From contig SBBF01000074.1 in the NCBI GenBank assembly GCA_005240075.1, positions 1 through 47,646 of the forward strand: a DNA stretch of 47,646 nt. The letters run 5' to 3'. Position numbers and translations under genes: made by a program. Of the stretch, positions 1 through 47,646 are shown in pieces. The notes beneath the pieces are model-generated. The model worked only from the letters and a program-made list of their open reading frames with translations, did no database searches and was not told the origin of the DNA. The DNA comes from Nitrospira sp. (GTDB lineage: Bacteria > UBA10199 > SBBF01). Numbering within the stretch: position 1 is the stretch's first letter; each line of letters begins with the position of its first letter.

Positions 1-147
1 AATAAAAAAATTATTTATTTAATAATTATATACTTATTATAAAAATGGGTGATTTTTTACAGGGGGGCGTGATTAACTTCTCATCACGTTTGCCTAAAAG
101 TTGGGCTTGAAAAGAAGGAAGGATCTGGGCTATTGGATCTCCCCCAA
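1..147. other. AT-rich non-coding leader before the tRNA
   Basis: No gene is visible. The first 50 bases are almost pure A/T. A 6-bp hairpin (CGTGAT at 68-73, ATCACG at 83-88) lies between this stretch and the tRNA. I see no convincing -35/-10 pair for the tRNA; the AT-rich start is the most likely place for one. Confidence 0.4.
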
Positions 148-221
148 GAGCCCATAGCTCAGTTGGATAGAGCGCATGACTACGAATCATGAGGTCGCGT
201 GTTCGAATCGCGCTGGGCGCG
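148..221 (+). tRNA. tRNA-Arg (anticodon ACG)
   Basis: The cloverleaf folds by eye. The D stem is GCTC/GAGC (157-160, 170-173). The anticodon stem CATGA/TCATG (175-179, 187-191) encloses the loop CTACGAA with anticodon ACG at 182-184. The T stem GCGTG/CGCGC closes the loop TTCGAAT (202-208). The acceptor stem is GAGCCCA/TGGGCGC with one A:G mismatch at the second pair. No CCA is encoded; bases GCA follow. An ACG anticodon is normally edited to ICG by TadA and reads CGU, CGC and CGA. Confidence 0.93.
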
Positions 222-223
222 CA

Positions 224-258
224 AAATTTTTCGCAAGAAAAATTTCCTCTATTTTTTA
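224..258 (+). terminator. Possible terminator downstream of tRNA-Arg
   Basis: A perfect 9-bp stem, AAATTTTTC paired with GAAAAATTT, has a GCAA tetraloop (233-236) and starts two bases after the tRNA. A run of T follows at 253-258. The stem is A/T-rich and the T tract is offset by several bases, so it may be a weak terminator or a 3'-processing hairpin. Confidence 0.45.
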
Positions 259-329
259 TGTCATTCCCTGCGAGAGAATTCCCCCTTTGAGAGCGATTGA
301 GGATTTCAAACTTTGAAACGTTTGTAATC

Positions 330-878
330 TTATTTCCACTTGATCGAACATCCCATCGAATGTTTTTGATCAGTGGAAATTGGCTTGCCTCGGCTCAAAT
401 TTTGAATCGCTTCTTTGAGCTCCTGACGAGTGACCTTCCCTTCATCCTGCCAATGATCGTCGAGTCGACCGTGGTAGACCAGTTTTTGGGCGGAATCGAA
501 AAGATAAAGATCGGGGGTGCATTGAGCCTTGAAATTTTTCGCTGTTTTCTGGCTTTCATCCACCAGGTAGGGAAAAGTGATATTCCATTCCCTGATTTTG
601 GTTTTCATTTTGGACGGTGCGTCCTCCGGATAATCAGGATGGATATTGGGGTTGATGCCTACCGTGTTAACGCCGATTTCTCTAGCTTCAACCGCGAGGT
701 TCACCAACCGGGGCCAGATCGCCATGGCATAAGGACAATGGTTGCAGGTAAAGGCGACGAGCAATCCTTTTTTTCCGAACAGACTTTCGCTTTTATAAAT
801 CTTTCCGTCAGGATCGGGGAGTTCAAAAGAAGGGATCAAGGTCCCCAACGGGATATCGATTGATTCAACAAGAGCCAT
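330..878 (-). CDS. Thioredoxin/AhpC-TSA family redoxin (CNHCPY type)
   Basis: 182 residues with the thioredoxin-fold architecture of the redoxin family: an N-terminal strand region (GTLIPSFELPDPDG), then FTCNHCPYA with a CxxC pair at Cys45 and Cys48 where peroxiredoxins keep the peroxidatic cysteine. A mid-domain VGINPN and a cis-Pro-like CTPDLYLFD segment follow, and the C-terminus is the MGCSIKWK typical of this subfamily. There is no signal peptide, so it is probably cytosolic. It likely acts as a thiol peroxidase or disulfide reductase; the substrate is unknown. It is a single gene, divergent from the Ig-domain gene at 1187. Its start codon is preceded by a copy of leader element A whose GGGAAGG is the ribosome-binding site, and by a good sigma-70 promoter. 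Confidence 0.9.
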   Translation of the reverse strand: MALVESIDIPLGTLIPSFELPDPDGKIYKSESLFGKKGLLVAFTCNHCPYAMAIWPRLVNLAVEAREIGVNTVGINPNIHPDYPEDAPSKMKTKIREWNITFPYLVDESQKTAKNFKAQCTPDLYLFDSAQKLVYHGRLDDHWQDEGKVTRQELKEAIQNLSRGKPISTDQKHSMGCSIKWK

Positions 879-969
879 TTGTATACCTTCCCCATCGTCT
901 TTACATACGAGATGAAGAAAGCCACCAAACTCAGGACCTCAAGCAACGTCGAGGGGAGCCAAATTCTTC
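879..969 (-). promoter_or_regulatory. Leader element A, copy 5 (redoxin)
   Basis: Read on the minus strand, this leader begins GAAGAATTTGGCT, carries an internal CCTC/GAGG hairpin, and continues GTCCTGAG, GGTGGCT and TTCTTCATC. It ends GGGGAAGGTATACAA directly before the ATG. It shares the order of blocks and the final ribosome-binding site with the copies before clpB, rplS, rpsT and the flavoprotein at 44842. It is the most diverged copy, with a longer first hairpin. The rest of the 308-bp gap between the redoxin and the Ig-domain gene holds the two divergent promoters and nothing else I can see. Confidence 0.6.
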
Positions 970-991
970 CTCGACGGACATCCAATTCCTT

Positions 992-1020
992 TTATCATCG
1001 AAGCGCCGGGGCCTTGTCAA
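992..1020 (-). promoter_or_regulatory. Sigma-70 promoter of the redoxin gene
   Basis: On the minus strand TTGACA (1020-1015) and TGATAA (997-992) are separated by 17 bp. The predicted transcript start near 985 gives a leader of about 107 nt that contains the whole A element. Confidence 0.6.
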
Positions 1021-1081
1021 TGGTTAAAAATTTCCTGACCACAATTGTGGGCGGTTTCTTCATTGTTTGCAAAATAGAGTC

Positions 1082-1109
1082 TTGTTAAAAAATAAAATGC
1101 CACTACAAT
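1082..1109 (+). promoter_or_regulatory. Putative sigma-70 promoter of the Ig-domain gene
   Basis: TTGTTA (1082-1087) and TACAAT (1104-1109) are separated by 16 bp, about 70 bp before the start codon, which has an AAGAGGAGA ribosome-binding site. Confidence 0.4.
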
Positions 1110-1186
1110 AACTTCTATCCTGTCAATCGCTCCGTTCGATCGTCCAAGCCGTCAAGTCGTTACGATTAAATAAGAGGAGATTTTTT

Positions 1187-3946
1187 ATGAAAGCTCTATT
1201 TCTTTCAGGACTTTTTTTGATTAGTTTGGGATTTGCGATTTTCTGGATAACCCCCTCTTGGGGGGCAACCAACCTCAATCCAATAGCCTATGCCCAAAGC
1301 TTGGTGACCAATGAGGATACCAGTCTTCATATTACACTGACCGGCACCGATCCTGAGGGAGCGTCGCTTACCTATGCGATATCCAACAATCCGACCAAAG
1401 GTTCCCTGGCCTGTACCGGCCCCAACTGTATTTACAGCCCTGCCTCCAATGTGAATGGAAATGATTTCTTTTATTTTAAAGTCAATGATGGATCACTCTA
1501 CTCTCGCCCGGCCCGGGTGACCATCACCATTAATGCGGTTAATGATTCTCCCACGGTGACAAGTGCCGCCTACAGCTACAACGAGGATTATACAGCAACG
1601 ATTTTCCCTCAAAAGAGCGATGTGGAAAGGGATGCGCTGACACTCCAGGTTTTGACCCAGCCTCTTTTGGGACAGGTGACCGTGAGCGGAGACGCTCTGA
1701 TTTTCACACCTGCGGCCAATGCCTATGGACAGGATAGTTTCACCTTTACAGCCAGTGACGGGAAAGCTTCATCGGCCCCCGGAACGATCAGCCTCACCAT
1801 TAATCCTGTTAATGATGCTCCGACCATTCAAAATCAAAATGTAACGACTAATGAAGATGTTTCCATTGCCATTAATTTGAGTGCCAGTGATGTTGATGAG
1901 GATGCCTTAACCGCCATTGTTGGCTATGCATCGGGGCATGGAACTGTTTCACTCAATGGAACTGTGGCAACCTATACGCCCAACCCGAATTATTATGGAG
2001 ACGATTCGTTCACCTATCGGGCCTATGATGGGACCGCTTATAGCAATGACACGGCAACAGTCACTATTGTGGTGAATGGGGTGAATGATCCTCCGACTGT
2101 CGAGGATGCCTTTTTGGAGGTCAGCGAGGGAAAGAGCGCCATTGTGACTTTAACTGGAACTGACGTGGAAGGATTGGCATTAAGTTTCAGCATCGCCGAG
2201 GCCCCTGATCATGGGACCGCGAGCATTACCGGAAACACTCTCACCTACAGCGCTGATCAGGGATTTGTGGGCGAGGATTCACTGTTGTTTGTGGCCAGTG
2301 ACGGCGAGACTCAGTCAGCACCCGGCACGGTCAGCATGACAGTCCTTTCGTCTAATGCGGTGGTTCCTATCGATATCAACGATTTGGAGCCGATTCCCGG
2401 TGTGACGACGACGGTCAGTTCAGACAAGAACGTCATTCAAATGGCCAGTGACGGTTGCTATCAATTTATATCTACCCCTCTGATTTTGCCTCTCAAACTG
2501 GATGACGAACAAATGACGGAAGCCGTTGTGGGTACACTCCATTCAGTTTGTGGTGGATATCGGGACGTGGAAAATTACAACTTTTTTGTCCGCACCGATA
2601 ATGGCGCCGCTTATCGCATGATTTCAGAGCGGGAATTGGGCTTAGAGCCCGATGCGCAGGCCACAGCTTTTTTTGACCCTTCATCAGGCACTCTGGTGAC
2701 TCCTCTCAACAATACAGCTTTTAACTCGGAAGATCCGAATGAACCGACAGGGGGTTTGATGATTCAAAAAGAAGGAGGAACGGAATACATCAATCCGTTT
2801 ATGGGAAGGCCGACGGATGCTTCTGTCATCATGGTTGACGGAGTGATTGCTCTATCAACCACGAATTTCTATACCCCCACCTGCGAAAATGGTGGCAAAA
2901 TCGATGCCGAGAATTGCGGCGTTTGGGGCATTGTTGATCCCGACAGGGGGGAATTGATTGACTCGTCCATTGGCAACGACTATGAGACCAGCTATTCAGC
3001 CGGCATGACTCGTGTCATTGTCAAAAATCAAAATGGGGAAGTCTCCTATGATCGGTTGACTTGGGGAACAGGGCCTGGGGGGAACATTGGAGATGCCTCT
3101 GATACCGGTGGAGCCTGCTCTTCTTACCTCGTAGATAAAGAAAACTTCATCAATTCGGCCTTTGAGGGGGGGCTTGTTAATTTTGATTTTTTTGCCGATG
3201 ACCTGACTTTGGGGGCCAAATCGTTTGATCCGGGGGATCCGGGTTGTGCCAATCCAAACACCAACGGCAGTATTCTGAGAACCGATGCTATTCAGGGGGA
3301 AGTGACGGTCGGGTTTGATCCTGAGAGAATGAAGCCAACCTACTGGATCAAAGGTTATATGCCGGATGTGAGCGGAAGCAGTTACACCCGCATTTCCGAG
3401 CTTGATGAAAATTTTGATCTGTTTTGCGATGTAATGATCAATTCGGGAGCGAACAAAAATCCCTTTAACGGTGGAACTAACGGGATGGTTGTTGCATTCG
3501 ATGGAACCGTTTTTACGAATGCGTCTTACTACGATAGCCAGGGTATCCCTCGCACCAGCCTGCTGGCCATCGATCCGGTCGATTGTTCCAACACGACGCT
3601 GGTGGAACTCAATATGGCAACGACGGAATGGCTTTCTTTCAGTGGTGTGACTTTAGGTGCTGATGCCGAGGGGAATGACGTAATTTTGGCGGCAGTCGCC
3701 GGTGATCTTTATGTTCATACCCTGAACACGAATGAGACGACAACCTATCCTCTCGGTTCTGCCAGCAGTGACAAAATCATGGCAAGTCCGGTCATTGATG
3801 GTGCCGGACGGGTAATTGTGATGAGTGCCGGGAATGTTATGACCATTTTCAACGATATGGGATTTTCCTACGGGGATCATCCCTGGCCCCGATTTAGAAA
3901 AAATAATTTTGGTTCGGCGACTGCCGAAATAATCGAAATGAATTAG
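1187..3946 (+). CDS. Secreted protein with four tandem cadherin/Ig-like repeats and a C-terminal propeller-like domain
   Basis: 919 residues. A signal peptide covers about residues 1-27 (hydrophobic core, then SWGA). Four repeats of about 90 residues follow (about 31-119, 120-208, 209-300, 301-389). Each has NED or EG near its start, an internal Y/G-D-SF block (for example YYGDDSFTY) and a VNDxPT linker, the signature of tandem-95 / Big_9 cadherin-like repeats that bind calcium and project binding domains from the surface. The remaining 530 residues include Cys pairs and end with PWPRFRKNNFGSA, a motif seen at the ends of PQQ-like beta-propellers. Likely cell-surface or extracellular, perhaps adhesive. 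No membrane anchor or sorting tail is visible. The start was chosen by AAGAGGAGA seven bases upstream and the signal peptide. Confidence 0.8.
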   Translation: MKALFLSGLFLISLGFAIFWITPSWGATNLNPIAYAQSLVTNEDTSLHITLTGTDPEGASLTYAISNNPTKGSLACTGPNCIYSPASNVNGNDFFYFKVNDGSLYSRPARVTITINAVNDSPTVTSAAYSYNEDYTATIFPQKSDVERDALTLQVLTQPLLGQVTVSGDALIFTPAANAYGQDSFTFTASDGKASSAPGTISLTINPVNDAPTIQNQNVTTNEDVSIAINLSASDVDEDALTAIVGYASGHGTVSLNGTVATYTPNPNYYGDDSFTYRAYDGTAYSNDTATVTIVVNGVNDPPTVEDAFLEVSEGKSAIVTLTGTDVEGLALSFSIAEAPDHGTASITGNTLTYSADQGFVGEDSLLFVASDGETQSAPGTVSMTVLSSNAVVPIDINDLEPIPGVTTTVSSDKNVIQMASDGCYQFISTPLILPLKLDDEQMTEAVVGTLHSVCGGYRDVENYNFFVRTDNGAAYRMISERELGLEPDAQATAFFDPSSGTLVTPLNNTAFNSEDPNEPTGGLMIQKEGGTEYINPFMGRPTDASVIMVDGVIALSTTNFYTPTCENGGKIDAENCGVWGIVDPDRGELIDSSIGNDYETSYSAGMTRVIVKNQNGEVSYDRLTWGTGPGGNIGDASDTGGACSSYLVDKENFINSAFEGGLVNFDFFADDLTLGAKSFDPGDPGCANPNTNGSILRTDAIQGEVTVGFDPERMKPTYWIKGYMPDVSGSSYTRISELDENFDLFCDVMINSGANKNPFNGGTNGMVVAFDGTVFTNASYYDSQGIPRTSLLAIDPVDCSNTTLVELNMATTEWLSFSGVTLGADAEGNDVILAAVAGDLYVHTLNTNETTTYPLGSASSDKIMASPVIDGAGRVIVMSAGNVMTIFNDMGFSYGDHPWPRFRKNNFGSATAEIIEMN

Positions 3947-3961
3947 ATTTATCGGTTGTGT

Positions 3962-4753
3962 TTATGACGACCGGCTCAAACGCTGGCCCAGTTGATTTAA
4001 CGCAAAAACAGTCAAAAAAATCGTCAGAGAAGGGAAAAGAATCAGGTGAGGATAAAATCGAAACGCGCTGTACCCTTCACTCGCAAGTGTCCCCCAACTG
4101 GAGTAAGGGGGCTGAAGTCCCAAACCGATGAATGACAGAGTTGATTCGGCGAGGATGACCGCCGGAATTCTGAAAATCAGGGTGACTGAAATAGCAGGGC
4201 GGGCCTGAGGGAAAAGATAACGGGCCAGAATTCTCCATTGTCCCACGCCGATTGCCTGGGCTCCTGTCACGTAGGGCATTTCCCTGTATTTAAGAATTTC
4301 CCCCCGGGTAATCCGGGCCACATCCACCCACCCCAAAGACGATAAAGTAATCAACAAACCCCAAAAATCACGCCCCAAAAAAAGACCGATCAGGATAAAA
4401 AGAAGGAGGTCAGGGATGGAATATAAAACATCGACTATTCTCATCAGCAGATGATCGAACCAACCGCCAGAAAGAGCGGAGAGGCTTCCATAGACAATAC
4501 CCAAGAGTCCCGACAGCAGTGTTGAAAGAAGAGCGCAAGCCAAAGAAATCCTGGCACCGTAAAGAATCCGGGCCAGCAGATCGCGCCCCAACTCGTCGGT
4601 TCCCAGCCAATGAGTCAGTCCAGGTCCCTCAAGAATCGTGTTGCTCTTCTGCTCCTCAAACGAAAAAGGGGTGATGAGTCCCGGAAAAAGGGCGAGGAGT
4701 CCCAGGAGAAGAAGGAAGAAGAGGCAGACAAAAAATAAAGTTTCTTTTTTCAA
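3962..4753 (-). CDS. Oligopeptide-type ABC transporter permease (OppC/DppC family)
   Basis: 263 residues with an N-terminal transmembrane segment, then the OppC-family stretch GTDELGRDLLARILYGAR, which precedes the conserved permease core. Five further hydrophobic segments are visible, and the EAA-loop region lies around residues 155-180. It forms the inner-membrane pore with the OppB homologue just upstream; the two genes overlap by 4 bases (3' end of oppB, start of oppC), so translation is probably coupled. It is the last gene of the leftward operon maf - phosphoesterase - oppA - oppB - oppC. It faces the Ig-domain gene tail to tail with a 15-bp gap. Confidence 0.9.
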   Translation of the reverse strand: MKKETLFFVCLFFLLLLGLLALFPGLITPFSFEEQKSNTILEGPGLTHWLGTDELGRDLLARILYGARISLACALLSTLLSGLLGIVYGSLSALSGGWFDHLLMRIVDVLYSIPDLLLFILIGLFLGRDFWGLLITLSSLGWVDVARITRGEILKYREMPYVTGAQAIGVGQWRILARYLFPQARPAISVTLIFRIPAVILAESTLSFIGLGLQPPYSSWGTLASEGYSAFRFYPHLILFPSLTIFLTVFALNQLGQRLSRSS

Positions 4754-5688
4754 TTTTTTCTCATCCGGGGATCCAGAATCAGATAACCCAGATCCACCAA
4801 CCAGTTGAGAGCAATCAGAAAAACGGAGTAGACAAAAGTAATTCCCATCACCAGAAAATAATCTCGATCGGTGATGGCGGTTACAAAATGGCGTCCCAGT
4901 CCGGGAATGGCAAACATTGTTTCCACAATAAAAGAGCCGGTGATCAGTTGAGCGGCCAGAGGACCCAGGACCGTTAAAAGGGGAATTCCGGCATTTTTAA
5001 GGGCATGTTTAAAAATAATCCGATAGGGAGTCAACCCCTTGGAACGGGCTGTTTTGATGTAATCCTCCCCCATTTGCATCACAAGCTGGGAGCGGGTGAG
5101 TGTTGCTAGATAAGCAAGAGGAGCCAGTGCGAGAGTGATGACAGGCAAGATCCGGTAAGTCATTCCCTCCCAAAGGGCGGGGGGGAAAATTTTTAAGACA
5201 AACGAAAAAAAGAAAACCAGAAAAACAGCTGCCACAAAGCGGGGGAGGGAGACAAACAGGGGGCTCCAAAAGAGGATGAGATGATCCATCCATCCCCCGG
5301 GACGACTCACTGCTTTTATTCCGCAGGCAACCCCGAAACTGAGCGAAATCAAAAGGGCCCAAATCCCCAGTTCAAAAGAAGGGGGAATCGCTGTTTTAAG
5401 AATGTCAGTCACATCCCGATCGCGAAATTTGAGAGAAGGCCCCCATTCGCCTCTCAAGAGAAAGGCGCTGTAGGAGCCGAAATCTTTGCCGATCCAGACC
5501 CAAAAGGAATCATCTCCCCGTTGATGGAGGCCGTATTTTTTGTAAAGATTTTCCTCGATTTCCGGGGGAAGCTTTCTTTCCTGATCAAACGGTCCGCCGG
5601 GAACAATATGCAAGAGAAGAAAAGTAAAAAGAAGAACACACACCAGAGTGGTGAGGCTTAAAAAAAATCTGTTGAGCAAAGCTGGCAT
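4750..5688 (-). CDS. Oligopeptide-type ABC transporter permease (OppB/DppB family)
   Basis: 312 residues with a first transmembrane helix at about 9-29 and the usual periplasmic loop. The core helices and the EAA loop (YIKTARSKGLTPYRIIFKHALKN) follow, then LITGSFIVETMFAIPGLG, highly characteristic of OppB/DppB. It pairs with OppC to form the channel. The start codon overlaps the stop of the binding-protein gene by one base. No ATP-binding subunits (OppD/OppF) are encoded in the window, so the transporter must borrow ATPases from elsewhere. Confidence 0.92.
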   Translation of the reverse strand: MPALLNRFFLSLTTLVCVLLFTFLLLHIVPGGPFDQERKLPPEIEENLYKKYGLHQRGDDSFWVWIGKDFGSYSAFLLRGEWGPSLKFRDRDVTDILKTAIPPSFELGIWALLISLSFGVACGIKAVSRPGGWMDHLILFWSPLFVSLPRFVAAVFLVFFFSFVLKIFPPALWEGMTYRILPVITLALAPLAYLATLTRSQLVMQMGEDYIKTARSKGLTPYRIIFKHALKNAGIPLLTVLGPLAAQLITGSFIVETMFAIPGLGRHFVTAITDRDYFLVMGITFVYSVFLIALNWLVDLGYLILDPRMRKN

Positions 5689-7241
5689 TAATTTTGGATT
5701 CTTACATTTTTATAATAAACAAAATCGAGCGGCAATAAAGGATAAGGCCTGAAAGATGGTTTGACCAGAATGTTTTGCGTCGGAATGAACAACGGAATGA
5801 TAATCGCCTCCTCTTCAAGAATCATTTTTTGAGCTCTATCATACAGTGATTTTCTTTTTTCCGGATTGGGCTCTGCGGAGGCTACCGCTATCAGATCATC
5901 ATAAGAATTATTTTTCCATCCGGTATGGTTGTTTCCCGAAAAAGAGGTAAAGAGATTCATGAAATTATCGGGATCGGGATAATCGGCACCCCATCCCAGA
6001 CGGAAAAGGGGAGGGGGATCTTCCTTCATCAGGGAGAGATAACTTTTCCATTCCATATTTTGGAGCTGGACATCAACTCCCAGATTTTTTTTCCATTGGG
6101 CTTGGGCCCATTCGGCTATTTTTTTATTGGTGGGGTCAGAATTGAAAACGAGGGAAATGATTTTTGTGGGGGCCGAACCCGCAAACAATTGTTTGGCCTT
6201 TTCCGGGTCAAAAGAGAGGCCGATTTTTTCATCATATCCGGACATGCCGGGGGGAATCCAGGAATCGACTACTTTTTCCCCCCCTTTTAAAATTTCCGGC
6301 AGAATCGATTTATCCAATGCGTGTGCCAGCGCCTTTCTTGCCCGCACATCGTCAAACGGTTTTTTTTGGATATTGAAACCGTAATAGTAGCCGCGTAGTT
6401 TTTCAAGACGGATCAGATCGGGATGATTTTTGTATTCTTCCATCGCGAGCGGCGGAAGGGGGGCCACATCCAGCTGATCCAGGTCATAAAGAGAGAGTAC
6501 AGTCGAAGGATCATTGACAAGGAAAATGGTAATTTTTTTAAGTCGAGGTTGCGGCCTTCCTCCATAATGCGGATTGACGGCCAATTTTAACCGGTATTCA
6601 TGCCACCATTCCTTCAAGATATAAGGGCCGCAAGTGACCATGTTTTCGGGAGAGGTCCAGCGATCCTTCCATTTTTTGATCAAATCCAGCCGAATGGGAA
6701 AAGTCACCATGAAGGTGGTGATCATCGGAAAATAAACGACCGGTTTTTTTAACCGGACCCGAAGGGTCAGGTCATCCAGGACTTCGATCCCGACATGAAG
6801 AGGATCGGTTATTTTTCCGCTGTTGAATTCCCACGCCCCCTCGATGTCGAACAGGAAATAGGCATATTCCGAGGCGGTCTGGGGGGAGAGAAGCCTGAGC
6901 CAGGAATCGCGAAAATGATCGGCTGTAACCAGCTGGCCATCGGACCAGCGGTAATTTTTGTTCAGGTGGAAAATATAAGTTTGTCCCCCATCAAGAACAT
7001 CCCACGAATTGGCGATGGCCGGTAGGGGGTTTAGATTTTGATCGTACTGCGTCAATCCTTCCATCAACTGATTCAAGATTTGATAGCTGACATTGTCGGT
7101 TGCCAGGTTCCAGTCAAGAGTGGGGGGTTCGGTGGGAAGGGAGATCCGGATTTCTGGTGACTCGTCGCTTGTGACTTGTCGTTCCTGTTTGGAGCAGGAT
7201 AACAAAAGAATAAAGATACAAGATATCAGGCGTACAATCAC
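5688..7241 (-). CDS. Oligopeptide/dipeptide ABC transporter substrate-binding lipoprotein (OppA family)
   Basis: 517 residues starting at a GTG. A short lipoprotein signal ends LLLSC, so Cys16 is the predicted acylated residue. The SBP_bac_5 fold is clear: PTEPPTLDWNLATDN near the N-terminus, EGLTQYD, then FHLNKNYRWSDGQLVTADHF, the family's central signature. The C-terminal lobe has the typical LGWGADYPDPDNFMNLF. It binds the peptide-like substrate in the periplasm and delivers it to OppB/OppC. No strong ribosome-binding site precedes the GTG; the gene sits 12 bp after the phosphoesterase and is probably read by coupling. Confidence 0.92.
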   Translation of the reverse strand: MIVRLISCIFILLLSCSKQERQVTSDESPEIRISLPTEPPTLDWNLATDNVSYQILNQLMEGLTQYDQNLNPLPAIANSWDVLDGGQTYIFHLNKNYRWSDGQLVTADHFRDSWLRLLSPQTASEYAYFLFDIEGAWEFNSGKITDPLHVGIEVLDDLTLRVRLKKPVVYFPMITTFMVTFPIRLDLIKKWKDRWTSPENMVTCGPYILKEWWHEYRLKLAVNPHYGGRPQPRLKKITIFLVNDPSTVLSLYDLDQLDVAPLPPLAMEEYKNHPDLIRLEKLRGYYYGFNIQKKPFDDVRARKALAHALDKSILPEILKGGEKVVDSWIPPGMSGYDEKIGLSFDPEKAKQLFAGSAPTKIISLVFNSDPTNKKIAEWAQAQWKKNLGVDVQLQNMEWKSYLSLMKEDPPPLFRLGWGADYPDPDNFMNLFTSFSGNNHTGWKNNSYDDLIAVASAEPNPEKRKSLYDRAQKMILEEEAIIIPLFIPTQNILVKPSFRPYPLLPLDFVYYKNVRIQN

Positions 7242-7253
7242 AAACTCTATGTT

Positions 7254-8159
7254 TTACGCAGGAACCAGTTCGAGGCAAGTGATTTCGGGGCGGGACAAAA
7301 GCCTCCCTCTGAAAATGTAACCGAGTCCCCGGTTGGCGTAGAGCCATTTTTGTCCGATGCGATGGAGACCGCGCCTTAAATGCCGATTTTTAACCGGTAC
7401 CGCCAACGGTCCAATCCAGGGGAGGCTGATTTGCCCTCCATGGACATGACCTGACAGCATCAGATCAAACGGAAAGTCTTCGAGATGATCAATGCTGTCC
7501 GGGTTGTGGCAGAGAAGAAGGGAAGGGTAATGGACACCCGGATGTTTTTTGATGTTCCTGAAAGCTTTGTGGGGAAGAAAATAGGAAGTCCAATAATCTC
7601 CCAGTCCAATCACTTCCAGAATACTTTTTCCTTTTCGAATTGGAAAACGTGCGTTGTGCAAAACACGAATTCCCATTTTTTCAAATTCAGCAATTACTTC
7701 TTCATGATCAATCGGGTCGGTGGGGGGATGTCCCTTGTGGCAGACGCCGTAATCGTGGTTTCCCAGGACGGCAAACACTCCCGTTTTGGCCTTCAAGTGG
7801 CCCAAAAGCTGAGCCAGGCTTTTAAGATACCGGCTATCCCACTGCAAAAAGTCGCCGGTTAAGGCAATCAGATCGGGTTTGAGCTGGTTGATTTTCTCGA
7901 TGCATTTCTTGAAAAAAGAGACGGAGTTGTTGGTCGGTCCATAATGCAAGTCGCTGATCTGGATGATTCGAAAACGGGCAAAAGCTGTCGGCAGTCTGCG
8001 GATCGGTACTTTTAAATTGGAAACTTTAACGAGTCGCGGTTCAATAAAATGGATATAGAATCCGATAAACGGAAGGAAGAGTATCATGAAGACGGAGAGT
8101 AACCGGCGGACCCATCTTTTATGATATTGTCTTCTGAAATATTCTTTTGTTTTGATCAT
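7254..8159 (-). CDS. Membrane-anchored metallophosphoesterase (YaeI-like)
   Basis: 301 residues from the ATG at 8159. An N-terminal basic stretch and one transmembrane helix (LLSVFMILFLPFIGFYIHF) anchor the enzyme. All calcineurin-like metal-binding motifs are present in order: ISDLHYG, LTGDFLQW, LGNHDYG, LCHNPDS and LSGHVHGGQ. This is the YaeI / UDP-2,3-diacylglucosamine-hydrolase-like group; the substrate is unknown and a phospholipid or nucleotide is plausible. A longer in-frame form starts at TTG 8231, overlapping the maf stop by 4 bases, but its extra 24 residues are low-complexity and encoded by an inverted repeat. I therefore prefer the ATG, although it lacks a clear ribosome-binding site. 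Confidence 0.85.
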   Translation of the reverse strand: MIKTKEYFRRQYHKRWVRRLLSVFMILFLPFIGFYIHFIEPRLVKVSNLKVPIRRLPTAFARFRIIQISDLHYGPTNNSVSFFKKCIEKINQLKPDLIALTGDFLQWDSRYLKSLAQLLGHLKAKTGVFAVLGNHDYGVCHKGHPPTDPIDHEEVIAEFEKMGIRVLHNARFPIRKGKSILEVIGLGDYWTSYFLPHKAFRNIKKHPGVHYPSLLLCHNPDSIDHLEDFPFDLMLSGHVHGGQISLPWIGPLAVPVKNRHLRRGLHRIGQKWLYANRGLGYIFRGRLLSRPEITCLELVPA

Positions 8160-8163
8160 TGTT

Positions 8164-8231
8164 TGACTCGATGACCGTGTTATCCCCCTTGAACTCAATG
8201 AAGAATCACGGTCAACGGGTCGACAAGTCAA
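8164..8231. repeat. Imperfect inverted repeat between maf and phosphoesterase
   Basis: The left arm, about 16 bases (8164-8179), begins TGACTCGATGACC. Its reverse complement recurs at the right end, where CACGGTCAACG and ACGAGTCA are separated by about 13 extra bases. The units GGTCAACG, AAGTCAACG and GAGTCA look like internal duplications. It may be a decayed intergenic palindrome. Confidence 0.4.
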
Positions 8232-8827
8232 CGAGTCATTATCCCCAATTTTTCAAACCAAGGTATTAATTCTTCCACCGGAAGTCCAATCACATTTTTT
8301 TCTGATCCTGTAATTTTTTCAATCAACTCTCTCCCTTTTCCTTGTGCGGCATAGGCCCCCGCTTTGTCCAGAGGCTCTCCCGTAGCAACATACTCATCAA
8401 TGACGTCCTGCGTCAGAGGTTTGAAAGTCACCTCCGATTGGCAAGCCTTGTTCACTCTTATTTTATCAGGAGATTGAAGAATTGCATAGCCGGTGATTAC
8501 CTGATGTGTCCGGCCGGATAGTTCTTTCAAGAACAGGGACGCTTCCCTCTGATCAGCCGGTTTACCGTAAATCTGCCCATCCAGGACGACAATCGTATCC
8601 GCGCCAAGGACGATCGTTCCCGGGTCAGTCTTGACACTCATCGCTTTTTCCAGAGCGATTCTTTTGGCAAACTGATCGGCCCTCTCCCCTTTTTTATGAA
8701 TTTCCGGAACGTGGGAGATTACAACTTCGAAAATCAAACCCAACGCCGATAAAAGTTCCCGACGGCGGGGGGAACCGGATGCGAGGATGAGTCCTGGTTG
8801 GCCGAGTTTTGATTGTCCTTTAGCCAT
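8228..8827 (-). CDS. maf: Maf-family nucleoside triphosphate pyrophosphatase
   Basis: 199 residues from the ATG at 8827. It hydrolyses non-canonical or pyrimidine NTPs to the monophosphate and PPi; in B. subtilis and E. coli Maf proteins act as dTTP/UTP or m7GTP pyrophosphatases linked to septum formation. Visible motifs are LILASGSPRRRELL at the N-terminus, VLGADTIVVLDG (catalytic Asp), GKPADQREA, the SGRTHQVITG segment and GEPLDKAGAYAAQGKG. An alternative GTG start at 8854 would add nine residues and nearly touch the divergent lipoprotein gene at 8858. It is the first gene of the leftward opp operon. Confidence 0.92.
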   Translation of the reverse strand: MAKGQSKLGQPGLILASGSPRRRELLSALGLIFEVVISHVPEIHKKGERADQFAKRIALEKAMSVKTDPGTIVLGADTIVVLDGQIYGKPADQREASLFLKELSGRTHQVITGYAILQSPDKIRVNKACQSEVTFKPLTQDVIDEYVATGEPLDKAGAYAAQGKGRELIEKITGSEKNVIGLPVEELIPWFEKLGIMTR

Positions 8828-8857
8828 GAATTGGATATGATCTTTAAACCGCACACT

Positions 8858-9400
8858 ATGAAAAGAGGCAACGTTTTTGTTGTTGGCTTGATTCTTTTTT
8901 TAAGTTCCTGTTTTGGCGGCGGTGTTGACAAAAGGGGAAGCGTTACCGGCTATCGAAATGGTGTTGTCCAGACCGAGGGGGGGAGTTTTCGGATTGGTTT
9001 ACTGCCGGCGGGTTGGATCAAAAAATCTTTTTCCTATCGCGCGGTCCTTTTTGTTCACCAGAGTCTTAACGCCTCTATTTCAGTCAATTCATTTTGCAAG
9101 GGGAGTTTTGACGATGGACCTCTGGAGGCCCTTTCCCGCCAGGTTTTTTATGGGGTGGCTGAACAAAAAATTCGTCGAAAACAAAAACTCCATTTGGATG
9201 GTCGCGATGCCCTCCGGACCATTTTGTCGGGAAAAGTTGACGGAGCTTCAGTCATGCTGGATGGGGTTGTTTTAAAGATGAACGAATGTGTTTTTGATTT
9301 TGTTTATTCCTCGGTGCCGGACGATTATTCGGCAGGAGCCGGCGATTTTGAAAATCTGGTTCATGGATTTCATTATATCAGCGGACCCCGGATTGATTGA
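8858..9400 (+). CDS. Small lipoprotein of unknown function, upstream of mla genes
   Basis: 180 residues. Basic N-terminus, hydrophobic core and lipobox LSSC put the acylated Cys at position 18, followed by FGGG, so outer-membrane sorting is plausible. I do not recognise a domain in the mature part (two Cys, a VHQSLNASISVNSFC segment and FDFVYSSVPDDY). The gene ends three bases before mlaE and probably belongs to the same transcript, which suggests an envelope lipid role, but that is context only. A longer in-frame start at 8813 exists; the ATG at 8858 was chosen because it directly precedes the lipoprotein signal. Confidence 0.75.
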   Translation: MKRGNVFVVGLILFLSSCFGGGVDKRGSVTGYRNGVVQTEGGSFRIGLLPAGWIKKSFSYRAVLFVHQSLNASISVNSFCKGSFDDGPLEALSRQVFYGVAEQKIRRKQKLHLDGRDALRTILSGKVDGASVMLDGVVLKMNECVFDFVYSSVPDDYSAGAGDFENLVHGFHYISGPRID

Positions 9401-9402
9401 TC

Positions 9403-10230
9403 ATGCCTCTCTCTACTCTTTATAATTCCGAAAAGTGCTTTTTTGAATCACTACGGCATTTGTTGAGCCGGATGGGAAAAACCATGCTCCAGTATGCCGA
9501 TTATATTGGAGGGGCGGCTCTCCTCATTTACAAAACTTGTTCTGTTTTGATCAAACGCCCCCTGCAGTGGAAGCTGATTATCGAACAGGTCTACCATATT
9601 GGCTATCGTTCCCTCTCGTTGACAAACCTGGTTGCCATTTTTACAGGAATGGTGTTGGCGTTGCAGTTTATTGTGGGGCTGGAACGTTTCGGTTTGAAAC
9701 TCTATGTCGGACAAGTTGTTGGGATAGCCATTGTCCGGGAACTGGGACCGGTATTAACAGCCTTGATGGTTGCGGCGCGGGTGGGGGCCGGTATTGCCGC
9801 CGAGTTGGGATCGATGACCGTATCGGAGCAGGTGCTCGCCATTGAAGCGATGGGGGCCAACCCGATTGTCAAGCTGGTGGTGCCACGGGTTCTGGTAACC
9901 ACCTGCATTACCCCCCTTCTGACGGTGATTGCCGATGCGGTCGGAATTTTTGGGGGAATGATTGTGACCGTTGTGGAGGCGGGGGTGAGCCCCCGGTTCT
10001 ACTTTGACCAGGTTCTCCGCACGGTGGAGATCGGGGATTTTTTAAGCGGAATCGGTAAAACTTTCTTTTTTGGTTTTTTTATCGGAATCACCGCCTGCTA
10101 TCAGGGGCTTAAAACAACTCATGGAACTCAAGGGGTGGGGGAATCAACAACCCTGGCGGTGGTGATTTCCTCTGTCGTGATTTTTGTGGCCGATTATTTT
10201 TTAACAAAAGTTTTTCTTTTATTGTTCTGA
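9403..10230 (+). CDS. mlaE: MlaE-type permease of the Mla/MCE phospholipid ABC transporter
   Basis: 275 residues, all-helical membrane protein. The family's central signature is present: IVRELGPVLTALMVAARVGAG, then AELGSMTVSEQVLAIEAMGANP. A repeated glycine-rich GFFIGITACYQGLKTTHGTQGVGESTT lies near the end. With MlaF and MlaD it moves phospholipids between inner and outer membranes. An in-frame TTG at 9397 could add two residues and overlap the lipoprotein stop. The next gene, mlaF, starts two bases after the stop. Confidence 0.93.
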   Translation: MPLSTLYNSEKCFFESLRHLLSRMGKTMLQYADYIGGAALLIYKTCSVLIKRPLQWKLIIEQVYHIGYRSLSLTNLVAIFTGMVLALQFIVGLERFGLKLYVGQVVGIAIVRELGPVLTALMVAARVGAGIAAELGSMTVSEQVLAIEAMGANPIVKLVVPRVLVTTCITPLLTVIADAVGIFGGMIVTVVEAGVSPRFYFDQVLRTVEIGDFLSGIGKTFFFGFFIGITACYQGLKTTHGTQGVGESTTLAVVISSVVIFVADYFLTKVFLLLF

Positions 10231-10231
10231 T

Positions 10232-10975
10232 ATGGCTCCCATTATCCAGTTTAAAAATGTATCCAAATCGTTTGGCATCAACCGGGTGTTGGGGTCGATG
10301 AGTCTTGATATCATCAGCGGGGAGACTCTCACGATTATTGGAGGAAGCGGTTCAGGGAAGAGCGTTACTTTGAAGTTGTTGTTGGGATTGATCATGCCTG
10401 ACGAAGGGGAAATTTTTTTTGAGGGGAAAAAGATCACGATGATGAGTGAAGAAGAGTTGGTGGCGATGAGGGCGCAGATCGGAATGCTCTTCCAGGGAGC
10501 GGCGCTCTTTGATTCGCTGACTGTTTTTGAGAATGTGGCCTACCCTTTGATGGAGCATTACAACTATCCTGACGAAAAAGTGAGGGAGATTGTCGCTGAA
10601 AAGCTGGAACTGGTCGGTTTGCCGGGAATTGAGACGATGTATCCGGCTGACCTGTCGGGAGGAATGAAAAAGAGGGTGGGGCTGGCCCGCGCGATTGCCA
10701 CCAACCCGGAAGTGATTCTTTATGATGAACCAACCACAGGGCTTGATCCGGCCAATACCAACCGGATTAACGAATTGATTCTGGAACTTCAGGAGAGGTT
10801 ACAAGTTACTTCCATTGTGGTGACTCACGATATGGCCTCCGCTTTTAAAGTTTCCAATCGGCTTGCTTTGTTGCATAATAAAAAAATAGAATTTGTGGGG
10901 ACGGTGGAAGAAATCCAGCGTTCCAGAAATCAGATGGTACAGAATTTTATACGGGGCGAAATTGGAGAAACTTAA
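10232..10975 (+). CDS. mlaF: MlaF-type ATPase of the Mla/MCE transporter
   Basis: 247 residues. Walker A is GGSGSGKS (37-44), Q-loop Gln88, signature LSGGMKKR (141-148), and Walker B VILYDEPTTGLDP with Asp165-Glu166; a VVTHDMASAF H-loop follows. It energises lipid transport by MlaE/MlaD on the cytoplasmic face. It is tightly packed: two bases after mlaE, and mlaD begins immediately after its TAA. Confidence 0.95.
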   Translation: MAPIIQFKNVSKSFGINRVLGSMSLDIISGETLTIIGGSGSGKSVTLKLLLGLIMPDEGEIFFEGKKITMMSEEELVAMRAQIGMLFQGAALFDSLTVFENVAYPLMEHYNYPDEKVREIVAEKLELVGLPGIETMYPADLSGGMKKRVGLARAIATNPEVILYDEPTTGLDPANTNRINELILELQERLQVTSIVVTHDMASAFKVSNRLALLHNKKIEFVGTVEEIQRSRNQMVQNFIRGEIGET

Positions 10976-11773
10976 ATGAGTCACGAACGGGAAATGATGC
11001 AGATTCAGGTGGGAGCTTTTGCGGCCATTGGACTCCTTTTGCTCATGACCATTGTTTTTATGCTGGGGAGCGAAAAAAATATTTTTGAAAAGCAGTATAC
11101 CCTGATTTGCCGGTTCAACGACATCAGCGGGCTCCGTGTGGGAGCGCCGGTCCAGCTGGCCGGCATTCATGTGGGAACGGTCAATCAGATCCTCTTTGAT
11201 GAGAAAGAAAGAAAAAAGGTCAAACTTGTTTTAAGGATCACGAAGGACTACCAGGAAAGAATCAGAAAAGATTCTACGGCGTCCATTGTGACACAGGGGT
11301 TATTGGGGGACAAAATGGTTTTTGTAACGGTTGGGAGCCCCGAAAAAGATCCATTAAAGGATGGCGATGAACTCTCCACCCGGGCCCCTTCCGGTTTTTA
11401 TCAGGTGTTGGAAAAAGGGGATGAACTGATTGATACGGCCAATCAAGTAGCCAAAAAAGTGGATACGATTCTTGAAGAGGTTCAAAAGGGGAAGGGATTG
11501 ATCCATGGGCTGGTCTACGATCCGGAAGGGGGAGAACTGATTCATGATCTGGTGGCAGTTGGCGAAAATCTGAATTCAGCCAGCCTGCAGGCGGCCCAGA
11601 TTACCAGAAAAATAAATCAGGGGGAGGGGACCTTCGGGGCCCTGATCAACGATGCCTCCCTGTTTAACGACATGAAAACGCTTCTTGGGAAGGCCAATCG
11701 CAACAAGCTCATCCGGGCGGTTATTCGTGAAACCCTCCGGACAAAAGAGGAAAAAATCTTAAAAAATCCTTAA
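10976..11773 (+). CDS. mlaD: MlaD-type MCE-domain lipid-binding protein
   Basis: 265 residues. One N-terminal membrane anchor (about 11-31, IQVGAFAAIGLLLLMTIVF) is followed by a single MCE domain (about 38-115) with FNDISGLRVGAPVQLAGIHVG, the family hallmark, and TQGLLGDKMVFVTVG. The C-terminal half is predicted helical (residues 135-255), with the repeated type of GEGTFGALINDASLFNDM segment seen in single-pass MCE proteins. It forms the periplasmic hexamer of the transporter. No MlaB or MlaC gene follows; a toxin-antitoxin pair lies downstream instead. Confidence 0.93.
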   Translation: MSHEREMMQIQVGAFAAIGLLLLMTIVFMLGSEKNIFEKQYTLICRFNDISGLRVGAPVQLAGIHVGTVNQILFDEKERKKVKLVLRITKDYQERIRKDSTASIVTQGLLGDKMVFVTVGSPEKDPLKDGDELSTRAPSGFYQVLEKGDELIDTANQVAKKVDTILEEVQKGKGLIHGLVYDPEGGELIHDLVAVGENLNSASLQAAQITRKINQGEGTFGALINDASLFNDMKTLLGKANRNKLIRAVIRETLRTKEEKILKNP

Positions 11774-11791
11774 AGAGTCTTCAAATCATCG

Positions 11792-11824
11792 TTGACTTTT
11801 TATATGAGTAGTTTATACTCATAT
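11792..11824 (+). promoter_or_regulatory. vapB promoter with overlapping palindromic operator
   Basis: TTGACT (11792-11797) and TATACT (11814-11819) are 16 bp apart. A perfect 9-bp inverted repeat, ATATGAGTA and TACTCATAT (11802-11824, 5-nt spacer), covers the spacer, the -10 box and the first bases of the start codon. This is the expected layout for autorepression by a ribbon-helix-helix antitoxin. The predicted transcript start (about 11826) coincides with the tandem ATG codons at 11823 and 11826, so the message may be leaderless. Confidence 0.65.
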
Positions 11825-12071
11825 GATGAGTAAGAGGCTGCAAGTTCTGCTTCAACCCAAAGAGTACAAGACTTTTCAACAGTTGGCCCGGGAGATGGGG
11901 CTCAGTTTGGGGGAATGGGTCCGACAAGCCCTCCGGTTTCAGGCGGCTGGTGTTTCGTCCAAAAACGCGGCTGGCAAGTTAAAAAATATCCGCCAGGCCT
12001 CCCAATATAGTTTTCCCACCGGCGATATTGATCAGATGTTATCGGAAATTGAAAAAGGGTATCTTTTGTGA
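11823..12071 (+). CDS. VapB-like ribbon-helix-helix antitoxin
   Basis: 82 residues. The N-terminal 45 residues (KRLQVLLQPKEYKTFQQLARE, then GLSLGEWVRQALRF) fit a ribbon-helix-helix DNA-binding fold. The acidic tail (PTGDIDQMLSEIEKGYLL) fits the toxin-wrapping segment. It overlaps the PIN toxin by 4 bases (GTGA). A second ATG at 11826 is an equally good start and would be the exact 5' end of a leaderless transcript. It should neutralise the downstream nuclease and repress the pair through the palindrome at 11802-11824. Confidence 0.85.
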   Translation: MMSKRLQVLLQPKEYKTFQQLAREMGLSLGEWVRQALRFQAAGVSSKNAAGKLKNIRQASQYSFPTGDIDQMLSEIEKGYLL

Positions 12072-12469
12072 TTTTTATTGATTCTACCATTCCCATGTAT
12101 CTGGTGGGAGTGGATCATCCCCATAAACGGGATGCGCAGATTTTTCTCGAAAAATTGATTGGGGAAAAAGCGCGTCTTGTCACGAATCTGGAGGTTTTCC
12201 AGGAAATTCTTCATCGCTACACAGCCATTAACCGGAAGGATGCCATCCAGCCCGCTTTTGACGCTTTGTACGGCTTTGTCGATGAGGTTTTCACGATCCA
12301 GGAGGAAGACGTTTTAAAGGCCAAAGAGTTTGTGCTGGCTTATCAGGGGCCCTCCGCACGGGATGCGCTTCATGCCGCCCACATGCATCGTTTAAAAATA
12401 AAAACGATCTTGACCTTCGATCGGGGCTTTGATCTTTTCCCGGACATCAAAAGAATACCTTCAACTTAA
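12068..12469 (+). CDS. VapC-like PIN-domain ribonuclease toxin
   Basis: 133 residues starting at GTG. PIN-fold acidic residues are in place: Asp5 (FIDS), Glu42 (TNLEVFQEIL), Asp99 (SARDALHAA) and Asp118 (LTFDRGFD). PIN toxins of VapBC pairs cut tRNA or rRNA when freed from antitoxin. The gene is complete and uninterrupted, so the pair looks active. Translational coupling with vapB is implied by the GTGA overlap. Confidence 0.88.
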   Translation: MIFIDSTIPMYLVGVDHPHKRDAQIFLEKLIGEKARLVTNLEVFQEILHRYTAINRKDAIQPAFDALYGFVDEVFTIQEEDVLKAKEFVLAYQGPSARDALHAAHMHRLKIKTILTFDRGFDLFPDIKRIPST

Positions 12470-12510
12470 TTCTCTGAAATCATGATGATGAGAACAATTC
12501 CATTTTTCCA

Positions 12511-12574
12511 CCCAAAACGACCTAAAACCCCCTAAAACGACATTCTTGATCCTCTGATGAATACTTGCTAAAAT
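12511..12574 (+). promoter_or_regulatory. prkA operon promoter with three 10-bp-phased upstream repeats
   Basis: TTGATC (12546-12551) and TAAAAT (12569-12574) are 17 bp apart, a good sigma-70-type promoter. Directly upstream are three units of ten bases, CCCAAAACGA, CCTAAAACCC and CCTAAAACGA (12511-12540), with A tracts on one face of the helix. They could be an activator site or a bent UP-like element. Confidence 0.55.
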
Positions 12575-12585
12575 ATTAATAAGTT

Positions 12586-12606
12586 GCATGACGCGGCGGG
12601 TCATGC
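12586..12606 (+). promoter_or_regulatory. Hairpin in the prkA 5' leader
   Basis: A perfect 7-bp stem, GCATGAC and GTCATGC, with the loop GCGGCGG begins about five bases after the predicted transcript start. The ribosome-binding site AAAAGGAGG lies 20-30 bases downstream. The hairpin could protect the 5' end or be an operator; I cannot choose between these. Confidence 0.45.
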
Positions 12607-12642
12607 GCTCTTTAAAAAAATCCCATAAAAAAGGAGGTTTCC

Positions 12643-14715
12643 ATGGCAGGCGATCAGGCTTTATGGAGCATTGTGAAAGAAGAGGACGGAATCAAAAATT
12701 TCAGGGAGCTCAATTGGACCGGAAGTTTTGAGGATTATCTGGAAATTTTCAGAAAAAATCCGAAAGTGGCCCGGACCGCTTTTCAGCGTCTCTACGACAT
12801 GATCGTCGCGCATGGGGTGGAGGAATACAAAGAGTACAAAAAAACAATCGTGAGGTACAAATTTTTTGACGACCCTTACGGCAATGGAGCCGATGCGGTT
12901 TTCGGACTCGATTTGTATCTGATGAAGCTGGTGAGTATTTTCAAGGCGGCCGCCAGACGCTACGGACCGGAGAAGAGAGTGGTCCTTTTACATGGTCCTG
13001 TCGGCAGTTCCAAATCAACTATTGTGAGGATGTTGAAGAAGGGGTTGGAGAATTATTCCCGTCTCCCCGAAGGGGCTTTGTACACCTTTGAATGGGTTCG
13101 CAAGGGGAATGGAGCCTTGTCCGGCGTTTTTGGAAGCGTTGATCGGATTGCCTGCCCCATGCACGAAGAGCCTCTGCGACTGGTTTCTGTCAAGGCGCGG
13201 GAAAGGCTGGTGGAAGTAGCCAACAAGAGTTTAGCGGCTGAAGAAAGAATCAATGTGGACGGGGATCTCTGTCCCCTCTGCCGGTATATCTATAATGCCC
13301 TGTTCCGCCACTACGAAGGGGATGTCGATCAGGTTTTCAAACATGTCGAGGTTAAGAGGCTCGTGTTGTCTGAAAAAGACCGAATTGGGATTGGCACCTT
13401 CCAGCCGAAGGACGAAAAAAATCAGGATTCCACCGAACTGACGGGGGACATCAATTACCGGAGGATTGCCGAGTATGGTTCCGAGTCGGATCCGCGCGCC
13501 TTTAATTTTGACGGTGAGTTTAATGTGGCCAACCGGGGGATCATCGAGTTTATCGAGGTGTTAAAATTGGATGTGGCTTTTCTCTATGATCTTCTCGGGG
13601 CGAGTCAGGAGCACAAGGTCAAGCCGAAAAAATTTCCGCAGACTGACATTGATGAAGTCATTATCGGCCACACCAATGAGCCGGAATACCGCAAACTGCA
13701 GAGCAACGAATACATGGAAGCTCTGCGCGACCGGACGGTCAAAATTGACATTCCCTATATTACCACCTTAAAGAATGAACAAAAAATATACCTGAAAGAT
13801 TATAGCGCCGATAAAATCAAGGGAAAACACATTGCTCCGCATACGGTAGAAATTGCGGCGATGTGGGCGGTCTTGACCCGGATGGAGGAACCGAAAAAGG
13901 CGAATTTGACGCTGATGCAAAAACTGAAACTCTACAACGGAAAGAGCCTTCCCGGTTTTACGGAGGACAATGTGAAAGAATTGCGGAAAGAAGCCAAACG
14001 GGAGGGGATGGAAGGAATTTCTCCCCGCTATGTTCAGGACAAGATTTCCAATGCCCTGGTGAGTGATGTGGGGGGGGGGTGTGTGAACCCCTTTATGGTG
14101 TTGAATGAGCTGGAGTCGGGATTAAAACATCATTCGTTGATTTCCAGCGAAGATTTGCGCAAGCGGTATGTGGAACTCCTGACTGTCGTGAAGGAGGAGT
14201 ATGAAGATATGGTTAAAAACGAGGTCCAGCGGGCGATAGCGGCCGATGAAGATGCTATTTCACGGTTGTGCGCCAATTACATCGACAACATCAAGGCTTA
14301 TACCCAGAAGGAAAAGGTCCGAAACAAATATACGGGACAGGATGAGGAGCCGGATGAACGGTTGATGCGGTCGATTGAAGAAAAAATCGACATTCCGGAA
14401 TCCCGGAAGGACGATTTTAGAAGAGAGATCATGAACTACATCGGGGCATTGGCCATTGAAGGGAAAAAATTTGATTACCGGACCAACGAACGGCTCCATA
14501 AAGCGTTGGAGTTGAAATTGTTTGAGGATCAGAAAGATACCATCAAGCTGACCAGTCTTGTTTCCAGCGTGGTTGACAAGGACACGCAGGAAAAGATTGA
14601 TGTCGTGAAATCGCGTCTGGTGAAAAATTATGACTACTGCGACATTTGCGCGACCGATGTATTGAATTACGTCGCATCAATTTTTGCAAGGGGGGATATA
14701 AAAGAGAAACAGTAA
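12643..14715 (+). CDS. prkA: PrkA-family serine protein kinase / AAA+ ATPase
   Basis: 690 residues, the usual length for the family. An N-terminal AAA domain has Walker A GPVGSSKS (118-125). Metal-type cysteines occur at IACPMHEEP and GDLCPLCRY. The C-terminal kinase-like region follows (roughly 400-690). In enteric bacteria the homologue (YeaG) works with YeaH in stress and nutrient-limitation survival; in Bacillus PrkA affects sporulation. Here it heads the conserved trio prkA - yeaH - spoVR. The start is supported by AAAAGGAGG eight bases upstream. The stop overlaps the yeaH start (TAATG). Confidence 0.95.
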
Positions 14716-15830
14716 TGATTTTAAAAATTGAACAAGATCTAAACCGTTTCAAGCAGATTGTCCGGGGGAAAATCAAACAGGAACTGAAGCGTTTTATCAC
14801 CAACGGAGAATTGATCGGAAAACAGGGAAAGAATCTGGTCAGCATTCCCCTTGCGCAGATTGACATTCCCCATTTTCGGTATGCCGACCACCAGACGGGA
14901 GGGGTCGGTCAGGGAGAAGGGGAAGTGGGAACCCCTGTTGGCGTTGGTGAGGAAGAAGGAGATGGGGACAAGAAGGCGGGGAATCAGCCGGGGGGGCATG
15001 TTCTGGAAGTTGATCTGACGATGGAGGAATTGGCCCAGCTTTTGGGCGAAGAACTGGAACTCCCCCGCATTGAGCCGAAAGATTCCCAAAAACTGGTTTC
15101 CACCCGTTATGCCTACCGCGGGGTGAGGACCAGCGGCCCTGAGTCACTCCGTCATTTCAAACGAACCTACAAGCAGGCGCTGAAACGACAGATCATTTCC
15201 GGACAGTATAATTTCGCCAAACCGATTGTGATTCCCTACGGCGAGGACCGCCGTTACCGGAGCGTTAAGGTAGTCCAGGAACCCCAATCAAAAGCGGTGA
15301 TCATTTACATGATGGATGTCTCCGGTTCCATGGGGCAGGAGCAGAAGGAAATTGTCCGGCTGGAGTCATTCTGGATCGACATGTGGCTGAGGTCGCAGTA
15401 CAAGGGACTGGAATCCCGCTATATCATTCATGATGCCGTCGCCAGGGAGGTGGACCAGCAGACTTTCTATCATACGCGTGAATCGGGGGGGACGATCATT
15501 TCATCCGCCTATAAACTGGCCTTGAAGATGATCCACGATCATTACAACCCCGCTTTCTGGAATATTTATTGTTTTCATTTTTCTGACGGCGACAACTGGT
15601 CAGGCAACGACACCAACGAATGTTTGGGGTTGTTGGAGAAAGATTTTTTTCCCTTTACGAATCTTTTTTGCTACGGCCAGGTGGAGAGCGAATATGGGAG
15701 CGGCCAGTTTTTAAAGGACTTGAAAGAGCGTTTTGGCGATGCCCCGGAAAGACTTCGTGTGTCGAAGATAGAAGGGAAAGACAAGATCGTTGATTCGATC
15801 AAGGTTTTTTTGGGAAAAACAAAACAATAA
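14715..15830 (+). CDS. yeaH: YeaH/YhbH family protein (DUF444, von Willebrand A-like)
   Basis: 371 residues from the ATG in the TAATG junction with prkA. DUF444 layout: a basic N-terminus, a Gly/Glu-rich linker (60-95), the family segment [20 protein letters not shown] (131-150), then a VWA-like domain with MIDAS motif DVSGSM (201-206) and a distal [11 protein letters not shown]. It is the standard partner of PrkA; metal-dependent protein binding is expected. A longer ORF starting at 14646 lies inside prkA and was rejected. Confidence 0.94.
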
Positions 15831-15834
15831 TTTT

Positions 15835-18552
15835 ATGCTTTTGCCCGAATTAGAAAAATGGAGAGTTACCATCGAAAAAGAGGCGCGGAAGTGCGGCCTT
15901 GATTTTTTCGACACGATTTTTGAACTGCTCGATTGGAAGCAGATGAACGAAGTGGCGGCCTATGGCGGCTTTCCCAATCGTTATCCGCATTGGCGGTTTG
16001 GGATGGAATTCGAAAAACTCTCCAAAAGCTATGCCTACGGCTTGTCCAAAATTTACGAAATGGTCATCAACAACAATCCTTGTTACGCCTATCTTCTTCA
16101 CTCCAACCATCTGATGGATCAGAAACTGGTCATGGCCCACGTTTTTGGGCACTGCGATTTCTTCAAGAACAACATTTTTTTTCAGCACACCAACCGACAC
16201 ATGATTGACGAAATGGCCAACCACAAATCGAAGATCCAGCGCTATGTCAACAAATATGGCTACGAGGCGGTCGAATCATTTATTGATGTCTGTTTGTCCA
16301 TTGATAATCTGATTGACCACTATGCTCCCCTGATCAAAAGAACCCGACAGGATCCGGAAATAAACCCGGATGAAGAGGATATCGATGAGGAACGAAAGGC
16401 GGGGCATCATGTCAAAAAATTGAAGGTGAGCCGCGAATATCTGGATCATTACATCAACCCGAAGGAATTTATTCAATCCCAAAAGGAGGAATTATTGAAA
16501 AAATCAAGGGAGAGAAAAAAAATCCCCGAAGAGCCGGTCAAGGATGTTCTCTCTTTTCTTTTGGACCATGCTCCTCTGGACAAGTGGCAGTGGGACATTT
16601 TGTCGATGATCCGGGAGGAGGCCTATTATTTTGCCCCGCAGGGACAGACCAAGATCATGAACGAGGGGTGGGCCTGTGTGGCACCTGACACTCTTGTTTT
16701 TTCATCTGAGGGGCTCATTCCCATGAAAGCCATTGTTTTAGGGGGAGCGAAAGAAATATCGGACGGAAATGTTGCACAAAAGATTTATGGTCAAAATATG
16801 ATTAAAGACCATAGAACAATAACTCTATACACACGACGGGGGTTTAAACTGTGTGGTTCGGATAACCATCGTATTTTGAGTGAAGATGGAAAGAGTTGGA
16901 AACGACTTGATGAGTTGAAGATTGGAGATCAGGTTGCAATAAAAGGGGGACAAGGGTTATGGCCGAAGGATTTTATCAAAATTTCTTGGATACCCCCCTA
17001 TCGTTTTTCCCTTCAGGATGTTGCCACGGAGGCTCAAGTTTCCATTGATACAGTCATCCGTTATCGTGCGGGAAGGTCAATCAGGAATTCAACACAAGTT
17101 GCTCAGGCCATGGAATTGTACGATTCGTTGGAAAATCAGGATCTTCCCCAGGCTGTTAATAAAAGATTGCCGATTAAAATCCCGACTCATGTTACTTCTG
17201 AATTGGGATCTTTTTTGGGATATCTGGTTGGTGACGGCCATATTAGTCGGATCAAAAGACATGTTGGCATAACTACGGGTGACAAGGATCAAGCAGAATA
17301 TTTTAGTCAGTTATCATGCCGGCTTTTTGGTTTACTTCCTCGATTACGTTGGGACAAAGGTCGTTATCGCGTGTTGCTTCATTCTGAGGCGCTGTCTGAT
17401 TTCCTGGTACAATTTTTAAAATTAACCACGGGCCCTAGTGCGTCGAGTAAACAGGTTCCTGATCTTGTTTTGAGATCACCGGAGCCTGTTATACGTGAAT
17501 TTATTTCCTCCTATTTTGATTGTGATGCGTATGCCGGCAAACAGGGAGTGATTCTGAGCAGTACCAGTCGGCAGATGATTCAGCAGGTTCAGCTTTTGCT
17601 TTTGAACTATAATATTTTAAGCCGTGTTCGATCCCAGAAAGACGGATGTTGGCATTTGCACATTACGGGGAATTCAGCGGCAAAATTTGCGCAAAAAATA
17701 GGATTTCACCTGCGCCGAAAGCAAAAATCTCTTGAGAAATATGTGCAAAATCACCGATGGTTTAAGGAGGAAAGTTTTGTAGATCAGGTTGTTTCTCTTA
17801 ACCCTGGCCGGGGAGATGTTTATGACATATCTGTTGGGAATACACATCGTTATGTTGCTGCCGGATTAATCAATCATAATTCTTTCTGGCATTCCCGGAT
17901 CATGACGCAAAAAATTCTGAATGATTCGGAAATCATCGATTTTGCCGACCATCATTCCGGCACGGTGGCGGTCCAACCGGGGCGGTTGAATCCCTACAAA
18001 CTGGGGCTGGAGCTTTTCAGGGATATTGAAGAGAGATGGAACAAGGGGCGTTTTGGAAAAGAGTACGACGAATGCGACGATATGGTTGAAAAACTGAGAT
18101 GGAACAAAAATTCCGGATTGGGAGGGAAAAAAATTTTTGAGGTAAGAAAAATCTATAATGATGTTACGTTCATTGATGCCTTTTTAACGCGCGAATTTTG
18201 CGTTCAGCACAAACTCTTTGCCTTTGATTACAACAAAAACAGCTCGTATTACGAAATCTCCTCGCGCGAGTTCAAGGAGATCAAGGAAAAACTCCTTTTT
18301 TCCCTGACCAACTTTGGCCAGCCTTTCATATTTGTGCAGGATGCCAACTATGGCAACCGTGCCGAACTTCTCTTGTGGCATCGCCACGAAGGGGTCGATT
18401 TGAAGCTCGATTATGCCCGCGAAGTACTCAAAAATATTTATCAGATCTGGAAGCGCCCCGTGCTGGTTGAAACCAAAGTGGGGGACAAACTCAAAATTTA
18501 TTCCTTTGACGGCAAGGAACACCACGATGACGACACGAAGGAAGGGCTATAA
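15835..18552 (+). CDS. spoVR: SpoVR family protein interrupted by a LAGLIDADG intein
   Basis: 905 residues as translated. The N-extein (1-280) and C-extein (683-905) join to a 503-residue SpoVR, matching the roughly 500 residues of the family. N-extein marks include LEKWRVTIEKEARKCGLDFF, FPNRYPHWRFGMEFE and the HVFGHCDFFKNN segment. The insertion splits the conserved NEGWA / SFWH motif, so the intein must be removed to restore what looks like the active-site region. SpoVR supports the cortex in sporulating Bacillus; in non-sporulating bacteria it accompanies PrkA and YeaH with unknown biochemistry. The ATG at 15835 lies five bases after yeaH; an ORF start at 15790 inside yeaH was rejected. 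Confidence 0.93.
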   Translation: MLLPELEKWRVTIEKEARKCGLDFFDTIFELLDWKQMNEVAAYGGFPNRYPHWRFGMEFEKLSKSYAYGLSKIYEMVINNNPCYAYLLHSNHLMDQKLVMAHVFGHCDFFKNNIFFQHTNRHMIDEMANHKSKIQRYVNKYGYEAVESFIDVCLSIDNLIDHYAPLIKRTRQDPEINPDEEDIDEERKAGHHVKKLKVSREYLDHYINPKEFIQSQKEELLKKSRERKKIPEEPVKDVLSFLLDHAPLDKWQWDILSMIREEAYYFAPQGQTKIMNEGWACVAPDTLVFSSEGLIPMKAIVLGGAKEISDGNVAQKIYGQNMIKDHRTITLYTRRGFKLCGSDNHRILSEDGKSWKRLDELKIGDQVAIKGGQGLWPKDFIKISWIPPYRFSLQDVATEAQVSIDTVIRYRAGRSIRNSTQVAQAMELYDSLENQDLPQAVNKRLPIKIPTHVTSELGSFLGYLVGDGHISRIKRHVGITTGDKDQAEYFSQLSCRLFGLLPRLRWDKGRYRVLLHSEALSDFLVQFLKLTTGPSASSKQVPDLVLRSPEPVIREFISSYFDCDAYAGKQGVILSSTSRQMIQQVQLLLLNYNILSRVRSQKDGCWHLHITGNSAAKFAQKIGFHLRRKQKSLEKYVQNHRWFKEESFVDQVVSLNPGRGDVYDISVGNTHRYVAAGLINHNSFWHSRIMTQKILNDSEIIDFADHHSGTVAVQPGRLNPYKLGLELFRDIEERWNKGRFGKEYDECDDMVEKLRWNKNSGLGGKKIFEVRKIYNDVTFIDAFLTREFCVQHKLFAFDYNKNSSYYEISSREFKEIKEKLLFSLTNFGQPFIFVQDANYGNRAELLLWHRHEGVDLKLDYAREVLKNIYQIWKRPVLVETKVGDKLKIYSFDGKEHHDDDTKEGL
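16675..17880 (+). mobile_element. In-frame intein with LAGLIDADG homing endonuclease and HTH (SpoVR residues 281-682)
   Basis: 402 residues. It starts at Cys281 (CVAPDTLVFSSEG, splicing block A). Block B is GSDNHRIL with His345. A segment FSLQDVATEAQVSIDTVIRY (391 onward) reads like a LacI-type helix-turn-helix. The first endonuclease dodecapeptide is LGYLVGDGHI (Asp467); the second is REFISSYFDCDAY (554-566), with Cys where Gly is usual. Block F is VYDISVGNTHRYV, and block G ends LINHN before Ser683. Cys1, block-B His, penultimate His, terminal Asn and +1 Ser are all present, so splicing looks competent. The DNA is visibly more A/T-rich than the exteins, in line with acquisition. An Asp in each dodecapeptide suggests the endonuclease may still cut. 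Confidence 0.93.
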
Positions 18553-18599
18553 TTTTTTTCTCGTTGTCTGGACCAAGAGCCTTATGTTAAACCCCCTTC

Positions 18600-21047
18600 A
18601 TGCAAGAAAAGTATCTTCCTCATGAGATTGAGGCCCGCTGGCAGGATTTCTGGGATCACCATCACACTTTTCAGGTTCAACACAATCCTTCCAGAAAAAA
18701 ATATTATTGTCTGGTGATGTTCCCCTATCCCTCCGGGCGGATCCACATGGGGCATGTCCGCAATTACACGATTGGTGATTTGCTGGCACGATTCAAGAGA
18801 ATGCGGGGTTATCAGGTTCTTCATCCGATGGGATGGGATGCTTTTGGTATGCCAGCGGAGAACGCCGCCATCCAAAATAATTCGCACCCGGCTCCCTGGA
18901 CTGAAGAAAATATCACGATCATGCGTTCCCAACTCAAACGGCTTGGTTTTTCGTATGATTGGAACCGCGAGCTGGTCACCTGTGATCCACAGTATTACAA
19001 ATGGGAGCAGAAATTTTTTCTTCAGATGTGGGAAAAGGGGCTGGTTTATCGGAAGGAATCGCGGCTGAACTGGTGCACAGCGTGTGCGACGGTGCTGGCC
19101 AATGAACAGGTTGTTGGGGGAAACTGCTGGCGGTGCGAGGGGAAAGTGGTTCAAAAACCGATGGACCAGTGGTTTTTCAAAATTACCGCTTATGCAGATG
19201 AACTTCTGGAGGGATTAAAAAGTCTGGAAGGAAAATGGCCCGACAGAGTGTTGACCATGCAGAGGGAGTGGATCGGCCGGTCGGAAGGGGTTTTGGTTGA
19301 TTTTCCGATTGAGGGGATGGAAGAAAAGATCACCATTTATACCACCCGCCCCGACACCTTGTTTGGAACCACTTTCATGTCGTTGGCTCCGGAGCATCCT
19401 CTCGTGGAAAAGCTGATTGAAGGAAAACATGAAGCCGGTGTTGTAAGAACTTTTATCGATAAAACAAAAAGGGAATCCAAAAGTGAAGAGGGGGAGGTTC
19501 TGGAAAAAGAAGGTATTTTTACGGGAGCCTATTGCGTCAATCCGATCACCAAGAAAAGACTCCCCATTTATGTCACCAATTTTGTGTTAATGGGTTATGG
19601 TACGGGTGCTGTGATGGCGGTTCCAGCCCATGACCAGAGGGATTTTGAATTTGCCCAAAAATATCATTTGCCGATTTCCGTGGTGATCCAGCCACCGGGA
19701 AAAATTATGGATCCCCGACAGATGAAGGCCGCTTTTGAAGAGGAAGGGATTTTGACCAATTCCGGCCAGTTCAATGGGATGAAGAGCTCCGTGGCCAAAC
19801 TGGCGATCACCGATTTCTTGGAACGAAGAAAACGGGGGTACAAAGCGGTTCAATACAAGCTTAAAGATTGGGGGATTTCCCGCCAGAGGTATTGGGGGGC
19901 TCCCATTCCAGCCATTCATTGTGGTCAATGCGGCCTGGTTCCCGTTCCTGAAGACCAACTCCCTGTTGTTCTTCCGCGCGATGTGCAGTTAACCGGCACT
20001 CAAGGGTCCCCTTTGGCGCGGCATGAGGCATTCCTCCATGTGTCCTGTCCCCGGTGTGGTGCTTCAGCCCGGCGCGAAACCGATACGATGGATACGTTTG
20101 TGGAATCGTCCTGGTATTTTTTTCGTTATGTTGATCCCCAAAATAACCAGTCCCCTTTTTCACAAGAATCGGCCGAGTCCTGGTGCCCGGTCGATCAGTA
20201 CATCGGCGGGATTGAGCATGCGGTCCTTCATCTTTTGTATTCCCGCTTTTTCACCCGCGTTCTGCGGGATCTGGGTTATGTGAAGTTGAACGAGCCTTTC
20301 GAACGCCTGCTGACCCAGGGAATGGTGGTCAAGGATGGGGCCAAGATGAGCAAGTCGAAGGGGAATGTGGTTGACCCCGATTATCTGATTGAAAAGTATG
20401 GGGCTGATACGGCGCGGCTCTTTATTCTTTTTGCCTCTCCTCCGGAGCGCGATCTGGCATGGTCCGATCAGGGGGTGGAAGGGGCTTTTCGTTTCTTGAC
20501 GCGCGTCTGGCATCTCTTCCACGAAACGGTCAACAATCGTTGGGCTGGCAACCAGCCTCCTGCCGAACTTTCTTTTTGGGTCAATAAAACCATCAAAAAA
20601 GTAACTGAAGATATTGAAGAAAACCTTCATTTTAACACCGCTATTTCGGCTATCATGGAATTTGTAAATTATCTATCAAGCATCGCTCCCCTGTCGGGGC
20701 TTTCCGATTCTTTTCGCGGCGCTTTAAAAACCCTTGTTGTTTTGCTCAATCCCTTTGTTCCCCATTTTGCGGAGGAGCTGGGAAGCATTATGGGGTTTCA
20801 GGGAAGCATGTTAAATTACCCTTGGCCTTCCTATGACCCAAAGGCTTTGGTGGAAAAGGAAATCACGGTGGTGGTTCAGGTGAACGGCAAACTCCGGGCC
20901 CAATTGTTTGTAGTTCCTGAATTAAGTCAGACTGAAATTGAAAAAAGGGCGCGCGCTGATGAAAAAACAGCCTCCTATCTTCAAGGAAAAGAGATTGTGA
21001 AAGTCATTCATGTTCCGGGAAGATTGATTAATTTTGTGGTGAAATAA
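18600..21047 (+). CDS. leuS: Leucyl-tRNA synthetase
   Basis: 815 residues, a typical bacterial length. It charges tRNA-Leu. HIGH motif: HMGH at 49-52 in [15 protein letters not shown]. Zinc-type cysteines lie in [11 protein letters not shown] / CWRCEG and in HCGQCGLVP / CPRCGA. The CP1 editing domain is present ([37 protein letters not shown]). KMSKS is at 582-586. No ribosome-binding site is evident upstream of the ATG, which is 47 bp after spoVR. The stop overlaps the holA start (TAATG). Confidence 0.97.
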
Positions 21048-22003
21048 TGTTCTCTCCCGTTACGATTCTTGTCAGTCTTGAGCCCTTTCTGATCGAAAGA
21101 GAGTTCAATCGCATCAAGACAGAAGTGTTGAATCCAGGAACTTCTGTTTTCAATTTCGATTCTTTTTCAGCCAAGACGGACTCTTCCTTAAAAATTCTGG
21201 ATAGCATTTCCACTCTCCCGATGATGTCGCAGACCCGCCTGGTGCTGGTCCGCGATGTCGATTCTCTTCCCAAAGAGGATCATGAAGTTTGGACCGATTA
21301 TTTTAAAAAACCAAACAGCTCCACCGTTGTTGTTTTGACCGCGGGCAAAATCGACAGCCGCCTCAAAATCTGGAAAACAGCCGGTGAAAAGGGATATGTT
21401 TGCAGTTTAAAGGTCCCCTATTCGAATGAAATCCCCTCTTGGATTATTCGGGAAGCCCAATCGATGGGACTTAGCCTCCCCTTGGAAGCCGCGTCATTTC
21501 TAGCCGACAAGGGGGGTGTTTCTTTGATGACCTATGTCTCCGAGCTGGAAAAACTTAAAAATTATATTCATCCCCGGTCCCAGGCGACTCTTAAAGATGT
21601 GGAAGAAAGTGCAGGGGGAACCGGTGTGAAATCAGTTTTTGAATTTGCCGATCAGGTGGGGAAGAGGAGTTTTCAAAAAGCCTCGCAGATTCTGGAACAG
21701 ATGACCCTGCAGGGGGAGCCGTGGGTCAAAATTCTCTTTATGGTCACCCGCCATTTTCGTCTTCTTTTTTTGGTGCAGGAAGGAATGAAGGGGGGAAAAT
21801 CACCGCACGATTTGGCTCGTATACTTGGTGTGAATCCTTTTTTTGTGAAAGATTATGTCAATCAGGCGAAAAAAATTCCCCCTTTGGCTCTTAAGAAAAT
21901 TTATTCCTTGTTGCTCACCACCGATCGTGCCCTGAAATCGAGCCGTCTCGATTCCCGTTATGTGATGCAGGAATTCTTGATTAAGGTATGTCACGCCATC
22001 TGA
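21047..22003 (+). CDS. holA: DNA polymerase III delta subunit
   Basis: 318 residues. It opens the beta clamp within the clamp-loader complex. The AAA-like N-terminal domain carries the family pattern FLIEREFNRI near the start and TRLVLVRDVDSLP in the middle. The C-terminal collar includes SVFEFADQVGKRSFQKASQIL and a typical end, LKSSRLDSRYVMQEFLIKVC. It is coupled to leuS by a one-base overlap and overlaps rpsT tail to tail by 13 bases. leuS - holA and a convergent rpsT are a common bacterial neighbourhood. Confidence 0.93.
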   Translation: MFSPVTILVSLEPFLIEREFNRIKTEVLNPGTSVFNFDSFSAKTDSSLKILDSISTLPMMSQTRLVLVRDVDSLPKEDHEVWTDYFKKPNSSTVVVLTAGKIDSRLKIWKTAGEKGYVCSLKVPYSNEIPSWIIREAQSMGLSLPLEAASFLADKGGVSLMTYVSELEKLKNYIHPRSQATLKDVEESAGGTGVKSVFEFADQVGKRSFQKASQILEQMTLQGEPWVKILFMVTRHFRLLFLVQEGMKGGKSPHDLARILGVNPFFVKDYVNQAKKIPPLALKKIYSLLLTTDRALKSSRLDSRYVMQEFLIKVCHAI

Positions 22004-22245
22004 TTTACAAATTGGGCCAATCGGGAGATGTGCCGACCGGCATTGCGGGGGTGAAGACCGTTTTTTTGGGATGCCTTGTGCAGTTGGCTGACCGCCGCAA
22101 TTAGATTTTTTTGAGCTTCTTGTTTATTGGCGCTTGAGCGGACTTTTTTGGCCAGTGTCCGGATGGCCGATTTGACGGAACGATTTCGTTCCCTCTGTTT
22201 TTCGTTTTGCCGTTGTCTCTTTAATGCAGATGCGTGGGTTGCCAT
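21991..22245 (-). CDS. rpsT: 30S ribosomal protein S20
   Basis: 84 residues, strongly basic: MATHASALKRQRQNEKQRER, then SVKSAIRTLAKKVRSS and RNAGRHISRLAQFVNQM, all typical of S20. It binds 16S rRNA early in 30S assembly. Its leader of about 99 nt contains element A copy 3, whose GGGAAG supplies the ribosome-binding site. In enteric bacteria S20 synthesis is under translational feedback; a structured leader here is compatible with such control, by inference only. Confidence 0.96.
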   Translation of the reverse strand: MATHASALKRQRQNEKQRERNRSVKSAIRTLAKKVRSSANKQEAQKNLIAAVSQLHKASQKNGLHPRNAGRHISRLAQFVNQMA

Positions 22246-22322
22246 TTATATATCTTCCCGCTCCGCTTCGCTACGCGATGAAGGGAGCCACCGTGTTCAG
22301 GACTGACAAAGCCAGATCCTTC
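22246..22322 (-). promoter_or_regulatory. Leader element A, copy 3 (rpsT)
   Basis: On the minus strand: GAAGGATCTGGCTTTGTCAG with stem AGGA-[T]-CTGGC / GTCAG-TCCT, then GGTGGCTCCCTTCATCGCG, a short variable loop, and GAGCGGGAAGATATATAA before the ATG. CTTC can pair with GAAG of the ribosome-binding site. It lies wholly inside the predicted transcript leader. Confidence 0.75.
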
Positions 22323-22350
22323 ATTCATTGGCGTTCGAGTTCGAGTCGTG

Positions 22351-22378
22351 ATGTAAAAGATTGCTCTTTTGTTGTCAA
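22351..22378 (-). promoter_or_regulatory. rpsT sigma-70 promoter
   Basis: On the minus strand TTGACA (22378-22373) and TTACAT (22356-22351) are 16 bp apart. The predicted start near 22344 gives a leader of about 99 nt. The remainder of the gap to 22425 shows no promoter I would trust for the plus-strand gene. Confidence 0.6.
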
Positions 22379-22424
22379 GGCAGTTATTATATTTTTTTAG
22401 ATTATTTTGTTATCTCATACTATA

Positions 22425-22667
22425 ATGAAAACGACCAAATATTTTGAATTTGTGAAAAAAAGGTCTGATAGGATTGAAATAAAAGATGCTTGGATTCAAA
22501 GAGTTATGGATAACCCTGAAAAAGAACAGGCGCAAAAAGATGGTAGGATCAGATTGTGGGGCAAAATAGATGAGGTAGGACGTTACTTGAGAGTGGTATT
22601 GCTTGCAGATCGTGAAACAGTGCACAATGTTTTTTTTGACCGAAATTTTAGAGGAGACAAATCATGA
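22425..22667 (+). CDS. DUF4258-like small protein, putative toxin partner of DUF2283 (module 1)
   Basis: 80 residues from the ATG at 22425. The pattern TKYFE ... W ... RLWGKIDEVGRYLRVVLL ... TVHNVFFDRNF matches its paralogue at 24912-25154 along the whole length. The fold resembles DUF4258/RelE-BrnT-like small proteins, but I assign this only tentatively. Its stop overlaps the DUF2283 start by 4 bases (ATGA), the usual coupling of a toxin-antitoxin-style pair. No ribosome-binding site precedes the ATG. A start at 22407 would add six residues. Confidence 0.65.
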   Translation: MKTTKYFEFVKKRSDRIEIKDAWIQRVMDNPEKEQAQKDGRIRLWGKIDEVGRYLRVVLLADRETVHNVFFDRNFRGDKS

Positions 22668-22900
22668 AAATAAAATATTTTGCTGATACCGATACCCTGT
22701 ATGTTCAGTTTAATGACAAAGAGGTAATCGAGACGAAAGATTTGGACCAAAACACACTCGTTGATATTGATAAAAGTGGAAATTTGGTTGGGATGACAAT
22801 CGAACATGCCAGTCAAAGCGCTACTCTTTCGGAGTTTACATTTCAGCAGATGAACCCCGGTTTTAGTGCTCATTCATTACATACCGATAACGCCAGTTGA
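22664..22900 (+). CDS. DUF2283 family small protein (module 1)
   Basis: 78 residues. The N-terminal two thirds show the DUF2283 pattern: MKIKYFADTDTLYVQF, then VDIDKSGNLVGMTIEHAS. It is a diverged copy; the C-terminal tail (NPGFSAHSLHTDNAS) is not shared with module 2. A good ribosome-binding site (AGAGGAGA) lies inside the end of the preceding gene. DUF2283 proteins are small beta-rich proteins often found beside DUF4258-like genes; an antitoxin role is inferred from position. Confidence 0.75.
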   Translation: MKIKYFADTDTLYVQFNDKEVIETKDLDQNTLVDIDKSGNLVGMTIEHASQSATLSEFTFQQMNPGFSAHSLHTDNAS

Positions 22901-23039
22901 TGGTGACTGTATACCCCAGTTTTGCGCTCCCACCTGGCGGGCCGGGTCCCCGTCATTTTCCTCTTTATTGTTCATGTTTAATGAAAGATTCAATGCTATT
23001 AAGAATAATATAATAAAATCAATATCTTATAATCTATAA

Positions 23040-23064
23040 AAAAATCATTCTCCCAATGATTTTT
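23040..23064. repeat. 10-bp inverted repeat abutting a sigma-54 promoter
   Basis: AAAAATCATT and AATGATTTTT form a perfect palindrome with the 5-nt spacer CTCCC. It ends inside the -24 element at 23063. It could terminate transcription from module 1 (stem followed by T) or be an operator. The rest of 22901-23039 is AT-rich and shows nothing further. Confidence 0.5.
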
Positions 23065-23079
23065 GGCCCGAAATTTGCG
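23063..23079 (+). promoter_or_regulatory. Sigma-54 promoter of the 526-residue protein
   Basis: TTGGCCCGAAATTTGCG agrees with YTGGCACGRNNNTTGCW at 15 of 17 positions, including the GG and GC pairs at the fixed spacing. The expected start is near 23090, 16 nt before the TTG start codon with AAGGAGG. Confidence 0.7.
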
Positions 23080-23105
23080 TAGAACATAAAAAAGGAGGAT
23101 GATCC

Positions 23106-24686
23106 TTGTTTAAGTTTAAGAAACATAGGCTTTATGAAATGATAAACGATCCCATTGCAATTAGCGCAGGGGGAGCTCTTCCGGACAATTATTATACGCC
23201 TGACGCTCCCCCGGTGCCGGCTGACGGAAGTAGAGAGGCTCCTGTTACTGATGGATCGGTGCCGGCGGACGGTGAAACTCCTGCCGACGAGACAGCCCCG
23301 CGAACGGATGGCGAAGCACCTCCTCCAACCGATGAAGGGGGGGGGGAAGCCACGATACTTGCTGATAATTACGATTATTCAACAGACGATTCAACTTCAA
23401 GAAAGACCACTTCTCTGCCCGACACAACCGATTCAGCAACCATGGCGCCGGACGACCAGCAAACCTGGTCGACATACGATGATTTGGTAAAGCGGGCCGC
23501 AGAAGGGGATACGGAAGCCCAGACCCTTCTGGACCAATGGGATTCCGGTAACCAGTTGGCGCAACAGACGGAAGATTTACAAGAGCAGATGGAGCAGTCC
23601 CGTTTTGTGGATGAAGAGGGCTCATCCGATCAGGAACAACTCTACGAAAAAGCGGTTTCTCAAGAGGCTCTCTTGAAGATGATGGAGAAAAGGGCTCGCG
23701 ATGCGGCTGGAAGACTTCCTCGCAACAGTCCCCTACGCGAAACCCTAATCAAACAGGCCGACCAGTTTGCGGCACAGCGAAAACAATTTGCCCCCAAGGT
23801 CCGTGCTTTCGAACAGAGACTGGAGGATGCCAAGAGGGGAGATATGCAAAAGCAGTATACCGCACTTGTGCAAAAGAAACAGGCGGGAACCCTTACGGCA
23901 GAAGAGAAAAAGGTCTTGAGACAATACGAAGGACGGTTTGGATCTTTCAAGGCGGGTGAGGCGGAACTCTATCAAAAAAAGCTTGATAAAAAAACAGCCC
24001 ACGAAACAGACAAGAAGAGGAGTGAAATTGAAAAAGAAACGAAAAAAGATTTTAAGCGAGCTGAAAAAGAGGCTAAAAAAGAAATTAAAGAAAAAGAAGA
24101 AGTCCTTGCAAGAGAGACTGTTCCTGAACCGGGAGATGCCGAAGTGGAGCAGGCTGAGCGGACTGTTGCCTCCAGATTGGGACAAGATCAGGTAGAGAAG
24201 AACAAAGAGAAAGCTAGCAAGCGGGCCGCTTTTTTAGCCTGGGCGCGGGAGAAGAAGGGGGAGATTGAATCGGGGGAGGCGACCGGCGATTCTGCCATGG
24301 CTTATTCGGTACTTTATTCGGCGGGATTGGCTGAATTGACCGGTTCCGGCAAAAAGGGGCAGGTGGCGGGATTGAAATTTTTGACCGGCGGTACTGCCCG
24401 ACAGGAATTGGATTCTATCGGAGCGCATGGTGATGCGCCCGAAGCCGTAGGGGCACAGCTTGCCGTGCCCGTGCCCAAACAAGACCGCGCCGCTACGATC
24501 CTGTCTGCCCAACCGGGAGATGAGGATTTTGACAAAAATCGCGCCGCGCTCAACGCTTTATATCAACAGCCCTCTGTTTTTCGGGGTGATGACGAGGATG
24601 GGGGGAGAGGTTTGTTCCGGTTTTTTGCCCCTTGGTCGGCTGGCCGCTTGCAGGGAACCCGCGGCCTTTCGGAACGCCGGGCGTAA
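23106..24686 (+). CDS. Large charged coiled-coil protein of unknown function (sigma-54 driven)
   Basis: 526 residues starting at TTG, chosen for AAAAGGAGG eight bases upstream. No signal peptide, no membrane segment and no domain I recognise. Residues 30-125 are Pro/Asp/Thr-rich and low complexity. Residues 130-400 are highly charged and probably long helices, including a K/E-rich stretch (about 298-345). The last 120 residues are more mixed (MAYSVLYSAGLAELTGSG; FRFFAPWSAGRLQG). The profile of disordered N-terminus plus coiled coil without a Sec signal would fit a secreted effector or a scaffold protein, but this is only an inference. A GTAGGGGC-type palindrome (24447-24470) is embedded in the frame. 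It is flanked by the two DUF4258-like/DUF2283 modules. Confidence 0.7.
   Translation: MFKFKKHRLYEMINDPIAISAGGALPDNYYTPDAPPVPADGSREAPVTDGSVPADGETPADETAPRTDGEAPPPTDEGGGEATILADNYDYSTDDSTSRKTTSLPDTTDSATMAPDDQQTWSTYDDLVKRAAEGDTEAQTLLDQWDSGNQLAQQTEDLQEQMEQSRFVDEEGSSDQEQLYEKAVSQEALLKMMEKRARDAAGRLPRNSPLRETLIKQADQFAAQRKQFAPKVRAFEQRLEDAKRGDMQKQYTALVQKKQAGTLTAEEKKVLRQYEGRFGSFKAGEAELYQKKLDKKTAHETDKKRSEIEKETKKDFKRAEKEAKKEIKEKEEVLARETVPEPGDAEVEQAERTVASRLGQDQVEKNKEKASKRAAFLAWAREKKGEIESGEATGDSAMAYSVLYSAGLAELTGSGKKGQVAGLKFLTGGTARQELDSIGAHGDAPEAVGAQLAVPVPKQDRAATILSAQPGDEDFDKNRAALNALYQQPSVFRGDDEDGGRGLFRFFAPWSAGRLQGTRGLSERRA
24447..24470. repeat. GTAGGGGC-type palindrome inside a coding region (copy 1)
   Basis: It starts GTAGGGGCAC and ends GTGCCC, giving a 6-bp stem GGGCAC/GTGCCC. 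A similar GTAGGGGC-headed palindrome is at 25414-25443. It is translated here as part of AVGAQLAVPVP. Confidence 0.4.
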
Positions 24687-24696
24687 TCAGAATCGG

Positions 24697-24915
24697 CTAC
24701 GCAAACATGGCTTGAGATTCAAGCGGCAATTTTTTCAGTATAAGTTCGTTGAGTTCGAGTTTTTTACTGGCATTGTCAATGTCAATTCCGACCAGTTGCC
24801 CTTGTTCATCGTAGTCCAGTACAACCCCTTCGGATATTTCCCTGCTTTCCGCACTTGGTTTTGAAGTCAAATCAATGTAGAGCGAATCGGTATCCGGATA
24901 ATATTGTAGTTTCAT
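24697..24915 (-). CDS. DUF2283 family small protein (module 2)
   Basis: 72 residues and a near-textbook DUF2283: MKLQYYPDTDSLYIDL, SAESREISEGVVLDYDEQGQ, LVGIDIDNASKKLEL. Its ATG overlaps the stop of the upstream DUF4258-like gene by 4 bases, and ACAGGAG provides a ribosome-binding site. It converges on the 526-residue gene with a 10-bp gap. It is better conserved than the module 1 copy, so the two modules are probably independent acquisitions or an old duplication rather than a recent inversion. Confidence 0.85.
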   Translation of the reverse strand: MKLQYYPDTDSLYIDLTSKPSAESREISEGVVLDYDEQGQLVGIDIDNASKKLELNELILKKLPLESQAMFA

Positions 24916-25154
24916 GGTTTGAATCTCCTGTCAAAAAAAGCATTATGAATGGTCACCTTGTCGTCAAGCGTTACCACTCTCAAAAAACGCCCTCCCATTT
25001 CCGGCACTGTTCCCCAAAAACGGTATCGGTTGTTTTCCTGTTTTTCGTGATGCAATGGACTTTCAATCACCTGGCAACACCACTCTTTTTTCAAATAGGG
25101 TCTTTTGCGCAATACTTCTTTTTCGAAATATTTTGTAAAACTGAAGCCAGGCAT
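24912..25154 (-). CDS. DUF4258-like small protein, putative toxin partner (module 2)
   Basis: 80 residues, paralogous to 22425-22667: FTKYFE, W at the same position, then RYRFWGTVPEMGGRFLRVVTL and TIHNAFFDRRF. It precedes DUF2283 in the same order and with the same ATGA overlap as module 1. A 6-bp palindrome, ACAATT/AATTGT (25162-25176), lies just before the start and could be an autoregulatory site. No ribosome-binding site is evident. Confidence 0.65.
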   Translation of the reverse strand: MPGFSFTKYFEKEVLRKRPYLKKEWCCQVIESPLHHEKQENNRYRFWGTVPEMGGRFLRVVTLDDKVTIHNAFFDRRFKP

Positions 25155-25161
25155 TAATTCT

Positions 25162-25176
25162 ACAATTGTTAATTGT
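25162..25176. promoter_or_regulatory. Small palindrome upstream of module 2
   Basis: ACAATT-GTT-AATTGT lies 8 bases upstream of the minus-strand start codon. It may be an operator of the two-gene module. It is short and AT-rich, so chance cannot be excluded. Confidence 0.3.
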
Positions 25177-25229
25177 TAAAGAAAAGATAAACAAGCTCTT
25201 TCTTGTAGCCTAGTCTCCCCCCTTTTTTT

Positions 25230-25302
25230 CTCAAAATGAGGAAAAAACTCCCCAAAGGAGCTTGAAATCAAAGAGATAGCCCTTTTTTCTTCTCATTTTG
25301 AG
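25230..25302 (+). promoter_or_regulatory. Paired palindromic enhancer-like sites for a sigma-54 activator
   Basis: CTCAAAATGAG (25230-25240) and CTCATTTTGAG (25292-25302) are the same 11-bp palindrome, centred 62 bp apart (about six helical turns). They lie about 95 and 157 bp upstream of the -12 element at 25392. The same palindrome recurs at 39704-39714 upstream of another sigma-54 promoter. G/C runs next to the two sites could also let the region fold back on itself. Confidence 0.6.
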
Positions 25303-25376
25303 GGGGGATATTTGTTAAATATTAAATAATATCAAATGCTTATTTTTTATTTTGCAAAAGAACATTGCCATGGAAC

Positions 25377-25393
25377 TTGGCGTGGAAATTGCA
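25377..25393 (+). promoter_or_regulatory. Sigma-54 promoter of the 614-residue protein
   Basis: TTGGCGTGGAAATTGCA agrees with the sigma-54 consensus at 15 of 17 positions with correct GG-GC spacing. The expected start is near 25404, about 75 nt before the ATG at 25479. Confidence 0.75.
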
Positions 25394-25413
25394 TACAATA
25401 GAGATATAGAGGT

Positions 25414-25443
25414 GTAGGGGCGTTCGCCTGAGGCGGACCGCCC
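25414..25443 (+). repeat. GTAGGGGC-type palindrome in a 5' leader (copy 2)
   Basis: GGGCG and CGCCC flank CGCC-TGA-GGCG (25418-25443), a two-tier stem lying in the leader between the sigma-54 promoter and the ribosome-binding site GAAGGAG. It shares the GTAGGGGC head with 24447. Confidence 0.45.
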
Positions 25444-25478
25444 AAAAGAGGGAAAGGGATCCATTGAAGGAGAACGAT

Positions 25479-27323
25479 ATGACAGCTGTTAATTTCGAAA
25501 GTAGTGGTGTTCAAAAAGAAGCGTTGGATAATCTTGTAAGACAAGGCAATGTACAAGGGAAAGCCTTAGACGGTGATTCTGAAACTCTGGAACGTCAAGT
25601 CTATCAGCAGATCGGCGGAGTGGGTGAAGGGGGAGACGCGGCCGAAATCGCGGCAAAAAAAGAGCAGGAATTAAGATCGCTGATTGGGCAAAGACGGGGA
25701 ATTGATAAAGATGGAGACGGACAAGTTGACAGTGAAGTTGGATTTTCTGAGAAGAAAAGATTTTTAAGAAAGCCTGGTTTAGTCATTACAGAGTATGCTT
25801 TTTCAACAGACCCAGTCCAAGCCCAAGCCAGACAGGCCGAATTACAAGCCCAATGGACTGCCGATCAGGCTGATAGAGCGGGACTTGGTACGGTAGCTGC
25901 AGCTCCCGCACCCACAGCTACAGCAGAGCCTGCAGGAACTACTGATAAAGTCTCTGCCCAAAGGACTGCAAATACCGAATATCTCAAAAAACCGATTGAA
26001 GATAAATTTGGGGATCCCAAAAGAGATATGGTTACAGGGAGTCCCGGTGCGCTCGCTTTTGATGCAAGTCTTCCTGCTGATCAAGAAATGTCAGCCGCCG
26101 GAGCCGCGGCTTTCAAGGCTGGTAAGGCTATGGGAATGACGGATGAAGCGGCTAAAGTCTACGTGCGTGATGTGTTGGCAGAGTATCCGGACAATGCCAA
26201 GGGGGTTTTGTCCCGCGTTAATTCTGATTTTACCAACGATCAACAGGCTGGCACCCGCCGAACAGGTCCGGTGGACCAATATGAAAACCCCGAGGCTTAT
26301 GCCCGTTTACGGGTTGGAACCAAAAAAGAGGATGTCGAAGCTTTTGAAGAAGGATGGTCGGAAGAGGCCCCTGAAGGTTCAGCTGTTGATAAATGGGCCG
26401 CCGTCATGGGGGCTGATTCCAACGTGAGAGGGGATGAATACCTCGACGGATTATTCGAAGGTTCTTCCAAAGGTGTGAGCGCCCGGGAAGTGGGCGAAAT
26501 TGGCGGGGAGGGGGTTTATGCCACCAAAGACCGCCGCGAGGAAGTGGGCAAAATTGCCGATACGATCAGGGAGGAAAGACTGGCCGATTTGCGTCAAGAT
26601 TTAGGGTTGGAGAAGGATGCCGATCTGGATGCTGAAAGAAAAAAAGTGGAAGAGTACCTGGCAAAGACAGATTTGTCTGAGACAGATAGAAAAAATTACG
26701 AGGCACAGCTTAAAAAACTGGATGAAAGAAGGGCGCAGATTGACGCCGATATCCAGGATGCCATTGCGAATCCAGCCAAGTTGCAAAGAATGAGTGACGG
26801 CCGGTTTAAGGCTTCCAAGCATGAAAAAGCGGCGGCGGCCAAGGCCAGAAGTGAAGGAGAGGAAACAGACTATTCCAAAGTGAGAAAAGGGGCTGAAGAA
26901 TTTTCTTTTTGGACCGGAAAAGCCAAAGAGGCTTTTGGTTATGTCCAGCAGGGGATCGAATTTTTCCAGAAGCAAGCTGATCGTATGGCAAAAGGACTGG
27001 AAAAAATAGGGGAACAAGTGGCCGGGCAAATGGGCGAACTTCTCAAAGAAGCCACAAGTCGGGAAGCCCCCCCAGAATTTATCAAAGGGGGCACCGAATT
27101 CAATCCTGCCGAGGTCACGGAAGGAACTGCGCGGTCGGCGCTTCAGAGAGGAGCTGTTGCTGGTACAGCCCCCGAAGCCCAGCCGGGCAACATGCTGGCT
27201 AAGGCCAATCATGTGGAACAACCGGGTCCCGACGGCAAAAAGAAAAAGAAACGAACTTTTGACTTAGAAGACTTAAGATCCCAAGTGCAGGCCCAGCGGG
27301 CGATTGATCGGTATACGGTGTAA
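25479..27323 (+). CDS. Large charged protein of unknown function (sigma-54 driven)
   Basis: 614 residues from the ATG at 25479, which has GAAGGAG seven bases upstream; a TTG at 25464 would add five residues. No signal peptide or membrane helix. Residues 76-87 (DKDGDGQVDSEV) resemble an EF-hand or dockerin calcium loop but lack the acidic residue at position 12. Residues 110-160 are Ala/Gln/Pro-rich; 350-480 are charged and helical; about 485-540 form an amphipathic helix region (FGYVQQGIEFFQKQ ... GEQVAGQMGELLKE). The C-terminus is basic (KKKKKRTFDLEDL). Function unknown. It resembles the 526-residue neighbour in composition and in promoter type, so the two may be exported or act together. 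Confidence 0.7.
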   Translation: MTAVNFESSGVQKEALDNLVRQGNVQGKALDGDSETLERQVYQQIGGVGEGGDAAEIAAKKEQELRSLIGQRRGIDKDGDGQVDSEVGFSEKKRFLRKPGLVITEYAFSTDPVQAQARQAELQAQWTADQADRAGLGTVAAAPAPTATAEPAGTTDKVSAQRTANTEYLKKPIEDKFGDPKRDMVTGSPGALAFDASLPADQEMSAAGAAAFKAGKAMGMTDEAAKVYVRDVLAEYPDNAKGVLSRVNSDFTNDQQAGTRRTGPVDQYENPEAYARLRVGTKKEDVEAFEEGWSEEAPEGSAVDKWAAVMGADSNVRGDEYLDGLFEGSSKGVSAREVGEIGGEGVYATKDRREEVGKIADTIREERLADLRQDLGLEKDADLDAERKKVEEYLAKTDLSETDRKNYEAQLKKLDERRAQIDADIQDAIANPAKLQRMSDGRFKASKHEKAAAAKARSEGEETDYSKVRKGAEEFSFWTGKAKEAFGYVQQGIEFFQKQADRMAKGLEKIGEQVAGQMGELLKEATSREAPPEFIKGGTEFNPAEVTEGTARSALQRGAVAGTAPEAQPGNMLAKANHVEQPGPDGKKKKKRTFDLEDLRSQVQAQRAIDRYTV

Positions 27324-27536
27324 CAAGAAGGCAAGACAAGGGAATGCCTTAGTTTCTTTGTCAATTACCTGTGTTGCGTCATCAAGAGCCGCTGAGATGT
27401 TTTCTTTGGAAATCTCCGCGTTGACTTCAAAAATTTTATCGATGTTATAACCGCCCGCTATCAAACCAGGAATATTCTTTACCATAATGCGGGTCCCGCG
27501 AATACGGGGTTTACCGCTCTTTCTTGGTGGTTCATC
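27273..27536 (-). pseudogene. DUF433 (VapB45-like) antitoxin remnant
   Basis: In one minus-strand frame the sequence reads GKPRIRGTRIMVKNIPGLIAGG, then YNIDKIFEVNAEISKENISAAL and TQVIDKE, a clear DUF433 core. An in-frame TAA at 27537-27539 lies only ten codons before GKPRIRGTRI and no start codon replaces the lost N-terminus. An ATG inside the core (27485) would skip the hallmark GTR. The 3' end runs antisense into the 614-residue gene. No partner toxin is visible. I read it as a decayed antitoxin gene. The rest of 27324-27634 holds only the promoter of the next gene. Confidence 0.65.
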
Positions 27537-27596
27537 TTAAAAAAATTGTACCCAATTCAGTATTTTGTCCATGTACAATTTGAGGCTGGTCCAAAC

Positions 27597-27625
27597 TTGA
27601 CATCCGGCTGAAACGTTTTTAAATT
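27597..27625 (+). promoter_or_regulatory. Sigma-70 promoter of the DUF1844-htrA transcript
   Basis: TTGACA (27597-27602) and TAAATT (27620-27625) are 17 bp apart. The expected start, 27632-27634, is immediately before the ATG at 27635, and there is no ribosome-binding site, so the message may be leaderless. Confidence 0.55.
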
Positions 27626-27634
27626 CCAAAAACT

Positions 27635-28039
27635 ATGCCAGAAGAATCTTCCAAGAGTGATGAATTAAACATAAAAGACAAGCGTCGGTTTAATCCTGAT
27701 GGCACGGTTCGTCAGGATGATCCCTCTTTGTCCGATTCGACCGAAAAAAAGTCTCCACCGGAACCTGAGGTAAAAAAAGATTCAAAGCAGGAGTTTCAGG
27801 TTAATTTTGCCACTTTTATTCTTTCTCTCGCCTCATCAGTCCAGATCAACCTTGGTTTGATCCCTCATCCGGCGACGAACAAGCCTGAAAAAAATCTGGT
27901 TTCTGCCCGTCAGACGATCGACATTCTAGGAATGCTGGAAGAAAAAACAAAAGGGAATCTGGATGCCAACGAATCGGCTCTTTTGAAACAGGTCCTGTTT
28001 GAACTGCGAATGCAGTATGTGGAGAGGACCAAAAAATGA
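27635..28039 (+). CDS. DUF1844 family protein
   Basis: 134 residues. The first 50 are charged and probably disordered; the rest is DUF1844: FATFILSLASSVQINLGLIP, RQTIDILGMLEEKTKGNLDA and LLKQVLFELRMQYVE. This small helical family is common in deltaproteobacteria and related groups; its function is not established. Its stop overlaps the htrA start by 4 bases, so both are probably translated together. Confidence 0.9.
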   Translation: MPEESSKSDELNIKDKRRFNPDGTVRQDDPSLSDSTEKKSPPEPEVKKDSKQEFQVNFATFILSLASSVQINLGLIPHPATNKPEKNLVSARQTIDILGMLEEKTKGNLDANESALLKQVLFELRMQYVERTKK

Positions 28040-29475
28040 ATCTTCAAAACAAAAAAATTTTGATTGTTCTGTTTTTGATTATTATCGCTTCAAGCTACCT
28101 GATTGGAGGGTGGTTATTTGAGGAGAGGACGGTCGACAGTCCTTTTCATTCTTTTTCCTCCTCTCTTACGGTCCCCAAGGCGTTGAGTGTGTCCCCGCCG
28201 AACAGTTTTACGGAGCTGGCCAAAAAAGTGAAGCCCGCCGTTGTTAATATTTCCACCACAAAAAAAGTCCGCGAACAAGCCTACAATCCTTGGGCAATGG
28301 ATCCTTTTTTTCGTGATTTTTTTAGCGTTCCCCGTCAACGAGCACCATCGCGGAAAGCTCCTCACAGTCTTGGCACCGGTTTTATCATTAATGAGAAAGG
28401 GGATATTTTGACCAATAACCATGTGATAGCAGGGGCCGATGAGATTGTTGTGAATCTGGCCGACGGCCGGGAGGTGGAAGCCAAAATTGTGGGGCGTGAT
28501 GAAAAGATTGATGTGGCGGTCATCCGTCCCCTCAAGGGAGGAACTTATCCTTTTGTGCCGCTGGGAAATTCTGATTCCCTCGAAGTGGGAGAATGGGTGG
28601 TGGCTGTCGGAAATCCCTTTGGGTTGGGGCATACGGTCACCGCCGGCATTGTGTCAGCCAAGGCGCGCGATTTGGGGGCAGGCCCCTATGATGATTTTAT
28701 CCAGACCGATGCTTCGATTAATCCAGGCAACAGTGGAGGTCCCCTTTTTAATACCAATGGCGAGGTGGTGGGGATCAATACTGCGATTATTGCTAGCGGA
28801 CAGGGGATCGGTTTTGCCATCCCGATCAATATGGCGAAAGATGTGGTGCCTCAGCTGATTACCAAAGGAAAAGTTTCCCGAGGGTGGTTGGGGGTTGCCA
28901 TGCGGGATATGGAAAAAGAAGAAGCGGGTCAGTATGGCCTTGATGCGCCACAAGGGGCTATTGTTGTAGAGGTGGTTCCCGGAAGTCCCGCCGAGCAAGC
29001 TGGCTTGGCAGTGGGGGATCTGATTCTGGAGTTTAATGGAAGTCTCCTTTCAGGCTCCCATACGCTCCCTTCTCTTGTAGCCAAGGCGCAACCGGGAAGT
29101 TCCATTACGCTTGTTTTTATTCGTGATGGGAAAAAATATCAACGAACGGTGACTCTTTCTTCAACCGATGAGGCCGAACAGGTGGCGGCGGGCGCTTCGA
29201 AGGGGTTGATGGGGATGACGCTTCGCGATCTCTCTCCGGCGGAAGCCAATCGGTTAAGGATCGACGGAATTATTGTGACGGCAGTGCAACCGGGAGGACT
29301 GGCTGAAGCAGTAGGGATTCAGGAAGGGGATTTGATTCTGGAAATCAATGGCCGGTCTCTTCAAAGCGTTAAAGAACTGGAAGCAATTCTGGCCAACATT
29401 CCATCCGGCAAAGTAATTCGGTTAGGACTCGCCCGTGGTTCGCAGATGTATTATTTTGCGTTTAGGAAAGAGTAA
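28036..29475 (+). CDS. HtrA/DegP-family periplasmic serine protease with two PDZ domains
   Basis: 479 residues. An N-terminal hydrophobic segment (about 8-27) is a signal peptide or anchor. In the trypsin-like domain the catalytic triad is His129 (TNNHVIAG), Asp159 (EKIDVAVI) and Ser233 (GNSGGPL). PDZ1 covers about 270-365 (GWLGVAMRDM) and PDZ2 about 385-475 (GLMGMTLRDLSPAEANRL). It degrades or refolds damaged envelope proteins. The sequence PWAMDPFFRDFF before the protease domain matches the Q-linker or LA-loop region of DegQ/MucD types. It is coupled to DUF1844 and followed by clpB, which fits a protein quality-control cluster. Confidence 0.95.
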   Translation: MNLQNKKILIVLFLIIIASSYLIGGWLFEERTVDSPFHSFSSSLTVPKALSVSPPNSFTELAKKVKPAVVNISTTKKVREQAYNPWAMDPFFRDFFSVPRQRAPSRKAPHSLGTGFIINEKGDILTNNHVIAGADEIVVNLADGREVEAKIVGRDEKIDVAVIRPLKGGTYPFVPLGNSDSLEVGEWVVAVGNPFGLGHTVTAGIVSAKARDLGAGPYDDFIQTDASINPGNSGGPLFNTNGEVVGINTAIIASGQGIGFAIPINMAKDVVPQLITKGKVSRGWLGVAMRDMEKEEAGQYGLDAPQGAIVVEVVPGSPAEQAGLAVGDLILEFNGSLLSGSHTLPSLVAKAQPGSSITLVFIRDGKKYQRTVTLSSTDEAEQVAAGASKGLMGMTLRDLSPAEANRLRIDGIIVTAVQPGGLAEAVGIQEGDLILEINGRSLQSVKELEAILANIPSGKVIRLGLARGSQMYYFAFRKE

Positions 29476-29492
29476 TTTTGACGCTATCGGTG

Positions 29493-29569
29493 GAAGAATC
29501 CGGCTTTGCCGGTTCTGATATTGGAAGCCCCCTTCATCGTCAGCCGAAGGCTGACGGGAAGGTATATAA
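29493..29569 (+). promoter_or_regulatory. Leader element A, copy 1 (clpB)
   Basis: Stem I is AGAA-[T]-CCGGC / TTT / GCCGG-TTCT. Then follow CTGA, GGAAGCCCCCTTCATCG and stem II, in which CGTCAGCC and GGCTGACG pair around GAA. CCTTC just outside can pair with GAAGG of GGGAAGGTATATAA, burying the ribosome-binding site. The ATG follows directly. This is the copy with the strongest second hairpin. Confidence 0.8.
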
Positions 29570-32152
29570 ATGAGAACCGACAAGCTCACAACAAAAGCCC
29601 AAGAGGCATTATCGGACGCTCAGAATACCGCTCTGGAACGTTCCCACCAGCAGGTGGAGGTGGAACATCTTCTCTGGGCCCTCCTTCATCAAAAAGATGG
29701 ATTAACGAGTCCCCTGCTTCAGAAGATGGGCATTGCGCAAGCCTCGATCGCTCAGGAACTGGAAGCCCAGTTGGAAAAACTCCCCAAAATCTCCGGCGGC
29801 GCGGGAGAATATATCTCTCCAAAAATTAGAATCGTTTTGAACCGGGCTGAGAAGGAAGCCCAAAAACTTAAAGATGACTTTGTTTCCACGGAGCATCTTC
29901 TTTTGGCCATTCTAGAAACGACCGATCTCCCCGCCGGAGACATGCTCAAGAAAAAAGGGATCACCCGTGACAGTTTGCTAAAGGCGCTGGTAGAAATTCG
30001 GGGGGCCCATCGGGTAACCGATCCAAATCCGGAGGAAAAATATCAAGCGCTGGAGCGCTATACCCGTGACCTGACAGCGCTGGCTGGTCAAGGAAAACTC
30101 GATCCGGTCATCGGCCGGGATGAAGAAGTGAGACGAGTGATTCAGGTCTTGTCGCGACGAACCAAAAATAATCCGGTTTTGATTGGCGAACCGGGGGTGG
30201 GGAAGACCGCCATTGTGGAAGGACTGGCGATCCGGATAGCCCATGGGGATATTCCTGAAACGCTCAAGGATAAGAAAGTAGTGGCGCTCGATTTGGGATC
30301 TCTCATTGCTGGCACCAAATTCCGCGGCGAGTTTGAAGATCGTTTAAAGGCGGTCTTGAAAGAGATCACCCAATCCAACGGTCAGATCATTCTTTTTATT
30401 GATGAGCTTCACACGCTCGTGGGAGCGGGAAGTGCCGAAGGAGCCATGGATGCCTCCAACATGTTAAAGCCGGCGTTGGCCCGCGGCGAATTGCGGTGCG
30501 TGGGGGCCACTACCCTTGATGAGTATCGGAAACATGTTGAAAAAGATGCCGCTCTGGAGCGCCGTTTTCAGCCGGTTTTGGTGGGAGAGCCGACTGTTGA
30601 AGATACGATTGCCATTCTTCGGGGATTGAAGGAACGCTACGAAGTTCATCATGGAGTAAGAATTCAGGATTCGGCTCTGGTGGCGGCCGCCACCTTGTCC
30701 CATCGTTATATTTCTGACCGGTTTCTCCCCGACAAGGCAATTGATCTGATGGACGAGGCCGCTTCCAAACTGCGGATTGAAATTGCCTCTCTCCCTTCGG
30801 AGATTGACGAGATTGAAAGGAAGATTACGCAACTCCAGATTGAAAAACAGGCGTTGTCAAAAGAGGGAGATTCAGCTTCCCAGGAGCGGTTTCAAAAAAT
30901 TGAGTCGGAGCTCGCTCAATTAAAAGAGAAATCCGATGCGATGAAAGGACATTGGCAGAACGAAAAAGAGGGAATTTCTCAAATCCGTAAAATCAAGGAA
31001 GAGATGGAACAGACCAAAACCGCTTCTGAAAAGGCGGAGAGGCAGGGGGATTTAAGCAGGGCGGCCGAACTGAAATATGGAAAATTGCATGAACTGGGAA
31101 AAAGACTGGAGGAGGCCAATCGAAAATTAAACGAGCTTCAGAAAGAACAAAAAATGCTTCAAGAGGAAGTGGGGGAGGAGGATATTGCAGAAATTGTCGC
31201 CCGATGGACCGGAATTCCAGTTTCCAAAATGCTGGAAGGGGAGGCGGCCAAACTGCTGAGGATGGAGGATCGGTTAAAGCAGAGGGTGGTGGGGCAGGAT
31301 CATGCGGTGACCAAGGTTGCCAATGCAGTACGAAGAGCGCGCGCCGGTTTGCAGGATTTGAATCGTCCGATCGGCTCTTTTATTTTTTTGGGTCCGACCG
31401 GCGTGGGAAAAACAGAAACGGCCAGAGCGTTGGCCGAATTCCTCTTTGACAACGATCAGGCGATGATCCGGATCGACATGTCGGAATTTATGGAAAAACA
31501 TTCGGTGGCCCGGCTGATCGGCGCTCCTCCCGGCTATGTTGGTTACGAGGAGGGGGGGCACCTGACGGAATCTGTCCGCCGCAGACCCTACTCGGTGGTT
31601 CTTTTGGACGAGGTTGAAAAAGCGCATCCGGATGTTTTTAATATTTTGCTCCAGATTCTGGATGATGGACGGTTGACCGACGGCCATGGAAGAACGGTCG
31701 ATTTTAAAAACACGGTGATCATCATGACATCCAATATCGGTTCTCAGGCGATGCTGGAGGGGGGGGAAAACAGAAAAAAAGCGGAAAAAGAAATGGCCCA
31801 GCTGTTAAAAGCAACTTTCAAACCGGAATTTTTAAACCGGATCGACGATATCATTTATTTCAATTCGCTGGACGAATCGGCAATCCACAAGATTGTCGAT
31901 ATTCAAGCCCGGCGCCTGAATGAACTGCTGGAAAAAAGAAAACTGAAACTGGAATTCCACCCTCCTGTTCTCGACTGGCTTGGCAAGATTGGCTACGACC
32001 CCGTCTATGGGGCCCGTCCCCTCAAGCGGACCATCCAGAAACATATTCAGGATCCTTTATCCCTTGAAATCCTGGCCGGTAATTTTCGGGAGAACGACAC
32101 CATCAAAGCTGTTCTGAATGAAAAAGGGGAGATTGCCTTTTCCAAAAGATGA
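29570..32152 (+). CDS. clpB: ClpB-type AAA+ disaggregase
   Basis: 860 residues, normal for ClpB. The N-terminal Clp-N repeat pair covers about 1-145. NBD1 has Walker A GEPGVGKT (206-213); the long coiled-coil middle domain covers about 400-520 (Q/K/E-rich); NBD2 has Walker A GPTGVGKT (about 605-612) and [30 protein letters not shown]. It rescues aggregated proteins with DnaK. Unlike the usual heat-shock promoter arrangement, it is preceded by element A, whose stem sequesters the ribosome-binding site; temperature-sensitive opening is a testable idea. The stop overlaps the next gene by 4 bases. Confidence 0.97.
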
Positions 32153-33795
32153 TCCAGACTCCCCTGTTAACCCGACGTGATTTTATCAGAGCTGGTTTTT
32201 ACGGGGCTTTGTTTCTTTCTTGTGGAAGTCAACTCAATACTTTTTCATCCCTCTTTCCAACCGATGCCGACCCCGTAGCAACACTTCTTGATTTAACCTC
32301 TGAAGAATTTGCCGGTGATGAGGAAACGATTCCCCACGACGTGCTCCGTTTTGGGAAGGGAAGAAATCTTTCAATTCATTCATCTGCAAAGCACAATCTG
32401 GTGATTGTAGGGGGGGGTATGGCCGGTCTCTGCTCCGCTTATTTTCTTAAAAAATACAAACCGGTCGTTTTGGAACAGGCCGAACGGTTTGGGGGAAACA
32501 GCAAGGGGGAGGAATGGGAGGGGATCCCTTATTCCATTGGTGCCGCTTACATCACGGTTCCGGAAAAAGGCTCTGTGATCGAAAATTTTTTGGGTGAATT
32601 GGGCATTCTTTCCATGGGACGTATGGAATCGGGAAGGGAAGGGGCTGTTGTTCTGGATAGAGGGGAATTGGCAAGGGGTTTTTGGCAGGGGGCCACTGAT
32701 CCTTCCCAAAAAAGTTCCTTCGAAAAAGTGTTGCAAAAATTCAACTCTGTTTATGAAAAAGGTTATCCTTCCATCCCTTTTGATCCGGAAGGTTCTCTCG
32801 GCGAATCGGAGTGGAAAAATCTGGAGGAAATGACTTTTGCGCAATGGATTCTTCGGGAGTTGCCCGATCTCCACCCGCACATTCAGGAATTTCTGATTCA
32901 ATATTGCTGGTCTTCCTTTGGCGGGGGGGCGGACGAGATTTCAGCGGCTCAGGCTCTCAATTTTATTTCGGCCGATTTGCAGGGGACACTCGCTTTTCCG
33001 GGAGGAAATTCGGCCATCACTCAGGCTCTCTACAGGAAACTCAAAAAAAATATCGGTTCATCTTGTCTTCGATCCCGTTCTGTTGTGACAGAGATTGCCC
33101 TTCGCAAAGAAGGGGTATCGGTTACTTATAGGGATGAAAAGGGGCAAAAAAATGTTATCGAAGCCAAAGTGTGTGTTGTGGCGCTTCCCAAATTTGTCGC
33201 CAAACATATCATGCCCGACTTGTCTTTAGAGCAGAAAGAGGCGATGGCTCAAATCCGTTATCGGGCTTATCTGGTGGCCAATGTGTTGATAAAGGGAAAA
33301 ATCACTTCTCCCTCTTATGAACTCTTTCGATTGACTAGAACAATCCCCCGCAACAACACCGATGATTTATTGTCCCGCCCTTTTACCGATCTGATCTTTG
33401 CCAACTGGGTGCGACAGGATGAAGGGAATCATTCTGTTTTGACTTTGTATAAAGCGTATCCGTTTGAGGGGGGGCGATTTAAGTTTTTGGAACCCGATTT
33501 TTACCAAAAGGCCAAAGAGGATTTTGAAAAAGGATTTTCCGAAATTTTATCCGCCTTGAATTTGTCTCCTTCCCGAATTGCCGGAATAAGGATCGCCCGG
33601 TGGGGGCATGCTCTTCCGTTGGCCACGCCGGGATTTTTGTCTTCCGGCCTGGTTCAGAAAGCGTGCGCTCCGCTGGGAGACAAAATTTTTTTTGCCGAAC
33701 AAGACAACTGGGCCAACCCCTCTTTTGAAACCGCCTTCGATGAAGCTCAAAAAGTGGCAGAAAACGTCAACCGTTTGACTTCTTTATCATTTTGA
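32149..33795 (+). CDS. Tat-exported FAD-dependent amine-oxidase-like protein
   Basis: 548 residues. The N-terminus [21 protein letters not shown] is a twin-arginine signal, and SCGS could also be a lipobox. The Rossmann FAD motif is [21 protein letters not shown], followed about 20 residues later by [12 protein letters not shown]; a C-terminal FAD-contact segment ([30 protein letters not shown]) matches flavin-containing amine oxidase / protoporphyrinogen oxidase-type proteins. The substrate is unknown. It is translationally coupled to clpB by ATGA. It is the last gene before the sigma-54 region. Confidence 0.85.
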
Positions 33796-33894
33796 AAAGA
33801 GATATTGGGTTCACTTTTTTTTACTCCCAAAGATCAGATCATCTAACCCCATGAAATCAATGTAGATAACATAGTTTACTCGTTTTTTATCTTT

Positions 33895-33911
33895 TTGGCA
33901 TACCGTTTGCA
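33895..33911 (+). promoter_or_regulatory. Sigma-54 promoter of the 183-residue protein
   Basis: TTGGCATACCGTTTGCA matches the -24 (TTGGCA) and -12 (TTGCA) elements with exact spacing. The expected start is near 33922, 43 nt before the ATG, which has AAAGGAA. No CTCATTTTGAG palindrome is seen upstream. Confidence 0.72.
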
Positions 33912-33964
33912 TATTCATCTCATTAAGGGGTCAAATTAAACATTTTAACGAAAGGAAATGGCTT

Positions 33965-34516
33965 ATGTCTGATACTAAAATAACTGAAAAATCACCACCA
34001 TCTGCAACGGATATTTCAACACCTGCCACTCCGCCAGCCGAGCCTCAAGCTCCAGCGATACCGCCAGCTCCTGCAACCGAAACAGCTCCTGGAATGGCTC
34101 CCCCAACGCCGGACAAGGTTCTGGCCGAAAAAATGGGAACTTCCACAGGTACAGTCGGTGGCCCTTATGGGCAACCAAGGGCAAGACCGACTGCCAGCAA
34201 TCTTTATTATGCCAAAGACAAAGCAGAAAAAGATTTAAAAACAGTATTTCAGTCAGCCTTGGCAATGAACCGCTTGGAATCTACTCCTGGCCTTGCTCTT
34301 CACGGGAGTGCGTTCTTCGATCCCTCGACCGGACGTCTGATGTATGTGCAGGTTGATAAGGCGGATGTTTCATCGGACGTTGTTCAATCTTTTCAGAGAT
34401 CTGCCAGGAGAGTTTCTCTTCCAACATCTCCCGATATGAAAGTTGAATATGAGGGGGAAGGTCCTGTCAAAACAATCAAACCGATTGTAGTTCCTTTCCG
34501 TTTCATAACGGTTTAA
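33965..34516 (+). CDS. Pro/Ala-rich protein with a TonB-C/AgmX-like C-terminal domain (sigma-54 driven)
   Basis: 183 residues. The first 75 are a Pro/Ala/Thr-rich, probably disordered linker with no signal peptide or membrane helix. Residues about 85-183 read L..HGSAFFDPSTGRLMYVQV, then DVVQSFQRSARRVSLP and a final VVPFRFITV. This spacing (DP-TGR-V, a helix, then a VPFRF-type last strand) resembles TonB C-terminal / AgmX domains, but I assign it only tentatively. It converges on the transglutaminase-like gene with a 3-bp gap and has its own sigma-54 promoter. Confidence 0.6.
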   Translation: MSDTKITEKSPPSATDISTPATPPAEPQAPAIPPAPATETAPGMAPPTPDKVLAEKMGTSTGTVGGPYGQPRARPTASNLYYAKDKAEKDLKTVFQSALAMNRLESTPGLALHGSAFFDPSTGRLMYVQVDKADVSSDVVQSFQRSARRVSLPTSPDMKVEYEGEGPVKTIKPIVVPFRFITV

Positions 34517-34519
34517 AGA

Positions 34520-35479
34520 TCAGGAAAAAAGTTCCGGATATTTTTTTTGAAGAACCGATTCTGCTGAGGGAAAGATCGCTGTCGCTTTTTCAAAAAGGGT
34601 TTGAGCCAGGTTGTTATTATTGTTTTCCGTGTAGAAATCGATTCCGGCAATCATCACCGGATAACTTAAAGGGGCCAGTTTCAAGGCGGTTTCAATCCAT
34701 TTTCTCTTTGCAGACGAATCGACAGATTCATTTTCCCAATACTGATTGACATGCCAGCGGGCGATAAATTCACTGAATGATATCGGCACGGAGATGGCGC
34801 CGTTCGGTTTTCTTCCAAAATAAGGGCGTGCCGGATCGACAATATAGGGGTCTGTCGAACCATCCTTCATATTAACAGCCAGACGGACATGGTTGACCGG
34901 ATTTCCTCTTTCATCATAGGAGACCCCTTGAGGGAAAACCTCAAATCCCGCCATCAAAAGAAGCCCCAGATAAGGGGTATCTATTCCCTGGCATCTGCCT
35001 CCTCCTTCGAGAATTGTCCCGATGGCATCGGCTGTGGGAAGAAATTCCGTGGCAGACAACTGCCATTCATGGCCTGCCCGAAGAATCAGAGTGTCTATGT
35101 TATTTGATGAGAGGATTATTTCCCTTGCCCGTTCTTCAATTTGTTGGTCCGCGTCGGTGAGAGGGTTGTAATCATTAAAGAGATAAGGAATCTGAATTCC
35201 AGTCAAACGATCCAGCTCTTCCGCCCTTTTCCATTGGCCTAAAGGATTTTTGTTAATCTCTCTCAAAGTCCATTCATAATATTCCTGCGGTGTAATTATC
35301 CCGTCTGATTTCCCGTCGTATTTTGCCTGGGGCTCAGAAGGGTTAGTCAAGTCTGTATACAAGACCCCCTGATCCAGTTCTGAAAGGGGGGTATTGGAGG
35401 GAAGCCAGCTGTTGCAATGCAGATAAGCTCCTCTGTCTTGCTGTTTAAAATGGCCGCAAATCGATGAGGATGAATTCAT
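34520..35479 (-). CDS. Transglutaminase-like (papain-fold) protein, second gene of a sigma-54 operon
   Basis: 319 residues. Residues 150-220 show a transglutaminase-like core with the ordered triad Cys163 (GGGRCQGIDTPYLGLLLMAGF), His197 (NPVNHVRLAV) and Asp215 (YIVDPARPYF). Such proteins can be proteases, crosslinkers or peptidases. With the ATG at 35479 there is no signal peptide. In-frame codons just upstream encode NLFLFI but offer no standard start codon, so the true N-terminus is uncertain. It lies 16 bp after the cysteine-rich surface protein and should be co-transcribed; processing or crosslinking that protein is a plausible, unproven role. Confidence 0.65.
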   Translation of the reverse strand: MNSSSSICGHFKQQDRGAYLHCNSWLPSNTPLSELDQGVLYTDLTNPSEPQAKYDGKSDGIITPQEYYEWTLREINKNPLGQWKRAEELDRLTGIQIPYLFNDYNPLTDADQQIEERAREIILSSNNIDTLILRAGHEWQLSATEFLPTADAIGTILEGGGRCQGIDTPYLGLLLMAGFEVFPQGVSYDERGNPVNHVRLAVNMKDGSTDPYIVDPARPYFGRKPNGAISVPISFSEFIARWHVNQYWENESVDSSAKRKWIETALKLAPLSYPVMIAGIDFYTENNNNNLAQTLFEKATAIFPSAESVLQKKYPELFS

Positions 35480-35495
35480 GATAAAAAGAAAAAGA

Positions 35496-38400
35496 TTATA
35501 TTTTTCTTCTTATCGGCAGGATGAGGAATAAGTTGCTTAAAATCAACATGAAAAAAATGGGGGCTGAAGCTGCTGGATTAATTGATCTTTTTTGAAGCAA
35601 ACAACCTCCTCCCCCTTTGGCCTCGATGCCGTATTCCAGGGGAACAAGTATTTTGGTGCAGGTGGAGCTATCTGAAAGTTCAAAGTAAACAACAGTGTTT
35701 TCGCCAGACGATTCAGAGGCAGAAACGGTCAGTCCGCAAATAGTGTCTGTATTGCCTGCCTCGTAATCTCGTACCTCTTCCAATGTAGGTTCGCAGTTGT
35801 TGGCTTGTTCGACTTCATCGGTAGTGGAGGTGAGCATATCACAGGCCGGTACCGCCTCTTCTTCATCAGGATTGTCAAATTTTTCTTCGCCCTCACTAGC
35901 TGCTTCTTCAAGGGTACCGGTGGAATCTGTTGTTGTATTGTTGTTGGTACAATTTTCATCAATGGTGCCATCGCAATCATCATCAGTGCCATTGTCACAG
36001 GTCTCTGTCAAATCCCCGCAAGTGCCGCAGGCGTTGGTGACCCCTTCATCAACTTCATTGTCGCAGTCATTATCGGCTCCATCACAGGTTTCCTCGGCCG
36101 GCTGGCATTCTTCCGGTTTATCCATGCAGACCTGGGCCTCAATTTCGGTATACTGCCCACTTTCCCCTTTTTCCGAGACATGAGAATCGATGTCATGATT
36201 ATTAAGACGGTTTTGCGCCACAGCAGTCAGCGTTTGCGCCACTTTATCGAAAAGGTATGCGGTCTGAAACTCCTGGTTTAGGACAATCGGATTGTTCGAT
36301 GTGTCAAACCCAACGACCTCCATTCCTTGGAGTACCTGCAGGTTCGTTGTTCCCGAGTTCGCCAGATCCAACCGGACGACATTTCCCCCGCTGTCTTCCA
36401 TATACAGTTGAGCTTTGCGGTCTGCGTTTAAGCGGTTGATCGTGTCCGAGTTGTCGATAGCGTAAGTGACCGTCATCGTTCCCTGATCAGTATCCCGACA
36501 TTCAAACCCGACTGAAGTCATGAGGCAGGAGGCAAGCTGGGATTCTTTTTCATCAGGACATTCCGGCTTTTCATGGATCATGCATCCATCACAGCACCAT
36601 TGATCGTTGCTGGTGAGGCCATCCGTTCCGTCGCATTCTTCGTTCCCTTCTTTAGTGCCATTTCCGCACTCTTCAGCCACCAGTTGGCACTCTTCGCATG
36701 TTGGATCGGTCGTGCCGGGGGCTGGGTCACATTCTTCTGTCCCTTCCACAACGCCGTCGCCGCAGACAATTTCCTCACAAGCGGTTGTGCATCCATCGGT
36801 GTCATCCGAATTTCCATCGTCACATTCTTCTCCTGTATTGACAATCCCGTCTCCACAGGTGCCGCAGGCATTTCCCGCCGCGCTTGAAACTGTTGTATAT
36901 TCACAGCCGCTGGCGGTATTACAAGAATCGGTGGTGCAATCATTGCTGTCATTGCAGTCAAGGGCTGTTCCATCCTGGCAGGTAGAACCGGCCGCCGCCG
37001 AGACACAGGTTTCCGTGCCGTTGCACACATTCCCATCATCGCAGTCGGAATCGGAGACACAGCAATTATCGATGGGGGTATTGACCGCTTCTCCGTTACT
37101 GCAGCTGTCGGTTGTACAGGAATTGCCGTCATCCACATCGATCGGTGTGTGGGAAACTGTTCCAGAAGTCGGGTCACAGGAATCGGTGGTACAGGGATCA
37201 TCGTCGCTTGTCTCAATAGGAGTATGACTGGTGCCCGTTGAAGGGTCACAACTGTCAATCGTACAGGCGTCTCCATCATCGGTATCGACCGGAATATTGC
37301 TCACGGTTCCCGTTGTTGTATCGCATGAATCAATTGTACAGACGTTATTGTCATTGGGATCGATTGTTGTCGTCGAACAGGTTCCCGTAGCAACCCCATT
37401 GGTTCCACTTTGTCCCAATACACATTCTTCAGTAGTACAGGCGTTGCCGTCGTCGGCACAGTCATTGTCTGTCATACAGCAATCATCGATGGGACTATTG
37501 ATTGGATCTCCTGTTGCGGGATCGCAACTATCGGTTGTGCAGGTATTTCCGTCGTCAGGGTTAGATGGTTCGTGCAGACATTGACTGGTGGTCGTAGCAA
37601 TGTTGAAACTGCAGGTATCCGTTGTGCAGGCATCCCCGTCATCGCAATCGGTATTATCAAAACAGCAAGTTTCCGGATCGAGGCTGTTGTCGGCAGTCCC
37701 ATCGCAATCATTGTCTTGTCCGTCGCAGACTTCCTGGGTTGGTTGACAATCGGGTTGGCCCTGTTCCACTGGGTCAGTCGGTTTGACGCAGTAACCCCAT
37801 ACTCCCTCAGCTGAACAACCTTGGGAGCCTCCGCTCCAATAACCCTGACTGTTGTCATTTTCAGCTTTACAGTCGGGGTATTTGGGATCGCCGTAAGGGC
37901 ATCCCTCCGTTGAATCACATTCCTCCTGGGTTCCAGGTACACAGGGGATGGTGCAATTCATCGTGCAATCATCGCCATTGGCTGTATTTCCGTCGTCGCA
38001 TTCCTCTCCCGTATCGACAATTCCGTTGCCGCATGTCTGAGGAATATTTGAATTGGCCTGTTCGGTTGTCTCACCTGAATCAAACGTTGCCCCACATCCC
38101 TGCCATCTGTCGAGACTTGTTGAGCCAGTAGCCTCGGGCGTTTCCATCATCTTCAGATCATCTGTTGTGAGAGTGTAGGTTTGACCCGACGCATACTTGT
38201 TGTCCTCTCCTGAAATAAAATAAGTTTTTCCGTCATTGAGGCCGCTTGCAACGAGGGCTTTGACATCAGTGCGCACTGTAACAGCCGAAGGGATAAAGGG
38301 AACATTCAGGATCGTTGTGGCTGAATCGAGTGTTGCCGTATCGGGAGTGGGGGATGTCAACTTCGAGGTATCGATGAGCATGATCTGGTTTTCAGCCGAG

Positions 38401-39545
38401 TTTGTGAAAATGAGCATATTTTCATGGAAAATCCCGTCAGGGCTTTCCAAGGAATAGCCTCTTTGGTTCAAGTAAGATTTTGCATCGATTTCTCCCGATT
38501 GATTATCTTTCACGTTAGTTGCTTCGCTTGTGGCCATCGTTTTGATGATTCCATGTGAAGTCATTCCGACCAGCTTTCCGTCCGAAGTCATCGTAATCCA
38601 TTTCATCGGTTCACCAAAATCGAGCGTTTCTGAGATTTGTTGGGTTCCGTCAATATCGTCAATTTTTCCGTTCGTATCGAGAACATAAACATGGTCTGTC
38701 CCGCGGGTTAAATCGGCAATCTTGACCCCTTCTGGCATATCGATGGTGATAGTCTGAACCGCATAATTCTTGATTTCAGTCGAACCCTCGGACACCGGTT
38801 CATTCATGATGAAATGGAGGTGATTGTCATGTCCCCAAATAAGAGCTTGATAGGAGGAAGGATCCGCCGTGATTCCTTTGACATTCTGATATCCGGTGGC
38901 CTGTATGACCAGTTGACCATTTTCATTGTAGCAAGCTATCTGGCTTTTTTCTGTGGAAGCAAAACAGCCGATGCCTTGCGAAGATTCTCCTGAGGGGCAG
39001 GTGAAGGTGGGGATTTGATCACAAATATCGCTGACGCCGTCTTTGTCTGAATCAGCCCCATCATCCACTTGTCCATTGCAGTCATTGTCCTTCCCGTCGC
39101 AGACTTCGGGGTTTCCCGGAAACATCGTAGAATCCTGATCGTTGCAGTCATCATTGTTGGTAACAACTCCATCCTGGATTACGCAGACTGAAATCGGATT
39201 TACCGGGTCTCCATGACCATCTCTGTCATTATCAGGATAGACGATTGATGTGCCGATATCGGCCTCTTCCGTGATTCCATCGCAGTCGTTATCAATTCCC
39301 CAATCGCTACATGTTTCCTGTTGTGGAATGCACTTGGTACCGTTTGTTGTTGCATTGGTTTTGGGGGCCACTGTCTGATTCGCTGTCGAGATTTGGGGAG
39401 CAGCTAAATTTTGTGAAGGAGATATTTTTGTAGCGTCTGTTGATTGGGTTTGAGCATGAAGCGAGGAAGAGCGTGCTATTAAAAACAACCCCGCAATCAC
39501 AACCCAAGCGATCGAAACCCTTTTCCCTCTAAAAAAAGGTGTCAT
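35496..39545 (-). CDS. Giant cysteine-rich surface protein (MopE-like and myxobacterial disulfide repeats) with C-terminal sorting tail
   Basis: 1349 residues. A signal peptide covers about 1-31 (VIAGLFLIARSSSLHAQ). A first MopE-type block (about 77-175) has DNDCDG and CDGKDNDCNGQVDDG calcium-type loops. Residues about 190-480 are a Cys-poor domain that may be a propeller. Then follow repeats of CGNGIVDTGEECDDGN, about eight units of the type DDGNxCTTDSCDxxTG, two more GEECDDGN/EECDP blocks, and ETCDGADNDCDNEVDEG near the end. The C-terminus is GGGGCLLQKRS, a hydrophobic helix and IRRKI: a Cys - transmembrane - basic tail like MYXO-CTERM-type sorting signals. Expected to be exported, disulfide-bonded and surface-attached. 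It has its own sigma-54 promoter and heads an operon with the transglutaminase-like gene. Confidence 0.85.
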   Translation of the reverse strand: MTPFFRGKRVSIAWVVIAGLFLIARSSSLHAQTQSTDATKISPSQNLAAPQISTANQTVAPKTNATTNGTKCIPQQETCSDWGIDNDCDGITEEADIGTSIVYPDNDRDGHGDPVNPISVCVIQDGVVTNNDDCNDQDSTMFPGNPEVCDGKDNDCNGQVDDGADSDKDGVSDICDQIPTFTCPSGESSQGIGCFASTEKSQIACYNENGQLVIQATGYQNVKGITADPSSYQALIWGHDNHLHFIMNEPVSEGSTEIKNYAVQTITIDMPEGVKIADLTRGTDHVYVLDTNGKIDDIDGTQQISETLDFGEPMKWITMTSDGKLVGMTSHGIIKTMATSEATNVKDNQSGEIDAKSYLNQRGYSLESPDGIFHENMLIFTNSAENQIMLIDTSKLTSPTPDTATLDSATTILNVPFIPSAVTVRTDVKALVASGLNDGKTYFISGEDNKYASGQTYTLTTDDLKMMETPEATGSTSLDRWQGCGATFDSGETTEQANSNIPQTCGNGIVDTGEECDDGNTANGDDCTMNCTIPCVPGTQEECDSTEGCPYGDPKYPDCKAENDNSQGYWSGGSQGCSAEGVWGYCVKPTDPVEQGQPDCQPTQEVCDGQDNDCDGTADNSLDPETCCFDNTDCDDGDACTTDTCSFNIATTTSQCLHEPSNPDDGNTCTTDSCDPATGDPINSPIDDCCMTDNDCADDGNACTTEECVLGQSGTNGVATGTCSTTTIDPNDNNVCTIDSCDTTTGTVSNIPVDTDDGDACTIDSCDPSTGTSHTPIETSDDDPCTTDSCDPTSGTVSHTPIDVDDGNSCTTDSCSNGEAVNTPIDNCCVSDSDCDDGNVCNGTETCVSAAAGSTCQDGTALDCNDSNDCTTDSCNTASGCEYTTVSSAAGNACGTCGDGIVNTGEECDDGNSDDTDGCTTACEEIVCGDGVVEGTEECDPAPGTTDPTCEECQLVAEECGNGTKEGNEECDGTDGLTSNDQWCCDGCMIHEKPECPDEKESQLASCLMTSVGFECRDTDQGTMTVTYAIDNSDTINRLNADRKAQLYMEDSGGNVVRLDLANSGTTNLQVLQGMEVVGFDTSNNPIVLNQEFQTAYLFDKVAQTLTAVAQNRLNNHDIDSHVSEKGESGQYTEIEAQVCMDKPEECQPAEETCDGADNDCDNEVDEGVTNACGTCGDLTETCDNGTDDDCDGTIDENCTNNNTTTDSTGTLEEAASEGEEKFDNPDEEEAVPACDMLTSTTDEVEQANNCEPTLEEVRDYEAGNTDTICGLTVSASESSGENTVVYFELSDSSTCTKILVPLEYGIEAKGGGGCLLQKRSINPAASAPIFFMLILSNLFLILPIRRKI

Positions 39546-39579
39546 TATTACTCATCAATCCACCCGCCAATCTACAGAA

Positions 39580-39596
39580 TGCAAAACAAATGCCAT
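39580..39596 (-). promoter_or_regulatory. Sigma-54 promoter of the cysteine-rich protein operon
   Basis: On the minus strand ATGGCATTTGTTTTGCA contains TGGCA and TTTTGCA with the correct GG-GC spacing. The expected start near 39569 leaves a leader of about 24 nt. Confidence 0.7.
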
Positions 39597-39702
39597 TTAA
39601 CGCTTTTTCTCGAAATCACCAGGATTAATATTTTATAATTAAAAATTAGATACTTGAAGAAATCCCAACGTCATCCTTTATTTTGCCCTTTTCCATTTTA
39701 TT

Positions 39703-39755
39703 TCTCATTTTGAGAATATTCTCTTTATGAGAATGTTGAATTGAGAATGTTGAAT
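39703..39755. promoter_or_regulatory. Palindrome cluster, likely sigma-54 activator sites, plus 14-bp tandem repeat
   Basis: TCTCATTTTGAGA (39703-39715) runs into the palindrome GAGAATATTCTC (39712-39723). Two exact tandem copies of TGAGAATGTTGAAT follow (39728-39741, 39742-39755). The CTCATTTTGAG core is the same as the pair at 25230-25302 and lies about 125 bp upstream of the sigma-54 promoter at 39580. The cluster also sits just upstream of the divergent ffh promoter, so it may act on both. Confidence 0.6.
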
Positions 39756-39776
39756 GAGACCAAATAACATCCCAGC

Positions 39777-39805
39777 TTGACTTTTTGGGTTATTGACTTT
39801 AATTA
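39777..39805 (+). promoter_or_regulatory. Putative sigma-70 promoter of the ffh operon
   Basis: TTGACT (39777-39782) and TAATTA (39800-39805) are 17 bp apart. The leader would be only about 12 nt and has no Shine-Dalgarno sequence before the ATG at 39825. Confidence 0.4.
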
Positions 39806-39824
39806 ACACCCCTTTTGCGACGAT

Positions 39825-41150
39825 ATGTTTGAGACCTTGACAGAAAAATTTTCTTCTGTTTTCAGCAAGTTGAGGGGTTACGGGGTTGTCAGTGAAAAGA
39901 ACATAGCTGATGCTTTAAGAGAAGTTCGTCTCGCATTATTGGAAGCGGATGTTCATGTTGGAGTTGTCAAATCGTTCCTTGAAAAGACAAAAGAGCGGGC
40001 GTTAGGGGAGGAAGTGTTGGGGAGCCTTAAGGCCGCTGAGCAATTCTTCAAAGTGGTTCATGAGGAATTAATTCAGGCGTTGGGAGGTTCAAGTTTTCCT
40101 CTTTTTGATTTGGGAGGAAAACCGCCGCATATTTTTTTAATGGTTGGCTTACAGGGTTCGGGAAAAACAACCACCGCCGCCAAGCTGGCCCACTTTTTCA
40201 AAAAACAGGGACGGCATCCTTATCTTGTTCCGGCAGATGTCAGAAGACCAGCGGCGATTGAGCAGTTAAAAATCCTGGCTCGATCTATTGACATTCCCTG
40301 TTGGGATACCCAAGAGAGTGATCGTCCTGTTGATCTTGTAAAACAGGGGATCAAAGAATCGGCCGATCATTTTTCTGATTTGATTTTGATTGATACGGCA
40401 GGGAGACAGCATCTGGATGAATCGCTGATGCAGGAATTGAAAGAGATGCAGAAGGGGGCAGCGGAGGCTCTTACGGGGGGATCGCCCCGAACGTTGTTGG
40501 TTGTCGATGCCATGCTGGGGCAGGGGGCGCTGGCCACGGCCAAGGCTTTTCATGATCTTTTAAAAATTGATGGAGTCATCTTAACCAAACTGGATGGGGA
40601 TGCCCGGGGAGGGGCGGCCCTTTCGGTGGCCTCCGTTGCCGGTTGTCCAGTTTATTTTACCGGTGTGGGGGAAAAAATTGATGACTTGGAGCTGTTCGAT
40701 CCTTCCCGGTTGGTTTCCAGAATCCTGGACAGGGGGGACATTCTTTCCCTTGTTGAAAAAGCAACGGCCGTGATGGATCAAACGGGGGCGGTTGAACTTG
40801 GAAGAAAGCTGGTTAAAAACCAACTGACTCTGGAAGATTTTTTAAGCCAGTTGCGCCAGATGAAAAAAATGGGCTCTCTTACTTCCCTTTTGGGGTTTCT
40901 TCCAGGGGGGAAGCAGATGGCCAGAAAGGTGGATCTGGAGAATGTTGAAAGAGATTTAAGAAAGAAAGAGGCGATTATCAACTCGATGACGATCAAGGAA
41001 CGGCGAAATCCGGAAATTTTGAATGGAAGCCGGCGGCTTCGGATAGCCAAGGGGAGCGGCACGCAGGTCTCTGATATCAACCGCCTGCTGAAAGAATTTG
41101 CTGAAATGAAAAAAATGATGAAGAGTTTTACTGGCAGAATGTGGTTATGA
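39825..41150 (+). CDS. ffh: Signal recognition particle protein Ffh (SRP54)
   Basis: 441 residues. N domain, then the G domain with GLQGSGKTT (108-116), PADVRRPAAIEQL, LILIDTAGRQ and LTKLDGDARGGAAL, and a Met-rich M domain (about 300-441). It binds the signal peptides of nascent membrane proteins with 4.5S RNA and docks to FtsY. It heads the conserved ffh - rpsP - khpA - trmD - rplS - rnhB cluster. Confidence 0.97.
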   Translation: MFETLTEKFSSVFSKLRGYGVVSEKNIADALREVRLALLEADVHVGVVKSFLEKTKERALGEEVLGSLKAAEQFFKVVHEELIQALGGSSFPLFDLGGKPPHIFLMVGLQGSGKTTTAAKLAHFFKKQGRHPYLVPADVRRPAAIEQLKILARSIDIPCWDTQESDRPVDLVKQGIKESADHFSDLILIDTAGRQHLDESLMQELKEMQKGAAEALTGGSPRTLLVVDAMLGQGALATAKAFHDLLKIDGVILTKLDGDARGGAALSVASVAGCPVYFTGVGEKIDDLELFDPSRLVSRILDRGDILSLVEKATAVMDQTGAVELGRKLVKNQLTLEDFLSQLRQMKKMGSLTSLLGFLPGGKQMARKVDLENVERDLRKKEAIINSMTIKERRNPEILNGSRRLRIAKGSGTQVSDINRLLKEFAEMKKMMKSFTGRMWL

Positions 41151-41151
41151 G

Positions 41152-41238
41152 CGAGAATCGGGCTTGGCCCGTTCGAGCGAATACCAAGGGGGTTTGGGGG
41201 AGGCCAGCGGCCAATCCCCCATTATAAAAGGAGAAAAT
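41152..41238 (+). repeat. Composite of an element A stem and dispersed element B before rpsP (A6 / B copy 1)
   Basis: 41152-41175 repeats the first stem of element A with new paired bases: AGAA-[T]-CGGGC / TTG / GCCCG-TTC. From 41176 it turns into element B: GAGCGAATACCAAGGGGG, a GGGG..GGCC-AGC-GGCC..CCCC hairpin (41194-41220), then ATTATAAAAGGAG. The ribosome-binding site AAAGGAG lies just downstream of the stem. Both element families thus meet here as well as at 46342-46510. Confidence 0.55.
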
Positions 41239-41240
41239 AT

Positions 41241-41489
41241 ATGGCAGTCGTTATTCGAATGACCCGTCATGGGATGAAAAAAAAACCGTTTTACAGGGTG
41301 GTCGCCGCTGACAAGGATTTTCCAAGGGATGGCCGCTATCTTGAAGTGTTGGGGACTTATGATCCCCGTATTTCCGGTGGCAAAGCTGACTTGAATGCCG
41401 AGCGCATTGAGTATTGGGTGTCCAAAGGGGCCCGTCCCTCAGTCAGCGTCTCTCATCTGATGAAGAGAACATTCAAGAAAGCTTCTTGA
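41241..41489 (+). CDS. rpsP: 30S ribosomal protein S16
   Basis: 82 residues: AVVIRMTRHGMKKKPFYRVV at the N-terminus and the mid-section FPRDGRYLEVLGTYDPR are diagnostic for S16. It helps assemble the 30S body. AAAAGGAG lies nine bases before the ATG. The gene occupies its standard place between ffh and the KH-domain gene. Confidence 0.97.
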   Translation: MAVVIRMTRHGMKKKPFYRVVAADKDFPRDGRYLEVLGTYDPRISGGKADLNAERIEYWVSKGARPSVSVSHLMKRTFKKAS

Positions 41490-41562
41490 GGAAGAAGCTT
41501 TTTATTGATAAAGGGGTTTTGTTTGATGATGTCATTTTATTCAACTCATATTGGAGGCAACT

Positions 41563-41793
41563 ATGAAACAGCTCGTTGAAACGATGGCCAAAGCGCTGGT
41601 TGACAAACCAGAGGAAGTGGAAGTAACCGAAGTGGAAGGGGAACAAACAACGGTCATTGAATTGAAAGTGGCCAAAGATGATCTGGGAAAGATTATCGGC
41701 AAGCAGGGGAGGACAGCCCGTGCCATGAGAACCATTCTGGGGGCCGCTTCCACCAAAATCAGAAAACGATCGGTTTTGGAAATTATTGAATAA
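41563..41793 (+). CDS. khpA: KhpA-type KH-domain RNA-binding protein
   Basis: 76 residues from the ATG at 41563, which has TTGGAGG upstream; a TTG at 41551 would add four residues but is part of that ribosome-binding site. The single KH domain shows [21 protein letters not shown] (GxxG loop GKQG). In other bacteria KhpA pairs with KhpB/EloR and binds many RNAs. It is placed after rpsP as usual. rimM, normally next, is absent, and a terminator-like hairpin follows instead. Confidence 0.93.
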
Positions 41794-41819
41794 ACTAATT
41801 TCCATAGGGAATCAAAATG

Positions 41820-41856
41820 CCCTCGAAGAGTCTGAACTCCTCGAGGGTATTTTTTT
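41820..41856 (+). terminator. Strong terminator-like hairpin between khpA and trmD
   Basis: CCCTCGA-A-GAGT pairs with ACTC-C-TCGAGGG around a CTGA loop, giving 11 bp with one A/C mismatch, followed by TATTTTTTTA. trmD starts only four bases after the T tract, and GAGGG in the 3' arm is the only candidate ribosome-binding site for trmD. It may therefore act as an attenuator, with read-through linked to TrmD synthesis. Confidence 0.75.
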
Positions 41857-41859
41857 ATC

Positions 41860-42537
41860 ATGATTTTTCATGTTTTGACTTTATTTCCTGAAATTTTTCC
41901 TCCTTATCTTTCAGCAGGAATTTTGGGAAAGGGAATCGAAAAAAAAATCATCCAGGTTCATCTCCATCAGCTCCGGGATTATGCAACCGACAAACATCGT
42001 TCCGTCGACGACCGCCCCTACGGCGGGGGGAGCGGGATGGTTCTCCGGCCCGATGTCGTGGTGAGAGCTGTTGAAGCCATTCGAAGCGCCAATGAAATTG
42101 ATCGTGTTGTTTTACTTTCGCCGCGTGGGCGGCTTTTTTCGGATGGTATCGCCCGGCAATGGACGGGCCAAAATCTTCTCCTGATTTGTGGCCGCTATGA
42201 AGGGATCGACCAGCGGGCGATTGACAAAGTGGTGGATGAAGAACTTTCCATAGGCGATTACGTCTTGACTGGCGGAGAACTGCCAGCGTTGGTGGTGGTG
42301 GATGCTGTCTCTCGTTTTATTCCCGGAGTTGTGGGGAATGAGGCAGGCCCCAAGGACGACAGCCACACTACTGGCTTTTTGGAATATCCCCATTACACCC
42401 GACCGGAAGAATTCGAGGGGAGAAAAGTGCCCTCGGTTCTTCTGTCCGGCAATCATGCCGAAATTGAAAAGTGGCGGCGGGAACAGGCCTTGTTGATTAC
42501 GCAAAAAAACAGACCTGATTTGTTGCAAAAAAAATGA
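41860..42537 (+). CDS. trmD: tRNA (guanine-37-N1)-methyltransferase
   Basis: 225 residues. It makes m1G37 using S-adenosylmethionine and prevents +1 frameshifting. The trefoil-knot SPOUT signature is intact: [42 protein letters not shown] and [20 protein letters not shown]. The start is separated from khpA by a terminator-like stem. The stop overlaps the next gene by 4 bases (ATGA). Confidence 0.97.
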
Positions 42538-43175
42538 CTTCCCCCATCTACATCGCCCTCATTCATTACCCTGTTCTCAATAAACAGGGAGATATTGTTA
42601 CCACGTCACTGACCAATTTTGACATCCATGATTTGGGGCGGACTTCGGCTACGTTTGGGGTGGAGAAATGTTTTATGGTGACTCCTGTCGAGGCTCAGAT
42701 CAAAATGGTTGATTATATCAAAAAATATTGGCGCGAAGGGGTGGGGGAGCGTTATAACCCCGACCGGAGCGAGGCCTTCAAAAATATAGAAGTTTGTAAG
42801 GACTTAAACGAAACCTGTTTGACAATCGAAAAACTCCATGGTACACCCGCAAAACTTGTTGCCACCTCGGCTCGGGAGTCTAAAAAACCAATACTTTTTA
42901 AAGAGTTGAGAGGGCAGATAGCGAGCTCACATCAGCCGGTTTTATTATTGTTTGGAACCGGTTGGGGTTTGAGTCCTGAAATTATTGATCGGTGTGATGG
43001 AGTTTTGGAGCCGATCCGGGGATTGAAAGGATACAATCATCTGCCGGTTCGAGCGGCCGTGGCTATTATTTTGGATCGCTTACTGTCGCCACATGATGAA
43101 GAATCTGGCTTTGCCAGTTCTGAGATGGGGGGCTCCCTTCATCGCGAACGAAGTGAGCGGGAAGGTATCAAATGA
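42534..43175 (+). CDS. SAM-dependent RNA methyltransferase (PF09936 type), C-terminus formed by element A
   Basis: 213 residues. The family is a SPOUT-like methyltransferase usually beside or fused to TrmD; target RNA unknown. Visible marks: [59 protein letters not shown] and [22 protein letters not shown]. The domain ends at about residue 187. The last 26 residues (from [13 protein letters not shown] to REGIK) are encoded by leader element A copy 2 of rplS, so the tail is probably not functional protein. It overlaps trmD and rplS by 4 bases each. Confidence 0.87.
43098..43171 (+). promoter_or_regulatory. Leader element A, copy 2 (rplS)
   Basis: Stem I AGAA-[T]-CTGGC / TTT / GCCAG-TTCT, then CTGAGATGG and GGCTCCCTTCATCGCG, a variable loop, and GAGCGGGAAGGTATCAA followed by the ATG. 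CCTTC can pair with GAAGG of the ribosome-binding site. The element is read as the 3' end of the methyltransferase gene, so translation of that gene would melt it. Confidence 0.8.
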
Positions 43176-43600
43176 ATCTCTTAGCCTTATTAGAAAAAAA
43201 ACTGATAAAAAAAGAGCTTCCCCTCTTTAAAGCGGGCGATCGGGTGAAGGTGCATGTCAAAATCCAGGAAGGGGAAAAAGAAAGGATTCAGATTTTTGAA
43301 GGGGTGGTGATTCGAATTCATAACGCAGGGGCTTCTTCCAGTTTCACCGTTCGCAAAGTTTCGTATGGAGTCGGGGTAGAGAGAATTTTCCCTTTTTATG
43401 CTCCCGTTATCGACAAGATCGAGGTAGTCTCCAGCGGCCGGGTGCGCAGGGCAAAGCTTTATTATTTGAGAGGTTTGGCCGGCAAAAAGGCGCGCATAAC
43501 GTCCCTGGAATCAGAACAAGTCGAACAAACTCTTGAAGCTGTAAATCCTGATGACAACCCGACAGTGTCAACAGCCGTTGCTGGAGCCGCCAGCGCCTGA
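43172..43600 (+). CDS. rplS: 50S ribosomal protein L19
   Basis: 142 residues. The L19 core is plain: [20 protein letters not shown], then [33 protein letters not shown] and [20 protein letters not shown]. It sits at the 30S-50S interface. A tail of about 25 residues ([20 protein letters not shown] onward) makes it longer than the usual 115-120. The ribosome-binding site is the GGGAAGG of element A. Confidence 0.96.
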
Positions 43601-44333
43601 ACCACTTGTGAAAGGGGTTGTGAGCAAAGCGTCAGATTTATTCTGTGCGGAGCGAACCAGTGGGGGGTACGGAGGCGGCGGAGGCAAAGCCCCCGATCTT
43701 AAAACCTTTTGGGAAGAAAAATATTGGTCCCAAAATGTTCATCGGGTGGCCGGGCTTGATGAAGCGGGACGGGGAGCCTGGGCGGGCCCTGTGGTGGCGG
43801 CGGCGGTGATTTTCAAGCCGGGAACTTCCCTTCCTGAAATCGACGATTCCAAAAAATTATCCCCTCAAAAAAGAGAGAAATTGTTTGATCTGATTTGTTG
43901 TAAGGCCGAGGCGTATGCGATTGCTGAGGTGTCCAATCAGATGATCGATGACATTAATATTCTTGAAGCCTCTCTTCAGGCGATGAGAGAGGCGGTCTTT
44001 AAACTGGCTCATCAACCGGAAAGGTTGTTGATTGACGGGCATCGGGGCCTTGGTCTTGCTATTCCGCAAACAACCATTGTGAGCGGAGACGCTTTATCTT
44101 TATCGATTGGCGCCGCTTCCATTCTGGCCAAGGTTCATCGGGACCGATTGATGGGGGGTCACGAAAAAACTTTTTTCCACTTTCACTTTTCGAAGCATAA
44201 AGGATATGGCACAGCTCTTCATCAGGAAGAACTTCAAAAATATGGACCGACCCCCCTTCATCGTTTTTCTTTTCATCCTGTAAAAACTCTTTTCTTTGAA
44301 TCCGCTCCCGCTGGTGATAGAATACACTTTTAA
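43551..44333 (+). CDS. rnhB: Ribonuclease HII with an N-terminal region encoded by element B
   Basis: 260 residues from the first ATG. It removes ribonucleotides from RNA:DNA hybrids. The core is complete: [21 protein letters not shown] (Asp-Glu catalytic pair), [20 protein letters not shown] and [17 protein letters not shown]. Residues 23-50 (Gly-rich, [16 protein letters not shown]) come from element B copy 2. The start is uncertain: ATG 43551 overlaps rplS by 50 bases without a ribosome-binding site, while GTG 43608 or GTG 43620 are alternatives. All of them read through most of the repeat, because the conserved [13 protein letters not shown] region follows it. Confidence 0.9.
43617..43702 (+). 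repeat. Dispersed element B, copy 2, within rnhB
   Basis: GTGAGCAAAGCGTCAG, ATTTATTCTG, a GAACCA block, a GGGGGG run and GGCAAAGCCCCCGAT match the element inside the leader at 46342-46510 nearly base for base (roughly 80% by eye). CAGA/TCTG is a small stem. The frame stays open through the repeat. Confidence 0.7.
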
Positions 44334-44845
44334 TGGCGATTTTTGAATCAATTGGCCTTATCTTATATATCATTGTCCTTTTGGGGGGGTTGATTATTGT
44401 CCCTCTTGGTTTTCCGGGTACCTGGTTGATGGTGATCGCCTCTTTTGTTTTCAGTCTTTTAGGGGATTTTCAATCGGGCCGGAGCGATTTTTGGGTTTTG
44501 TTTCTTGTGGTTCTGATGGCGGTCATTGGGGAGGTAATTGAATATATGGTGGGGATTATGGGGAGTAAAAAATTCCAAGTGACCGGTGGCGCTATTGTTT
44601 GTTCAATTATCGGTGGTTTGATTGGGGCCTTTATCGGCATTCCGGTTGTTGTCATTGGTTCGCTTCTGGGGTTATTGGTCGGGACCTTTCTGGGAGCCTG
44701 GCTCTATGAAATAATCCTGAACAGGGACATCAAAAAATCGTTTCAAATGGCGCTGGCGGTTTTTTTCTCGCGCGTGATGGCCCTTTTTGTCAAAACCACC
44801 ATTGCTTTTGCCATGGTGGTTTTTATCCTGATCAAATCGATTTAA
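44333..44845 (+). CDS. DUF456 family membrane protein
   Basis: 170 residues with about four hydrophobic segments. Family marks are VPLGFPGTWLMVIAS near the N-terminus, GEVIEYMVGIMGSKKFQ, and glycine-rich IGGLIGAFIGIPVVVIGSLLGLLVGTFLGAWL. Inner-membrane protein of unknown function. The ATG overlaps the rnhB stop by one base, so it ends the ffh-rnhB gene series. It converges on the flavoprotein gene with a 4-base overlap. Confidence 0.88.
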   Translation: MAIFESIGLILYIIVLLGGLIIVPLGFPGTWLMVIASFVFSLLGDFQSGRSDFWVLFLVVLMAVIGEVIEYMVGIMGSKKFQVTGGAIVCSIIGGLIGAFIGIPVVVIGSLLGLLVGTFLGAWLYEIILNRDIKKSFQMALAVFFSRVMALFVKTTIAFAMVVFILIKSI

Positions 44846-46341
44846 GCGATTCTTCTCTCCAGTTTCATGGCCCACTTTTTTTCTTTTTTGACATCCTCCC
44901 AAATGAGATCGGTGACCTTTAAGCCGAGCATGAATTTTCCCTCGTAGCCCAGGCTTCCCAGGATTTCGGGGGAAGAGATAAAAAGATTTGGGGCGGCTGT
45001 TTTATAGCTGATCGGAAAAAGATCGGAAAAAGAACGGGGCTTAAAATCGTAGACAGCATAGTTGCGGGCCGCCTGTTTGAAAATTTGAAAATCGTTATCT
45101 TGCAGAGGAAATAGAGTTTCTTCCGATTGAGTTACTTGTTTGAGGGGGAAAGTGAGAGTCAGTTTTTCTCCGGCAAAGGGGAGGAGGTCTTTCAGGAGAG
45201 AACGGATTTTTTCGTGGATTGGCAAAAAAGAATCATCCTCCGCTTCCAGCGATTCAGGCCCCCACAAGTAGCTGGCCGATATTTTGGCTGTCTCATTATC
45301 CTTCTTTTTGAGTTGAACATAAAGAAAATTGACCCCTGTCAGATTCTTTGCAGGGTCTTCAACAATGACCAGATTTTCCTTCATGGGATGGGGAATAAAC
45401 ATCAAGGGGACTTCATAATGGGCCGTAAACCAATGGGCCGCAGGACGAATTTTTTCTATGGTTTTTTTAAGCCCTTTGAAGCGCCACAGGGGGGGGAGAT
45501 AATCACTGAGCCGCTTTAAATGGGTGTTCCAGATGATGTAACGGGAAAGAATATTCCCCTCCAATCCAGCCAGAGTGACCCCTTCAAAAATACCGTCGCG
45601 AAAGAGAACCTTGTCAATCTTCGCCTCCGGCCTGTAAGCCCCTTCATGATGGAGAACCCGGTCGATAAAGATTTTTTTCAACTGCTGGTGTCCTCCTTTA
45701 ATGGAAAAAATTTCTCCTTCACTCGGATTGAGAAGTTCGGCGACCTGAAAAGCAAAAGGGGTTTCGTTGTGGGCATACGTCACCAGCTTCAATTGGGCCA
45801 TTAAAAAACTTTTCAATTCGGCATCGGTCTTGATGGGAAGCCCCAGGTCGGAGAGTTTTTTGTCCAATCCATGGCTCCGCACAAATTTGGAGAGTATTCT
45901 CCTCTCCTTGAAAGTGGTGGGTAAAATCAGGGAATAGAGTTGCTGGGTTTCCACCTGATGTTTGATGCGCCCCAGCATTTCATAAAAACTTTTTAAGTTT
46001 TCGTGTTGTTCCGGAAACTCCCGTTCCAGTTCCTCGTAGAAGAGGACCGGGTTAGCCGAAATATCGATTCTTTTTTTCGGGAAGATAATCTGGAGGGGGG
46101 ATTCCGGTCCGGATAAGGCCTGGATATCGTTTTCCGGAATATTCAACCTTCCCAAAATGGAGCGAAAGAGTTTGGAGTGAAGATGGGCAACACAAAACGG
46201 ATCAGGTTCTTTTTCATTTTTTGCGTACGGGTCGAGATCCAGCACATGAACAGTCAAACCTCTTCGTGCCAGAAATGCGGCGGTGATGAGGCCCGATAAA
46301 TCAGTACCCATGATCAATGCATCACAATAGCGTTCCAACAT
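44842..46341 (-). CDS. FAD/NAD(P)-binding oxidoreductase (phytoene desaturase-like)
   Basis: 499 residues. The N-terminal dinucleotide fold is CDALIMGTDLSGLITAAFLARR, then LTVHVLDLDPYA; the usual GxGxxG is replaced by GTDLSG, so cofactor binding may be altered. A C-terminal SSPEILGSLGYEGKFMLGLKVTDLIWED matches the FAD-contact end of the desaturase/GDI-like family. The middle shows nothing more specific. The substrate is unknown. Its leader is element A copy 4, interrupted by element B. Confidence 0.75.
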   Translation of the reverse strand: MLERYCDALIMGTDLSGLITAAFLARRGLTVHVLDLDPYAKNEKEPDPFCVAHLHSKLFRSILGRLNIPENDIQALSGPESPLQIIFPKKRIDISANPVLFYEELEREFPEQHENLKSFYEMLGRIKHQVETQQLYSLILPTTFKERRILSKFVRSHGLDKKLSDLGLPIKTDAELKSFLMAQLKLVTYAHNETPFAFQVAELLNPSEGEIFSIKGGHQQLKKIFIDRVLHHEGAYRPEAKIDKVLFRDGIFEGVTLAGLEGNILSRYIIWNTHLKRLSDYLPPLWRFKGLKKTIEKIRPAAHWFTAHYEVPLMFIPHPMKENLVIVEDPAKNLTGVNFLYVQLKKKDNETAKISASYLWGPESLEAEDDSFLPIHEKIRSLLKDLLPFAGEKLTLTFPLKQVTQSEETLFPLQDNDFQIFKQAARNYAVYDFKPRSFSDLFPISYKTAAPNLFISSPEILGSLGYEGKFMLGLKVTDLIWEDVKKEKKWAMKLERRIA

Positions 46342-46510
46342 AGAATACCTTCCCGCTCGTCTTTTTTATCGGGGGCTTTGCCGCTGGCGCCCCCGAACCC
46401 CCCTTGGTTCACTCAGCGCAGAATAAATCTGACGCTTCGCTCACAATCAGATTGACCAACTCGCGATGAAGGGGGCTTCCAAGGTCAGGACTGGCCGAGC
46501 CAGATCCTTC
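46342..46510 (-). repeat. Leader element A copy 4 interrupted by element B copy 3
   Basis: On the minus strand: AGGA-[T]-CTGGC / TCG / GCCAG-TCCT, then GGAAGCCCCCTTCATCGCGA. About 100 bases of element B follow (46360-46461: GTGAGCGAAGCGTCAG ... GGCAAAGCCCCCGAT), then CGAGCGGGAAGGTATTCT and the ATG. CTCG borders both sides of the insert and may be a target duplication. Upstream, 46511-46627 contains only a perfect palindrome AATGCTAGCATT (46533-46544) and no gene. Confidence 0.7.
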
Positions 46511-46627
46511 CGTATTTAGCGTGCGAGTGAGAAATGCTAGCATTATTTATGACTCGAAGGCAATCGGAGAAGAATTTGACGAAATCTACACCCCCAGAGG
46601 ATGGCAAAAGGTTTTTTGGCATTGATC

Positions 46628-47646
46628 CTATTTCCAAAGAAGGTTGAAAAACCGGTTGACTGATACCATCCAGCTGTTTGGGTCGAGTCTGCGGAATTGG
46701 CCTGGAGTAAAAACCACGCAAAAAGAAGGAATGGGACCCACAAAGGACAAAAAATAGTTGAGGGAGTCTGCCGCACCGGCATCCGCACCTGTTTTTGCCT
46801 CCACCATGAACAGGGGCTTGCCATCGTTGGTCACGATGAAATCAACTTCCTTTTTCATCTTGTTGCGGAGATAAAAAAGTTCCAGATCTCCCCATCCCCC
46901 ATCACTTGCCATGTCGCACCAGGTTTTAAGCCCGACAGCCATGAAGTTTTCAAAACGGGAGCCCTCATTACGGGCCAGAGTCCAGTCAAAGAAATAAATT
47001 TTGGCCTCCTTCTTCAGGCTGTATTGGATCCGGCGCGAATAGGGGCGCACGCGAAAGGTGACAGCCAGTTTTTCGAAAGCCGAAACCATTGCCCGAATGG
47101 CATCGTGCGAACAATGGAGGTCCTTACTTAATGAATTGAGAGAAAGGGGGGAACCGATTCTTTCAGGTAGAAGCTCAAAAAAATGTTCCAACCGGACGAT
47201 GTCAGCGATTCTTGTCAAATCCCTCATATCTTCCCTCAGCAGACGGGTTTTGTATTCACGGTGCCAGAGATTTAAGGAACGAGAGGACCCCTTCAAAAAA
47301 GGATAGGGAAAGCCTGAAAAGCGAAGCAGTGAATCAAAAACCTCCTGGGGAAGAGGTTTTTTCCCCAATTGATCTGGTTCCCATTTACCTTCCCTAAGAG
47401 ACAGATCAATGGCGGATTTTTTTCCAGCCGCTTCCTGAGGGGTTAGGGGATTCAAGTGGAGGAGATGGTAGCGCCCCAGCATGCTGTCGCCAGCCTTGTG
47501 AAACAATTCCAGGCGGGCGCTGCCGGTGACCAGGAAACGGAAATCATCGCTGAAAGTGTCGTAGTAGCCTTTGATCAGATTTTTCCACTGGGGCTGCTTG
47601 TGGATCTCGTCAAAGACAATCCTGGCTTTCCGGCCGCGCGCGCGCG
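46628..47646 (-). CDS. DUF4143-type AAA ATPase (5' end beyond the window)
   Basis: At least 339 residues; the frame stays open to the window edge. The first visible residues include Walker B IVFDEIHKQPQWKN and the sensor-like FLVTGSARLEL, followed by SMLGRYHLLHLNPLT. The C-terminal half is the DUF4143 / PD-(D/E)XK-like region: ENFMAVGLKTWC, KKEVDFIVTNDGKPLFMVEAK. Such ATPases are common in accessory regions and their function is unclear; some are linked to toxin-antitoxin or defence roles. An internal TTG at 47506 would give a 292-residue form, but it would lack Walker B. Confidence 0.88.
   Translation of the reverse strand, partial: RARGRKARIVFDEIHKQPQWKNLIKGYYDTFSDDFRFLVTGSARLELFHKAGDSMLGRYHLLHLNPLTPQEAAGKKSAIDLSLREGKWEPDQLGKKPLPQEVFDSLLRFSGFPYPFLKGSSRSLNLWHREYKTRLLREDMRDLTRIADIVRLEHFFELLPERIGSPLSLNSLSKDLHCSHDAIRAMVSAFEKLAVTFRVRPYSRRIQYSLKKEAKIYFFDWTLARNEGSRFENFMAVGLKTWCDMASDGGWGDLELFYLRNKMKKEVDFIVTNDGKPLFMVEAKTGADAGAADSLNYFLSFVGPIPSFCVVFTPGQFRRLDPNSWMVSVNRFFNLLWK

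Follow-up and report, generated by a model that had tools for sequence, protein, structure and literature searches.

Among known sigma-54 systems, the enhancer sites closest to those reported here are those of vibrios: the SypG enhancer of Vibrio fischeri reads TTCTCANNNTGMDWN and the vibrio LuxO enhancer reads TTGCAWWWTGCAA (excerpts of PMC10162802). In Desulfovibrio vulgaris, 36 sigma-54 regulons have been described, and likeness between binding motifs is reported not always to be in step with likeness between the helix-turn-helix (HTH) domains (excerpts of PMC4641369). Among the literature matches listed for the words CTCATTTTGAG, TCAAAATGAGA and TCTCAAAATGAGA none concerned bacterial regulation by title, and among those listed for UBA10199 none concerned regulation by title. 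A search combining sigma-54, lipoproteins and Deltaproteobacteria found nothing, and the excerpted text of PMC12316311 does not mention UBA10199.

The window, i.e. the whole stretch of 47,646 nucleotides analysed here, contains three exact copies of the 11-bp sequence CTCATTTTGAG, an interrupted palindrome of the form CTCA-TTT-TGAG, at 25230-25240 (minus strand), 25292-25302 and 39704-39714, as the initial annotation had reported. The copies had been described as lying about 95-160 bp upstream of a sigma-54 -12 element, with the first pair six helical turns apart; a scan of the window and hand counts bore this out, the distances from site centre to the GC of the -12 element being 156, 94 and 127 bp and the first pair being separated by 62 bp, or about 5.9 turns. 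Taken inside the window alone, the number of copies is only mildly unusual: CTCANNNTGAG occurs 3 times compared with 0.57 expected, a count reached in 1 of 100 shuffles, and CTCATTTTGAG with at most one mismatch occurs 3 times compared with 1.85 expected, a count reached in 28 of 100 shuffles. The strength of the observation comes from the promoters and from the rest of the genome.

In each of three units of the window, putative enhancer sites resembling the consensus TTMTCAWWWTGAKAA accompany a promoter with GG and GC elements 10 bp apart at -24/-12 (25378-25393, 33896-33911 and 39580-39595; element scan, among the 100 of 101 matches listed). The first unit, on the plus strand, has two such sites, TTCTCAAAATGAGGA (25228-25242, 14 of 15 positions) and TTCTCATTTTGAGGG (25290-25304, 13 of 15, 62 bp from the former), followed by the sequence TATCAAATGCTTA (25330-25342), which is exact to WATCAANNNNTTR, the sequence that we take to be the IHF consensus, and which lies between enhancer site and promoter. 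The promoter, TGGCGTGGAAATTGCA (25378-25393), was called strong and is upstream of a gene for a protein of 614 aa (25479-27323). This protein has no Pfam family, and since a search of 59 other genomes gave no match, an orthology-based comparison of its promoter was precluded. Divergent from the gene is a pair on the minus strand (24700-25154), coding for a 72-aa DUF2283 protein and an 80-aa ORF without Pfam match, which presumably resembles a toxin-antitoxin pair.

The second unit had been overlooked in the initial annotation and came to light when every copy of the 9-base core was scanned. It consists, again on the plus strand, of the site TTATCATTTTGAAAA (33784-33798, 14 of 15), which overlaps the stop codon of 32149-33795, the promoter TGGCATACCGTTTGCA (33896-33911, element scan) and a gene for 183 aa (33965-34516), the product of which has no Pfam family. 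The third unit is on the minus strand, in which direction the site TTCTCAAAATGAGAA (39702-39716) matches at 15 of 15 positions and a second copy, TTCTCATAAAGAGAA (39719-39733), 17 bp from it, at 14 of 15. The promoter paired with the palindrome at 39704-39714, TGGCATTTGTTTTGCA (39580-39595, element scan), precedes the gene at 35496-39545, encoding 1349 aa with a MopE metal-binding motif and judged by eye to be exported, and not ffh. A promoter of ffh (39825, plus strand) served by the 39704 site was rejected, since no sigma-54 element was found in that orientation, the promoter being one of the minus strand. A tentative Fur-box reading of the GAGAAT repeats at 39704-39762 was dropped, the repeats being resolved into the second enhancer copy 17 bp away. 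Elsewhere in the window, downstream of PrkA and DUF444 genes, a SpoVR-like gene (15790-18552, plus strand) contains an intein (Intein_splicing and LAGLIDADG_3 domains).

The genome to which the window belongs (1.96 Mb, 117 contigs) has one RpoN (C54:5027-5500, E 3.3e-64) and sigma-54 activator domains in seven near-complete copies plus fragments. One protein, of 1673 aa (L160, C102), combines a Ser/Thr-kinase-like start and a long middle with a sigma-54 activator domain. The promoter pattern TGGCNYGN4TTGCW occurs 21 times in the genome, compared with 0 for its reversed control, and the core TCAAAATGA 78 times, compared with 6. Nor is the palindrome equally frequent away from sigma-54 promoters, the finding that would have spoken against the initial annotation: seven of the nine exact genomic 11-mers have a sigma-54-like site (score of at least 10 of 12) starting 76-174 bp away, and no site of that score was found near the other two (C54:6239 and C75:17753). 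The test covered the exact 11-mers, beside which the genome has 19 other CTCANNNTGAG sites with other centres.

A sigma-54-like site scoring at least 10 of 12 starts 76-174 bp from 13 of the 78 core copies. When the 78 were divided by the five positions outside the search word, T[CA]..[GT]AA, a sigma-54 promoter was present within 50-200 bp of all nine copies with full flanks (5/5), of four of the eight with 4/5 flank matches and of none of the 61 with three or fewer (Fisher test for 13/17 compared with 0/61 promoter-linked copies, 1e-11). Aligned with each other, the 13 promoter-linked sites show T (12/13), C or A (12/13), TCAAAATGA, G or T (13/13), A (12/13) and A (12/13). Conversely, among the 9-mers located at -50 to -200 relative to 48 candidate sigma-54 promoters, TCAAAATGA was the commonest (11/48, against a mean of 0.335 and a maximum of 3 in 1000 shuffles). 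These candidates were picked mostly by consensus and surely include some false promoters; the variants TGGCGT and TGGTATG entered the set after being sighted beside sites, and without both the count is 9/46. By the shuffles for the 48 promoters, the control word and the flank split alike, inverted repeats shared at enhancer distance exceed what chance would give.

In this genome, the predicted regulon would comprise no fewer than 12 promoters, most of them serving exported proteins and lipoproteins. Judged by eye, seven of the 12 first genes (C1, C82, C86, C101, C66, C108 and 39545 in the window) begin with a signal peptide or lipobox and four do not (25479 and 33965 in the window, C80 and C111). 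The first gene of the twelfth promoter (C21, TGGCACAAAAAATGCA), a promoter outside the set of 48, ends at a contig edge and its export status is uncertain. MopE metal-binding repeats are found both in the product of 35496-39545 and in that of the second gene of the C66 unit, the first gene of which encodes a PKD-domain protein, and the C111 target has HEAT repeats. Sigma-54-type promoters ahead of FlhA/SctV-like genes (C8 and C56; L144 and L152, by eye) have no TCAAAATGA core and are probably served by other activators.

The same arrangement recurs across the class of uncultured bacteria concerned, UBA10199 in GTDB. A sigma-54 element with TCAWWWTGA at 66-126 bp gave 264 matches in 43 of 46 class genomes (115 forward and 149 reverse, overlapping site pairs being counted more than once), whereas the composition-matched control ACTWWWAGT at the same distance gave 12 matches in nine of the 46. 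Thirty loci from relatives show TTMTCAWWWTGAKAA, often paired about 16-32 bp apart, and at 42 promoters (12 from this genome and 30 from relatives, both sets chosen for holding a site) there were 57 sites with at least 12 of 15 positions, compared with 5 for a control consensus. The stricter 14-mer TMTCAWWWTGAKAA occurs in 42 of the 46 class genomes, in most cases well in excess of the reversed control, and is absent from G010, G019, G034 and G044; with the looser combination of a sigma-54 element and TCAWWWTGA, G019 has four matches and G034 one. In 14 genomes outside the class the 14-mer was found 12 times forward and 10 times reverse (control, 7 and 8), with a higher count in a single genome, G052 (5 + 2, compared with 1 + 0). 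In 17 of the 30 relatives' loci, the stretch from site to promoter contains an IHF-like sequence with at most one mismatch (shuffle mean 5.0, the count reached in 0 of 200 shuffles). The corresponding enrichment in the window's own genome is weak (7 of 12, compared with a mean of 3.5; reached in 9 of 200 shuffles).

The initial annotation had proposed that the palindromes are binding sites for one bacterial enhancer-binding protein, and the genome-wide and class-wide sequence tests support it. Very probably, one master sigma-54 activator docks at this palindrome. In favour are the association of the palindrome with sigma-54 promoters throughout the genome, the conservation of flanking positions outside the search word, its reappearance at a like distance in genomes of the class compared with a control word, the presence of RpoN and several activator genes, and the IHF-like sites between site and promoter. 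The palindromes would be upstream activating sequences with the consensus TTMTCAWWWTGAKAA, often paired and mostly situated 80-180 bp upstream, to which a single enhancer-binding protein would bind in dimeric or higher oligomeric form. DNA looping, in many cases probably aided by IHF, would bring it to the -24/-12 promoter, where its AAA+ ATPase would open the closed complex of RNA polymerase and sigma-54. As a whole, this explanation, with one enhancer-binding protein and one regulon, appears highly probable to us; we infer from sequence the binding, looping and activation, as well as which activator is involved and what its signal is.

The activator that we consider the likeliest, with a reasonable though not high degree of confidence, is an NtrC-family protein of 459 aa (C66:9541-10917, minus strand), hereafter called A. 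It has a sigma-54 interaction AAA+ domain (PF00158, E 2.7e-73) in which the GAFTGA-type loop reads GSFTGA, and a C-terminal Fis-type HTH, the HTH end matching the DhaR, LuxO and Fis models; the HTH alone scores best with DhaR (36.6 bits) and second with LuxO (31.5 bits). Whole-protein NCBIfam scores did not separate the activators of the genome, and scores of the HTH alone separate them weakly. A is an equivalog to no NCBIfam activator, all scores being below cut-off. It was not called LuxO or SypG, since it scores 364.6 bits against the LuxO cut-off of 800 and lacks the acceptor Asp of the receiver, a residue missing from the alignment column in 30 of 30 orthologues. The receiver of the proposed activator would not be phosphorylatable at the usual Asp. 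FleQ, FlrA and further activators whose receiver is atypical likewise have a receiver-like N-terminus without the acceptor Asp together with an intact AAA+ domain and an HTH, and A resembles them in all three respects.

An orphan NtrC-family regulator had been suggested as the protein to look for. A is a good candidate, but it does not stand alone: it ends a cluster in which a histidine kinase is accompanied by three sigma-54 activators in a row (C66:9541-14500, L142), in the order kinase-C-B-A, which recurs, with A last, in nearly all genomes of the class. In this genome, C keeps the acceptor Asp and B is without it, an acidic start being kept in at least one relative. Orthologues of A with 50-69% identity are present in 40 of the 46 class genomes, own genome included, the next matches having mostly 37-46% and a few partial ones up to 51%. 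The six genomes outside the 40 are G003, G044, G037, G010, G036 and G040, and in three of them A was found by inspection, partly by eye, ending inside the gene at a contig end (G003 and G044) or with a broken frame (G037). In 29 of 30 orthologues the sequence of the recognition helix is GQATLYRK or GQATMYRK. The sole one altered is that of G045 (VSSATLYRK; L213 and L226), and the nine 14-mer matches of that genome are all TCTCAAAATGAGAA or TCTCATTTTGAGAA; co-variation of helix and site is possible, the cases being too few to judge. Self-regulation of the kinase-C-B-A cluster was rejected, no such promoter being found in ten loci scanned, and the 14-mers close to the G014 and G039 clusters were accompanied by no sigma-54 element scoring at least 10.

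A is favoured because its orthologues are widespread in the class, its recognition helix is constant in 29 of 30 of them, LuxO is the second-best model for its HTH, the LuxO and SypG sites are similar to the palindrome, and the strict 14-mer and A are missing together from G010. That genome has an intact kinase-C-B locus without A (L321) and 0 copies of TMTCAWWWTGAKAA, which is suggestive only, because G019 and G034 have A and yet no strict 14-mer. The sites could instead be enhancers for another activator, namely B, C, one with an FHA domain (C28, C58) or the incompletely assembled one of C108/C22, a reading that we regard as possible and somewhat doubtful. B and C are equally conserved, with recognition helices about as constant as that of A across the class, an activator fragment on C108 shares its contig with one of the target promoters, and some genomes that lack the strict 14-mer do have A. 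Set against this, LuxO, which has a similar site, gives a good score for no activator but A, the HTH ends of B and F matching GlrR best, those of C and E PrdR, that of D Fis and NtrC and that of I Fis, and G010 keeps B and C but is without the 14-mer.

Two further readings do without an enhancer. The palindromes might be operators of a repressor or of a regulator other than one of sigma-54 promoters, for instance for the DUF2283-linked pair at 24700-25154, which is separated from the 614-aa gene by an interval containing two copies. Operators would overlap promoters, however, and the sites keep their distance to a sigma-54 element both at 12 unrelated promoters (76-174 bp) and across 43 of the 46 genomes, which makes such a role very unlikely. 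Less probable still, to the point of being negligible, is an origin by chance or as a terminator-like hairpin of intergenic, AT-rich DNA: one terminator-like call was made at 25286-25308 and the word is not rare inside the window alone, but shuffles and control words gave far lower counts, and copies with poor flanks were promoter-less in 61 of 61 cases. The shuffles, the control word and the flank split already refute it.

With the palindromes read as upstream activating sequences of one activator, the system is of an ordinary kind, newly recognised here, reaching 12 promoters in the genome and most genomes of the class. Site, promoters and candidate activator together offer a testable regulon for a class represented here by metagenome assemblies alone, and proteins without known relatives, such as those of 614 and 183 aa, are linked to one control circuit. 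The G010 cluster, with kinase, C and B and without A, is a natural deletion that could be used as a test. An activator without phospho-acceptor that is kept beside a kinase across the class is also offered as a case. More tentatively, and at not quite even chances in our estimate, this may be an old class-wide master regulon, in which an activator with a non-phosphorylatable receiver was kept in a cluster with a kinase and two activators and the 15-bp enhancer changed little while the exported and surface targets, some without known relatives, turned over.

Compared by description with the sigma-54 regulons of D. vulgaris, in so far as the excerpts of PMC4641369 present them, the system is alike in having conserved activator sites ahead of sigma-54 promoters, deduced by comparative genomics, and targets with extracellular functions, type III secretion being also among the targets there. 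It differs in lineage and in extent, the D. vulgaris regulons mostly comprising one to four operons (PMC4641369) and the site described here at least 12 promoters. The resemblance to the vibrio sites, as excerpted from PMC10162802, extends to the sequence: by eye, 39702-39716 fits the SypG motif TTCTCANNNTGMDWN fully, and 25228-25242 and 25290-25304 have one mismatch each to it. Like the SypG and LuxO sites, the palindrome is interrupted, has a 3-base centre, lies upstream of sigma-54 promoters and is often present in more than one copy. In contrast to those systems, lineage and targets are other, the symmetric TTMTCAWWWTGAKAA has both C/A and G/T variants, and candidate A, unlike response regulators of the LuxO/SypG type, has no acceptor Asp and falls far short of the cut-off for the LuxO family (364.6 bits, the threshold being 800). 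A may nevertheless read a code similar to that of LuxO and SypG, and the likeness of the sites suggests that a SypG/LuxO-like enhancer code is in use far outside the vibrios.

Follow-up and report, generated by a model that had tools for sequence, protein, structure and literature searches.

The window considered here, the whole analysed stretch of 47,646 nucleotides, is a complete contig (SBBF01000074.1, C19) of the 1.96-Mb genome of Nitrospira sp. (GCA_005240075.1), which is assembled in 117 contigs. Scanning of both strands with the sigma-54 -24/-12 pattern TGGC-N7-TTGC returned five exact matches. The element TGGCGTGGAAATTGC at 25378..25392 (+), with an off-consensus -24 box (TGGCG) and a predicted transcript start near 25404, stands before the first gene of this promoter (25479..27323, +), which encodes a charged, soluble orphan protein of 614 amino acids; no Pfam or PDB match was obtained for it, nor any relative in 39 genomes of the class or in a scan of GTDB contigs. 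A consensus-type element, TGGCATACCGTTTGC, lies at 33896..33910 (+), its predicted start falling near 33922, with a Pro/Ser/Thr-rich protein of 183 amino acids (33965..34516, +) under it, for which the 39 class genomes held no relative. The latter protein had been described as TonB-C-like, a likeness not borne out by profile searches, which gave no Pfam match at E ≤ 1 and no NCBIfam match, TonB_C included.

The third element, TGGCATTTGTTTTGC (39581..39595, minus strand; predicted start near 39569), is likewise of consensus type and heads a minus-strand operon. Its large gene (35496..39545, −) encodes a predicted exported protein of 1349 amino acids with 88 cysteines, in which MopE-type and myxococcal disulfide repeats were recognised (NCBIfam TIGR02232 at 46 bits against a cut-off of 20.8; Pfam MopE and Dicty_CTDC repeats). 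The preliminary description had seen here a cysteine-rich surface operon, and the protein indeed appears to be of the myxococcal Cys-rich exported type, judging from its repeats and hydrophobic N-terminus. A C-terminal Cys-TM-Arg tail may also be read from its sequence; the MYXO-CTERM sorting model of NCBIfam gave no match, though the tail, GGGGCLLQ...TM...RRKI, resembles this signal by eye. The second gene of the operon (34520..35479, −; 319 amino acids) had no family match in Pfam or NCBIfam, and inspection by eye suggested a Cys-His-Asp arrangement in it (GGGRCQG...NHVRLAV...YIVDPA), reminiscent of transglutaminase-type peptidases. Single-sequence AlphaFold models of this protein and of the 33965-34516 product were too poor for use (mean pLDDT 42).

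A fourth, doubtful element, TGGCCCGAAATTTGC, is an exact match at 23064..23078 (+) with an off-consensus -24 box and a predicted start near 23090. It is abutted by a perfect AT-rich palindrome of 23 bp, AAAATCATT-CTCCC-AATGATTTT (23041..23063), which supplies its T-rich flank. Downstream of it, a gene with a TTG start and the ribosome site AAAGGAGG (23106..24686, +) encodes a charged orphan protein of 526 amino acids, for which no Pfam or PDB match and no relative in the 39 class genomes was found. It should be added that this gene is flanked by similar two-gene cassettes in opposite orientations (22425-22900, +, and 24697-25154, −), each with one small protein and one that looks DUF2283-like by eye. 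The fifth match, absent from the preliminary description, is at 42156-42170 (−), within a tRNA methyltransferase gene (41860-42537). Elsewhere in the window, a SpoVR-like gene with an intein (LAGLIDADG domain) adjoins PrkA and DUF444 genes (15835-18552, +), and an exported protein of 919 amino acids with four cadherin-like/Big_9 repeats is encoded at 1187-3946 (+), with no sigma-54 site before it.

All four sites of the preliminary description were thus found, its ranges carrying one surplus base at each end. Its chance level of one or two matches per window was reproduced by shuffling (expectation 1.7, sd 1.4), and so were its distances of 10-90 bp, the sites ending 27, 86, 54 and 35 bp before the start codons (23064, 25378, 33896 and 39581, respectively). 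Five matches were reached in 4 of 100 shuffles; the bare count is therefore only mildly unusual and by itself weak evidence. Significance comes from position, because only 4.3% of the window is promoter-position sequence and four of the five matches fall in it, each within 300 bp before a start and in the correct direction, as had been claimed. Other spacers from N3 to N11 gave none or one promoter-position match in the window. A one-mismatch scan of the pattern did not rise above chance, and weaker sites were consequently left out of the set.

For scoring, a weight matrix was built from 40 consensus promoters genome-wide. It ranked the four sites first to fourth in the window (33896, 24.2; 39581, 19.4; 23064, 17.7; 25378, 15.8), the best match in the reversed window being 10.8; two of the four belonged to the training set, and in leave-one-out scoring both still lay within the range spanned by the remaining promoters. 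The 840,714 coding positions gave 8 scores of 15.8 or more and the fetched intergenic sequence gave 43, as against none in its reversed control. All four window sites have the exactly spaced GG and GC of TGGC-N7-TTGC ahead of a gene, and the observation of four such sites is confirmed.

The gene rpoN, whose absence had been named beforehand as fatal to a sigma-54 reading, is present (Sigma54_DBD, E=3e-64). About eight strong matches to enhancer-binding proteins (EBPs) were also found, with EBPs carrying GAFTGA or GSFTGA, so that the genome possesses the sigma-54 machinery. A genome-wide scan for -24/-12 sites, one of the checks proposed in the preliminary description, gave 127 occurrences of TGGC-N7-TTGC versus 48 of the reversed pattern; the excess falls mainly in the TGGCA class (65 versus 8 reversed; remainder, 62 versus 40). 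The sequence surrounding each of the 127 sites, amounting to about a quarter of the genome, was read, and genes were called in it with a hexamer model. Promoter position was assigned to 41 sites by the automatic calls and to 33896, which those calls had masked, 42 altogether; 40 of these begin with TGGCA, and in 39 the next base is C or T. Outside the window, the fetched stretches contain 38 promoter-position sites with the N7 spacer and 0-2 with any other, so that both a promoter class and its spacing specificity are established computationally.

This class is conserved. TGGCAY-N5-TTGCW is in excess in all 40 genomes of the class examined, with 46 versus 1 occurrences here and 48 versus 0 in G001, a genome from another genus of the same family, where 41 sites are in promoter position. 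Of the first genes, 15 of 40 had a homologue in G001 at the head of a sigma-54 operon, compared with 9 of 391 other genes (OR 25, p=1.6e-11), and the promoter pairs conserved between the two genomes include those of rpoN, amtB, sctV, several lipoproteins and proteins of no known function.

Of the 62 TGGC[CGT] sites of the genome, only 23064 and 25378 are in promoter position, which is no more than chance for that class, and each of the two therefore needs independent support. One might accordingly take both for chance matches and only 33896 and 39581 for real promoters, the more so as the T-run of 23064 is supplied by a terminator-like palindrome. Against this, their scores lie far above the controls: at the coding-sequence rate, only about 0.04 sites scoring at least 15.8 (25378) and 0.005 scoring at least 17.7 (23064) would be expected in the promoter positions of the window. 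Furthermore, 25378 is supported independently by two exact copies of a palindrome upstream, as described below, while 23064 has no such support. We thus regard it as unlikely that both are fortuitous; 23064 taken singly is more likely a weak or spurious site than a member of the regulon.

Upstream of the -24 boxes, a dyad search together with reading of the window revealed three palindromic elements, defined as E1 (CTCAAAATGAG, at most one mismatch), E2 (GTCA-N6-TGAC, exact) and E3 (CGTCCGA-N3-TCGGACG, at most three mismatches). E1 precedes 9 of 42 promoters here, 7 of 41 in G001 and 5 of 15 in G002, a further related genus; the corresponding numbers are 8, 5 and 4 for E2 and 7, 18 and 3 for E3. 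Means of the permuted controls, which are imperfect as some resemble the motif, were 0.2-0.7, 0.03-0.16 and 0.1-0.3, respectively. Discovery and testing of the elements drew in part on the same promoters, with the two related genera as the main check, and part of the sharing reflects descent, given the kinship of these genomes. Enrichment across the three genera lies at about 72-185 bp upstream of the sigma-54 sites for E1 and E2 and at 56-185 bp for E3. Within the fetched stretches, 10 of 19 E1 and 8 of 16 E2 matches are at most 300 bp from a sigma-54 promoter, although such regions make up about 5% of the sequence. Palindrome enrichment upstream of the promoters is thus evident from these counts.

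The window has three copies of E1 and one of E2, all upstream of the sites under study, and none of E3. Two E1 copies precede 25378, at 25230..25240 (+; 148 bp upstream) and 25292..25302 (−; 86 bp upstream), and the third, at 39704..39714 (−), is 119 bp upstream of 39581 in a divergent intergenic region. The E2 copy, GTCAACCGTTTGAC at 33766..33779, is 130 bp upstream of 33896 and inside the preceding reading frame, at its 3' end; one chance E2 match per window is not unusual, which weakens this instance. Candidate activator sites at about -80 to -200 are therefore present for three of the four sites, and E1, E2 and E3 are all absent upstream of 23064. It should also be mentioned that the best G001 counterpart of the Cys-rich protein 35496 (locus L231), weakly similar to it (E=1e-6), has a -24/-12 site and an E1 with one mismatch.

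The palindromes could also be transcription terminators or other hairpins: the inverted repeats are AT-rich, and the E1 copy at 25286-25308 scores terminator-like. Nevertheless, intergenic E1 copies in the fetched stretches are, ten out of ten, within 300 bp of sigma-54 promoters and nowhere else, distances cluster at 72-184 bp with pairs often 17-19 bp apart, the identical E1 sequence recurs in two other genera, and the genes on either side of the window E1 copies diverge, so that a terminator would not be expected there. We therefore consider the terminator explanation very unlikely, and the palindromes likely to be activator sites.

Across 98 promoters, E1 and E2 occur together in 8 (OR 4.6, p=0.009), E1 and E3 in one and E2 and E3 in none, and the wider regulon accordingly has at least two enhancer codes, E1/E2 and E3, which exclude each other almost completely. 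The former is found mainly upstream of exported and Cys-rich proteins; the latter precedes sctV and orphan families in G001 and, in the present genome, an orphan operon located near sctV. Since 25378, 33896 and 39581 carry the co-occurring E1/E2 elements, they look like one surface-type programme. Two loci may be noted in this connection. In G001 (locus L205, C32), neighbouring sigma-54 promoters with near-identical E3 copies at about -107 precede different orphan genes for soluble proteins, behind each of which a small exported protein is often encoded. At G000 C66:9000-16203 (L235), three different EBP genes stand in a row, adjoining a gene for a STAS-type small protein, and part of the regulon may be controlled from this locus.

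The second check proposed, for gene-function enrichment, showed first genes to be richer in N-terminal hydrophobic segments (20 of 40 versus 74 of 274, p=0.0035) and in lipoboxes (6 of 40 versus 5 of 274, p=0.0008). Among the regulon members are rpoN, amtB-glnB, a PilB/GspE-like ATPase, many lipoproteins, many proteins without a known family and two sctV genes, both above the SctV cut-off and both with sigma-54 promoters; one SctV has its nearest named relative, 77% identical, in a groundwater genome labelled Deltaproteobacteria. Moreover, one regulon operon with an LcrH/SycD-like chaperone adjoins an FHA-type EBP gene. The system looks injectisome-like because the genome yielded one ring protein of SctJ type and no second FliF-like match. 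FliM-, FliN- and FliO-like genes lie beside sctR/sctS/sctT (L241, G000 C27), and a separate SctJ locus has a TPR chaperone (L234, G000 C113); together these two loci appear to represent an injectisome-like system with flagellum-like export genes. Sigma-54 control of sctV as a general rule was rejected, the SctV loci of Sutterella, Succinivibrio and Desulfobacterales having no site in the fetched flanks; among the loci compared, a site outside the set of this genome was seen only in a close relative of G001. EF-hand loops were likewise rejected as a feature common to regulon proteins.

These secretion genes bring in the interpretation put forward in the preliminary description, according to which all four sites, 23064 included, would form one regulon of secretion substrates, for example type III exported ones. 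The presence of the two sctV genes and the chaperone operon in the regulon speaks for it, as do the N-termini of soluble first genes, richer in S/T/N/Q/P/G and poorer in K/R than those of other soluble proteins (p~0.003, 16 versus 153), and the two large orphans without relatives, as is often the case for fast-evolving substrates. As evidence, the N-terminal composition is weak: in 25479 and 33965 it would be compatible with type III export, in 23106 it is not. Furthermore, the window has E1/E2 and not the E3 of the type III genes, whose code is absent upstream of 25479, 33965 and 23106 alike; no enhancer accompanies 23064; and the N-terminus of 35496 is of Sec type, which excludes it as a type III substrate. 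A single substrate regulon thus seems improbable to us, and the window genes fit a surface programme better than a type III programme because E1/E2, and not E3, stand upstream; it is possible that the orphan proteins of the window are secreted substrates. As to the co-regulation claimed, the sigma-54 regulon is real, enriched in exported proteins and inclusive of secretion genes, and three of the four sites share E1/E2; the unity of all four does not hold, since none of the enhancer classes is represented upstream of 23064, whose -24 box is off-consensus, and the regulon has at least two codes.

Three, possibly four, of the window sites hence belong to a genome-wide sigma-54 network for surface, secretion and lineage-specific proteins. 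In our reading, 25378, 33896 and 39581 (−) are probably working sigma-54 promoters under EBPs bound at E1/E2, in a surface-type sub-regulon, with 23064 likely outside it. RNA polymerase carrying RpoN would form a closed complex at the -24/-12 element, and an AAA+ EBP seated on the palindromes 86-148 bp upstream would loop over and drive melting. E1 would serve 25378 and 39581, and E2 would serve 33896. Together they would mark a sub-regulon of Cys-rich anchored proteins, lipoproteins, small exported proteins and the PilB-like ATPase, while a separate, E3-marked sub-regulon would comprise the type III secretion genes and orphan candidate substrates. We infer protein binding, transcription, the pairing of EBPs with palindromes and the roles of the genes from the DNA.

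Control of the bacterial exterior by sigma-54 has already been established as a generalisation (Francke et al. 2011, PMC3162934), and in concordance with it sigma-54 promoters here precede lipoprotein, envelope and transport genes, amtB-glnB and rpoN. Unlike that theme of exopolysaccharide, flagellar and lipid genes, derived from cultured species, no FliF was found here and orphans are many. In Chlamydia trachomatis, the sigma-54 regulon comprises type III genes and chaperones, Cys-rich envelope proteins and hypothetical proteins, and was studied through one activator, CtcC (Soules et al. 2020, PMC7482065). Type III secretion and chaperone, Cys-rich and hypothetical proteins are under sigma-54 sites here as well, whereas the lineage is unrelated, about eight EBPs and three upstream codes are present, and surface and type III genes have different codes. 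As in non-flagellar type III systems (Abby and Rocha 2012, PMC3459982), the genome has SctV twice, SctR, SctJ and an LcrH-like chaperone, none of its type III secretion genes being in the window; FliM-, FliN- and FliO-like genes beside sctR, scattered loci and sigma-54 sites on both sctV genes set it apart.

Over 18 sites, namely the box GTCA-N6-TGAC at 33766-33779 and 17 other promoter-upstream sites, E2 reads GTCAA-N4-TTGAC. Its half-sites and spacing are identical to those of the FleQ enhancer box of Pseudomonas, GTCaNTAAAtTGAC (quoted in PMC6120874), a likeness that is not evidence of a shared regulator; unlike the FleQ box, E2 is paired here with E1. The name FleQ was not returned for any of six EBPs in NCBIfam, or for five of those and one fragment in Pfam; contig ends truncate additional EBPs. 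What is new in this system is the lineage and the orphan content, together with E1 and E3 as apparently new elements.

For this uncultured class, it may tentatively be proposed that sigma-54 is the main lifestyle switch, by which E1 and the FleQ-box-like E2 would deploy fast-evolving Cys-rich surface and orphan proteins and E3 an injectisome-type system with its substrates, the orphans of the window representing contact or delivery proteins of a new class. In uncultured lineages, the majority of proteins have no homologues and are of unknown function; a strong promoter class and the conserved codes upstream of it allow such orphans to be sorted by their regulation, which is beyond the reach of sequence homology. 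Furthermore, the parallel with Chlamydia, in which type III secretion and a Cys-rich envelope likewise come under sigma-54, in an unrelated lineage leads to a testable prediction, namely that these bacteria may engage in contact with other cells.

Follow-up and report, generated by a model that had tools for sequence, protein, structure and literature searches.

REP palindromes are imperfect hairpins with a bulged base that are present in many copies, and the hairpins of IS200/IS605 carry a bulged T, as does helix P2 of the repeat studied here (element A). The Rickettsia palindromic elements (RPE) are short dispersed repeats that form hairpins and are found also in stable RNA genes (PMC2229807, PMC10969869). 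The bacterial MITEs (Correia/NEMIS, ERIC, RUP and BOX) are small non-coding repeats which can alter the expression of their neighbours, in an orientation-dependent manner in the case of ERIC (PMC10969869, PMC2229807). In the analysed stretch of 47,646 nt (hereafter the window), element A occupies a different position, directly before start codons. The leader of clpB (29481..29569, plus strand) scores 98 bits with a covariance model of the main class of the repeat (class I) and is followed by the ATG at 29570. Three helices are formed on this strand. P1 pairs GCT (29483-29485) with AGC (29526-29528); a tandem G-A (29493-29494 with 29517-29518) precedes P2 (29495-29516, bulged T at 29499); and P3 pairs CCTTC (29531-29535) with GAAGG (29558-29562) and continues in an inner stem. 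The 3' strand of P3 contains the ribosome-binding site GGAAGG (29557..29569, plus strand), located 7 nt upstream of the ATG.

The first-pass annotation had placed five copies in the window, and all five are indeed found there with their last base directly before an ATG. The other four are the leaders of rplS (43086..43171, plus strand, 95 bits), of rpsT (22246..22334, minus strand, 92.4 bits), of an ORF of 499 aa (46342..46520, minus strand, 59 bits for the 5' part) and, in a degenerate form, of a redoxin (AhpC/TSA) gene (879..980, minus strand, 35.8 bits). The "flavoprotein" of the annotation is the ORF of 499 aa, which has no Pfam match. The covariation described for stem I (P2) holds in the copies of clpB, rplS, rpsT and the 499-aa ORF, with one G-U pair in rpsT (GTCAG). 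The P2 of the redoxin copy contains an inserted hairpin, and further palindromes are inserted in the loop of P3 (stem II of the annotation) in the 46342-46520 copy. The ribosome-binding site that had been considered as conserved, GGGAAGGTAT, is exact in four of the five copies; rpsT displays GGGAAGATAT instead, which disrupts the outermost pair of P3. Promoter-like boxes (TTGACA / TTACAT) are located immediately upstream of the rpsT leader. The annotation had not seen the third helix P1 nor, at the base of stem I, the tandem G-A and a covarying pair. It had also missed how widely the repeat occurs in the genome, its sense bias, and the fact that stem I exists in relatives and in a second phylum as well.

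Other features of the window are related to these copies or adjacent to them. A class III leader, composed of a P2-like hairpin and a GGGGG..CCCCC stem (41151..41240, plus strand), is followed by a native AAAGGAG and then by an ORF of 82 aa, probably rpsP (name given by inference). A second repeat, element B (43618..43716, plus strand), is nested also in the 46342-46520 copy. The rplS leader overlaps the preceding ORF, that of an RNA methyltransferase (42534-43175), at its 3' end, and the element codes at 43086-43175 for the ~29 C-terminal residues of this protein, whose Pfam domain stops at residue 184 of 213. Finally, an ORF of 1349 aa with many repeats is found at 35496-39545; the reverse complement of its repeat unit resembles D-x-D-x-D-G (thrombospondin type 3-like).

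The clpB copy was used as query sequence with BLAST and detected about 40 copies in the genome of the window (G000), a draft MAG of 1.96 Mb in 117 contigs. The flanking sequence was taken around the matches and start codons were assigned by ORF. The covariance model of class I, trained on 37 copies, recovered from the 1.96 Mb about 106 full copies (E < 1e-10), together with partial copies and related ones. The repeat is ~95 nt long and its consensus, from 5' to 3', is (A)CTCGAACGCCA-N5-CGAAGAATCTGGCTTTGCCAGTTCTGAG-N3-GGAGGCTCCCTTCATCGC-(variable stem)-GCGGGAAGGTATATAA-ATG. P1 corresponds to GCY/RGC and P2 to AGAA-T-CTGGC/GCCAG-TTCT, with the bulged T and with G-A/G-A on its flanks. P3 corresponds to CCTTC/GAAGG followed by the inner stem, whose tip varies freely and takes up whole extra hairpins; nested hairpin inserts and tandem copies both occur. 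An alignment of 107 distinct rows, fitted to the covariance model, has 97.4% of its stem cells paired against 87.3% in shuffles, and double-sided changes in 199 cells against 41; slid controls are paired at 53% at most. In a separate MAFFT alignment, pairs of P1 (C-G/T-A), P2 and P3 are significant against tree-simulated nulls, as is the pair below the tandem G-A, and no null reaches the height of the best covarying pairs. The covariation noticed from five copies is thus far above the shuffled, slid and tree-simulated nulls. In 11 copies the outer pair of P3 switches jointly from CCTTC/GAAGG to GCTTC/GAAGC, and the Shine-Dalgarno sequence (SD) consequently loses its final G; the resulting GGAAGC variant, a weak site, represents about 10% of copies.

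Native SDs are in use in this genome, where they precede 30% of long ORFs and 7% of internal ATGs. Among the 64 scored copies of class I, 60 have GGAAGG located 6-8 nt upstream of the ATG, and the linker sequence is variable. The proposal that this site is buried agrees with in silico folding of the leaders together with 40 nt of coding sequence, which predicts a median accessibility of GAAGG of 0.017, against 0.43 for native SDs. Shuffling of the 5' part raises this value to 0.40. The clpB leader is predicted to fold as drawn, and those of rplS and rpsT have competing folds.

Concerning the position of the repeat, 65 of the 106 copies end 0-10 nt upstream of an ATG followed by an open frame of 50 codons or more, compared with 6.7% of random positions in the same loci and 2/106 on the opposite strand; the copies are therefore not scattered without relation to start codons. 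Nearly all are in sense orientation. In about 15 further copies, the element is followed either by a native ribosome-binding site (AAGGAG and ATG, about a dozen copies) or by the gene of a tRNA (Ser, Val and Cys, three copies). The exceptions, whose gene calls were made partly by eye, include copies in tandem, one (copy 92) inside a long ORF and another ahead of a terminator; a few antisense copies adjoin the SRP RNA or tRNA-Pro. The targets, named by inference from their N-termini, include rpsJ, rplW, rpsS, rplV, rplP, rpsG, rpsO and rplY, then prfB, aspS, argH, guaB, murA, ilvD and leuD, as well as proC, def, pilB, pilC and tatA, and make up no single pathway. On the left side, 50 of 104 copies adjoin the stop codon of the gene before them. 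Strong -35/-10 boxes occur in 15 of the remaining 54 (3.4% in the control, about 2 expected), with -10 boxes mostly positioned for a predicted transcription start at P1. Since the left end falls at a stop codon or at a predicted transcription start, the repeat usually makes up the complete leader or fills the intercistronic gap entirely. As a general rule, an insertion separating a native SD from its ATG was rejected, as SD words are as frequent to the left of the element as further upstream (11 and 11.0); a few copies (22 and 60) resemble such an insertion.

Among the 99 genomes searched, class I was found only in the genome of the window. A genome of the same family (G001) has class II in its place, which displays the same P2 and a different 3' module (GGGGCC..GGCCCC) ending with GGGCCGAAGGGGCCCCAA and devoid of SD. 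In G000, G001 and a further genome (G002), class II ends 2-10 nt before an ATG in 29 of 33 copies; its loci include L103, L113 and L117-L122 (G001) and L177-L188 (G000). In the S10 operon of G000, rpsJ, rplW, rpsS, rplV and rplP are each preceded by class I, and rplF by class II. In the S10 operons of G001, G002, G004 and G005, all from outside the genus, some of these genes follow a short native gap with an SD and others an unrelated palindrome, and no conservation of the element at orthologous genes was seen in these four operons. The palindromes that occupy stop-to-ATG gaps of the relatives (L209-L212) comprise for example GTCCTATAGGACC and CAAATGTCAAATTTGACATTTG.

A model restricted to P2 matches 25 of the 46 genomes of the taxonomic class, from single copies up to at least 149 in G000. 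A further variant adjoins the 5' end of tmRNA in G013, G021 and G037, adjoins a tRNA-Ser in G026 and lies in an rRNA leader of G038. The tmRNA elements, P2-like or related, are located at L033/L313 (G013), L301 (G021) and L283 (G037); other genomes of the class have no element at this end, some having unrelated palindromes there. A conserved tmRNA leader was rejected, the 5'-end element being limited to a few genera and to just a few of about 30 genomes. G018 (L275:290-560) has an intact tRNA-Trp with a P2 element behind it, after which the last ~52 bases of the tRNA are repeated. Outside the class, the exact P2 pattern was searched in 84,980 species genomes, a set that leaves out the genome of the window and very near ones, and the matches are almost only in Peregrinibacteria and other Patescibacteria. 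There, an element of ~70 nt with a P2 core lies in frame within conserved genes (L037-L072; 15 sense, 2 antisense), namely hflX, miaA, pheT, ribD, nadB, folP, purL (three times), rpoC, ssb and others, and also directly before tRNAs. The core of 28 bases is identical across the two phyla.

No intact Y1 transposase was found in G000, a draft assembly with one open fragment of 74 aa at a contig edge; G001 has only fragments and four Peregrinibacteria genomes (G099-G102) have none. A Y1/HUH transposase was accordingly rejected as mobiliser. G000, G001 and most of the Peregrinibacteria searched yielded no reverse transcriptase, and the IMG/VR viral contigs contain no P2 pattern. Words common to both flanks are near the level of shuffled partners, and no target site duplication was found. 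The left end (A)CTCGAACGC and the right end GGTATATAA are not complementary and thus do not form terminal inverted repeats.

On balance, we are inclined to regard element A as a mobile palindromic repeat with a 3' module that carries a ribosome-binding site, retained as a portable 5' leader. The first-pass annotation had left the choice between a cis-acting RNA and a mobile palindrome that doubles as a leader, and the latter fits better given the S10 gaps, the spread of stem I and the absence of a common pathway. Copy number, position, orientation, covariation and sporadic occurrence are read directly from the sequences. Class I of the P2-hairpin superfamily would have spread as a mobile palindrome, and mobility is indicated by the sporadic occurrence, the nesting, the tandem copies and the core shared across phyla. 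Copies would then have been retained where they form transcribed leaders, extending from the promoter start or upstream stop to the start codon or, for a tRNA, to its mature 5' end. Retention as working leaders is indicated by the exact boundaries, the sense bias, the fixed spacing of the ribosome-binding site and the kept pairing. P3 would bring GGAAGG 6-8 nt before the ATG, and since P3 carries this site the downstream gene could still be translated after an insertion. As the site is paired with CCTTC, each leader probably reduces initiation, or holds it back until opened by a ribosome or a factor. We thus infer mobility, a working site and a dampened translation from the sequences. Several observations stand against this reading. 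Simple tolerance would predict a weaker sense bias and less docking at start codons, some copies have the weak site GGAAGC, and neither a mobilising enzyme nor a target duplication was found. Class II has no SD, so the supply of a ribosome-binding site cannot explain docking in general, and the sense copies before tRNAs need no such site. Tolerance alone is insufficient for SD-less P2 elements that stop exactly at gene starts and at mature RNA 5' ends.

A dedicated cis-regulatory RNA, in which a protein or ligand would bind P1/P2 and switch P3 across a regulon of more than 100 housekeeping genes, appears unlikely. This explanation would account for a structure that is kept while the unpaired positions beside P2 drift nearly to randomness, for the exact leader boundaries, for the predicted burial of the site in 72% of leaders and for the alternative GGNGG/CCCUUC pairing that is possible in some of them, for example rplS. 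However, the targets range from ribosomal proteins, synthetases and biosynthesis to pili, chaperones and tRNAs, the orthologous S10 genes of relatives have other palindromes or none, and the same P2 is found elsewhere inside ORFs and before tRNAs. A broader proposal is equally speculative: a mobile RNA superfamily of two phyla, inserting in sense exactly at gene 5' boundaries such as start codons and the 5' ends of tRNA and tmRNA, possibly by RNA-directed insertion, may have built a global translational regulon in which ~7% or more of the genes have one leader that buries the ribosome-binding site and that a common host factor can open. If the favoured reading of a mobile leader is true, a mobile structured RNA with its own ribosome-binding site can rewire bacterial operons at scale, and a repeat can be confined to gene starts. 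It becomes testable how a palindrome locates, in sense orientation, the 5' boundary of a gene, by what means ribosomes start at so tightly folded a site in highly expressed genes, and whether the invariant P2 hairpin is recognised by a host factor.

Still somewhat less probable is a selfish bystander, that is, repeats without effect on expression that are tolerated in leaders, the match to a ribosome-binding site and its burial being accidental. Class II docks at ATGs without SD, GGAAGC variants are also found at ATGs (6/67) and other palindrome families occupy such gaps in relatives, as expected from such repeats. In contrast, the narrow spacing of 6-8 nt despite a variable linker, the strong sense bias and the compensatory changes, which vastly exceed broken pairs, do not agree with it. 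The first-pass annotation had also listed a thermosensor; an RNA thermosensor of heat-shock type is highly improbable, since, although clpB is among the targets and the ribosome-binding site is paired, P3 is predicted to be too stable (median of -18 kcal/mol for P3 alone, opening in silico only above about 65 C), the predicted accessibility is nearly flat from 15 to 55 C and most targets are not heat-shock genes.

As had been supposed, element A is not a known riboswitch: the covariance models of Rfam 15 match only tRNA and tmRNA. Resemblances to the hammerhead, group II domain V, attC and retrons were rejected for want of matching motifs. A partial search of the literature returned no description of such a repeat and, to our knowledge, the mobile leader repeat has not been described previously. 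Like the thermometers and riboswitches that bury an SD, element A has an anti-SD strand opposite the SD just before the ATG, paired in the closed state according to in silico folding; unlike them, it has no Rfam match, a helix that is too stable, unrelated targets and a sporadic distribution across relatives. Contrary to MITEs, it has no target duplication and is not scattered, as almost every copy forms the leader of a gene in sense orientation. It shares with REP / RAYT an imperfect hairpin with a bulged base in many copies, and differs by its docking at start codons and by the lack of an intact Y1 in G000 or in the Peregrinibacteria searched. The RPE, compared by description only, are similar in that class I is a dispersed short palindrome able to form a hairpin and that the P2 relatives of Peregrinibacteria lie in frame inside conserved protein genes; class I itself, unlike RPE, is located nearly always before an ATG rather than in frame within protein genes, carries a ribosome-binding site and has the P1-P2-P3 architecture.
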